A stretch of DNA of 39,975 bases from contig CAIVPR010000181.1 of NCBI GenBank assembly GCA_903907865.1, positions 1 to 39,975 of the forward strand, in the 5' to 3' direction. How positions within the stretch are numbered: the first letter of the stretch is position 1; every line of letters begins with the position of its first letter. The stretch is from an uncultured Acidobacteriia bacterium (GTDB lineage: Bacteria > Acidobacteriota > Terriglobia > Bryobacterales > Bryobacteraceae). The position numbers and the translations under genes are program-made. A model generated the notes under the pieces. The model saw only the letters and a program-made list of their open reading frames with translations, was not told the DNA's origin and searched no databases. This document shows, piece after piece, positions 1 to 39,975 of this stretch.

Positions 1-202
1 CGTCCATCATGGCCTTGCGGAGGAAACCGTCGAAAAGCGCGCCGACGTGCTGGCTGCCGCTTACCTCGCCCATCCCGAACGCTTCGTCCGCCGTCCGCCC
101 CCACCACCACCCGTTCCCAGGGAGGCCTGGATCAATAGACCAAAGACCCCGGACAACAATACTCAGTAAATTCGGCTTCGGGGTGTCTCAAAGTGCTTGA
201 CA
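1..202 (+). mobile_element. 3' end of an IS3-family insertion sequence (cut by window edge)
   Basis: The window opens inside a mobile element. A transposase C-terminus runs to the stop at 167-169. It is followed by about 30 bases (roughly 173-202) that end in CA, as IS3-family right ends do (5'-TG...CA-3'). At 203 the sequence changes directly into the interior of a minus-strand membrane-protein gene, which marks the insertion boundary. The exact boundary is inferred: the left end and the target duplication lie outside the window. Confidence 0.6.
2..169 (+). CDS. IS3-family transposase (OrfB, integrase core), C-terminal fragment
   Basis: Only the last 55 residues are present; the gene enters from the left edge. 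The fragment reads HHGLAEETVEKRADVLAAAY, then HPERFVRRPP, a run of prolines, and AWINRP. This arrangement (a region around HxGxAxxxxxxR, then HPERFV, a Pro-rich stretch and AWIN) is typical of the tail of IS3-group DDE transposases, downstream of the catalytic glutamate. The catalytic residues are not in the window, so activity cannot be judged. The family call rests on motif recognition. Confidence 0.72.
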   Translation, partial: VHHGLAEETVEKRADVLAAAYLAHPERFVRRPPPPPPVPREAWINRPKTPDNNTQ

Positions 203-619
203 TGTTCCGCTGGGCCATTCCTGGCGGGTGGCGCGCCAGAGGAAAAGGAACAAAAGTACGGTCGCCAGGATGTGGAAGCCGACGTTGACCAAGTGGTGAT
301 AACCGGCTTGTTCGCCGAACAACGTGTAGTCGAGGATGTGGCTGAGGAGAGTGACCGGGAACCAATAGCCGGCGACGCTTGTGGTGAACGCGGCGTGGAT
401 GGAGTCGGAGGTCCAGCCAGCTTGGACCAAGGGGTTGGCTGTGACGTAGATGGGGTCGTCTAGATCAATGAACTCGAAATTCTGGACTGGCCAATAAAGC
501 AAAAAGGTCGCGACTGCCAGCGCTAACGAAATCCACCCAACTGTGTTGCGCCGAAGCATGTGTAGTATCGATACAGTCCTGAGCCCGAAGGTCCGGGTTG
601 CCTCGTCTGGCCTGGCCAT
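203..619 (-). pseudogene. 5' fragment of a polytopic membrane protein (TMTC/O-mannosyltransferase-like) broken by the IS
   Basis: About 140 residues of a membrane protein are left. A first hydrophobic helix (from MLRRN, start codon near 559) is followed by a conserved block with FIDLDDPIYV and VTLLSHILD, then HHLVNVGFHI and a second helix LATVLLFLFLW. This layout is that of bacterial TMTC/PMT-like glycosyltransferases, which often carry C-terminal TPR repeats. The DDP block is the expected acidic first-loop motif. Reading stops making sense for the family after about position 203, where the IS end starts, so the protein is truncated after its second helix. The start may be 619 or, more like relatives, 559. 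Confidence 0.65.
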
Positions 620-758
620 CGCCCGAATTCACCCTCAGCATCTATTTTGCACCCTCCCCTCTCAGTGGACAGCTCTACCCGCATCGAGCTTGTGACCGGG
701 GGTCCAGCTGCACCGCCTGAGCATTGAACCTTTCCCGCGGAGCCGCATATCTGATTCC

Positions 759-1493
759 ATGAAGCTGGTATGCGTCTGTGCGGCGCTCGTCAGAACCGCC
801 CTCGCCGCCGATCCGGAATTTGCCGCAGCCTCCATCAAGCCGAGCGCCGAATCGGTAAAGTTCGAGCACGACGGCAAGACCGAGATCGCCCCAAATGGAA
901 TCCGCATGCGTGACGTCACCGTCGCAACCTGCATCAAATGGGCTTACGGCGTTCAGGATAGCCAAATCGAGGGCCCGAAGTGGCTCCAATCGGAACACTT
1001 TGACGTATCGGCGCGCACCGACGCACCTGCTACTCCGGCGCAGATGAAGGCCATGATGCAAAGCCTGCTTGCCGACCGCTTTCAGTTCCGGTTTCATCAC
1101 GAGCAGCGCCAGATGAAAGCCTACGACCTGGTCATTGCAAAGGGCGGGCACAAGCTCCGGGAATCGGCAGCCGATAGCGTGCCCGACCGCCAGAATTCCG
1201 CCATCGGAACCGTCGCCCGCGCACTCACGATCAGGGAACTGGCGGACTTCCTTGCGGGGCCTTTGAATACTCCCGTCCTCGACCGTACGGGCCTATCGGG
1301 CCGCTATGATTTCAGCCTCGATTTCAGTACATACATCCCCGTCGGCGAGCAAGCCATGAAGCCGGATTACATTGACAACAACAGCATCATCTCCAATGCC
1401 CTGCAGGGCGAACTTGGCCTGAAGCTGGAGATGCGCAAAGCCGTAGTGGACGTGATGGTGGTGGACCGCCTGGAGAAACCGTCCGCAAACTAG
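759..1493 (+). CDS. TIGR03435 family secreted protein
   Basis: A 244-residue protein with a short N-terminal signal (MKLVCVCAALVRTALAADPEF) followed by the hallmark FAAASIKPS. It then has an IAPNGIRMRDVT-type segment, KWAYGVQDSQIEGPKWL, FDVSART, MMQSLLADRFQFRFHHEQR, YDLVIAKGG and a late DRTGLSGRYDFSL block. This order of blocks defines the soil-associated TIGR03435 family, which is greatly expanded in Solibacter-type acidobacteria. Molecular function is unknown; the signal suggests export. It stands alone and converges on the cytochrome gene, with only about 10 bases between their stop codons. No Shine-Dalgarno is obvious. Confidence 0.88.
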   Translation: MKLVCVCAALVRTALAADPEFAAASIKPSAESVKFEHDGKTEIAPNGIRMRDVTVATCIKWAYGVQDSQIEGPKWLQSEHFDVSARTDAPATPAQMKAMMQSLLADRFQFRFHHEQRQMKAYDLVIAKGGHKLRESAADSVPDRQNSAIGTVARALTIRELADFLAGPLNTPVLDRTGLSGRYDFSLDFSTYIPVGEQAMKPDYIDNNSIISNALQGELGLKLEMRKAVVDVMVVDRLEKPSAN

Positions 1494-1503
1494 GCTCGAT
1501 CCC

Positions 1504-2040
1504 TTACTTCCGCAGATCCTCCACCGTAACCTCTTTCTCCATACCCGTCGCGACAAACTTCAGGTATCCCACAATGTCAGCCAGTTCCTGCTGAGCGTAG
1601 CCGGTCATGGCGGGCGGATGTTGCCAAGCCCCGTTGGGCCGGGTGCCTGCCACGCTGCTGTCCTTCCACTTCGTCAACCGGGGAGGGTTCTGGCTCAGAT
1701 CCCAGAACTCGACCATTCCGTTATCCTTGCGTTTCTGGATGCCCGGGAACGTCAGGCCGTTGGAAAGTTTCACCTCCTGCACGTAGACCGTCGTGTTCAT
1801 GTGGATCGTCATGACCAAGGCACGTGGCGTGAAGCTTGAGGCGAGATGGCGCAGGTCGGGTCCGATGGCGTTGCCGAACCCTTCCATGCTGTGGCAGGTT
1901 GCGCAGGCCAGTCCTTTGGCCGAGCGCTGGAACAGCTGTCGCCCTTGTTTGACCTGGGCCGTGGTCTCCGGCAGTTCGGCGGCTCGTGCCAAGCCTGGTG
2001 CCAACAGCGCTATGACAACTACAATAAGGACCCGTTTCAT
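1504..2040 (-). CDS. secreted mono-haem c-type cytochrome
   Basis: A 178-residue protein starting MKRVLIVVVIALLAPGLARA, a clear signal peptide. A single haem-attachment site CATCH follows in the GLACATCHSMEGFGNAIGPDL context, and a likely axial Met sits in the late PPAMTGY segment before a terminal helix. It is a class I periplasmic cytochrome c, of the sort seen beside dehydrogenases or as a small electron carrier. The start at 2040 is chosen because GGAGG lies just upstream on the minus strand and it yields a clean signal peptide. It is transcribed divergently from the isomerase-like gene at 2129. Confidence 0.85.
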   Translation of the reverse strand: MKRVLIVVVIALLAPGLARAAELPETTAQVKQGRQLFQRSAKGLACATCHSMEGFGNAIGPDLRHLASSFTPRALVMTIHMNTTVYVQEVKLSNGLTFPGIQKRKDNGMVEFWDLSQNPPRLTKWKDSSVAGTRPNGAWQHPPAMTGYAQQELADIVGYLKFVATGMEKEVTVEDLRK

Positions 2041-2114
2041 AGGGAACCTCCACTCCCAGTCCCAGCACGCGGAGTGCCAAGCACACCAATCGTGTATCGC
2101 CGCCATTTCCGCGA

Positions 2115-2120
2115 TAGACT
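2115..2120 (+). promoter_or_regulatory. TAGACT -10-like hexamer before the isomerase-like gene
   Basis: TAGACT ends 8 bases before the ATG at 2129 and there is no Shine-Dalgarno, so transcription would start almost at the start codon. It belongs to the recurring set described in the findings. Confidence 0.35.
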
Positions 2121-2128
2121 GGATGGCG

Positions 2129-3019
2129 ATGAGTTCCCACTTCCATCCCACGCGCCGGCAACTGCTGGCTTCCTCCGTCACCGCGGCCGCAGCCATGAAG
2201 TCGCTTTTCGCAGCAGGGCCCAAGTCTGTTGGTGTCCAGTTGTACACCGTCCGCGGCAACGTCATGACGGAATCTGAAAAGGTCATCAAAGGCATCTCCC
2301 AGATCGGCTACAAGGAGATCGAGGGCGCGGGTCGTGCCGACCTCTTGAAGCTGCTGCCGCTGATCCAGGCCAACGGGATGAAGGCTGTTTCGTGCCATGT
2401 GGAGACGCCGCTCATCACCGGCAATTGGGAGAAGTACCCCAATCTGACCAAGAAAGTCACGGTGGACGAGGCCGTCGAGAGCGTGAAGAAAATGGGTGTC
2501 CAGTACTTCACGATGGCCTACATCGCGCCGGTCGAGCGCGGGGATCTGGAGTTTTACAAGAAGACTGCCGACCAGATGAACAAGGTCGCCGAGTCGGTCA
2601 AGAAGGCGGGGTTGCAGTTTGTGTACCACAACCACGCGTTCGAATTCGGTGGCAAGCCGGGTGAGCGTCCGATCGACATCTTCAAGGAGCGGCTGGACAA
2701 GAAGCTGGTTGCGCTGGAAATGGATGTGTTCTGGGTGTCCGTGGCCGGCCACGACCCGGTGGAGATGCTGAAGGAGTGGAAGGGTCGCGTTGCGCTGATC
2801 CATCTGAAGGACAAGGACAAGGCCACCCCGGTGCAATACAACGAAGGGGTGCCGAAGACGGCGTTCAAGGAAGTCGGCAGCGGGTCGTTGGACTTCAAGG
2901 CGATTCTGAAAGCGGCTCCGGCGGCTGGCGTCAAGCACTACTTCGTGGAGCAGGACCAGACGCCGGGCGATCCCTTGGAGAGCCTCAAGCGGAGCTTCGA
3001 GTATCTGAAGACCGTCTAG
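2129..3019 (+). CDS. sugar phosphate isomerase/epimerase family protein (Tat-exported type)
   Basis: A 296-residue TIM-barrel protein of the xylose-isomerase-like AP-endonuclease-2 family. The N-terminus has twin arginines (HPTRRQLLASS) before an Ala-rich stretch, suggesting Tat export. Barrel features follow: VGVQLYTVR, IGYKEIEGAG, a conserved VYHNHAFEF (His metal/base ligand), LEMDVFWV, VALIHLKDKD and FVEQDQTP near the end. The His and Glu/Asp positions are those expected for a divalent-metal isomerase; the substrate is not predictable. ATG at 2123 is an alternative start two codons upstream. The stop overlaps the convergent DUF418 gene by 4 bases. Confidence 0.82.
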   Translation: MSSHFHPTRRQLLASSVTAAAAMKSLFAAGPKSVGVQLYTVRGNVMTESEKVIKGISQIGYKEIEGAGRADLLKLLPLIQANGMKAVSCHVETPLITGNWEKYPNLTKKVTVDEAVESVKKMGVQYFTMAYIAPVERGDLEFYKKTADQMNKVAESVKKAGLQFVYHNHAFEFGGKPGERPIDIFKERLDKKLVALEMDVFWVSVAGHDPVEMLKEWKGRVALIHLKDKDKATPVQYNEGVPKTAFKEVGSGSLDFKAILKAAPAAGVKHYFVEQDQTPGDPLESLKRSFEYLKTV

Positions 3020-4212
3020 TTTCCGCGCCGCATCGGCTGGAGTCGGCCGTAGGTGGCGGAGCGCCATGCCCATTCGAAGGGTCCGAATTGGTATCGCTCC
3101 AGCCACCACGCGCTGAACCACAACTGTGCGCCGTATAGGGTGACGCCGAGGGCCGTCGCGGTGGCCGGGTCCAGTCTGCCAAAGAGTTGGAACCCATACC
3201 CGTAAAAGAGCGCGCCGAATATCAGCGATTGTGTCAGGTAGTTCGTGAGGGCCATGCGTCCGGCCGCGGCGACTGCGGAAGGCAGTGCAGTCAGACGATC
3301 CGGTCGCCGCCAAGCCAGCAACGTCGAGGCGTATGCGAATGCCAGAGGCACGTCGCCACCGAGCCTTCCGAGAAGTGGCAACTGGTGTATCGCAATGCCG
3401 GCCTTTGCCAGAACATCCGGCGTTGTGTTGAGAAGCCCGACCACGGCGCAAACTGCACAGCACTTCCACAGCGCGGCCCGGTATCGACCAGCGTGTTCGA
3501 CCACCCCGGCGCGCCACAGCGCGGCTCCGACCAGCATCAGGCCCCAAACCTGTTGGGCCGACGCCACTAGCAAGGGTAGAATCCAGCCCTGCGTTTCGTG
3601 CCACCGATAGCGCACCAAGGTGGTGAAATTGGCGGTGGCGTAGATCCGGGTCGCTTCGGCAACATGGTCCGGCCATGCGTTGGCGGGTGGCAGCAAGTCC
3701 CATCCGCCGAGAAGGGAAGGCCCGAATATGGCCGCAAGGCCTGCGGTGGCCAGTGCGGGGGCCGGAAGTCGCAACAGCGGAATCACGCAGAGCCCGCACA
3801 CCGCGTACAGCATCAGGATGTCCACGTTCGAGACGAGAACCATGTGGCAGGTCCCGACCAGCAGTAGGACAAGAAACCGCCGGACGAGAAATATCTCGGG
3901 GAGGCGCTTCCGCGACAAAGCGCGTTCCGCTTGGATCGCCGTGCCGATGCCGAAGGTCAGGGCGAACAGATCGAACGCCTTGAACTCCACGAATTCCTTC
4001 GCGAAGAGGTCGATGGCTTGGTTCAACATGCCCGCGTGCGAGTGGAATTTCAGGATGTGGCCGAACAGGTGCAGCCGGAAGAAGTAGAGCAGGTTGATCA
4101 GCAGGACGCCGAACAGGGCGAAACCCCGCACAAGATCCAAGACCTGATGCCGTTCTGCGACTGCGACGGGGTGCCACACGGGGCATGGATGGATTCCGTC
4201 TGCAGTCGCCAT
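3016..4212 (-). CDS. DUF418 domain membrane protein (YeiB-like)
   Basis: A 398-residue polytopic inner-membrane protein. It begins with a cytoplasmic leader, then VLDLVRGFALFGVLLINLL, the typical first helix of YeiB/DUF418 proteins, which often begins near DxxRGFAxxGI. About ten hydrophobic helices follow. The C-terminal part contains GRMALTNYLTQSLI and FGPFEWAWRSATYG, both classic DUF418 motifs. Function is not established for the family; it is related to acyltransferase-3-like membrane proteins. AAGGTAGG lies before the start codon. It sits 23 bases from the Old Yellow Enzyme stop on the same strand, so both could be read from one transcript. Confidence 0.85.
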   Translation of the reverse strand: MATADGIHPCPVWHPVAVAERHQVLDLVRGFALFGVLLINLLYFFRLHLFGHILKFHSHAGMLNQAIDLFAKEFVEFKAFDLFALTFGIGTAIQAERALSRKRLPEIFLVRRFLVLLLVGTCHMVLVSNVDILMLYAVCGLCVIPLLRLPAPALATAGLAAIFGPSLLGGWDLLPPANAWPDHVAEATRIYATANFTTLVRYRWHETQGWILPLLVASAQQVWGLMLVGAALWRAGVVEHAGRYRAALWKCCAVCAVVGLLNTTPDVLAKAGIAIHQLPLLGRLGGDVPLAFAYASTLLAWRRPDRLTALPSAVAAAGRMALTNYLTQSLIFGALFYGYGFQLFGRLDPATATALGVTLYGAQLWFSAWWLERYQFGPFEWAWRSATYGRLQPMRRGN

Positions 4213-4235
4213 TGAGGGCCTACCTTGTAGGGAGT

Positions 4236-5288
4236 CTATCCCAACGTCGGGTAGTCGGTGTAGCCGACTGGGCCGGGCGTGTAGAACGTGTTGCGGTCGG
4301 CCTCGGCGAGCGGGGCGTCGAGTTCGAAGCGCTTCACCAGGTCGGGATTGGCGATGTAGGGTGTGCCGAAGACGATGGCATCCGCAGCGCCCGATTCCAA
4401 GGCCGCGTTGCCGGTGGCCTTTTGAAAGCCGCCACCGACCAGGAAGGTTCCGTCGAAGGCTTCGCGGAGGGCGGTTTCCGCTCCAATTCCCGCGCGCATC
4501 ACATGCAGGTAGGCCGGTTTCAACGGCGAAATCGCCTTGGCCAGCGCGACAAATGTGGGGATGGGGTCGGCATCGTCGATGTCGTTGAACTTCATGCCCG
4601 GGCTGACCTTGATCCCGACCTTGCCGGACGATCCGGCCGCCTCGATCATCGCGGCCAAGGTTTCCACCACAAAGCGTATGCGGTTCTCGATGGAGCCGCC
4701 GTATTCGTCTGTGCGGTGGTTAGCGCCGGGGCTCAAGAACTGGTTGGGCAGGTAGCCCGACGCGGAGTGCAGTTCCACGCCGTCGAACCCAGCAGCGAGC
4801 GCGTTGCGGGTGGCAGCGGCGTACTCGGCGATCACGGACGGTATTTCGGAAAGTTCGAGCGCCCGGGGAGTGTCGTTGGGTTGCATGCCGAGGGAGTCGG
4901 TCCACATCATGCCTGCGGCAGGAATCGCCGAGGGAGCGACCGGGGCATCGGGAATGGTGCGGTTGGCGGAGTGCGCGATGCGGCCGACGTGCATGATTTG
5001 TAGGAAGATCCGGCCCCCGCGGGCGTGGACGGCGTCCGTAACCTCGCGCCAAGCGGCGATCTGGCCTTCAGTGTAGATACCGGGAGTCCGGGCGTAACCG
5101 ATGCCCATGGCGCTGGGTGCGGTGCCTTCGGTAAGGATGAGGCCCGCGTCGGCGCGCTGGCCGTAGTATTCGGCGGTCAGCGCGGATAGGACGCCCTCGG
5201 CGTTGGCTCGGGAGCGGGTCATCGGGGCCATCACGATGCGGTTGCGGAGGGTGTAGTCACCCAGGGTTATCGGGGAGAACAGGTTCAT
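4236..5288 (-). CDS. Old Yellow Enzyme family alkene reductase (NemA-like)
   Basis: A 350-residue FMN-dependent NAD(P)H:alkene oxidoreductase. Visible family features are MNLFSPITLGDYTLRNRIVM at the start, MAPMTRSRAN (FMN-binding Thr), LQIMHVGR, the substrate-binding block HSASGYLPNQFLSP, and YGGSIENRIRF. In characterised class I enzymes the substrate pair is His-His or His-Asn; here it is His174 with Ser177, while the proton-donor Tyr179 is kept. The start at 5288 removes a 27-residue Pro-rich extension that has no family counterpart. The gene is divergent from the blaI-type regulator, so the intervening operator could affect it. Confidence 0.9.
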   Translation of the reverse strand: MNLFSPITLGDYTLRNRIVMAPMTRSRANAEGVLSALTAEYYGQRADAGLILTEGTAPSAMGIGYARTPGIYTEGQIAAWREVTDAVHARGGRIFLQIMHVGRIAHSANRTIPDAPVAPSAIPAAGMMWTDSLGMQPNDTPRALELSEIPSVIAEYAAATRNALAAGFDGVELHSASGYLPNQFLSPGANHRTDEYGGSIENRIRFVVETLAAMIEAAGSSGKVGIKVSPGMKFNDIDDADPIPTFVALAKAISPLKPAYLHVMRAGIGAETALREAFDGTFLVGGGFQKATGNAALESGAADAIVFGTPYIANPDLVKRFELDAPLAEADRNTFYTPGPVGYTDYPTLG

Positions 5289-5353
5289 GCGTATGTGTGG
5301 ATGCTTTGGGGGCGGTTTGGGGTTCAGCAGACGACTCGGGTTTAGGATTCCGC

Positions 5354-5382
5354 TTGACTCCCGTTCCATGGCATGCTAGATT
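5354..5382 (+). promoter_or_regulatory. sigma-70-type promoter of the blaI-M56 operon
   Basis: TTGACT (5354-5359), a 17-base spacer and TAGATT (5377-5382). The -10 lies inside the inverted repeat at 5373-5390, so repressor binding would block RNA polymerase. The predicted start falls within about 3 bases of the GTG start codon at 5392, implying a leaderless or nearly leaderless message. Confidence 0.6.
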
Positions 5383-5390
5383 TCTAGCAT
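5373..5390. promoter_or_regulatory. BlaI/MecI-type operator (perfect inverted repeat)
   Basis: ATGCTAGA-TT-TCTAGCAT is a perfect dyad with 8-base arms and a 2-base centre. A further half-site, GTGCTAGA, follows at 5392-5399 and overlaps the regulator's own start codon. BlaI/MecI-family dimers bind such dyads. The position over the -10 element argues for autorepression. It also lies 85 bases upstream of the divergent reductase gene, which could share the control. Confidence 0.65.
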
Positions 5391-5391
5391 A

Positions 5392-5784
5392 GTGCTAGAA
5401 AACCAGCATTCGTTGTCGAGGCGCGAACGGCAGATCATGGAGATCCTGATTGCCCGCACATGTGCCTCGGTCGCCGAAGTACAGGCCGCGATGCCCGACC
5501 CTCCTAGCTATTCCGCGGTCCGGGCCACGCTGAGGATCATGGAGGAGAAGGGGCATGTGGTGCACAAGCAGGACGGCGCAACCTATGTATACTCTCCGGT
5601 GACGGAGCCGGTGCGGGCGCGGCAGTCGGCGTTGCGGCACTTGATTGACACGCTTTTCTCGGGCTCCACGGAACAGGCTGTCGCGGCTCTGCTGGACGGT
5701 CACACCACACCTGTAGAACTCGACCGGATCGCCGACATGATCGACCAGGCCCGGCATGCGGCCAAGCACAAGGAGGTTCGATGA
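5392..5784 (+). CDS. blaI: BlaI/MecI/CopY family transcriptional repressor
   Basis: A 130-residue winged-helix repressor. LSRRERQIMEIL opens helix 1. VAEVQAAMPDP and SYSAVRATLRIMEEKGHV form the recognition helix-turn-helix. TYVYSPV is the wing, and the C-terminal helices end in a Leu/Asp-rich dimerisation tail. In this family the repressor is inactivated by the partner M56 metallopeptidase, which is encoded next with an ATGA overlap (5781-5784). Start codon GTG at 5392; translation from it gives the usual few residues before LSRRE. It is most probably autoregulated through the overlapping dyad. The symbol denotes family, not antibiotic resistance. Confidence 0.88.
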   Translation: MLENQHSLSRRERQIMEILIARTCASVAEVQAAMPDPPSYSAVRATLRIMEEKGHVVHKQDGATYVYSPVTEPVRARQSALRHLIDTLFSGSTEQAVAALLDGHTTPVELDRIADMIDQARHAAKHKEVR

Positions 5785-7319
5785 TATCCGCACTGGTTGC
5801 CTCGAGTGTTCCCCTGCTCCTTGCCTGGGGCTTGGTGCGGGTGATGCGAGACCGGTCCGCCGCCGAGCGCCACGCCGTGTGGGCTGTGGCACTTCTACTG
5901 GCGAGTGTCGTCCCGGCGCTTCGTTGGTCCTTTGTCGGACGTGTGATGCCGACCCCTACGCTCGTCGTGGATATGCCCGTTTCGGTCGTCCGGGCCGTCG
6001 CTAGCAACGTCGAAAGACCGGCGCGCCGTACGCCAATGCCCTTCGTGGATCCGGCGGAACTGGTCTGGCCACTGGGATCGGCTCTATTGTTGGTCTGGCT
6101 GGTGGTCGGGAGGGCTCGGCTTAGTCGGGTCGTCCGGCGCGCCCGGCCCATGTCGCGCGTGGCTGGTGTCGAGATTGCAATCAGCGCCGACGTCCGTGGT
6201 CCCGTACTTGCGGGAGTCCTACGGCCCGTAATCTTGCTCCCCGAGGGGTCTGAGCATTGGACGCCAGGGCGTAGGCGGGCGGTGCTTGCGCACGAGTTGG
6301 CGCATGTGCGTCGGCGCGATCCGGTGGTTCTTGCACTAGGACAATGCGCCGGAGCCGTCTTCTGGTTTCACCCGCTCTTCCATTTGGCCCTGCGCTATTT
6401 GCGTACCGAAAGCGAACAGGCCTGCGACGATGCCGCGCTACGGCTCGGAATCACTTCAACGGACTATGCCGGGCACCTGCTCGCCTTGGCCCGAGGCTTC
6501 CACCACCAACCCGCCATCGCTATGGCGGCGACCACCAAACTGGAGTCACGCGTGCAATCCATACTCAATCCGAATTCGCTCCGCAATGCCGCCAGCCGCC
6601 GAACCTGGCTGGCTCTGGCCGCTTCCGCCTTGCTCGTGGCAGGCCCTCTCGCCACAATCCAGCTCCAAGCCCAGGCACCCGCTGGCCGGGGCGACATCGT
6701 GGGAACGGTCATCGATCCAACCGGTGCATTCGTCCCTGGAGCCTCAATCTCGGGCACCAACCTCGATGGGAGCAATAGGGAGGTCACGACCGCCAATTCG
6801 GCGGGAGCCTTCGCGTTCCGCGATATTCCTGCCGGACGGTATGTGCTGGAAGTCGCCCAGCCAGGATTCACCAGGCAACGGCGCGAGGTAGTGCTAACCG
6901 GTGGAGCCGCGGCGCAGGCCGCCCTGAGACTGGAAGTCGGCGCGATCACCGAGAGGGTGCGTGTGACCGCGCAAGGAACGCCGAAACCCAAAGCAGCGGA
7001 GCAATCGGCATCCGGACCGCCCGTCCGAATGCGCATTGGCGGCAACGTGCAGGCGGCCAAATTGGTCAAGCAGGCGCGCCCGGTCTATCCGCCAGATCTC
7101 CGGGACCAAGGCACGGAAGGCGTGGTGCTCTTGGAAGCCATCGTGTCGAAGGAGGGCGAACCGATTTCCCTGCGCGTGCTGAATGCCAATGTGAACCCCC
7201 TGTTTGGGGCGGCGGCCACGGACGCGGTCAAGCAGTGGCGCTACACGCCGACCCTCCTGAATGGCGAGCCGGTCGAGGTTGTGACGCGGATTGATATTGA
7301 GTTCAAGCTGCAACCCTAA
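5781..7319 (+). CDS. BlaR1-like M56 metallopeptidase fused to CarboxypepD_reg and TonB C-terminal domains
   Basis: A 512-residue multidomain protein. N-terminal hydrophobic helices come first. The M56 zinc-peptidase domain has HELAH at residues 171-175 and the downstream ESEQACDDAALRLG segment that supplies the third ligand. A membrane helix (LALAASALLVAGPLATIQL) follows near residues 275-295. The exported part has a carboxypeptidase-regulatory-like beta-sandwich (GDIVGTVIDPTGAFVPGA, roughly 310-400) and then a TonB C-terminal domain (ARPVYPPDLRDQGTEGVVLL to the end). M56 domains sense periplasmic signals and cleave the cognate BlaI repressor. The penicillin-binding sensor of true BlaR1 is absent, so the signal is unlikely to be a beta-lactam. 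It is coupled to blaI by ATGA. Confidence 0.86.
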   Translation: MISALVASSVPLLLAWGLVRVMRDRSAAERHAVWAVALLLASVVPALRWSFVGRVMPTPTLVVDMPVSVVRAVASNVERPARRTPMPFVDPAELVWPLGSALLLVWLVVGRARLSRVVRRARPMSRVAGVEIAISADVRGPVLAGVLRPVILLPEGSEHWTPGRRRAVLAHELAHVRRRDPVVLALGQCAGAVFWFHPLFHLALRYLRTESEQACDDAALRLGITSTDYAGHLLALARGFHHQPAIAMAATTKLESRVQSILNPNSLRNAASRRTWLALAASALLVAGPLATIQLQAQAPAGRGDIVGTVIDPTGAFVPGASISGTNLDGSNREVTTANSAGAFAFRDIPAGRYVLEVAQPGFTRQRREVVLTGGAAAQAALRLEVGAITERVRVTAQGTPKPKAAEQSASGPPVRMRIGGNVQAAKLVKQARPVYPPDLRDQGTEGVVLLEAIVSKEGEPISLRVLNANVNPLFGAAATDAVKQWRYTPTLLNGEPVEVVTRIDIEFKLQP

Positions 7320-7409
7320 GGACTGGGCATCCAGGCGGCCACGTCGCGGGAATGCTTCCGCCACCCCACCACAACCGCTAGTAGCCCACGGAAACACCAC
7401 ACACCATCC

Positions 7410-7430
7410 AGTGGTCATGCCACTTTACTT
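7410..7430 (+). terminator. weak intrinsic terminator after the M56 gene
   Basis: AGTGG-TCATG-CCACT forms a 5-bp hairpin (7410-7424), followed by TTACTTTT. The stem is short, so this is a tentative call. Confidence 0.3.
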
Positions 7431-7452
7431 TTGCCTCCCGCCTCGCTATTAT
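7424..7452 (+). promoter_or_regulatory. sigma-70-type promoter for smc
   Basis: TTTACT (7424-7429), a 17-base spacer and TATTAT (7447-7452) lie 38 bases ahead of the smc start codon. Spacing is canonical and each hexamer matches consensus at 4 or more positions. Confidence 0.55.
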
Positions 7453-7490
7453 GGTTGAGCCTCCCCCGGCAAACTCAAGGCGGTTCCGCT

Positions 7491-10400
7491 GTGCTGAAGT
7501 TGAAGAAGGTAGAGCTCCAGGGATTCAAATCGTTCTGTGACAAGACGGAATTGAAGTTCAACGGTGGCGGGATTGCCGCCGTTGTGGGACCGAACGGATG
7601 CGGGAAGTCCAACCTGAGCGACGCCATCAGTTGGGTGCTGGGCGAGCAGTCGGCTCGCAGTCTGCGCGGCGCGCGCATGGAGGACGTGATCTTTGCGGGC
7701 ACCAAGGCCCGCAAGCCCGTCGGCATGGCATCGGTGACGATGGTACTGGTCGACCCGATCGCGCAACAGGCTCCGCTCCTCGCTGCGGCAGACGCGCTTG
7801 CTGCTGCGCAAGTGGCCCCGACCGATGGCGATAGCGAGCTCCCTTCCGATGCCGCGGCGGCCGCCTCGGGTGGTGGTGCCCAACATCCCAAAGTCCAAGA
7901 AATCCCCCTCAACCCCAATGCCAAGCCGGGTGAAATCACCATCACCCGCCGTTTGTTCAGATCCGGCGAATCCGAATACCTGATCGACGGTCGCCAGGCG
8001 CGTCTCCGCGACATTCAGGACATCTTCATGGGCTCCGGCCTCGGGCCCGAGAGCTACGCCATCATCGAGCAGGGGCGCATTGGCCAGATCCTGTCGTCGA
8101 AACCTCAGGACCGGCGCAGTGTCATCGAGGAAGCCGCCGGCATTACCAAGTACAAAAACCGCCGCCGCCTCGCCGAGGCCAAGCTCGAAAGCTCCAAGCA
8201 GAACCTGTCGCGCGTCTTCGACATCCTCGAAGAAGTCACCCGCCATGTCAACTCCCTCAAGCGCCAGGCAGCCAAATCCAAGCGCTACCAGGAACTGAAG
8301 GCCGAACTCGACAGCCAGCTACGCACAGTGCTCGCTGGGCGCTTCAGCATTCTCAGCGGCGAGGCCACCCGCGCCGCTGCCCTGCTCGAAGCCGCCACCA
8401 CGGAATTGAACGACGCCTCCGTGCAGGCCGCCGACCGCGATGCCGAACTGCAGAAGTCGCAGGAGGTCTTCTACGCTCTTGAGGCGCAGTTGACCGAATC
8501 GCGCAAGCAGTTGGCCGCGATGAACGTGGAGGCCACGCGCACCAAGGGACGGCTGGAATCTCAGGTCCGCGAGGCCGCGTCTTTCGAGCAGCGCATGGGC
8601 CGCGCCGAACAGGAGACGGCGGATCTGGAAACCCGGCTGGCGCAGAACGAGTCCGAGCGGTCCGGATTGGCGCAATCGGTGGCGGCGGTGGAGAAGGAAA
8701 TGCAGGAGGCTCGCGCCGGGCTCACCGCCAAGAACCAGCTCCGGGACCAGGTGGTTTCGCGCGTTCGCGAGGCCGAGCGGACCATCGAGGCGTCGCGGTC
8801 GGTGATCCTGCGCCTGTTGGGCGAGGCTTCCACCATCCGCAACCAAGTCGCACAGGCCGACACGTACCTCGCGGGCCTCGACCGCGAGCGCGCCCGTGTC
8901 CGGAAGGACGAGGAAACCGCGACTGCCGACGCCGAGCGCCTAACCGGCGTCAAGAAGCAGTTGACCGAAACCATCGCCCAGCGGCAGGAGGAGATCCGGG
9001 CCCTGACCGCGCAGCGTCGCGGCACGGACACGGAGATCGCCGCCGGACGCACGGAGCTTTCGCAGGTCCGGCAACAGATCGACCAGTTGCGGGGGGAGGT
9101 TTCGCGCCTCCGCGCCAAACGCGAATCGCTGGACAACATCCTCTCGCACCACAGCTACACCAACGAATCCACCCGCAAGTTGTTGACCGCGTTGGAGAAT
9201 GGCCGCGCCGGGCAGTTCAAGCCGTCGGGCGTGCTGGCCGATTTCCTCGAGGTCTCAGACCCTGCTTGGGAACGCGCCGTGGAAGAATTCCTCCACGAGG
9301 AGCTGGAGTTCGTCGTCGTGAAGGACTGGACGCAGGCGGAACGCGGCATGTCCCTGCTGCGCACGGAACTCGAGGGCCGCGCCACCTTCCTTGTGGACAA
9401 CGGTACGGCCCACCCCGCTACCGCGACCGCCGTCTCCGATCTGCCCCGCCTTTCCGACTTGGTCAAATTCAGCGGCGGACTATCCACCGCCCTGTTGCCG
9501 CGCCTCGCCCATTGCTATCTGGCGTCATCCGCCGAGCAGGCGCGAAGCACTGCCGAGTCCCATCCAGATGCTTGGATCCTCGTTGCCGACGGCCAGTGCT
9601 ACCACGGCCGCATGCTGACCGGCGGGCGCAAGAAGTCCAGCGGTCCGCTTGTCCTGAAGCGCGAAATGCGCGAGTTCGAGACCCAGCTAAAGACGGCGGA
9701 ACAAAAGCTAGCCGCGAAATCGGGCGAGCAGGACGCCGTCCAGAAGCGCATCACCGCTCTGGAGCAGGGGTTGGAGGGCCTCCGTCAGACGCAGCAATCG
9801 AAGGAAAAGGAAGCGGTTGCTCTCGACCACGACCTCCGCCGCGCGGGCGAGGAACTCAACCGCGCCAATTCGCGCATCTCCGTGTCGCGCCAGGAGTTGG
9901 AGAGGTTGAAGCGCGAGGAGGAACGCGCGCACGAAAAGCGCGCCCAGAACCAGACGCTGGCCGAGCAGAAGGATCAGGAGCGCCACACCCGCGAGCAGTC
10001 GCTGGAAGCCCTCCGCGAACAGCTGGAGTCGGCGCAGGTCGAATCGCAAAAGATCGGCGAGGAGCATTCCATCCTGCGGGCGAAGCTGGCGGGCATGGAG
10101 GAGCGCCACCGCGGCGAACGCGGTGCACTGGGCCGTTTGGAGAACCAAGGGCGCGAAATGTCCCAGCGCCGCCAGTTGATCTCCACCGAAATGCAGCGCT
10201 GGGGCGAGAACCGGTCCCGCATCCTGAGCGAGAACATCGGCCTCGACCAGAAGTTGACCGAGTTGACCGAACAGATCGCCTTGGGCGACCGCGCCGTGCT
10301 CGAAATGACCGAACAGGAGTCGGGGCAGCGCGAGGCGCTTGCCGCCTTGGGCGAGACCCTGCGCGGGCTGCGCGTCCGGATCGAGGCAGGCCACAAGCGT

Positions 10401-11201
10401 TCAACCGAGATCGAGGTAGAGCTGACCCGGCTGCAATCGGAGTTGCGTTTCCTCGACGAGACCAGCCAGAAGGAACTGGCCCTGCCGGTGGCCGAGTTGG
10501 AGGTCCCCGAGGACTGCGCCGTCCCCGTCCTTATGGCGGCGGAGAAGGCGTGCAAGGAGACCCGGTCGAAGATCGAGGGCCTCGGGGCCGTCAATCCGAC
10601 CGCCTACGAGGAGTACCTCGAAGCCTTCCAGCGACAGGAGTTCCTCACCGCGCAACGGCAGGATCTGATTGATTCGATCCGCGATACGGAGCGGGCGATC
10701 AAGGAAATCGATGAGTTCTCGAAGGCGCGCTTCTCGGAGGCCTTCAAGGTCATCAACGAAAACTTCAAGCAGTGCTTCCAGACGCTGTTCGGCGGCGGCG
10801 CGGGCGAAATGCGCCTCACCGACGAGGACAATGTCAACGAGTGCGGCATCGACATCATCGCCTCGCCCCCAGGCAAGAAGCTGCAGAACGTGCTGCTGCT
10901 TTCCGGCGGCGAGAAGGCGCTGACGGCGTTGAGCCTCCTGATGGCGATCTTCAAATACCAGCCGAGCCCGTTCTGCGTGCTGGACGAGGTCGACGCGCCG
11001 CTGGACGAGGCGAATATTGGACGGCTGACCCGCCTGCTCGCGGAAATGGCAACCGACACCCAGTTCATCGTGATTACGCACTCCAAGAAGACGATGGAGT
11101 CGGCGCAGGCGATGTACGGAGTGACGATGCAGGAGCAAGGGGTGTCGAAGCTGGTGAGCGTGCGCTTCGAGCACCGGGAACGGGCGGGGGCTGCCGCGTA
11201 G
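7491..11201 (+). CDS. smc: chromosome segregation ATPase SMC
   Basis: A 1236-residue condensin ATPase. The N-terminal head has KKVELQGFKSF and Walker A GPNGCGKS near residues 32-40. Two long Glu/Arg/Gln-rich coiled coils (about 190-520 and 700-1040) flank a hinge (from about GVLADFLEVSDPAWERAVEE to the Gly-rich MLTGGRKKSSG). The C-terminal head has ABC signature LLSGGEKALTALSLL and Walker B FCVLDEVDAPLD. GTG at 7491 is chosen because MLKLKKVELQG is the canonical start and AAGGCGG sits just upstream. An odd low-complexity insert lies near residues 87-147. scpA/scpB are not beside it. Confidence 0.96.
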   Translation: MLKLKKVELQGFKSFCDKTELKFNGGGIAAVVGPNGCGKSNLSDAISWVLGEQSARSLRGARMEDVIFAGTKARKPVGMASVTMVLVDPIAQQAPLLAAADALAAAQVAPTDGDSELPSDAAAAASGGGAQHPKVQEIPLNPNAKPGEITITRRLFRSGESEYLIDGRQARLRDIQDIFMGSGLGPESYAIIEQGRIGQILSSKPQDRRSVIEEAAGITKYKNRRRLAEAKLESSKQNLSRVFDILEEVTRHVNSLKRQAAKSKRYQELKAELDSQLRTVLAGRFSILSGEATRAAALLEAATTELNDASVQAADRDAELQKSQEVFYALEAQLTESRKQLAAMNVEATRTKGRLESQVREAASFEQRMGRAEQETADLETRLAQNESERSGLAQSVAAVEKEMQEARAGLTAKNQLRDQVVSRVREAERTIEASRSVILRLLGEASTIRNQVAQADTYLAGLDRERARVRKDEETATADAERLTGVKKQLTETIAQRQEEIRALTAQRRGTDTEIAAGRTELSQVRQQIDQLRGEVSRLRAKRESLDNILSHHSYTNESTRKLLTALENGRAGQFKPSGVLADFLEVSDPAWERAVEEFLHEELEFVVVKDWTQAERGMSLLRTELEGRATFLVDNGTAHPATATAVSDLPRLSDLVKFSGGLSTALLPRLAHCYLASSAEQARSTAESHPDAWILVADGQCYHGRMLTGGRKKSSGPLVLKREMREFETQLKTAEQKLAAKSGEQDAVQKRITALEQGLEGLRQTQQSKEKEAVALDHDLRRAGEELNRANSRISVSRQELERLKREEERAHEKRAQNQTLAEQKDQERHTREQSLEALREQLESAQVESQKIGEEHSILRAKLAGMEERHRGERGALGRLENQGREMSQRRQLISTEMQRWGENRSRILSENIGLDQKLTELTEQIALGDRAVLEMTEQESGQREALAALGETLRGLRVRIEAGHKRSTEIEVELTRLQSELRFLDETSQKELALPVAELEVPEDCAVPVLMAAEKACKETRSKIEGLGAVNPTAYEEYLEAFQRQEFLTAQRQDLIDSIRDTERAIKEIDEFSKARFSEAFKVINENFKQCFQTLFGGGAGEMRLTDEDNVNECGIDIIASPPGKKLQNVLLLSGGEKALTALSLLMAIFKYQPSPFCVLDEVDAPLDEANIGRLTRLLAEMATDTQFIVITHSKKTMESAQAMYGVTMQEQGVSKLVSVRFEHRERAGAAA

Positions 11202-11211
11202 GGGTGTCGTC

Positions 11212-12081
11212 ATGCCGGACTACGACGCCGCGCTCAAACTTCTGCTGAAGGACGCACGTGGACATGCCATGGAGTACCTGACCGGGCGCAGGGTCAAGGA
11301 ATGGCTGGACACAGAGCTGCCCCCGTCCGCCAGCCGCCGGGCCGACTTGGTGTGCGCCGCATGGGACGACTCGGTCGGGCACGTCGAACTCCAGAGCCGC
11401 AACGACTCGGATATGGACATCCGGATGTACCAGTACGGCGGCCGAATCCACGAACACTACCGGGTCTACCCGTGGCAGTTGGTCCTGTATGTGGGCGAGG
11501 CTCCGATGTCGATGCCGACCCGCATCAGAGGGCCTTTCCTGGACTACTACTTCCAACTGGTGGATTTCCGCGACCTGGACGGCGAACCGATGCTGGAGAG
11601 CGCCGCGCTGAGCGATAATATTCTTGCGGTGCTGATGCGTCTGCGCGACCAGCGCCAAGCCGTGAGGGAAATCGTCCACCGGATTGCAAAGTCGGATGCG
11701 GGGCGGGTGGTCGCGATGGACCACTTGGCAACACTGGCCGGACTTCGGAGGATTTCAGGAATCGTTGAAGAGGAGGGAAGCAAAGTGCCGATTACGGAAA
11801 GCATCCTGGAGCATGAATTGTTTGGCCCGCTGATTCGGAGAGGTGTCGACGAGGGTGTGCTCATCGGTCGGCAAGAGGGTCGGCAGGAAGGTCGGCAAGA
11901 GGGTCGGCAGGAAGGCGTCTTGAACGAAGCCTTTGCGATGGCTAGGCGTGTTGTTGTGGCTAGGTTCGGTCCGGCCACCCCTTGGCTGGACGAACAACTC
12001 CGTAACAAGTCTGCCCGGCAGCTCGAGGATCTGGTGGACCGCTCGTTCCAAGTCGGCACCATCGACGAACTCTTCCGCTAG
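11212..12081 (+). CDS. Rpn/YhgA-like PD-(D/E)XK nuclease-family protein with DUF4351 tail
   Basis: A 289-residue protein. The N-terminal part resembles recombination-promoting nucleases and putative transposases of the PD-(D/E)XK fold: RRADLV supplies the Asp and GHVELQSRND the E-x-Q pair. A domesticated-transposase region follows, with YQYGGRIHEHYRVYPWQLVLYVG. A hinge of four GRQEG repeats (DNA 11866-11913) comes next, and a C-terminal DUF4351-like helix bundle (RRVVVARFGPATPWLDEQL ... LEDLVDR) ends the protein. These genes are mobile-DNA-associated and their cellular role is uncertain. It begins 10 bases after smc and may be co-transcribed; the association is probably accidental. Confidence 0.78.
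   Translation: MPDYDAALKLLLKDARGHAMEYLTGRRVKEWLDTELPPSASRRADLVCAAWDDSVGHVELQSRNDSDMDIRMYQYGGRIHEHYRVYPWQLVLYVGEAPMSMPTRIRGPFLDYYFQLVDFRDLDGEPMLESAALSDNILAVLMRLRDQRQAVREIVHRIAKSDAGRVVAMDHLATLAGLRRISGIVEEEGSKVPITESILEHELFGPLIRRGVDEGVLIGRQEGRQEGRQEGRQEGVLNEAFAMARRVVVARFGPATPWLDEQLRNKSARQLEDLVDRSFQVGTIDELFR
11866..11913 (+). repeat. four in-frame 12-bp tandem repeats (two 24-bp units)
   Basis: GGTCGGCAAGAG and GGTCGGCAGGAA alternate twice, giving two identical 24-bp units and encoding GRQEGRQEGRQEGRQEG. Because each unit is a multiple of three, copy-number change would alter linker length without shifting frame. Confidence 0.9.
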
Positions 12082-12192
12082 CCTGCGGGTTGCCGTTGGT
12101 AACGCAGCTCGTCGTGATTAGGCACTCCCAGAAACGCGAGATCCCAGCTCGTCTCAGGCGCGTGAAAGCCGCCACCGACCCTCGATAAGCCG

Positions 12193-12198
12193 TACACT
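12193..12198 (+). promoter_or_regulatory. TACACT -10-like hexamer before the DUF6152 gene
   Basis: TACACT ends 6 bases before the ATG at 12205. No Shine-Dalgarno is present, consistent with a leaderless message. Confidence 0.4.
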
Positions 12199-12204
12199 GG
12201 TTTC

Positions 12205-12615
12205 ATGCCCCGGTCGTCCGCCGCCACCCTGCGAACCGCCATTGTTGCCCTGCTGCTGACGGCCCTCCGCCTTTCGGCGCACCACGCGTTCGCCGCCGAG
12301 TACGACGAAAACAAGCGCGTGATTGTTTCCGGTACGGTGACCCGGTTTGACTGGATCAATCCCCATGCCTGGCTGCACGTCGAGGGCAAGGACGCCACAG
12401 GCAAGCCAGTCACATGGAAGTTCGAATTGGGCAGCCCCGGCGGGCTCGTCCACCGGGGATTCGCACGGAATGCCGTCAAAGTAGGCGACCACGTCACGGT
12501 GGACGCCTATCGAGCCAAGGACGGGAGCAACATCGCCAACATGCGCACGGTCACGCTGCCCGACGGACGGCAATTGTTCGGTGGTTTCGCCACCACGCCC
12601 GGCGCGCCCAAGTAG
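12205..12615 (+). CDS. DUF6152 family exported protein
   Basis: A 136-residue protein with a signal peptide (TAIVALLLTALRLSAHHAFA). The family hallmark AHHAFAAEYD begins the mature part. It continues with VSGTVTRFDWINPHAWLHV, an ELGSPGGLVHRGF block, VKVGDHVTVDAYRAKDGS and TLPDGRQLFGG. This is the DUF6152 beta-barrel-like (OB-type) family of secreted proteins, common in acidobacteria and proteobacteria; function is unknown. It is a single gene; the next gene converges on it about 10 bases after the stop. Confidence 0.85.
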   Translation: MPRSSAATLRTAIVALLLTALRLSAHHAFAAEYDENKRVIVSGTVTRFDWINPHAWLHVEGKDATGKPVTWKFELGSPGGLVHRGFARNAVKVGDHVTVDAYRAKDGSNIANMRTVTLPDGRQLFGGFATTPGAPK

Positions 12616-12624
12616 CGCGGCACT

Positions 12625-13128
12625 CTACATCGTGTCGCTGCCACGCCACAGGTTCAACGTGTTCAGCTCGTCCAGCCCTGCCGCCTTCAGATACAGGAAC
12701 AACTGCATCCGGTACGCCACGTAGTGGTTTACAACCAGTCGGATGATGGCCGTCGCGCGGCTGGACTTCCCGAACATGTTGATCTCGGCTCGGAGATCCT
12801 CGTCCGTGCAAGGTCCCAGCAATTCCGCCAAGTCGGCCTCCTGTAGAGCGATTGTCGACTTCAGCCCCTCGAAATCCTTGGTCCCGGCCTCGGATAACCC
12901 GCTACGCCACGCATTCTTCCATCCCTCGATGTCGAACCTGTCCGTGAGGATCGCCCGCAAGTGGATGCCCGGCATCACCGACAGGTACTGCAACAACTCC
13001 AACGTTGATCGTTGCTTCTCCGACGGCCGGTACGCCAGATGTTCCGGTCCCGCCTTGGACAACAGGTGGTTCAGAATCCTCACCTCGCCTTGTAGGGCGG
13101 AAACCAGTTCTTCTTTCGTGAGTACCAT
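12625..13128 (-). CDS. DinB-like four-helix-bundle protein
   Basis: A 167-residue, all-helical protein. Three histidines lie at the positions where DinB/YfiT-like proteins bind metal: LNHLLSKAG in helix 1, GIHLRAIL in helix 2 and VVNHYVAYRMQLFLYLK in helix 4. Some relatives are thiol-S-transferases using bacillithiol or mycothiol; many have no known activity. It begins 2 bases after the enolase-superfamily gene stop on the same strand and may be co-transcribed with it. A TAAAGT hexamer 6 bases before its ATG could also start its own message. Confidence 0.72.
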   Translation of the reverse strand: MVLTKEELVSALQGEVRILNHLLSKAGPEHLAYRPSEKQRSTLELLQYLSVMPGIHLRAILTDRFDIEGWKNAWRSGLSEAGTKDFEGLKSTIALQEADLAELLGPCTDEDLRAEINMFGKSSRATAIIRLVVNHYVAYRMQLFLYLKAAGLDELNTLNLWRGSDTM

Positions 13129-13130
13129 AC

Positions 13131-14336
13131 TCAGACTTTAACCTGCGCCCGGCGCCGCGTATTCCCGTACGGATTCCGCCGTTTGAAGTCCGCGAAATCC
13201 ACTTGCACGCCGATCCCCGGCCTGTCCGACAGCGCAACCAGCCCGTTCCGCTGCGTCACGTAAGTCCCGCCGGTGACTTCACGGAACAAGTCGTCGTCCG
13301 CCGCCTCCCATTCGTGCAGCAGGAAGTTCCGGCAGACCGACATCGTGGCCAACGACGCCATGTGCGCCACCGGCCCGCTGCATGAATGCGGCGCGACCTC
13401 GACGCCGTACGCCTCCGCCATGTTGGCGATCTTCCGCAGCTCCGTCACGCCACCCGCGTGCAGCACGTCGGGCTGGATCACCGCAGCCCCCTTGGCGTCC
13501 AGAAGCTGCTTGAACTCGAAACGCGAAGTGAGGCCCTCGCCGGTCGCGATCGGCACCGGACTCTTGGCCGCGACCTCGCCCAGCCCCGCCGGATTTTCCC
13601 GCCAAGTCGGCTCCTCAAGGAACAACGGCCGCACCGGGGCAATAGCCTGCGCAAACTGGATCGCCGACCGCACCGAGAACGTCTCGGCGCATTCCATGGC
13701 GATGTCGGCCCGGTTCCCGAAGACCTTCCGGATCGCCGCAGCCTCCGCCACGTCCTGATCCATCCGCTGCAGTTCCGACGCACCCTGCGGCAGCGTGTAT
13801 TTCACCGCCGTCCAACCTTGCGCGAGTGTTTTCGCGGCCAGATCCGTGAGGCTCGCGCTGTCGCGTTTTTCTGGCGGAATGGACGCGTCCCAGTGCGTGA
13901 AATAAGCCCGCATTTCGGACCGCACCGGCCCGCCCAGCAGCCGGTACAAGGGTACCCCCAGTCGCTTTGCCTCGATATCCCACAAAGCCATGTCGACGGC
14001 GGAGAGTCCCGTCATCAGGTCCGGCCCGTTGCGCCAGCGTGTGGCGACGTAATAGACCCGGTTCCAATGGCTCTCCGGTCCCGTCGGATCCAGCCCGACA
14101 TATTCCGGCTCCAGCCAGCGCAACACGGACTCGGCAATCTCCGTGCGGCTTTCCAGCGTGGCCTCGCCGATCCCGGTGATCCCGGCATCGGTGTGGACCT
14201 CAAGGAATAGTAGATCCCGCCAGCGCACCGTGACTTTGTGGATTTCGAACTTGGTGATCTTGATCTTGCCGAGGGGCTCGACGGCGGGGAGGAGGAGCGG
14301 GGCGGCCAAGGCGGCTCCGAAGGCGCGACGGTTCAC
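13131..14336 (-). CDS. mandelate racemase/muconate lactonizing enzyme family protein
   Basis: A 401-residue member of the enolase superfamily. The N-terminus MNRRAFGAALAAPLLLPAV resembles a twin-arginine/export signal. The capping domain has LFLEVHTDAGITGIGEAT. The barrel contains metal ligands predicted at Glu215 (in AMECAETF), Glu241/242 (FLEEPTW) and Glu267 (ATGEGLTS), and a C-terminal base in VAPHSCSGPVAHMA (His317), the layout of galactonate/arabinonate-type sugar-acid dehydratases. Those enzymes carry a catalytic His two residues after the first metal ligand; here that position is Ala217. Function is therefore probably divergent. GTG start, with TATGAT 6 bases before it. Confidence 0.85.
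   Translation of the reverse strand: MNRRAFGAALAAPLLLPAVEPLGKIKITKFEIHKVTVRWRDLLFLEVHTDAGITGIGEATLESRTEIAESVLRWLEPEYVGLDPTGPESHWNRVYYVATRWRNGPDLMTGLSAVDMALWDIEAKRLGVPLYRLLGGPVRSEMRAYFTHWDASIPPEKRDSASLTDLAAKTLAQGWTAVKYTLPQGASELQRMDQDVAEAAAIRKVFGNRADIAMECAETFSVRSAIQFAQAIAPVRPLFLEEPTWRENPAGLGEVAAKSPVPIATGEGLTSRFEFKQLLDAKGAAVIQPDVLHAGGVTELRKIANMAEAYGVEVAPHSCSGPVAHMASLATMSVCRNFLLHEWEAADDDLFREVTGGTYVTQRNGLVALSDRPGIGVQVDFADFKRRNPYGNTRRRAQVKV
13135..13140 (-). promoter_or_regulatory. TAAAGT -10-like hexamer before the DinB-like gene
   Basis: On the minus strand TAAAGT ends 6 bases before the ATG at 13128. It overlaps the stop of the preceding gene, so chance occurrence is quite possible. Confidence 0.2.
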
Positions 14337-14342
14337 AACGGC

Positions 14343-14348
14343 ATCATA
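14343..14348 (-). promoter_or_regulatory. TATGAT -10 element before the enolase-superfamily gene
   Basis: TATGAT (5/6 of consensus) ends 6 bases before the GTG at 14336. There is no Shine-Dalgarno; a leaderless transcript is likely. Confidence 0.45.
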
Positions 14349-14572
14349 TCAAGGGGCAAATTGGGCAGGGCAACCGTGAGTGGGGCGCAACTTGTGATAA
14401 TGTGCCTCTCGGAACTCGCCTTGCCAGCACTCACTGCCTCCCTGTTTGACGACACGAACGGCAAGGACGTCGGTATAGCCTTGACGAATCTTTCCGGTCT
14501 GCCCCTGAGTGCCACGCACGACCGGCGCTTCCAGTGACATACCGCCGTTCGCCCAATAGAGGAACTATTTGC

Positions 14573-14809
14573 TTACAAGAGGTCCGTAATCTCATCAACC
14601 GTGATCTTGAGCTCGGACGCCACTTCCGTCAGAATTCCCCTAGCCGTCCCGAATTTGAGCGGGTTGTGGCGAGGAACGGAGACCATATGCGGATTGGAGC
14701 CGTCGCGTCGGAGCCGAACATGGCTGCCTTTTTGCCGTACGATCTTATAGCCCAATTGTTCGAGGGCGCGGATGAGCCGGTCCGCCGAAATTGCCCTTGG
14801 TATCCTCAT
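14573..14809 (-). CDS. hicA: HicA-family mRNA interferase toxin
   Basis: A 78-residue double-stranded-RNA-binding-fold toxin. The family signature is clear: LIRALEQLGYKIVRQKGSHV with catalytic His30 in KGSH, followed by VSVPRHNPLKFGTARGIL, where HicA proteins normally read PxHxxxxIxxGTLxxIL. Such toxins cleave mRNA and are neutralised by a HicB partner. It overlaps the upstream gene by ATGA (14806-14809), so toxin translation depends on antitoxin translation. The order is antitoxin first, the reverse of classic hicAB. Confidence 0.88.
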   Translation of the reverse strand: MRIPRAISADRLIRALEQLGYKIVRQKGSHVRLRRDGSNPHMVSVPRHNPLKFGTARGILTEVASELKITVDEITDLL

Positions 14810-15021
14810 GCCGCGACCAGCGAAAGCAACTCCTCCTTGAAGTAGCGAAGATGGACCGCTTGCGGAGGTGCCGCGTCGTCTTCAAAATGAAGTGTGGTCG
14901 CTTCCAAGATGTTATCCCGGAGCTCAGTCCAAGATTCAGCCTCGGTAAAAATGGCGTGCCCGACAGCGCGAGCATAGTACCCACCTTCCTCGGCGTCACG
15001 AACCTCAAATACAACATCCAT
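14806..15021 (-). CDS. hicB: HicB-like short antitoxin
   Basis: A 71-residue protein starting MDVVFEVRDAEEGGYYARAV, with IFTEAESWTELRDNILEAT and FEDDAAPPQAVHL. This is the RNase-H-like beta fold of HicB partners (xxxEEGGYxAxxxxxxIxTxxxTxxEL). It ends after the fold and lacks the C-terminal ribbon-helix-helix or helix-turn-helix that many HicB proteins use to bind DNA, so autoregulation through this protein is doubtful. Start at 15021 is preferred; a longer frame reaches 15063 without family support. TACACT ends 7 bases upstream. Confidence 0.78.
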   Translation of the reverse strand: MDVVFEVRDAEEGGYYARAVGHAIFTEAESWTELRDNILEATTLHFEDDAAPPQAVHLRYFKEELLSLVAA

Positions 15022-15028
15022 AGCAGTC

Positions 15029-15034
15029 AGTGTA
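15029..15034 (-). promoter_or_regulatory. TACACT -10-like hexamer before the hicBA pair
   Basis: On the minus strand TACACT ends 7 bases before the ATG at 15021, with no Shine-Dalgarno between. Confidence 0.4.
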
Positions 15035-15072
15035 GCCCAGCGCAATCCACCCTTTGGGGTCAAACGGCGTCC

Positions 15073-15705
15073 TTACCGGGGAAGTGCCGCGATCACATCC
15101 TCCAGCTTCTCAAGCGACCCGGCGAAGAAATGGTCCCCGGCCTCGATGAACTGCAAGCTCTTCGGCTCCGCAAACCCCTTGAATGCCTTCTCCAGATCAC
15201 GCTTCGGCCCAAACTGGTCGATGGTGCTGTGCACGAACTGCTTCGACAGTCCGCACGACGCCAGAAACTCGCCCGACATCATCGAAGTCGGGAAGCCCAC
15301 CGGAATCAGGCGCGCCGGTTTCGGATCGGGCAGGGAACACCCCAGCCTCAAGATGATCCGCGACCCGAACGAAAATCCCGCCAGCGAGTACGGCAGGTCC
15401 GGGTACCGCTCGCTCAGGAATCCAAGTGCCGCGCGCGCGTCCTCGATCTCGCCGCGGCCTTCGTCATACTTGCCTTCGCTCAGGTTGACGCCCCGATAGT
15501 TGAAGCGCAGCACCACGCTGCCGGAGCGCCGCAGCCCGCGCGCCATTCGGTAGACGACCTTGTTGTGCATCGTGCCGCCGAACTGGGGGTGCGGATGGCA
15601 GACCAGCGCCGCTTCCGTGGGCGCACCTTCCTCAGGCTCTTCCAAAAGGGCCTCGAGGCGGCCCGCCGGACCGGCGACGAAGTGCGATTCAATCCGTCGT
15701 GGCAC
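15073..15705 (-). CDS. alpha/beta hydrolase (COG2945-type)
   Basis: A 210-residue single-domain hydrolase. Features are CHPHPQFGGTMHNKVV (oxyanion-hole region typical of COG2945), VLRFNYRGVNLSEG, nucleophile elbow AGFSFGS with the catalytic Ser, and a late GDHFFAG supplying the His. Relatives are small serine esterases of unknown substrate. The GTG start overlaps the yajQ stop by one base (TAGTG), so the two are translationally coupled. Confidence 0.82.
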   Translation of the reverse strand: MPRRIESHFVAGPAGRLEALLEEPEEGAPTEAALVCHPHPQFGGTMHNKVVYRMARGLRRSGSVVLRFNYRGVNLSEGKYDEGRGEIEDARAALGFLSERYPDLPYSLAGFSFGSRIILRLGCSLPDPKPARLIPVGFPTSMMSGEFLASCGLSKQFVHSTIDQFGPKRDLEKAFKGFAEPKSLQFIEAGDHFFAGSLEKLEDVIAALPR

Positions 15706-16205
15706 TAATTGGTCCGGAAATTGATGAACTGGAGGTCGACCTCGAAGTCGGACTTGCGCAAGATCGCGATCGCCTGCTGCAGAGTGTCGCGGTCCTTGCC
15801 CGCCACACGCACCAAATCGCCGTTGATGGAAGCTTGGACCTTAAGCTTGCTGTCCTTAAGGGCCTTCACGATCTCTTTGCCCTTCTCGGTCGAAAGACCG
15901 GAAATCAACGTGATCTCCTGTTTGACCGTCGACCCTGCGGCCGTCGTGATGGTGCCGTACGTTAGATTCCGGATCGGCACGTTACGCTTGACCAGCTTCT
16001 GGTTCAGGATTTCGATCACGGCGTTCAGCTTAAACTCGTCGGAACTCTGAAGCGTGAGCTTCTTCTCCTTCTCGTTGAGTTCGATGGTCGACTTGCTGTT
16101 CTTCAAGTCGTAGCGGGTAATAATCTCCTTGCGGGCCTGGTCGATGGCATTGCTGACCTCCGGCATCTCGATCTGGGAAACGACGTCAAAACTGTTGTCG
16201 GGCAT
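15705..16205 (-). CDS. yajQ: YajQ family nucleotide-binding protein
   Basis: A 166-residue protein, full length for the family. It starts MPDNSFDVVSQIEMPEVSNA and contains EIITRYDLKNSKSTIELNEK, KRNVPIRNLTYGTITTAAGS, and a C-terminal DFEVDLQFINFR. YajQ proteins have two ferredoxin-like domains and bind RNA/nucleotides; some orthologues bind cyclic di-GMP and act as cofactors for a LysR regulator. It leads the pair with the alpha/beta hydrolase. A TAAACT hexamer 8 bases upstream suggests a leaderless start. Confidence 0.95.
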   Translation of the reverse strand: MPDNSFDVVSQIEMPEVSNAIDQARKEIITRYDLKNSKSTIELNEKEKKLTLQSSDEFKLNAVIEILNQKLVKRNVPIRNLTYGTITTAAGSTVKQEITLISGLSTEKGKEIVKALKDSKLKVQASINGDLVRVAGKDRDTLQQAIAILRKSDFEVDLQFINFRTN

Positions 16206-16213
16206 TCACTGAT

Positions 16214-16219
16214 AGTTTA
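16214..16219 (-). promoter_or_regulatory. TAAACT -10-like hexamer before yajQ
   Basis: On the minus strand TAAACT ends 8 bases before the yajQ ATG at 16205; no Shine-Dalgarno is visible. Confidence 0.38.
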
Positions 16220-16264
16220 CAGAACCCGTTGGCAGAATCGTTACGGAACCCTTGGCGTGGGCAA

Positions 16265-17011
16265 TTACAACCGGTTAATCAACGCCGCCACATACCCCGC
16301 CCCGAACCCGTTATCAATATTCACCACCGTCACATTGCTGGAGCAACTGTTCAGCATCCCAAGCAGGGCCGCGAGCCCATGGAAGCTCGCCCCGTACCCT
16401 ACGCTCGTCGGCACCGCGATCACCGGGGCCGACACCATCCCGCCCACCGCGCTCGGCAGCGCGCCCTCCATCCCGGCGCAACAAATCACCACCCGCGCCG
16501 CCGTCAGCCGCACCCGGTTCTGAAGCAGCCTGTGGATGCCCGCCACACCGACATCATGGATCGAATCCACCTCGTTGCCCATCGTCTCCGCCGTGACCTG
16601 CGCCTCCTCGGCCACCGGAATGTCGCTTGTCCCCGCGCAAACCACCGCGATCTTCCCCTTGCCGGTGATCGTGCGGTTGCGCCAGAAGCGGATCGCACCG
16701 GACATCGGGAAATACTCCGCGCCGGGCAATTCGCGCTGCACCTGCTCGGCCATGGCCGGAGTTGTCCGCGTGATCAGCACGTTGTCGGACCGCTCCAGCA
16801 GCCGCCCCGCGATGGCCACCACTTGGTCCGACGTCTTCCCCAACCCGAACACCACCTCCGGCATGCCGTGGCGCAGAGCCCGGTGGTGGTCCACCTTGGC
16901 GAATCCCAAGTCCTCGAAGGGCAGGTGGCGAACCCGCTCCAACGCGGCGTCGACATCGGTCGACCCGTTCCGCACACCTTCCAACAACTCCCTCAACTGG
17001 TCTTCGGACAT
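16265..17011 (-). CDS. larB: nickel-pincer cofactor biosynthesis protein LarB
   Basis: A 248-residue protein of the LarB/AIR-carboxylase-like family. The N-terminal helical part ([19 protein letters not shown] ... [20 protein letters not shown]) is typical, followed by the PurE-like domain with [58 protein letters not shown] and [20 protein letters not shown]. LarB carboxylates nicotinic acid adenine dinucleotide, the first step to the nickel-pincer nucleotide of lactate racemase-type enzymes. LarC and LarE are not nearby. AAGGA sits 4 bases before the ATG. Confidence 0.94.
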
Positions 17012-17019
17012 ATTTTCCT

Positions 17020-17466
17020 TTAGAACGAAACCGCGCTACCCAGAACCACGCCATGTTTGGCCGCGTCGCCGCCGTTGATTTCCAGCACGAATCGCGCTGC
17101 CACCCGTCCGCCGTAGGTCGGGCACTTCCCAGACTCGCCCAGGCACGGCGCGGCATTCTCCACCAGTTCGACTACCTTGTGGTTGGAACCGATGAAAACA
17201 ATGTCGAGCGGCAGATTCACGTTGTGCATCCAGAACGGCATCGCCTGCGGCTGCTGGTAGACGAAGAGCATCCCCTCGTCGTGGCCCAGCTTGGTGCGGT
17301 ACATCATGCCGATCTGCTGCTGCACTGGGGTGTTCAGCAGTTCGGCGCGGACCTCGAAGCCGTCCGGCAGGTGGATCCGGGCAAGCGCCTCGTTCTTCGA
17401 TGTTTGCTCGCTCCCGCACCCGGCCAGGACCAAAATGAACGACACCGCAACGCAGACTCTACGCAT
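17020..17466 (-). CDS. DUF192 domain lipoprotein
   Basis: A 148-residue protein. [20 protein letters not shown] is a lipoprotein signal with lipobox LAGC (Cys17). The DUF192 domain follows: [53 protein letters not shown] and [16 protein letters not shown]. The family is a small beta-barrel of unknown function, widespread near cell-envelope genes. It ends 8 bases before larB on the same strand and is probably co-transcribed with it. It is divergent from ubiA, with 22 bases between the two start codons. An alternative start lies at 17490. Confidence 0.85.
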
Positions 17467-17474
17467 CCGATAAA

Positions 17475-17480
17475 ATGGTA
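17475..17480 (-). promoter_or_regulatory. TACCAT -10-like hexamer before the DUF192 gene
   Basis: On the minus strand TACCAT ends 8 bases before the ATG at 17466. The same few bases hold, on the plus strand, TAAAAT (17471-17476) for the divergent ubiA gene 12 bases downstream. Confidence 0.3.
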
Positions 17481-17488
17481 GCGTCCCC

Positions 17489-18373
17489 ATGTTCTTGAAG
17501 CGGTTAAGACTAACGTTGGAAATGATCCGCTTCGAGCACTCCGTCTTCGCGCTGCCCTTCGCGCTGACCGGCGCGCTGCTGGCGTTCCGCGAAGGCGGCA
17601 ACTTCGTCGCGGGCGGAGCGAGGGTGCTGGGGCTGATTGTGCTGGCGATGGTCGGCGCGCGTTCGGCCGCGATGGCCTTCAACCGGCTGGTGGACGCCGA
17701 GATCGACGGACGCAACCCGAGGACCAAGGGCCGCCACATTCCTGCTGGACTTCTGTCGCGCTCGTTCGGCTGGGGTTTTACCGTCGCGTCATCGGCTTTG
17801 TTTTTTCTCGCGGCGTGGCTGCTCAACCCGCTCTGCTTCCAACTGGCCCCGCTGGCGCTCGCGATCGTCTTTTCCTACTCGTTCACCAAGCGCTTCACCC
17901 GCATGTCGCATTTGGTCCTCGGATTCGCGTTGGGAATCGCGCCGGCGGCGGCTTGGATTGCGGTCCGCGGCTCGCTCGACGTCCGGATTCTCCTCCTGAC
18001 CGCCGCCGTGATGTTCTGGACGGCCGGCTTCGACATCATCTATTCCTGCCAGGACTATGAATTCGACCTCGAAAACGGCTTGTTCAGCATTCCCAAAGCC
18101 CTGGGGATTGCCCGTGCGTTGATGGTGGCGCGGCTCCTGCACCTCCTCATGATCGCGTCGCTGCTGCTGCTCGTCCAGCAACTGCAGTTGGGGCCACTAG
18201 CGGTGGCGGGAGTGGTCGCGGTGACGGCCCTGCTCGTCTACGAACACGGACTGGTCAAACCACACGATCTCTCCAAGGTCAACGCGGCATTTTTCACCAT
18301 GAATGGCTGGGTCAGCGTGCTATTCTTCGTCTTCTGGGCGGCTGACATTTTCGTCAACTATCAAAAGCTCTAA
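17489..18373 (+). CDS. ubiA: UbiA-family 4-hydroxybenzoate/menaquinone-pathway prenyltransferase
   Basis: A 294-residue integral-membrane prenyltransferase with about eight helices. Both Asp-rich substrate motifs are present: NRLVDAEIDGRNPRTKGR (first NxxxD motif) and QDYEFDLENGLFSIP (second, DxxxD). It also has IRFEHSVFALPFAL at the start. Because mqnE follows 14 bases later, this is most likely the prenyltransferase of the futalosine route to menaquinone (MqnP-like) and not a ubiquinone enzyme. It heads a plus-strand operon. TAAAAT lies 12 bases upstream of the ATG. Confidence 0.9.
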   Translation: MFLKRLRLTLEMIRFEHSVFALPFALTGALLAFREGGNFVAGGARVLGLIVLAMVGARSAAMAFNRLVDAEIDGRNPRTKGRHIPAGLLSRSFGWGFTVASSALFFLAAWLLNPLCFQLAPLALAIVFSYSFTKRFTRMSHLVLGFALGIAPAAAWIAVRGSLDVRILLLTAAVMFWTAGFDIIYSCQDYEFDLENGLFSIPKALGIARALMVARLLHLLMIASLLLLVQQLQLGPLAVAGVVAVTALLVYEHGLVKPHDLSKVNAAFFTMNGWVSVLFFVFWAADIFVNYQKL

Positions 18374-18387
18374 CCTCCACAAACGCC

Positions 18388-19506
18388 ATGATCCCCAATT
18401 TTGAAGACCGCCGTCTGCTGCCGATCCTCGACAAGGTGGAGGCCGGCATGCGGCTTTCCTACGAGGACGGCCTCGACCTCTACCGGTCTGGCGACATCCT
18501 CGGCATCGGCCACATGGCGAACATCGTGCGCGAACGGATGCACGGCGACGTCACCTATTTCAACGTTAACCGCCACATCAACCCGACCGACGTCTGCGTC
18601 GCCAGTTGCCGCCTCTGCGCGTTCGGCAAGCAGCGCCGCGACCCGAATTCCTACACCATGAGCTTGGAACAGGTCTGGGAGACAGCCGGCAAGGGCTGGA
18701 AAGAGGCGATCACCGAGTTCCACATCGTCGGCGGCCTTCACCCGGAACTGAATCTGGACTGGTTCTGCCAGATGCTGCGCGGCCTGAAGGAGCGCTATCC
18801 GCAGATCCACCTGAAGGCGTTCACGATGGTGGAGATCGGCTATTTCGCCCGCCGCGAAAAGATCAGCGTGCGCGAAGTGCTAGTGCGGCTGGGCGAGGCG
18901 GGCATGGATTCCCTGCCCGGCGGCGGAGCGGAGGTGTTTTCCGACCGCGTCCGGCGCATCATTTGCGACCACAAGCTGACCGGCGACGAGTGGCTCGAAA
19001 CTGCCCGCACCGCCCACGAACTCGGGCTGCACTCCAACTGCACCATGCTCTACGGGCACATCGAGAATGAGGAAGACCGCGTCGACCACCTGGTCCGGCT
19101 GCGCGCGCTGCAGGACGAGACCAAGGGTTTCCAGACCTTCATCCCGCTGGCCTTCCACCCGGAGAACACGGCGCTTTCGCACATCCCGAAGACGACCGGC
19201 TTCGACGACCTGAAGAACATCGCCGTCGCCCGCCTGATGCTGGACAACATCCCGCACATCAAGGCCTATTGGGTGATGATGTCGCCGGCGGTGGCGCAGA
19301 TCGCGTTGCGCTTCGGGGCTGACGACATCGACGGCACGGTGGTGGAGGAGAAGATCTACCACGAGGCAGGCTCGACGGTGACGCAGTCGTTGCGGCGGAC
19401 GGACCTGCTGCGGTTGATCCGGTTGGCCGGGCGGACGCCGTTCGAGCGCGACACCCTGTACCGGCCCGTGCAGCGGACGGAATCGGCCTTCACGGTCCTG
19501 GTCTAA
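18388..19506 (+). CDS. mqnE: aminofutalosine synthase MqnE (radical SAM)
   Basis: A 372-residue radical-SAM enzyme. The iron-sulfur motif is [10 protein letters not shown] (CxxxCxxC) in [13 protein letters not shown], followed by [50 protein letters not shown] and [20 protein letters not shown], all diagnostic of MqnE. It makes aminofutalosine from 3-[(1-carboxyvinyl)oxy]benzoate and SAM, the branch step of the alternative menaquinone pathway. Its stop overlaps the next gene's ATG (TAATG). The other mqn genes are not in the window. Confidence 0.95.
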
Positions 19507-20426
19507 TGGCTGCGGTTTTCCCCGACGCGGTCCAGCGCGTTCTCGCCAGAATGGCCTCCATGGACGACGGCGACGCGTCGATTGAAGGCGGTCGGCGGCG
19601 GTTGCGCAAGGTCTCCACGATGTCGGGACCCCCGGTATCGCTGTTTGAAGTTCGCGACTTGGAACTGGGCGGCGTTCCCGCGCGCTTGTACCGCCCGAGT
19701 GCCGGGATTCTGCCAGTGCTGGTGTACTTCCACGGCGGCTGGTTCTGCCTGGGCGATCTGGAAACCCATGATTCGGCTTTACGGCAAGTTGCGGTGGAGG
19801 CCGGCTGCGTGGTGGTGGCCGTCGATTACCGGTTGGCACCAGAGCACCCGTTCCCCGCCGGTCCCGATGATTGTTTCGTAGCGACCCGCGACGTTTTCCA
19901 ACGCGCAACGGAACTGGATCTTGACCCAACCCGCATCGCCGTCGGGGGCGACAGCGCGGGCGGCGCCTTGGCCGCCGTGGTCGCGCGCAAATGGCGCGAC
20001 GAGGGGCTGCCTGCGTTGCAAGCGCAGATCCTGATTTACCCGGTTGCCGACGTTTCATTCGATACCGATTCCTGGCACCGGTTCGCCGAAGGCCCCGTCG
20101 TCACTGTGGATCGCGCCGCCGTGGCATGGGACCGCTACCTCCCGGATCCGTCGCTGCGCCACCACCCCGACGCCGCTCCGCTCCGCGCTGGCGATTTTTC
20201 TAACCTCCCTCCGACCTTGGTCATCACCGCCGAGTTCGACGCCCTTCGCGATGAAGGCGAGGCCTACGGACGCGTGCTCTCCGCAGCAGGAGTCGAAGCG
20301 GAAGTGATCCGTTGGCCCGGCATGATCCACGGCTTCCTCCTGATGGCCACCGAGTTTCCCGAGTCGTCGGCCTTGATTTCGCGCTGCGCCGCGGAACTCC
20401 GCAACCGACTCACGCCCGTCCGATAG
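19506..20426 (+). CDS. HSL-family alpha/beta hydrolase (esterase/lipase)
   Basis: A 306-residue esterase of the hormone-sensitive-lipase family. The oxyanion motif is [14 protein letters not shown] (HGGW in place of HGGG). [13 protein letters not shown] is the conserved tail of that block. The nucleophile sits in GGDSAGG. The Asp lies in [12 protein letters not shown] and the His in GMIHGF. A full catalytic triad is therefore present. Its ATG overlaps the mqnE stop (TAATG), giving translational coupling, but no link to menaquinone synthesis is known; co-location may just be operon accretion. Substrate unknown. Confidence 0.87.
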
Positions 20427-20429
20427 AAT
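20424..20429 (+). promoter_or_regulatory. TAGAAT -10-like hexamer before the tannase-family gene
   Basis: TAGAAT ends 6 bases before the ATG at 20436, overlapping the preceding stop. No Shine-Dalgarno is present. Confidence 0.35.
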
Positions 20430-20435
20430 GTCCGC

Positions 20436-22112
20436 ATGAATCGATTGGCCATCGCGGCCGCAACCGTCGTTCTTGTCCGAGCGGCTTTCGCACAAAAGAC
20501 CATCACACCAGCGGATTGCACGCCCGAGAAACTCGGTGCCGGCATCCCGGTTGCCGCCATCAGTCTCCCCGTCTCGGCGGTCACCCTCAACCCGCCCCAA
20601 TGGCACGAAGCGGCCAACGCCAATCCCGCCTATTGCAGTGTGGACGGCTCGATGGCCCCGGTCGACAAGTCCCCCAATGCCCGCGCGATCCGCTTTGGCG
20701 TCGCACTCCCGGCATCTTGGACCCTCCGCGCCGCCCAACTGGGCGGCGGAGGCATGAACGGCGTGATTCCGCCGCTGGCCGGACCCCTTGGACGCGGCGG
20801 CGTCTCCGTTCTCTCGCGCGGCATCGCAACCTACGGTAGCGACTCCGGCCATCAAGCCAGCCCCGGCCGCGGAGGTCCGCCAGCAGACACCGCTTGGGCG
20901 ACAAACGAGGAGGCCATCGCCAACCTCGGCCACATGCAGCTCAAGAAGACGCACGACGCGGCCTTCGTCCTCATCGAGCGCGCCTACGGAACCCGTCCGC
21001 GCTTCAACTATTTCTTCGGGACCTCCCAGGGAGGCCGCGAGGCGCTCACGGTGGCGCAGCGTTATCCGGCCGACTATGACGGCATCGCCGCCGAGGTTCC
21101 CATCGTCAGTTTCTCCTCCCTGATGCTGGCGCCGGAGGTGATCCGCATCCAAGAGAAGCCCATCGCGAACTGGGTGACACCCGCCAAGACCAACGCCATC
21201 CGGGCTGAATTCATGCGCCAGTGCGACCAACTGGACGGCCTCGCCGACGGCATCATCAACAACTACATGGCCTGCCGCGCGATCTTCGATGTAAAGCAGG
21301 GTGCCAAGGGCCGCGATCCGTGGGCCGCCAAGCGGTGCCCCAACAACATCGACCCCAATCCGCAGGACACGTCCGCCGCCGCCTGCCTCACAAATGGCCA
21401 GATTTCTACCTTGCAGATGGTCTACTCGCCCTACGAATTCGCCACGCCGCTTGCGAACGGCGTGAAATCGTTCGGAATGTGGTTCCCGACGACTGACCCT
21501 TCCGGCAGCGGCCTCATCCTTCCCGCAAGATTCAGAGGCCAGGAAGGGGCGGCTCCCGATGCTCCCTTGCACTCCCATCTCGGAGCCCTTGGAGTGACCG
21601 GATTCCTGATGAAGGACCCCGGTGCCAACCCGCTGGACTACGTTGAAGGCGGCCCGCTCAACAAGCGCCGCGTGGAGCTTTCGCAAATCCTCGATTCCAC
21701 GAACCCGGACCTTTCAGCTTTCCGCAAGCGTGGCGGCAAGTTGATTGTCGTAATCGGGACCGACGACACACTCGCCTCCCCGGGCGCGCAGATCGCCTAC
21801 TACCAGTCCGTACTCGACAAGATGGGGCGCGAGGCTGTCGACACCTTCGCCCGGTTCTTCGTGCTTCCCCAGACCAACCACGGCCTGATGGGGCGCACTC
21901 ACACGCCGGAGGGCCAGCCTCAGCCCATCCCGAGTACCTACGACCGCTTCGGCTTGATCACGGCTTGGGTCGAGAACAACCAGGCCCCCGGCAAGTCCGT
22001 GCCCGTCACCGCCGGGGAACGCGGCCTGCCGATGTGTTCCTACCCCGATTACCCGAAGTACGCGAAAGGTCCGGTCGGCGACGCCGCGTCATATTCCTGC
22101 GCGGCCAAGTAG
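20436..22112 (+). CDS. tannase/feruloyl esterase family hydrolase
   Basis: A 558-residue secreted enzyme with signal [19 protein letters not shown]. Nucleophile Ser is in [12 protein letters not shown] (near residue 197), acid Asp in [12 protein letters not shown] and His in NHGLMG. The calcium-binding lid region [18 protein letters not shown], flanked by the paired cysteines that hold the triad in this family, is intact. Family members hydrolyse gallate, ferulate or terephthalate-type aromatic esters, so plant-polyphenol breakdown outside the cytoplasm is likely. It follows the HSL esterase by 9 bases, but TAGAAT just upstream may give it its own start. Confidence 0.9.
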
Positions 22113-22146
22113 CCGCACATTATTTCCCTTTTGGCGGCGTGGACCC

Positions 22147-22174
22147 TAAAGTTTGGACGCCACCCAGCCGATGG
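22147..22174 (+). promoter_or_regulatory. sigma-28 (FliA)-like promoter before the chemotaxis receptor
   Basis: TAAAGTTT (22147-22154) is an exact -35 of the flagellar/chemotaxis sigma factor. It is followed, after 12 bases (11 is usual), by GCCGATGG (22167-22174), 6 of 8 matching GCCGATAA. The start would fall at about 22181, practically on the start codon, so this competes with a Shine-Dalgarno reading of the same bases. Confidence 0.45.
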
Positions 22175-22183
22175 AAGGGCATG

Positions 22184-24073
22184 ATGGCGATTGACCTCCG
22201 ACAACTGCGTCGACTGAGTTTGGGCCAACGGCTGGGACTCATTGGATTCTTCGTTTTCTTCACCGTGGGCTGGGCTCTCTTCCATTCCGTGACCAAGGGC
22301 TTCTCCAAGGACATTGCTTCGGCAATCTTGGAGCAGCATGGCAATCTTTACCAGCGCCCGTTGGAGGATCTGTTGCAGGCCCTCCAGATGCACCAGTTGG
22401 AGGCACGCAGGTGCAAGCCGCCCTTGGCGTGCGAGGCTGCCGCGCAGGCCGATCTCGCATCGGCTGAGCGCGCCATCGATTCAGCGTTGGTCCAGTTCCA
22501 TGGAGTGGACACCCAGTACCGCGACGAACTGCAGTTTACGGCGGCAAAACTATCTGGAGGCAAGCGGGACCATCTGCGCCCAGCGACGCTCCGCTTGGAA
22601 TGGGAGGCGCTCAAGCGTTCGTATGCCAGTCAATCCCAGTCGGATTCCGACGCCGCCCACCAACACCTCATTGCCGACCTTCGCGACCTGATCAAGCATG
22701 TTGGCGATACGTCCGGTCTGATCCTGGACCCCGATTTGGACAGTTACTACATCGTCGACATGACCATCGGAGCACTGCCTCAAACTCAAGACCGCTTGGC
22801 AGCCATCGAATCGATGGGACAGGACGCAACCAAGGGCTTGCCCGATTCCCTTCGCCTACGCTTGGCCATCGAGGGTGCAAAACTCCGGGAATCGGACTTG
22901 GACCATATTCAGTCGGACGTGCAGACGGCCTTGGCCGGAGATTCCGACTACTACGGTACCAGCGAAACCCTGCAGGCGAATCTTCCCAACCCGGCGAAGG
23001 TGTATGCGCAGCGCGCGAACGACTTGGTCGGTTTTATCCAGAACTCCACTCAGCCGACCGATCCGAAAGATCCGGAGGCCCTTGCGCAGGTTCTCGGAGT
23101 CGCCACCACCGCGGAGGCCGCGCGAAGCGCAAGTTTCCGGCTGTGGCAGATCAGTTCCAGGGAACTCGATGTCCTGTTGCGGCACCGCATCGACAGCCTT
23201 GCCTCGGACCGGATGTGGTCGATTCTGTTGACAGCATTTTCGTTGCTGATTTGCGCGGCTGTTGCCACTCTGGTCATCCGCTCCACGACCAAGGTATTAC
23301 ACAATGCCGCAGTGCAACTCAGGCTCGAGAGTGGCAGAATTCAAGGCGCAGCCGGCCAGATGTCCTCTGCCGCGCATGACTTGGCTTCCGGCGCGTCGGA
23401 GCAGGCGGCGTCGGTCGAGGAAACTGCGACAGCCAGCTCGCGTCTGGACGAAATCTCGAAGAGAAATACTGAGAGCGCCTCGGCTGCGGCCACCTTGGTC
23501 GCGGGTTCCTTGTCGGACTTCGAGATCGCCAGCGGATCGTTGAATGAGATGGTAGCGGCCATCGGGGAGATCTCGGCTCAGAGCGAGAAGATCTCGAGCA
23601 TCATGAAGGTGATCAACGAGATTGCCTTCCAGACGAATCTTCTCGCGCTCAACGCAGCTGTCGAGGCTGCCCGCGCCGGTGAAGCGGGCTTGGGATTCGC
23701 TATCGTTGCCGACGAGGTTCGCAACTTGGCACGTCGATGCAGCGAAGCGGCTGAGGGCACGGCAGGAATCGTGGAGGTCTCGATCGCAAAGGCCAACGAC
23801 GGCAGGACCAAGGTTCACCAAGTGGCTTCCGCCATTCAAAACGTAACCCGGGGATCGAGCCAAGCGCTCTCATTGGTCAACCAGGTTAGCGACGGAAGCA
23901 GTAAACAGACGCAAGGCTTCGCGCAGGTCGCGCAGGCGATGTGCTTGATCCGCGAAACAACCCAGAGGACCGCGGCCGTGGCCCAGGAAACGGCTGCCGC
24001 AGTGGGGCAACTCAGCCTCCAGTCCCATACCCTCAACGAGATTGTCGAGGAGGTGATGGTGTTGGTCGGCTGA
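22184..24073 (+). CDS. methyl-accepting chemotaxis protein
   Basis: A 629-residue receptor. The first membrane helix ([17 protein letters not shown]) lies near residue 20. A helical periplasmic sensor of about 330 residues follows, then a second helix ([19 protein letters not shown]) near 350. The cytoplasmic signalling coiled coil has the conserved tip [20 protein letters not shown] near residues 475-495 and [13 protein letters not shown] after it. No convincing HAMP linker and no C-terminal CheR-binding pentapeptide are seen. The start is one of two adjacent ATGs (22181, 22184); GGAAGG at 22173-22178 fits 22184 better. It converges on the kinase gene with 3 bases between. Confidence 0.93.
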
Positions 24074-24076
24074 AGT

Positions 24077-25048
24077 TCAAGAAGCCTTGCGGGAAACCCA
24101 CAGCAGCAAGGCGAAGATCACCACCGGGACCAACGCCAGCAGCACGTAGTTGAGAATGCGCTTGCCCAGCCCGGTCTTCTTCGTCCGCCAATCGTGCAGC
24201 TCGGTCCGCTCCGCCACGCCGACCTGGTCCTGATTCCGAAGGTCCCAGGCGAATTCCCTTGCGTGGGCGTAGCGGTTCTTGGGGTCCCGCTCCATCGCTC
24301 GGTACACGATCTCCTGAAGCTCCGGTGTAATGGCCGGGTCGATCTCCCGCGGCGGCATCGGGTTGTTCAACAACCGCTCGTTCATGGTCGCGAAGGCGTT
24401 CGGTCCCGAGAACGGCACCTTGCCGGTGAGGAGTTCATACAGCATCACGCCCATAGCGTAGATATCAGCCCGACCGTCGCCCCGCTGGCCCTTCACCTGC
24501 TCCGGCGAGATGTAATCCGGCGTCCCCATCACGTTCGAGAGCTTGGCGAAAGTGAGGCGGCGCGAGCCTTCTTGGCCCGCGATGCCGAAATCGATCAGCT
24601 TGATGTGGTCGTCGGCCTCGATCATTATGTTTTCGGGCTTCAAATCGCGGTGGACAACGCCATGCGTGTGGATGTACTCCAGCGCATCGCAAACCCGCGC
24701 CACAATGTTGACCACGCGCTCGACAGGGAGTTTCCGACCGCCCGAAACCTCTTCCCGGAGCAGTTGGCCCTCCACCCACTCCATCACCATGTAGATGCGG
24801 CTGCGCTTGGCGTCCGTGAACACCTTCATGACGCCATGGTGGTCGAGTTTTTGCCCGATGTCCTGCTCCCGCTGGAAGCGGTCGAAAAGAACAGCGTCGG
24901 CTTCCATCTCCGGATGAGGAATCTTGATGGCGACCGCTTTTCCATCCACGGTGTCGGTCGCTTTGTAGATCGAGGCCATCCCGCTGCGGGCGACGAGCTT
25001 TTCGATCAGGTAGTGGTCGAGGGTATCCCCGGCGTGTATTGCGTTCAT
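24077..25048 (-). CDS. membrane-anchored Ser/Thr protein kinase (PknB-like)
   Basis: A 323-residue Hanks-type kinase. VAIK supplies Lys42, REQ the helix-C Glu61, HRDLKPEN the catalytic Asp135 and Asn140, and DFG Asp153. GTPDYISPEQ is the activation-loop end. A single C-terminal helix (ILNYVLLALVPVVIFALLLW) anchors it to the membrane with hardly any outside domain. The glycine loop is odd: LVARSGMASIY replaces the usual LGxGGMGxVY. Its ATG overlaps the phosphatase stop (25045-25048), so the two opposing enzymes are made together. Confidence 0.93.
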   Translation of the reverse strand: MNAIHAGDTLDHYLIEKLVARSGMASIYKATDTVDGKAVAIKIPHPEMEADAVLFDRFQREQDIGQKLDHHGVMKVFTDAKRSRIYMVMEWVEGQLLREEVSGGRKLPVERVVNIVARVCDALEYIHTHGVVHRDLKPENIMIEADDHIKLIDFGIAGQEGSRRLTFAKLSNVMGTPDYISPEQVKGQRGDGRADIYAMGVMLYELLTGKVPFSGPNAFATMNERLLNNPMPPREIDPAITPELQEIVYRAMERDPKNRYAHAREFAWDLRNQDQVGVAERTELHDWRTKKTGLGKRILNYVLLALVPVVIFALLLWVSRKAS

Positions 25049-25887
25049 CGAAGTTTGTAGGGGCGGCCCCGGTACATTCCCATTCTCTCGACATCGCGCA
25101 CGCGGATGAGTTGCACCGTGGCGTTGTCTCCGCCATCCCGCTCATTCGCAAGGTTGACGAGCTTTCGGGCGGCGGTCTCCAGATTCGGATTCCAAGCGAC
25201 GATCTCTGCCATTTCCGAGCCCTTGACGGGACCGTGCAGGCCGTCGGAGCAGAGCAGCAGGACGTCGCCCGCGTGCACCTGGTGGTCTGACATTTCGACA
25301 TTCACAAACATGTCGTTGCCGATCGACCGGCTCAGGATGTGTTTGGTTTGCGCGGTTTCGGCCTCACGGGCCGAGAGGACGCCGAGCCGTACCTGCTCCG
25401 CCACCACCGTGTGGTCGCGCGTCAATTGCGATGCCAAGCCGTGGCGGATCAAGTAGCAGCGCGAATCGCCGACGTGCGCCACCACCACGCGGTCGTACCG
25501 GAACGCGCAAGCGACCAGCGTCGTCGCCATTCGGGACCCGCCGGGACTCGACGCACGTCCCAATTCGTACACCACTATGTTCGCCTTCTGGACGATTCGT
25601 GGCATCAGCGCGGTGTGGGCCTCGCCGCGGGGAGCGGCCCGGAAGCCGGCTATCAGGCTCTCCACAGCGGATTCTGACGCGACCTCGCCTCGTTCCTCGC
25701 CGCCGACACCGTCGGCCACGACAAACAGCCACCCCTGCGTCCGGCCCTCATTCTCGGAAGCCGGAAGGTACGAGCCCGCGAAGTCCTCGTTGTGGTCTCG
25801 GACCCGTCCTACGTCGGAGAGTTGGTGGAACTCGATATCGAGCATGTTGGAGTTGGGCAGGGCTTGCCGCGCGGCACTTGCGAACAT
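25045..25887 (-). CDS. PP2C-family Ser/Thr protein phosphatase
   Basis: A 280-residue metal-dependent phosphatase. The family motifs run in order: SDVGRVRDHNED, FVVADGVGG with Asp59, MATTLVACAF, AHVGDSRCYL, LTRDH, LLCSDGLHG and GGDNATVQL. It is expected to reverse phosphorylation by the downstream kinase, to which it is coupled by an ATGA overlap. The start at 25887 is set by a strong AAGGAGGGG just upstream on the minus strand. A shorter start at MLDIEF (25845) would still keep the whole domain. Confidence 0.93.
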   Translation of the reverse strand: MFASAARQALPNSNMLDIEFHQLSDVGRVRDHNEDFAGSYLPASENEGRTQGWLFVVADGVGGEERGEVASESAVESLIAGFRAAPRGEAHTALMPRIVQKANIVVYELGRASSPGGSRMATTLVACAFRYDRVVVAHVGDSRCYLIRHGLASQLTRDHTVVAEQVRLGVLSAREAETAQTKHILSRSIGNDMFVNVEMSDHQVHAGDVLLLCSDGLHGPVKGSEMAEIVAWNPNLETAARKLVNLANERDGGDNATVQLIRVRDVERMGMYRGRPYKLR

Positions 25888-25914
25888 CGCCCCTCCTTCA
25901 AGTTAGCCTGGTCG

Positions 25915-25942
25915 TAAAAAGGGGCAGCCTTGCGGCTGCCCC
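25915..25942 (-). terminator. intrinsic terminator of the APC permease gene
   Basis: GGGGCAGCC-loop-GGCTGCCCC (25921-25942) forms a 9-bp perfect GC-rich stem with a 4-base loop. Read on the minus strand it is followed by TTTTTA, so it ends transcription coming from the permease before the phosphatase start. Confidence 0.85.
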
Positions 25943-25980
25943 CGGTTGTTGTCAAAACCCGGACTGCGGCTGGAACCAGC

Positions 25981-27774
25981 CTATGCCCGGCTGCTGACGA
26001 GGGTCGTTCTTCCCGACTTCTTGCTGGAAGTGATGAAGTAAATTCCGCCGTAGATGCCCCAGACCGCCGCGATTCCCAAGGCCAGCAGTGGTTCCTTCGC
26101 CGTGCCGTAGCCCATGAAGGGCCCGATCAGGTAGAAGGCCATGCAGCCGAGGTTCGCGAGCAATCCGAAGACCGGAATCAGCACGTGCTTGATGAAGTTG
26201 AAGTCCTTGTGACCGTGGTACGCCACCATGCAGATGATGCAGCTAAGCATATACAGCAGGAACGTGCCGAAGTTGGACGCCAATGTCATGGTGAGCAGTG
26301 TGCCCGGCATGGCCGCCATCGCGTCGTGCGTGGTGTAGCCGAAGCTGGAGAAGATGCCCTGCGGGAGAGCCTTGATCGCCGCGTCGCTGGGAGCACCGGC
26401 GTCGCCGAACACGCAGAGGACCGAGATGCAGCCGACAACTGCGGAGATGACCGCGAGCGTCCAGATGGCGCGGTGCGGGGTCAGCTTCTCGTCATGGATC
26501 AGGCCGAAGTGCTCGGGAACCTCCTGGTCCTTGCCCATCGCGTAGGTCACGCGGGCACCGGTGTTCATGCAGGAGAGCGTGGTGCCGATCAGCGCGAGGA
26601 CAACCGTGAAGGCTTCCACGAGCATGAAGGTGCGGCCGCCGCCCGGCCCGAAGAAGTGGTTGCCGAGGATGATCATCATGTCACCGATGGGAGCCGCCGA
26701 ACTGGTCGCGCTCTGCATCGTGTAGCCGCTGTTCAGGAAATATCCCGCCGCGAAATACTCGATGAGGTAACAGAACGCCCCCTGGATCAGCAGCGATAAG
26801 ATGACGGCGATTGGCACGTCCTTTTTGGGGTTCTTGGCTTCGCCGCCCATTGCGGTGACGGATTCGAATCCGACCAGGATCAGGATGGCGACGGTTGCCT
26901 GAATAAAGGCCCAAGCCAAGTTGTGCACACCGGTTACGGAACTGGCTTCCTTGTGGGTGAGGAAGTTGCCCTTTTCGTCCTTTTCGGGATAGTCGATCAC
27001 GAACGCGACAGGCTTGCCCGCGGCGTCGAGCTTTGCCTTCGGCGAGCCGTCGGCGTTGCGGACCACTTCGTCCGTGGTGACGCCGGCGTTGGTGACCTTC
27101 TTGGTCTCGAACTCGTAGGTGTACGCCTCTCCCGAGCCAGAATCAAAGTTCCAGCCCTTGGAGCCGGCCGGGTGCGTGGTGCGGTAGCTGTACGCCATCA
27201 CAGCGAAAACCAGCAACGCCGAGATCTGGATGACGTTGATCGCGATGTTGATCGAGGTGGAACCCGCCACGCCGCGTTCGGCAATGGCCGCGACGGCGAA
27301 CGAGAAGATCACTGCGACCACCATCATGAACACGGGACCGGGGTTGCTGGCGCTCATGAAGTTCGGCCAAAGGGTTCCGGCAAGATACCCGAAGATGATG
27401 CCCGTGACGCCGACCATAACGCCCGGATAGATCCAGTAGTAGAGGTGGGAGCCCCAGCCGACGATGTACTTGGAGAGGCGGGCATACTTCCACGCCTTGT
27501 CGTGGTTGAGGAAAGACTGTTCGGCGAAGTAGTACGAACTGCCGGTGCCGGGGTAGAGCTTCGCCATTTCGGCGTAGCAGACTGCCGTTGCGAGGCAGAG
27601 CACGAGGGCGATGACGATGCCCATCCACATGGCGGGACCAGTCGCGCCGGTTGCGGACTGCACCTGGAACGTGAGCCAGAGGAAGGCGCCAGGGGCGATC
27701 AGCGCCATGGCATTCATCGTCAGGCCCGTAAGGCCCAGTGTCGGTTTCATCTCAGATGTGGCATTTTCGGCCAT
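25981..27774 (-). CDS. APC-family amino-acid permease
   Basis: A 597-residue secondary transporter with about 12 membrane helices. TLGLTGLTMNAMALIAPGAF matches the conserved first helix of APC carriers, and CYAEMAKLYPGTGSSYYFA is the consensus after helix 2. A further conserved block, ILVGFESVTAMGGEAKNPKK, comes before the second half. Between these, an unusually long hydrophilic loop of roughly 80 residues (about 205-285) is present. Substrate is not predictable, though amino acids or amines are usual. AAGGAT lies upstream of the ATG at 27774. It is monocistronic, with a strong terminator 39 bases after the stop. Confidence 0.9.
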   Translation of the reverse strand: MAENATSEMKPTLGLTGLTMNAMALIAPGAFLWLTFQVQSATGATGPAMWMGIVIALVLCLATAVCYAEMAKLYPGTGSSYYFAEQSFLNHDKAWKYARLSKYIVGWGSHLYYWIYPGVMVGVTGIIFGYLAGTLWPNFMSASNPGPVFMMVVAVIFSFAVAAIAERGVAGSTSINIAINVIQISALLVFAVMAYSYRTTHPAGSKGWNFDSGSGEAYTYEFETKKVTNAGVTTDEVVRNADGSPKAKLDAAGKPVAFVIDYPEKDEKGNFLTHKEASSVTGVHNLAWAFIQATVAILILVGFESVTAMGGEAKNPKKDVPIAVILSLLIQGAFCYLIEYFAAGYFLNSGYTMQSATSSAAPIGDMMIILGNHFFGPGGGRTFMLVEAFTVVLALIGTTLSCMNTGARVTYAMGKDQEVPEHFGLIHDEKLTPHRAIWTLAVISAVVGCISVLCVFGDAGAPSDAAIKALPQGIFSSFGYTTHDAMAAMPGTLLTMTLASNFGTFLLYMLSCIICMVAYHGHKDFNFIKHVLIPVFGLLANLGCMAFYLIGPFMGYGTAKEPLLALGIAAVWGIYGGIYFITSSKKSGRTTLVSSRA

Positions 27775-28084
27775 GGTATTGGATCCTTGTAGTTGAGATT
27801 TGGTCTGATGCGGCGGCGTTTGGATGCCGCGGCTGGCCTGGGCAGGGGGCCGATGGGCGGGACGGTGCGTGGTCCGGCTTTCCTCTATACTCCTAGACTT
27901 GGGGGGTGGAAGGGAAATTGAATTTTCTTATGCCAGGTACAAGCGTTTTGGATAGGGATGCGGAAGTTTGGATTGCCTTCATAAATAAAATCGATACCAT
28001 CTGTTTGCGGCTCCAGGTGCCAGTCCAAAAGCATGTTTGTGCTATGTTGGCGATGTCGCCCTTGGCGGCGAAACAACCCCGACC
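27775..28084. other. 310-base intergenic region between divergent permease and small membrane ORF
   Basis: No coding frame with family-like features is visible. The part at about 27900-28040 is clearly more A+T-rich than its surroundings and should hold the promoters of both divergent genes. A TATACT occurs at 27886-27891, and AGTATA on the other strand, but no partner -35 is convincing. No RNA element was recognised. Confidence 0.5.
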
Positions 28085-28321
28085 ATGAAACTTGCCGGAT
28101 TTCTCCTCCTGCCCGCTGGGTGGTTCCTCGTCCTTGCCGCCCTCGTTCTTCTGGGTCCCGGCGTTGCCCGGAACAGCTTCGTCTTGGCTGGCCTCGGTGT
28201 GGAGTGTATGGGTCTGGGGTTGGCGGTGAAATCCCATCTTGTGCCCCCGCCTCCCCAGGGAGGGTTTGGGCAAGGCGGTTTCGGACAGAGACCTTCTTCC
28301 TTTGGGAGCGACCGGTTTTGA
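28085..28321 (+). CDS. small membrane protein, 78 residues, unknown
   Basis: The frame begins MKLAGFLLLPAGWFLVLAAL and has two hydrophobic segments, the first about residues 2-25 and the second around 31-48. A hydrophilic tail with PPPPQGGFGQGGFGQ follows. I do not recognise the family. It is supported by its membrane-protein character and by its stop overlapping a TTG start of the ammonium transporter (TTGA, 28318-28321). It may be a small partner of the transporter or a leader peptide. Confidence 0.5.
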   Translation: MKLAGFLLLPAGWFLVLAALVLLGPGVARNSFVLAGLGVECMGLGLAVKSHLVPPPPQGGFGQGGFGQRPSSFGSDRF

Positions 28322-29595
28322 GCGATTCCCAATCACTCCCGCCCAGCATGCTCGTGTGCTGTATGCTCCTGTTGCTGGCTCCCCTTGCGTGGGCCGGCCT
28401 TGCTTTGGTGAACACCGGCCTCGGCCGATCCCGCAATGCCGCGCACTCGATGCTGGGCGCTGTGATCGCCATCGCGGCGGCGTCAGTGGCCTACTTCGTA
28501 GTCGGCCGCTGCTGGCAGGGTTCGATGGGAGAGGCGTCGCGGATCCTTCTAATTAAGGGCAAGCCGTGGGACTGGCTGGGCGCGGTCGGCCCGTTCGCGT
28601 CCGGCGTCGCGCCCGGTGATGTGAAACCGTGGCTGGCGGCATGGATGGGGCTGGTCAGCGTGGGGCTGGCGGCGTTGATTCCACTGGGAAGCGGGATGGA
28701 GCGCTGGCGGCTGAACTCCATCATGGCGTCGTCGGCGATTCTCGCGGCTATCGTATTCCCCGTCTTCGCGCACTGGGCATGGGCTGGCGGTTGGCTGGCG
28801 AAGCTCGGATTCATCGATGCCGGCGGTTCCGGCGTCATCCACGGCACGGGCGGCTTGACGGCGCTGGCACTGGTGTGGATTCTTGGGCCCCGCAAGGGCA
28901 AGTATGGCCACGACGGGATGCCGATGGCGATCCCGGGCCACAATGTCGTCTACACCCTGTCCGGATGCTTGGTGGCGCTGGCGGGCTGGATCGCGCTCAA
29001 CGGGGCCGGGGCGGTTCTTTTCACGGGCGCGGACCTGGTAAAGATCCCGTTGGTCGCGGTCAACACCATTCTCGGTGCCGCGGGTGCCGGGATCACGGCG
29101 GCATTCATCACCCGTTACCGGTTCGGCAGGCCGGACGCCTCGCTGACGGCGAATGGCTGGGTGGGCGGGCTGGTCGCGACCAGCGCCGGTGCGGCGATCC
29201 TGCCCCCGGCCGCGGCGCTCCTGACCGGGCTGCTAGCGGGAGCGGCGGTCACTTTCGCGGTGGAGTTTCTGGAATTGCGGCTCGATGTGGACGATCCCGG
29301 CGGGTCGATTTCCGTGCATGCCATCGGTGGCCTTTGGGGGTTGCTCGCCGCTGGACTGCTGGGACGTGTTCCGGGCGGCGACACGGGCACGCAGGTGGTC
29401 GCGCAACTGGTGGGCATCGCGACGTTGCTTGGCTTTGTTTTGCCTTTGGCCTGGGGCCTGAACTGGTTGCTGGACCGGGTCGCACCGCAACGGGTCTCGC
29501 GCGACGGCGAGCGCCAGGGGATGGACTTGTATGAGCTGGGCGCAGGTGCATATCCCGACTTCGTCACCCACAGCGAGGATTTTGGACAGCGCTAG
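28318..29595 (+). CDS. amt: ammonium transporter (Amt family)
   Basis: A protein of about 425 residues with roughly 11 helices. The conduction-site residues are recognisable: FIDAGGSGVIHGTGG supplies the Asp-Ala-Gly-Gly...His motif of helices 4/5, and GSISVHAIGGLWG the second pore His. GRPDASLTANGWVGGLVATSAG is also typical. The first helix, LALVNTGLGRSRNA, departs from the usual FYGGLVRxKN. The start is uncertain: TTG at 28318 has GGGAG nearby and overlaps the preceding stop, while the first ATG is 28348. No glnK/PII gene is adjacent. Confidence 0.85.
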   Translation: MSDSQSLPPSMLVCCMLLLLAPLAWAGLALVNTGLGRSRNAAHSMLGAVIAIAAASVAYFVVGRCWQGSMGEASRILLIKGKPWDWLGAVGPFASGVAPGDVKPWLAAWMGLVSVGLAALIPLGSGMERWRLNSIMASSAILAAIVFPVFAHWAWAGGWLAKLGFIDAGGSGVIHGTGGLTALALVWILGPRKGKYGHDGMPMAIPGHNVVYTLSGCLVALAGWIALNGAGAVLFTGADLVKIPLVAVNTILGAAGAGITAAFITRYRFGRPDASLTANGWVGGLVATSAGAAILPPAAALLTGLLAGAAVTFAVEFLELRLDVDDPGGSISVHAIGGLWGLLAAGLLGRVPGGDTGTQVVAQLVGIATLLGFVLPLAWGLNWLLDRVAPQRVSRDGERQGMDLYELGAGAYPDFVTHSEDFGQR

Positions 29596-29628
29596 CTTCT
29601 TGCTCGAAGCCGATTTTCGCCGACGCGA

Positions 29629-29634
29629 TATACT
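29629..29634 (+). promoter_or_regulatory. TATACT -10 element before the EF-P-family gene
   Basis: TATACT (5/6 consensus) ends 8 bases before the ATG at 29643. No Shine-Dalgarno is visible, so the message would be leaderless or have a 1-2 base leader. Confidence 0.45.
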
Positions 29635-29642
29635 GCAAATTC

Positions 29643-30218
29643 ATGGCATCATTGATCGAAGCGCTGAACGTCAAGAAAAGAACCCTGTTCGAGTACGAAA
29701 ACATCCCCTACGTCTGCATGGATTGGGAGGTCAGCACCCCGACGGCGCGCGGCGGACAGACTCTCGTCCGTTTGAAGATGCGGAACCTGCTCAACGGTGC
29801 CGTCTTTGAAAAGACTTTCAAGGCTGGCGACAAGTTCAAGGAGCCGGATCTGCAGAAGGTGCCTGCGTCGTACCTCTACAGCGACAACGACGGCTCGTAT
29901 TTCCTCGACCAGGAGACGTTCGAGACCCTGAACCTGAACGAGGACATGGTCGGCAACGCGCTGGAAGTGCTGGTGGACGGCACCATCGTCGAACTGCTGA
30001 AGTACAACGGCAACCCGATCGGGCTGGAGTTGCCGATGCACGTCGAATTGACGGTCCAGTACGCCGAACCGGGTGCCAAGGGTGACTCGTCGAGCGGCAG
30101 CGTGACCAAAATCGTGCGCATGGAGACGGGCTTGGAGATGAAGGTTCCGCTGTTCATCAAGGAAGGCGAGAAGATCAAGGTCGCGACGGAAGGCCGCACC
30201 TTCGCGGGCCGGGCGTAG
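29643..30218 (+). CDS. elongation factor P family protein with YeiP/EfpL-type loop
   Basis: A 191-residue, three-domain EF-P-like protein, full length. The domain II block (KTFKAGDKFKEPDLQKVPAS) and domain III (ETGLEMKVPLFIKEGEKIKV ... GRTFAGRA) are intact. EF-P rescues ribosomes stalled on polyproline. In canonical EF-P the domain I loop reads PGKGQ with a modified Lys. Here it is TPTARGGQT, with Arg36 at the tip and two extra residues, which is the PTARG pattern of the paralogue YeiP (EfpL). Paralogue status is inferred from the loop only. No modification enzyme (EpmA, EarP, YmfI) is nearby. Confidence 0.88.
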   Translation: MASLIEALNVKKRTLFEYENIPYVCMDWEVSTPTARGGQTLVRLKMRNLLNGAVFEKTFKAGDKFKEPDLQKVPASYLYSDNDGSYFLDQETFETLNLNEDMVGNALEVLVDGTIVELLKYNGNPIGLELPMHVELTVQYAEPGAKGDSSSGSVTKIVRMETGLEMKVPLFIKEGEKIKVATEGRTFAGRA

Positions 30219-30246
30219 GGCTGTCACGGAATTCTGTCACAAGGCC

Positions 30247-30276
30247 GTGACGTGAGGCATTGGAATCGGGTATACT
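30247..30276 (+). promoter_or_regulatory. promoter of tRNA-Leu
   Basis: GTGACG (30247-30252), an 18-base spacer and TATACT (30271-30276). Transcription would start about 10 bases before the mature tRNA 5' end. Confidence 0.55.
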
Positions 30277-30293
30277 GCTAGAAGCAGTCCCGT

Positions 30294-30382
30294 GGCGGAA
30301 TGGCGGAACTGGCAGACGCACCAGACTCAAAATCTGGCGTAGTTCACTCTACGTGTGGGTTCGACCCCCACTTCCGCCACCA
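30294..30382 (+). tRNA. tRNA-Leu(CAA)
   Basis: The acceptor arms GGCGGAA and TTCCGCC pair fully, with discriminator A and an encoded CCA. The anticodon stem CCAGA/TCTGG encloses the loop CTCAAAA, giving anticodon CAA (reads UUG). The long variable arm (GCGTAGTTCACTCTACGT) is that of a class II leucine tRNA. The T arm is GTGGG-TTCGACC-CCCAC. Confidence 0.96.
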
Positions 30383-30783
30383 CTCTTGTTTTGATCAGAT
30401 TGTTTGGAGACGTTGCGCCCTCGTCGGCTCGTCTGAGCCCGTCGAGAGCTAGCCGCACGCCTACCCTTCCGTGGCCTTTTCCAGAGGCCTCGCAGCCACG
30501 TAACAGCAGTGGTCAATCATTGGGAACTGCGCTCCAGCATAGTTCTGATCCAGCCTTTGGATGCAGCGAATGTGCTATGATATCCCTTGTTTGCCGATGA
30601 GATGGACGGCCCCAATGAACCGCAATGCGGTTGCATTTTACACAAGCCTGAAATAATTGTCGGCGCGAGAGCCGCCGAGGGAGTCTTCCGCTGACCGGTA
30701 ACAACGATGCCGGAATCCAGCGTGCCTGCCGCGTCGACCATGCGGGTCGGCTACCACATCTCTCAGATTGCGATTCATTTCAC
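30383..30783. other. 401-base intergenic region between tRNA-Leu and the carrier-protein operon
   Basis: No coding frame is supported. It contains an extended -10 candidate (TGCTATGAT, 30573-30581), a hairpin AACCGC-AAT-GCGGTT (30618-30632), and a weak promoter candidate TTGCAT-17-TAATTG (30631-30659). The region is less G+C-rich than the chromosome around it. It is the presumed regulatory region of the four-gene biosynthetic operon. Confidence 0.45.
30573..30581 (+). promoter_or_regulatory. extended -10 candidate promoter of the halogenase operon
   Basis: TGC-TATGAT (30573-30581) is an extended -10 with 5/6 hexamer match. It lies about 200 bases ahead of the carrier gene; no good -35 accompanies it. 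Confidence 0.35.
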
Positions 30784-31065
30784 ATGATTGTCGGAGGCAC
30801 CAGTTTGACTGTTCGCGACGTGATTTTGAGACAACTTGCCGCGGTCGTTGCGCAATCTTCGCCACTGCCGCTTCCTGAAGACGTATCCGATGAAACAATG
30901 TTGGACGAGTTCTGGCTTGACTCGTTGTCTTTCGCTCATTTGCTGGCGGGGATCGAGTCGGAGCTGAAATGTACGCCCCTGACATTTTTTGAGGGTGTTG
31001 GTTTTCCTCGCACGGTTGGAGAGTTGGTTGGCTGCTACCAGGACAAGACGCAGGTGGTCAGTTAA
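30784..31065 (+). CDS. free-standing acyl/peptidyl carrier protein
   Basis: A 93-residue protein with the carrier-protein fold. Helix 1 is VRDVILRQLAAVVAQ. The phosphopantetheine site is in EFWLDSLSFAHLL, where DSL gives Ser47 as the attachment residue. Helices TPLTFFEG and TVGELVGCY end the domain. FabD/FabH-type fatty-acid genes are absent and an adenylating enzyme follows, so this is a specialised carrier for secondary metabolism and not the fatty-acid ACP. It is the first gene of the operon, 17 bases before the halogenase. No Shine-Dalgarno is apparent. Confidence 0.87.
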   Translation: MIVGGTSLTVRDVILRQLAAVVAQSSPLPLPEDVSDETMLDEFWLDSLSFAHLLAGIESELKCTPLTFFEGVGFPRTVGELVGCYQDKTQVVS

Positions 31066-31082
31066 CGGGGAGGCTTTCCGCA

Positions 31083-32879
31083 ATGCATGGTGGTTTGGCA
31101 GCAGGAGTAGTCGTAGGCAACAGCGCTTGCGGGCATGAGCGAACCGAGTACGACTTGGCGATTTGTGGCGGTGGTTTGGCCGGATTGACGCTGGCGCGCC
31201 AAATCAAACTGCAACAACCGCATTGGTCCGTGGTGCTCATCGACTCAGCGGATCGGCCATTGATGGAGGCCGGGCATAAGGTCGGCGAGTCGACAGTGGA
31301 GTTGGGCGCCTATTACTTGGCTGAAAAACTGCAGTTAGCCGAGTACTTGAAAGAGCGTCACTTCGTTAAACTCGGGTTGCGGTATTTTTTTGGCGGCGGC
31401 CATGTTTCGCTTGCTGAACGCCCGGAAATGGGGCTGTCCAGCTTCCCGCCCTTCGATTCGTATCAGATTGATCGCGGAAGGCTGGAAAACGACCTGCGCG
31501 ATCTCATTGCGCAAAGTGGCGTGGTGCTGATCGAGGGGGCGAAAGTCGAACAGATCAGTCTGAGTGGAGATCTGTCTTTTCATGAAGTTCGGATTTCGGG
31601 GCGGATTCATGAAGGTGGAAATACCCTGCGGGCGCGGTGGGTTGTAGACGCCAGCGGGCGGCGCCGCTTTCTGCAAAAACAACTTGGGCTCACCAAGGAG
31701 AAGTCCACTTCGCGAGCCCGACAGTTTAGCTCAAGTTGGTTTCGCCTCCCAGGGCGAATCGATATTGACAACCTCGTGTCGACCGAAAAAGTCCCCTGGC
31801 ATGATCGGGTCCCACAGGGGCTCCGCTACTTTTCCACAACGCACCTGATGGGTGATGGCTACTGGGTGTGGCTGATCCCTCTTTCCTCGGACTATACTAG
31901 TGTCGGTATCGTAGCGAACGAGTTGCTCCATCCCTTTTCTTCCTTCAGCACTTACGCGCGTTCTCTGACATGGTTGGAGAGCCACGAGCCTGTCTTGGCT
32001 GCACATCTCGCCGGGCGCGAACCTCTGGATTTCAGAGTGATGCATGACTATAGCTACTCCTCCAAGCAGGTCTTTTCGCAAGAGCGCTGGGCATGCGTCG
32101 GCGATGCCGGGGTATTTGTAGATCCCTTCTATTCGCCGGGCACGAACATGATCGGCTTCGCGAACTCTATTGTGATCGACATGATGCGACTCGACTTCGC
32201 CGGAGAACTGACGTCGCAGCGGGTGGAGGATTACAACCGGTTCTTCCTCGGCATGAATGATTCGCTCACCGCGAACACTCAGTTGCCCTATCCCTTCCAC
32301 GGCCACGCCATGGTCATGGCTGCGAAGTTGATTTGGGATTTCTGCAATGCATGGGGCTTCTCCTGTCCGCAGATGTTTTACGGTACCTATCTCGATCCCT
32401 CCTTCTCTCAACATCTGCGCCAGACCACAGCCCGCTTGTTCTCCCTAATTCAAACCATGCAGCGGCTTTGGCTTGAATGGGCGGCTCTCTCGCCCAGCCG
32501 ACTGACCTACGACTTTTTTGATTACCTCCAATTAGACTTCCTAAGAGATATGCGATCGCGGAACCTGCAGTGCGCCAAGAGCCGGGAACAAGTGATCGCA
32601 GATCAAGCGGAAAACATGGAGCTTGTCGAACAGTTAGCTCAGGCGCTGTTCTTATTGGCCGTTGAAGATGTCTTGCCGGAACACTGGGATACTTTCAAGA
32701 CACTGCCTTGGCTGAATGCGTGGCGGATTGGCTTGAAACCGGAATCCTGGGAGAAGGATGGTTTGTTCCGACCCGTCTCGCCGCCTGCCGATTCGCGGCG
32801 TATCTATCGGGAGTTGCGCCGGTGCTTCGGCGTGCGCGATTCACCTTGCACCGAAGATCGGGGGATTGACCTCTCATGA
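31083..32879 (+). CDS. flavin-dependent halogenase
   Basis: A 598-residue FAD-binding enzyme. The FAD-binding GGGLAG sits at residues 29-34, HKVGEST at about 65-71, and GDAGVFVDPFYSPGTNM at 340-355. The signature WxWxIP of flavin-dependent halogenases is present as WVWLIP at 261-266, which separates it from ordinary monooxygenases. A C-terminal helical extension (about 370-598) is long, as in halogenases that act on carrier-bound substrates. It would need a flavin reductase, which is not encoded here. GGGGAGG precedes the ATG. It overlaps the ligase by ATGA (32876-32879). Confidence 0.85.
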   Translation: MHGGLAAGVVVGNSACGHERTEYDLAICGGGLAGLTLARQIKLQQPHWSVVLIDSADRPLMEAGHKVGESTVELGAYYLAEKLQLAEYLKERHFVKLGLRYFFGGGHVSLAERPEMGLSSFPPFDSYQIDRGRLENDLRDLIAQSGVVLIEGAKVEQISLSGDLSFHEVRISGRIHEGGNTLRARWVVDASGRRRFLQKQLGLTKEKSTSRARQFSSSWFRLPGRIDIDNLVSTEKVPWHDRVPQGLRYFSTTHLMGDGYWVWLIPLSSDYTSVGIVANELLHPFSSFSTYARSLTWLESHEPVLAAHLAGREPLDFRVMHDYSYSSKQVFSQERWACVGDAGVFVDPFYSPGTNMIGFANSIVIDMMRLDFAGELTSQRVEDYNRFFLGMNDSLTANTQLPYPFHGHAMVMAAKLIWDFCNAWGFSCPQMFYGTYLDPSFSQHLRQTTARLFSLIQTMQRLWLEWAALSPSRLTYDFFDYLQLDFLRDMRSRNLQCAKSREQVIADQAENMELVEQLAQALFLLAVEDVLPEHWDTFKTLPWLNAWRIGLKPESWEKDGLFRPVSPPADSRRIYRELRRCFGVRDSPCTEDRGIDLS

Positions 32880-34411
32880 CGGCCGCGGATGTTCCCATTG
32901 CTTACAACGCGGTTGACCTGTTGGAGCGGAACCTGCAGGCCAGTTCCGACAAAGTGGCGCTCCTCAGCCATTCCCGGTGCCTTACCTTCCACGAAGTGGC
33001 CAGTGAAGCGAACCAGGTTGGCAATGGACTGCTTGAACTGGGCGTGCGCTTTGGCGACTGTGTCGGTATTCTTGCGCCGGATAGCGCCGATTGGGTGACC
33101 TCCTTCTTTGGCGTCATCAAGATCGGCGCAGTCGCAGTCTGCTTGAGCACATTGCTGCGAACGGAGGAGTGCGCCTATATCGTCCGTGATAGTCGGATGG
33201 CTGTGTTGATTGTCGACCAAAGCTTACTGCCGATCATCGAGCTGCTTCGCCCCTTGCTTCAACGTGTTGTGGTAATTGGCGATTCGGAGCATCCTGCGGA
33301 TCTTGCATTTGCACAGTGGCTTGCCTTGCAATCCAAGCAACTGGACCGTGCGCCAACCCATAGGGACGATTTTTGTTCCCTGCATTATTCAAGCGGCACG
33401 ACGGGTCAGCCAAAGGGCATGTTTCACGCACACAAGGATTATGTTCTGGTTGCCCAGAACACTGGCGTCAATCTTTTTGGGCTCACTGAAGGGGACCGTA
33501 CCTTTTCCGTGGCAAAGCTGTTCTTCGTTTACGGGCTAGGTGGGAACTTGGTCCAGCCTTGGTATGTGGGCGCGAGCATCGTTCTTTATTCCGGCTCGCC
33601 CCGCCTGGCTGCAGACGTACTGCAGACAATAGAACAGTTTAAGCCAACTGTGCTTTTTAGTGTTCCCACCGCGTATTCCACCAAACTGGCGTTCCTCGAA
33701 GGCGCCAATCGTTATGATCTTAGTAGCCTCCGCATGTGCGTTTCGGCCGGAGAGACCTTGCCGGAGGCAGTCTGGCGGCACTGGCGGACGCGAACCGGCC
33801 TCGAGATCCTGGACACATTGGGATGCACGGAATCGTTTCACACGGTTATCGCCAACCGCCCCGACGATTTGTGCCCGGGTAGTAGCGGCAAACCGTCGCC
33901 GGGTTACGCGGCACGTGTCGTGGATGACGCCGGGCGGGACGTGCCGACGGGTGAGATCGGCAATCTGCTGATCAGAGGTGAGTCGACGGCTCTCTTTTAT
34001 CTGCATCAGTATGAGAAGAGCAGACAGACCTTTCAAGGCGAATGGCTCGCCACAGGCGATAAATATTACGTGGATGACGATGGCTTCTACTGGCATGCCG
34101 GGCGAAGCGATGACATGTTCAAGGTCGGCGGACTGTGGGTGTCGCCGGTTGAAGTGGAAGGCGTCCTCGCCTGTCACCCGGCGGTGCTGGAGTGCGCCGT
34201 CGTTGGCCTTCCGGATGCCCAGGAGATGGTCAGACCAAAGGCCTTCGTTCATCTCCGCGACGGCCAAACGCCCGGTCCTGCCCTGTTGCGAGACCTGCTC
34301 CGGCATTGTGGTGAGAAGCTGGCTCCCTACAAGTGCCCTAGATGGGTCGATTTTGTTCCGGAGTTGCCGAGAACGGTCACTGGGAAGATTCAACGGTACA
34401 AATTGCGCTGA
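32876..34411 (+). CDS. benzoate-CoA-ligase-like adenylate-forming enzyme
   Basis: A 511-residue ANL-superfamily enzyme. The phosphate loop YSSGTTGQPKG is at residues 171-181. Other family blocks are LGCTESFHTV (A5-type), LATGDKYYVDDDGFYWHAGR (A7/A8) and RTVTGKIQR with the catalytic Lys504. The closest recognisable family is benzoate/aryl-CoA ligases (MFHAHKDY and VGGLWVSPVEVEGVL are typical). In this operon it most likely activates an aromatic or similar acid and loads it on the adjacent carrier or CoA. Coupled to the halogenase by ATGA. Substrate cannot be fixed from the sequence. Confidence 0.88.
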   Translation: MTAADVPIAYNAVDLLERNLQASSDKVALLSHSRCLTFHEVASEANQVGNGLLELGVRFGDCVGILAPDSADWVTSFFGVIKIGAVAVCLSTLLRTEECAYIVRDSRMAVLIVDQSLLPIIELLRPLLQRVVVIGDSEHPADLAFAQWLALQSKQLDRAPTHRDDFCSLHYSSGTTGQPKGMFHAHKDYVLVAQNTGVNLFGLTEGDRTFSVAKLFFVYGLGGNLVQPWYVGASIVLYSGSPRLAADVLQTIEQFKPTVLFSVPTAYSTKLAFLEGANRYDLSSLRMCVSAGETLPEAVWRHWRTRTGLEILDTLGCTESFHTVIANRPDDLCPGSSGKPSPGYAARVVDDAGRDVPTGEIGNLLIRGESTALFYLHQYEKSRQTFQGEWLATGDKYYVDDDGFYWHAGRSDDMFKVGGLWVSPVEVEGVLACHPAVLECAVVGLPDAQEMVRPKAFVHLRDGQTPGPALLRDLLRHCGEKLAPYKCPRWVDFVPELPRTVTGKIQRYKLR

Positions 34412-34462
34412 AGAAAGGTAGCTGCCAAGGAGAGACGTCCTGGGCGCGTGGGGAAAACATAT

Positions 34463-35314
34463 ATGTCAGCATCGCAGGCCGCGCGGCCTTTTGCCGGGGC
34501 GGAGCACCGAATGCCGAGTTGTCTCGGCACACCGCGAGAACTCGAGATAGTGTTGAACGGACCGATTGGCCCACAGCGTTTACACGATGACACGGTTGTG
34601 GTCGACGAGGGCGGCTGGTATCGAACGATCACTCCATCGTCATCGTGGCCCGGGGCCAATGAGATTCTCTTCTCGAACTTGAATATGCGCGATCCAGAGG
34701 GAGAGATCGACGCGATCATTGGCGAGTACCATGGGTTGGGGCTTCCACTCACATGGTGTGTTTATCCTTGGACCCAACCGAGCGACCTTGGGAATCGGCT
34801 TCTGGCGCGCGGTGCGACGCAATCGGTTGTATTGGGAGTTCTCGGCAGCGCCTCGTTCCCGTTGGAACTAGTCCGTGGCGTGGAGGTGACGCGAGTCGAT
34901 CCCCGTTCCGAGGAAGAATATGAGTCCTATATCGGTCTGATGTCTGCGGGTTTCAACCTTCCCCCGGACGAGGTGGTCTTCAGACGACGCCGCTACCGCC
35001 AGTTGATCGACGGGCCAGACCCCTGCATGCACTTGCTTCTCGCTCGCTATAACCGAGAGGTTGCCGGCTGCTGCGCGATGGTCGTCAAGGAAGATTCCGC
35101 CCACATGACCGGTGTTTACGTTAAGCCGGAGTTTCAAGCCCGCGGTGTGTTCCCCTCACTTCGGGCAGCGGCCTTGAAGTACCTTCGCGGGATTGGCATC
35201 GATCTTGTCACGGGCCATGCGAATGAAAAGTCGGCCGTATGGGTGGAGCGGTTCGGGTCCAAGGTGATCTACTCATACAGGATCTATCAGCTTAGTCCGC
35301 CGTCGGTACCGTGA
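34463..35314 (+). CDS. GNAT-family N-acyltransferase
   Basis: A 283-residue protein. An N-terminal half of unclear fold (from MSASQAARPF through WCVYPWTQPSD) precedes a GNAT domain. Acyl-CoA-binding motif A is visible as TGVYVKPEFQARGVFPSLRA, followed by HANEKSAVWVERFGSKVIY (motif B). It may acylate an amine, with either CoA or the carrier as donor. ATG at 34463 is preferred because GGGGA stands 8 bases ahead; a GTG at 34448 is possible. It starts 51 bases after the ligase and ends the operon. Confidence 0.78.
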   Translation: MSASQAARPFAGAEHRMPSCLGTPRELEIVLNGPIGPQRLHDDTVVVDEGGWYRTITPSSSWPGANEILFSNLNMRDPEGEIDAIIGEYHGLGLPLTWCVYPWTQPSDLGNRLLARGATQSVVLGVLGSASFPLELVRGVEVTRVDPRSEEEYESYIGLMSAGFNLPPDEVVFRRRRYRQLIDGPDPCMHLLLARYNREVAGCCAMVVKEDSAHMTGVYVKPEFQARGVFPSLRAAALKYLRGIGIDLVTGHANEKSAVWVERFGSKVIYSYRIYQLSPPSVP

Positions 35315-35528
35315 CCGGGTAGCCCTGAGGCTGGCCGCTGTGATATCCCTCCCGGTTGCTGTTTCCAGAGCGTTGCATCCGTTGCACGCCAGCACGCAAT
35401 GGTTGTTGGCGATTGGACGTCGTGATACACCGTGAAGCCTCCAACGTCATAGGCCAAGTTCCTTTCCCTGACACCCACCCAACGGGAATACCCTCCTACG
35501 ATAAACTCTGAGAGACGGCCCAACCTCC

Positions 35529-36647
35529 ATGCAGAGAACCATCCCCCCCTTCCGCGCCGACCACGTCGGTAGCCTCCTCCGCAGTCCCGCCCTCCGCGCC
35601 GCCCGCGAACAGCGTGAGCGCAATGAAATCACGCCCGAACAACTGCGCGAACAGGAGGACGCCGGTATTCGGACCAACGTGGCGAAACAGGCCGAAATCG
35701 GCCTCCGCTCGGCCACGGACGGCGAATTCCGCCGCGCCATGTGGCACTTCGACTTCCTCGAACGCCTCGACGGTTGCGAAGGCTACACCTCCGCGCAAGG
35801 CATCGCGTTCAAAGGCATCACCACCAAGGCGCGGGGCGTGCGCGTGGTCGGCAAGCTCGGCTTCAGTGGCCATCCCATGCTCGATCATTTCAGCTTCCTG
35901 CGCGACACCGTCGCCGAAAGCGCCAACCCGTCGGTCACGCCCAAGATGACCATCCCGTCGCCCAGTGTCCTCCATTTCCGTGGCGGGCGCGCGGCCGTCA
36001 GCGAGGCCATCTATCCCGAAATGGGGGATTTCTACGCCGACCTCGGCAGCGCCTACAACGGTGCCGTTCACGCCTTCGCGGACCTCGGCTGCCGCTATCT
36101 ACAACTCGACGAGGTGAATCTGGCCTACCTCTGCGACGCCGAACAACGCCAAATCCTCAAGGACCGCGGCGACGACCCCGACAAGCTCCCGGGTATCTAC
36201 GCCGACCTGATCAACGCGGCCGTCGCGGGCCGTCCCTCCGACATGGTCATCACCATGCACCTCTGCCGCGGGAATTTCCGGTCCAGTTGGATCGCGCAGG
36301 GCGGCTATGAGCCTGTGGCGGAAATACTCTTCAACCAGATCAACGTCAACGGCTACTTCATGGAATTCGACACCGAGCGCGCAGGCGGCTTCGAGCCCTT
36401 GCGCTTTGTGCCGCCGGGGAAGACGGTGGTGCTCGGCCTTGTCACCTCGAAAACCGGCGACTTGGAATCGAAGGACGAACTCAAGCGCCGTATCGACGAC
36501 GCGGCAAAGTACATCCCGCTGGAACAACTCTGCCTCAGCCCGCAGTGCGGCTTCGCGAGCACCGAGGAGGGCAACATGCTCACCGAACAGCAGCAATGGG
36601 ACAAGCTGAGCCGCATCGTGGAGGTTGCGGACGAGGTTTGGGGTTGA
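35529..36647 (+). CDS. cobalamin-independent methionine synthase family protein (MetE-like)
   Basis: A 372-residue protein corresponding to the C-terminal catalytic half of MetE. The zinc ligands are all present: His244 and Cys246 in MHLCRGN, Glu279 in FMEFDTE, and Cys340 in SPQCGF. The N-terminus FRADHVGSLLR is the typical start of the short YxjG/YxjH-type members, which lack the N-terminal MetE barrel. It probably transfers methyl groups to a thiol such as homocysteine, but the donor is unknown. It lies outside the low-GC operon and has a high-GC composition. Confidence 0.87.
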   Translation: MQRTIPPFRADHVGSLLRSPALRAAREQRERNEITPEQLREQEDAGIRTNVAKQAEIGLRSATDGEFRRAMWHFDFLERLDGCEGYTSAQGIAFKGITTKARGVRVVGKLGFSGHPMLDHFSFLRDTVAESANPSVTPKMTIPSPSVLHFRGGRAAVSEAIYPEMGDFYADLGSAYNGAVHAFADLGCRYLQLDEVNLAYLCDAEQRQILKDRGDDPDKLPGIYADLINAAVAGRPSDMVITMHLCRGNFRSSWIAQGGYEPVAEILFNQINVNGYFMEFDTERAGGFEPLRFVPPGKTVVLGLVTSKTGDLESKDELKRRIDDAAKYIPLEQLCLSPQCGFASTEEGNMLTEQQQWDKLSRIVEVADEVWG

Positions 36648-36653
36648 GCACGG

Positions 36654-37295
36654 CAGGAACCCACTACCAGCTTTGGCAAGACCGGAATCCAAGTTAGCCG
36701 TATCGCGCAGGGAGGGGCGAGGATGGACCTCCATCCCGATATCCCGACCGCAGCCGCGCACGTCCGCACCATGTATGATCTCGGCGTGACCTACTCGATT
36801 GCGCCCGTGCCTATTGGGACGACCGTTCCGAGGAGGCGTACGGTATTGGGCTCGAAGGTGTCCGGAAGAATGTTTTCCTCACCACCAAGAGCATGAAGCG
36901 GATGGCAATAGAGGCAGGGCAGGATCTCCAAACCTCGCTCTGTCATGATGCCCTTGAACGCGGCGGACCACGCCTACCTGAGCTTCGAGGAGTCGACACT
37001 GCCCGTGGCGCGGGAACTCGGTGTCGGGGTGCAAGCGATCAAGATTTTTGGCAAGGGATGCTTGCTGCGTTCGCTGAACCCCAATGAGTGCCTCGCCTAC
37101 GCCTTGAACCTCCCCGGCGTGGACGTTGCGGTTTGCGGCGCCGGCACACAAGGGCAGATGGAGGACAACATCCGCACAGCGCGGAACCTGAAGTCATTGT
37201 CGGCGGAGCAGACGGCGGATGTCCGGAAGCGGTCGCTCACCGGATGGGGTGTCTACGGAGGCACAACGCTGGAATACTGGAAGCGGAGAATCTGA
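36654..37295 (+). pseudogene. aldo/keto reductase, frameshifted and internally deleted
   Basis: Three pieces of one aldo/keto reductase occur in order in different frames. FGKTGIQVSRIAQGGARMD to YDLGVTY is the N-terminus. After a frameshift near 36795 comes RAYWDDRSEEAYGIGLEGV and NVFLTTKSMKR to LQTSL. From about 36945, in a third frame, LMPLNAADHAYLSFEE through GCLLRSLNPNECLAYALNLP to the C-terminal [13 protein letters not shown]. The catalytic Tyr is lost as F/T-less RAYWDD context, and the central barrel strands (the H/DExR region) are missing. The remains lie 4 bases upstream of the cupin, so the pair was once an operon. Confidence 0.85.
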
Positions 37296-37299
37296 ACGC

Positions 37300-37698
37300 A
37301 TGGAAATCAAGAGAGTTGGAACGCAGCCTTCGGCAAAGGGGCCTTCGGACTGGTTTACGGGTACGGTGCGAATCGATCCGCTGTTCCACGCCCCCGATCC
37401 AGCGCTCGTGCAGGGGGCGAGCGTGACTTTCGAGCCCGGCGCACGGACGGCGTGGCACACGCACCCGCTTGGACAGACGCTGATCGTGACGGCTGGCTGC
37501 GGCTGGGCGCAGCGCGAGGGCGGGATGGTGGAGGAAATCCATCCGGGCGACGTGGTCTGGTTTTCGCCCGGCGAACGGCATTGGCACGGTGCCTCGCGGA
37601 CGACGGGCATGACGCATATCGCGATCCAGGAGCGGCTCGACGGCAAGGTTGTGGAGTGGCTGGAGCAGGTCAGCGACGAGGAGTACCGGCGGGATTAG
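37300..37698 (+). CDS. cupin (R)-hydroxynitrile lyase-like protein
   Basis: A 132-residue single-domain cupin. Metal ligands fit His53, His55, Gln59 and His94 (in WHTHPLGQT and GERHWHG). These, and the active-site residues Ala40, Val42, His96, His106 and Gln110, agree with my recollection of the manganese-dependent (R)-mandelonitrile lyase of Granulicella tundricola. The length and start (MEIKRVG) also match that acidobacterial family. The enzyme would add or release cyanide at aldehydes, though the physiological role is not settled. GGAGA stands before the ATG. It lies directly after the decayed reductase. Confidence 0.88.
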
Positions 37699-37730
37699 CC
37701 GTTCCTGGACTCGATTCGGCAGTCGGGCTC

Positions 37731-37773
37731 AAAAAAAGAAGGCCACTGCCCGCGCTCAAGGCGGGCAGTGGCC
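37731..37773 (-). terminator. strong intrinsic terminator after rplK
   Basis: GGCCACTGCCCGC/GCGGGCAGTGGCC (37741-37753 and 37761-37773) makes a 13-bp perfect stem with a 7-base loop. On the minus strand it is followed by TTCTTTTTTT, a good U-tract, so it ends the tuf-to-rplK unit. There is no comparable run on the plus-strand side. Confidence 0.92.
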
Positions 37774-37801
37774 GAATGAAAACGATGGCTGGATGGCCGG
37801 A

Positions 37802-38233
37802 CTACGCGATGACGTCGACGCCCATGGAGCGCGCGGTGCCCTTGACCGAACGGACCGCGGCTTCAACTTCGAAGCAGTTCAGGTCGGGCATCTTGATCTT
37901 GGCGATCTCTTCGACCTGAGCCTGGGTGATCTTGCCGACCTTGGCCTTGTGCGGTTCTGCCGAACCCTTGGCGAGCCCGACGGCGCGCTTGATCAGGACC
38001 GGAACCGGGGGGGTCTTCAGGATGAAGGTGAACGAGCGGTCGGAGAAGATCGTGATGACGACCGGGATGATCAGGCCTTCCTGTTCCTTGCCGGAGGTCT
38101 TGGCGTTGAACGCCTTGCAGAACTCCATGATGTTGACGCCCTGCGGGCCGAGCGCGGTGCCGACTGGGGGGGCGGGGGTCGCCTTGCCAGCGGGGATTTG
38201 CAGTTTTACGGAACCAGTGACTTTCTTCGCCAT
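37802..38233 (-). CDS. rplK: 50S ribosomal protein L11
   Basis: A 143-residue protein, full length. [20 protein letters not shown] and [19 protein letters not shown] make the N-terminal domain; the C-terminal rRNA-binding domain has [21 protein letters not shown]11 binds the GTPase-associated centre of 23S rRNA. It is the last gene of the secE-nusG-rplK unit, terminated by the hairpin 30 bases beyond its stop. The usual partner rplA, and rplJ-rplL-rpoBC, do not follow. Confidence 0.97.
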
Positions 38234-38294
38234 ACGAAAACCAGACTCAATACCTTTCTTCTACGAATTTCTTTGGGGCCGCCGCACTGCCTGC

Positions 38295-38963
38295 CTAGGC
38301 GATCTTCTCGACCTGCAGGAAGTCCAGCTCCACGGGAGTCGCACGCCCGAAAATCGTGACCAGCACGCGGAGGGTGTTGCGCTCGGAATTGATTTCGTCC
38401 ACCTTGCCCTGGAAGTTGGAGAAGGGCCCGTCGATGATGCGGACGGGCTCGTTCTTCTCGAACGAGAGCTTCGGACGGGGCCTTTCGGCGGCCGTCGTTT
38501 GGCGGAACAACATCTTGTTGATTTCCTCTTCGGAGAGGGGAATCGGAACTTGGCCGCCGCCGACGAAACCGGTGACACGCGGGGTGTCCTTCACGCGGTG
38601 CCAAAGTTCGTCGTTGGTGGAGCCGTCGGCATTGCGCATCGCCATCTGGATGACGACGTAGCCGGGATAAAGCAGTCGGCGGCTGGTGACCTTCTTGCCG
38701 TTGCGGAGTTCGACTACTTCCTCTTCCGGGATCAGGATTTGTCCGATCTGGTCGCCGAAACCGAATGCGTCGGCACGGGTGCGAAGGGATTCGGCCACCT
38801 TGCGCTCAAAACCGGAATACGAGTGGATGATGTACCACTGCATATTGTCCTCGGGCTTGGGCGCATCGCCTGCTGCGTCCCCGAGTGCTGCAGCCTCTGC
38901 TTCGTCAGCAACGGTTCCGAGGGGTTCCTGGTCTTCGGGGGTAAGATTGTCGAGTTCCGTCAT
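38295..38963 (-). CDS. nusG: transcription termination/antitermination factor NusG
   Basis: A 222-residue protein. An acidic N-terminal extension of about 40 residues (rich in Glu/Asp/Ala/Pro) precedes the NGN domain ([20 protein letters not shown] ... [10 protein letters not shown]). The KOW domain follows near the end ([20 protein letters not shown]). NusG binds RNA polymerase and couples it to Rho or the ribosome. The start at 38963 has AGGA close upstream on the minus strand. It is 20 bases after secE. Confidence 0.96.
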
Positions 38964-38983
38964 GGATTCCTGCTTGGCGTCCC

Positions 38984-39214
38984 TTACTTGACCAGATACG
39001 TGTACGCGCGGGTGACAGTGTTCTCGATGATCTTGTCGAGGATTTGAAAGTACACGGCGAAGGCGAACACGCTGAGGATCACGACAAGGGTGGTCGATTC
39101 CACTTGGAGGCGGCTCGGCCACGTTACGCGCTTCATCTCGGAGCGGATGTCGATGAGGTATTCGCGGGTGCTCTCGACCCAGTTGGTTTTCTTGACTTCC
39201 AGTTCGGCCGCCAT
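38984..39214 (-). CDS. secE: preprotein translocase subunit SecE
   Basis: A 76-residue protein with the SecE core. ESTREYLIDIRSEMKRVTWPS is the conserved amphipathic helix and hinge, followed by one membrane helix (TTLVVILSVFAFAVYFQIL). It is the single-helix form usual outside enterobacteria, clamping SecY in the Sec channel. Located between tRNA-Trp and nusG, as in most bacteria. Confidence 0.95.
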   Translation of the reverse strand: MAAELEVKKTNWVESTREYLIDIRSEMKRVTWPSRLQVESTTLVVILSVFAFAVYFQILDKIIENTVTRAYTYLVK

Positions 39215-39316
39215 GTGTTGTGCTTCGCCTTTTCGTCGGACTAATACGGAACTTCAACAACCAAGTTGAGCAAGAGGCTCTCACTCTGGTTGAATACGGG
39301 ACTGTCTTCAGGGATT

Positions 39317-39391
39317 TGGCAGGGGCGGAGGGATTCGAACCCCCAAAAGCGGTTTTGGAGACCGCCGGTTTACCGTTGAGCCTACGCCCCT
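39317..39391 (-). tRNA. tRNA-Trp(CCA)
   Basis: On the minus strand the acceptor arm AGGGGCG pairs with CGCCCCT, followed by G and an encoded CCA. The anticodon loop is CTCCAAA, giving CCA. The T arm GGGGG-TTCGAAT-CCCTC is regular. Its place between rpmG and secE is the widespread bacterial order. Confidence 0.97.
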
Positions 39392-39463
39392 GTCCGGGGA
39401 GAGTCCTTGAACCAGTTTACACGATTCCAGCGGCGCGCGGGGATTGTGGTCGCACGCAGCCGG

Positions 39464-39489
39464 ATAGGACCCGCCGAGGCGGGTCCTAT
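39464..39489. repeat. perfect 12-bp inverted repeat between rpmG and tRNA-Trp
   Basis: ATAGGACCCGCC-GA-GGCGGGTCCTAT can fold into a very stable hairpin on either strand. Neither side carries a U-run, so it is not a standard intrinsic terminator. It could act as an RNA processing or stabilising element separating rpmG from the tRNA. Confidence 0.7.
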
Positions 39490-39504
39490 TACCCGAAACA
39501 GTCG

Positions 39505-39657
39505 CTACTTGGTTTCCCGATGCGCTTGGTGCTTGCGGCAGAACGGGCAGAACTTCTTCTTCTCAAGACGACCGGTGGTGGTCTTCTTGTTCTTCATGTT
39601 GGTGTAGTTCCGGTTCTTGCACTCTTGGCACTGGAACGTGATGATTTCTCTTGGCAT
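39505..39657 (-). CDS. rpmG: 50S ribosomal protein L33
   Basis: A 50-residue protein reading [20 protein letters not shown], with [20 protein letters not shown] later. Both CxxC pairs (CQEC, CPFC) are present, so this is the zinc-binding (C+) form. GGAGGTAAGG stands before the ATG on the minus strand. It lies between tuf and tRNA-Trp. Confidence 0.95.
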
Positions 39658-39745
39658 TTGACCTTACCTCCCGAACACGGGACCTTCCGAACGTGGTGAC
39701 AGCGTTGACGCAGCATCCAAAACGATGCCACCTTCCAAACAGCAG

Positions 39746-39780
39746 AGCCGCGACCGGCCTCTTTCGGGCCGGACGCGGCT
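39746..39780 (-). terminator. hairpin after tuf, possible terminator or attenuator
   Basis: AGCCGCG-A-CCGGCC and GGCCGG-A-CGCGGCT (39746-39759, 39767-39780) pair with one internal A-A mismatch. On the minus strand the downstream bases are CTGCTGTTTGG, a poor U-tract, so partial read-through into rpmG is likely. Confidence 0.5.
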
Positions 39781-39803
39781 GCCGTTGCAGCTACCGGAAA
39801 AAC

Positions 39804-39975
39804 CTACTTGATGATTTCGCTGACGGTACCGGCACCGACGGTGCGACCGCCTTCGCGGATGGCGAAGCGGAGGCCCTTGTCCATGGCGACCGGGGTGATC
39901 AGTTCCACAACCAGCTGGACGTTGTCGCCCGGCATGACCATTTCGGTCCCCTCGGGCAACTCGGCCACGCCGGTC
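39804..39975 (-). CDS. tuf: elongation factor Tu, C-terminal end (cut by window edge)
   Basis: The last 56 residues of EF-Tu are present and run off the right edge. [20 protein letters not shown], then [20 protein letters not shown] and VSEIIK before the stop match the invariant domain 3 of EF-Tu. It is the first recognisable gene of the minus-strand translation/secretion block. Confidence 0.96.

Follow-up and report, generated by a model that had tools for sequence, protein, structure and literature searches.

A carrier protein, halogenase, ligase and GNAT operon from an uncultured Acidobacteriia bacterium as a candidate minimal pathway to halogenated aromatic amides

The window analysed here, the whole 39,975-nucleotide stretch of a contig from an uncultured Acidobacteriia bacterium, contains a compact run of four plus-strand open reading frames between positions 30784 and 35314, as the original prediction had described.

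30784-31065, plus strand: carrier protein candidate, 93 aa, with Ser47 in a DSL motif
31083-32879, plus strand: flavin-dependent halogenase, 598 aa, PF04820 with FDH motifs
32876-34411, plus strand: aryl acid ligase of the benzoate-CoA ligase family, 511 aa, TIGR02262
34448-35314 as an ORF (288 aa), more likely 34463-35314, plus strand: GNAT acyltransferase, PF00583

The halogenase and ligase genes are the pair joined by ATGA, which overlap at 32876-32879. The GNAT frame opens with GTG at 34448, and the ATG at 34463 is the likelier start, matching that of a paralogue on contig C77 of the same genome. The operon was also said to lack ketosynthase, condensation and thioesterase genes, and a phmmer search of the 40 kb window indeed gave no homologue of KS, AT, KR, condensation or thioesterase proteins; the KS query was of type I, which a FabH-like enzyme could escape, and it matched 9 of 17 myxobacterial halogenase loci. 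Ligase, carrier and GNAT thus lie together with no adjoining C, KS or TE gene, the carrier match being one below the PF00550 cut-off. Around the operon, no gene that would supply an amine could be recognised.

The assignment of the first gene as a carrier protein held in part. Ser47 does lie in a DSL motif (D46-S47-L48), which lines up with the DS found in 15 other free carriers and would supply the predicted phosphopantetheine serine, but the PF00550 match of 17.6 bits falls under the Pfam cut-off of 20.8. An HMM of the 15 free carriers scored the candidate at 8.7 versus 5.3 bits, above 1000 shuffles of its own sequence (E 0.14), and a leave-one-out HMM did not recover it. Among its best PDB matches (E 0.19-1.2), carriers occur alongside unrelated proteins.

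The ligase is a benzoate-CoA-ligase-like enzyme, as proposed (TIGR02262, 517 bits, cut-off 375; AMP-binding PF00501, 272 bits, cut-off 29.9), a family that normally yields CoA thioesters. It is identical at 305 of 514 positions (59%) to the anthranilate-CoA ligase AuaEII (PDB 4wv3), whose anthranilate contacts are F220, T221, F222, A293, G318, C319, H324 and I325 (PMC11253843). The window ligase has F, V, Y, A, G, C, H and T at these positions, so that five of the eight are kept and the AuaEII-type set is broken by T221 to V, F222 to Y and I325 to T. With differences at three of eight contacts, plain anthranilate or benzoate is not supported as the substrate. T221 is said to bind the anthranilate amino group (PMC11253843); since PqsA binds that group in another way, the window enzyme may still use anthranilate. 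The ligase comparison covered 8 of the 15 matches from outside the genome (L197, L198, L201, L202, L203, L206 and L207 were left out; the L197 row, at 20% identity, is evidently out of frame and was not counted, and the other six yielded no usable translation). The two nearest homologues from the same phylum adjoin a kynureninase-like gene or CoA-catabolic genes.

The second gene belongs to the flavin-dependent halogenases (Trp_halogenase PF04820, 44.8 bits, cut-off 21). All three motifs of the family, GxGxxG, WxWxIP and Fx.Px.Sx.G (PMC8407142), are present, as GGGLAG at residue 29, the predicted WVWLIP at 261-266 and FVDPFYSPG at 345. The exact WxWxIP is missing from the halogenase copies of C77 and of genome G006. 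Flavin-dependent halogenases use a catalytic lysine; Lys96 of the window protein is invariant throughout two alignments (12 of 12 and 24 of 24 rows, with the window protein among them) and lies over a lysine of CndH but over none in the PltA alignment. The family and motifs are shared with the variant B halogenases PltA, Mpy16 and CndH and, according to PMC8407142, AerJ and McnD. PltA (68 bits) and CndH are the best PDB matches, but the matches reach only 63-68 bits, and in the tree, from which AerJ and McnD are absent, the window halogenase groups elsewhere, alongside NRPS-linked halogenases and one from a Gloeothece plasmid. Its relatives are found in NRPS, PKS or free-ACP settings: at L061 between NRPS proteins, at L062 between a PKS and a C-A-PCP-TE protein, and, for 8 of 17 myxobacterial loci, with a free ACP-like ORF no more than 1 kb away. 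The operon and these relatives suggest that the window halogenase may be carrier-dependent (variant B).

The fourth protein has the expected GNAT domain (Acetyltransf_1 PF00583, 29.9 bits, cut-off 20.7) at residues 178-268. The GNAT beside the Gloeothece sister halogenase was considered as a homologue and rejected, as it has its domain at 38-131 and no significant similarity. A single-sequence structure model of the window GNAT was set aside at pLDDT 34.

A second ACP, halogenase, ligase and GNAT set, in another gene order, lies on contig C77 (L059). Its ACP passes the PF00550 cut-off (23.0 bits against 20.8), and identities to the window proteins are 59% for the GNAT, 38% for the halogenase and 30% for the ligase, which is an AMP ligase of another subfamily. 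The chance of two such GNATs lying within 5 kb of two close halogenases is about 4e-6, computed after the fact under uniform placement. Codon identities of 0.69, 0.77 and 0.40 at positions 1, 2 and 3, with only 24 of 91 four-fold sites alike, mark the GNATs as an old pair kept by selection on the protein. C77 additionally encodes an FAD oxidoreductase, a haem-oxygenase-like protein, an SbnA-like PLP enzyme, a GHMP kinase and an SxtG-like amidinotransferase. The latter three would fit a locally made amine, and enzymes beside the C77 GNAT likely make an amino-acid partner.

The four kinds of gene were expected to be conserved together, and they do recur on C77, but in the same genome; the four were found together in no other. 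Elsewhere, none of 55 halogenase loci carries a window-type GNAT and none of 12 GNAT loci this halogenase. Among 282 Myxococcota genomes the halogenase occurs in 42 (E at most 1e-60) and the GNAT in 9 (E at most 1e-12); linkage of the two was rejected there, since the genomes with both (G657, G682 and G686) have them on different contigs or separated by about 100 kb. In Myxococcota the ligase was found in 0 of 207 at E at most 1e-150, a limit too strict to be informative. No such GNAT was found in same-genus genomes, 22 pattern matches in viral contigs included no relative, and a single plasmid record of 72,556 gave a match, at 26% identity. Each part has known relatives, and the four-gene combination looks new.

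This distribution bears on the claim that the operon was acquired in a patch of low G+C. The patch is present, but it differs from its surroundings by about 5 points of G+C rather than 15-20, the quoted 72% against 50% having been overstated. The operon genes have G+C of 0.525, 0.556, 0.573 and 0.588, against 0.587 for efp and 0.639 for the metE-like gene, both flanking, and 0.616 for the contig; kilobase windows give 0.55-0.59 at 30.5-35 kb, 0.57-0.68 at 28-31 kb and 0.58-0.64 at 35-39.5 kb. The third-position drop is clearer, with 0.585, 0.648, 0.646 and 0.665 in the operon versus 0.744-0.861 in six neighbours; a seventh, an over-long nusG ORF at 38295-39284, has 0.652. Odd codon composition and the absence of the GNAT from same-genus genomes support acquisition; based on composition and distribution, the window operon was probably acquired. 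Insertion as an island at the tRNA-Leu gene was considered and rejected, as no repeat of the tRNA end was reported for the interval from 29.6 to 36.5 kb. In 12 same-genus genomes efp has other surroundings (loci L125 and L126 covering only 1.9 and 0.4 kb downstream), as does the metE-like gene in 5 of 10 loci outside this genome; with no synteny shared at either gene, no empty site is demonstrable. The C77 cluster has third-position G+C of 0.70-0.80 versus 0.79-0.80 in two neighbours, and without a strong shift in composition joint acquisition of both sets is unsupported.

The GNAT was put forward as the only candidate for product release in an unusually minimal set; that release by a GNAT would itself be new is not supported. 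PMC6331615 describes in vitro carrier-to-amine transfer by SbzL with SbzG or SbzK and SbzI in SB-203208 biosynthesis, SbzI transferring acyl groups from carrier to amine and SbzC from carrier to hydroxyl. The SbzL, SbzG/SbzK, SbzI and SbzB, SbzG/SbzK, SbzC sets of SB-203208 and altemicidin likewise combine a free ligase, a free carrier and a GNAT; as described there, they have aliphatic or amino-acid cargo and no halogenase in those steps, and are likened to the window by description, not by sequence. The same text cites FeeM, an N-acyl amino acid synthase of GNAT type that moves an acyl group from ACP to an amine. FeeM too lacks a halogenase and is likened by description, not by sequence. Its cargo is fatty-acyl. 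Carrier-to-amine transfer is thus an established logic, to which the operon adds a halogenase.

The reading that we favour, tentatively and with confidence a little short of even, is a minimal pathway that forms an amide and includes a halogenation step, encoded by a probably acquired operon. The ligase would activate a benzoate- or aminobenzoate-type aryl acid with ATP, its family being read from sequence and its substrate proposed, and may load the aryl group, directly or via CoA, onto the free carrier's phosphopantetheine; direct loading of an ACP with aryl or acyl groups, without CoA, is described for EncN in PMC12664062. The halogenase, using FADH2 from a reductase presumably encoded elsewhere, would then chlorinate or brominate the aryl ring while it is bound to the carrier, carrier dependence being the proposed element beside the observed family and motifs. 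Finally, the GNAT may transfer the carrier-held haloaryl group to an amine, releasing a halogenated aromatic amide. This last assignment draws on the SbzL/SbzG/SbzI precedent, the absence from the contig of any other gene for product release and the C77 context. Points that stand against the pathway are the sub-threshold carrier, the normally CoA-forming ligase family and the gene surroundings of its two nearest same-phylum homologues, the CoA use of most GNATs, the lack of a recognised amine-supply gene nearby and a quartet known from one genome.

An unlikely but serious alternative is that the GNAT is not the releasing enzyme, and instead passes aryl groups from CoA on to the carrier or uses acetyl-CoA to acetylate an amine of the product or precursor, release falling to another enzyme or to hydrolysis. 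In aurachin biosynthesis of Stigmatella aurantiaca, PMC10295502 describes AuaEII as working with AuaE to reach its ACP: AuaE moves the aryl group from CoA to the free ACP, AuaB, where the aryl acid ends, and type II KSs extend it; the gene table given there has no halogenase. The window ligase, 59% identical to AuaEII, is closest to a CoA ligase whose pathway needs a separate CoA-to-ACP transferase, and none is seen in the operon; according to PMC6331615, most GNATs accept CoA-linked substrates. Against this, C77 keeps the GNAT with a ligase of another subfamily, so that the GNAT is not tied to the window CoA ligase, and transfer from the carrier has been proven in two GNAT-carrier systems in that same text.

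That the operon instead supplies a halogenated aryl starter to an assembly line elsewhere in the genome, as in pyoluteorin biosynthesis, with the GNAT as a tailoring enzyme, we consider improbable. Halogenation of carrier-bound starters is established (PMC8407142), and the genome has at least one PKS region, which on contig C169 lies beside an A-halogenase-PCP set. That set, however, has its own halogenase and carrier, and the pyoluteorin-type PltA cassette hands on to a KS/PKS, whereas the window contig has no KS homologue (though a distant KS may lie elsewhere in the genome); five pieces covering C77 likewise gave no KS, AT, KR, condensation or thioesterase homologue with phmmer.

Action of the halogenase on a free aromatic (variant A), with its neighbours loosely connected, seems to us more improbable again: the weak carrier match and the CtcP-type tetracycline halogenases among its PDB matches would suit such an enzyme, and CmlS is of variant A (PMC8407142), but the top two PDB matches, PltA and CndH, are variant B enzymes (PMC8407142), and both sets of this genome, like 3 of 17 myxobacterial loci, place an ACP and a ligase beside the halogenase. 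That the second gene encodes a flavin monooxygenase or oxidase without halogenating activity is very improbable, since WVWLIP, a motif said to hinder monooxygenation (PMC8407142), and FxxPxxSxG are present and the best matches are halogenases, set against weak matches to GG-reductase, LodB and ubiquinone hydroxylase families and the fact that sequence cannot prove halogenation.

If the favoured amide-forming pathway is correct, four small soluble enzymes would suffice to make halogenated aromatic amides, with no NRPS or PKS involved, in a system easy to rebuild in vitro and to recombine with another ligase or another amine, and the few proven carrier-using GNATs would be extended to aryl and halogenated cargo. 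A broader proposal, which we regard as possible but doubtful, is that GNAT, carrier and halogenase form an exchangeable core within a self-sufficient four-protein line, assembled two or more times in this one genome, each time with another ligase and another amine partner, and giving halogenated amides without a megasynthase. The second set on C77 is a natural experiment on which of the parts interchange.

Our findings place four plus-strand genes after efp and a tRNA-Leu gene, where the original prediction had claimed a carrier, a halogenase, a ligase and a GNAT:

30294-30382: tRNA-Leu(CAA), directly 5' of the operon
30784-31065, plus strand: carrier candidate, 93 aa, Ser47 in DSL
31083-32879, plus strand: halogenase-family protein, 598 aa
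32876-34411, plus strand: aryl ligase, 511 aa, ATGA overlap with the halogenase gene
34448-35314, plus strand: GNAT, start more likely ATG at 34463

All four are in place at 30784-35314, and the claimed ATGA joint is confirmed, with the ligase gene opening at 32876 and the halogenase gene ending at 32879. Judged from sequence, the family assignments of halogenase, ligase and GNAT are secure. The 93-aa protein is probably a divergent carrier, because it has Ser47 in DSL, a sub-cut-off PF00550 score and a favorable HMM ranking; the claimed Ser47 is confirmed, but the Pfam match is weaker than claimed (17.6 bits, cut-off 20.8). An HMM from 15 free carriers of halogenase loci gave it 8.7 bits (E 0.14), against a maximum of 5.3 bits for 1000 shuffles of its own sequence, and an HMM built without its sequence missed it at E ≤ 10. 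Separately, ARAGORN found one tRNA in all on 12 same-genus efp loci, 5 kb from efp.

We propose, at slightly less than an even chance, that the ligase would load an aryl acid onto the carrier, the halogenase would modify the carrier-bound acid, and the GNAT would transfer the aryl group from carrier to amine. There are close precedents for the last step: in SB-203208 biosynthesis, SbzG or SbzK is charged by SbzL, whereupon the GNAT SbzI passes the acyl group to an amine, SbzB and SbzC act likewise with a hydroxyl acceptor, and FeeM is cited as an earlier carrier-using GNAT (PMC6331615). Amide formation by ligase, carrier and GNAT is hence already known, and the built-in halogenase would be what is new. 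No description of the quartet was found in the accessible parts of the literature on halogenase, carrier protein and GNAT, amide or anthranil, in which subscription journals are thinly covered. It is possible that the GNAT instead loads the carrier, or N-acetylates. Two points speak against our proposal: CoA esters are the substrates of most GNATs (PMC6331615), and AuaEII, the anthranilate-CoA ligase of aurachin biosynthesis, works with AuaE for the step from CoA to ACP (PMC10295502). In its favor, EncN is stated to load an ACP with no CoA step (PMC12664062).

The window ligase is 59% identical to AuaEII (305/514). The anthranilate contacts of AuaEII are given as F220, T221, F222, A293, G318, C319, H324 and I325, of which T221 is the one that binds the amino group (PMC11253843); the window ligase has F V Y A G C H T. 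Among eight own-phylum homologues compared (of 15 hits outside this genome), T221 is kept in two (58% and 54% identical) and replaced by Ala in six (44-46%). The 58% homologue adjoins a gene that resembles kynureninase (140 bits with TIGR01814, cut-off 246), and the 54% homologue lies next to CoA-mutase, hydratase, CoA-transferase and thiolase genes. By these contact residues, the T221/Ala pattern and the neighbours, the ligase derives from a group that includes aryl-CoA ligases of catabolism, and its pocket departs both from the AuaEII pattern and from the one usual for benzoate; the earlier benzoate-CoA-ligase-like label describes the family but not the pocket. The neighbours of the two nearest own-phylum homologues found (loci L208 and L209) suggest recruitment from aromatic breakdown.

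Acquisition of the operon is favored because of its composition and because no GNAT of this type was found in 17 other same-genus genomes (18 were covered with its own), nor any halogenase more than 40% identical to that of the window. The operon genes have a G+C of 0.525-0.588 (contig mean 0.616) and a third-position G+C of 0.585-0.665. Six genes in the neighbourhood have third-position values of 0.744-0.861, an over-long nusG ORF (0.652) being the exception. The low-GC patch is hence real at third positions, but the claimed contrast of 50-57% with 72% G+C was overstated. Neither an attachment repeat nor an empty site was found for the operon.

The window makes up an entire contig (G000:C181, 39,975 bases). 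Its genome (7.5 Mb, 186 contigs) contains two GNATs of this kind, the second on contig C77, where a cluster occupies 6958-18906 of L059 (G000:C77:14000-33999), all listed genes on the minus strand:

amidinotransferase, best PDB match SxtG, 581 bits
P-type ATPase-like ORF, by eye
haem-oxygenase-like protein, DUF3865, score under cut-off
GNAT, 0.59 identity to window GNAT
FAD oxidoreductase
AMP ligase, 0.30 identity to window ligase
ACP, 23.0 bits (cut-off 20.8)
halogenase, 0.38 identity to window halogenase
SbnA-like PLP enzyme, TIGR03945 195 bits (cut-off 350)
GHMP kinase, without PDB match

By eye, P-type ATPase-like ORFs flank the amidinotransferase on both sides. The PLP enzyme, kinase and amidinotransferase could be the source of an amino-acid partner, and we infer that the cluster agrees with an amine acceptor for the GNAT. 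The two GNATs form an old pair, since just 24 of 91 four-fold sites are alike, and the much weaker composition shift on C77 (GC3 0.70-0.80) does not support joint acquisition of both sets. The C77 GNAT lies 2.9 kb from this second close halogenase; such a double neighbourhood has p ~4e-6, assuming uniform placement and worked out after the fact. The claimed halogenase-GNAT association recurs in this second set. Outside this genome, the GNAT was found in 0/55 halogenase loci of at least 7 kb and the halogenase in 0/12 GNAT loci (L136-L147, two just 3-4 kb). Among candidates scored in 396 phylum genomes (at most six per genome), GNATs at E ≤ 1e-15 occurred in this genome only; relatives were found in 9/282 Myxococcota genomes (best E 8.9e-52) and 2/61 related genomes, this one counted, and were weakly matched in 3/19 genomes or records behind fetched loci. 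As claimed for a minimal set, the queries used found no KS, C or TE homologue in the window, nor AT or KR, and none of the five in any part of C77. A third set, L060 (G000:C169:1-12000; 247-11615, plus strand), holds an adenylation enzyme, a PltA-like halogenase (26% to the window halogenase) and a carrier protein (PF00550 31.7 bits); by eye, an ORF resembling a methyltransferase and a type I PKS are also there.

Lys96 of the window halogenase, its putative catalytic lysine, is invariant in 24/24 aligned rows (window row counted). The protein carries GxGxxG, WxWxIP (the claimed WVWLIP) and FxxPxxSxG, present in 41, 33 and 40 of 47 tree rows and listed as flavin-dependent halogenase motifs in PMC8407142. 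That review classes both closest solved structures, PltA (68 bits) and CndH (PDB 3e1t, 63 bits), as variant B, acting on carrier-bound substrate (PMC8407142). In the 47-row tree the sister is a Gloeothece verrucosa plasmid halogenase (support 96/90), and several end branches near the window halogenase are long, as flagged by the tree program. Next outward come the C77 halogenase (91/55), the NRPS-linked same-genus halogenase (96/66) and two Planctomycetota rows (98/97). Relatives in L061 and L062 neighbour A-PCP and C-A-PCP proteins, and a PKS and a C-A-PCP-TE protein, respectively. Of 20 myxobacterial halogenase loci fetched, 17 were examined (short L182, L183 and L186 left out): a free ACP-like ORF lay within 1 kb in 8, while 9 contained a KS, 3 an AMP ligase and none an operon-type GNAT. 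The trio of ligase, free ACP and halogenase is therefore not rare, and the GNAT is the odd partner.

The Gloeothece sister halogenase (L080, NC_014533.1, 12090-18401) adjoins a GNAT unrelated to that of the operon, another halogenase-GNAT neighbourhood of separate origin, with an HpaB-like monooxygenase, an ectoine synthase and a desaturase nearby. The exact WxWxIP is absent from 7/7 mycobacterial family members (L018, L020, L022, L023, L024, L025, L027), each followed 3' by a ~5.5 kb ORF with a carrier-like domain (7/7). Six Myxococcota loci (L170, L172, L173, L175, L176, L177) hold halogenase-family gene pairs, back to back on opposite strands, with KS within 20 kb in 6/6 and a free ACP-like ORF in 4/6.
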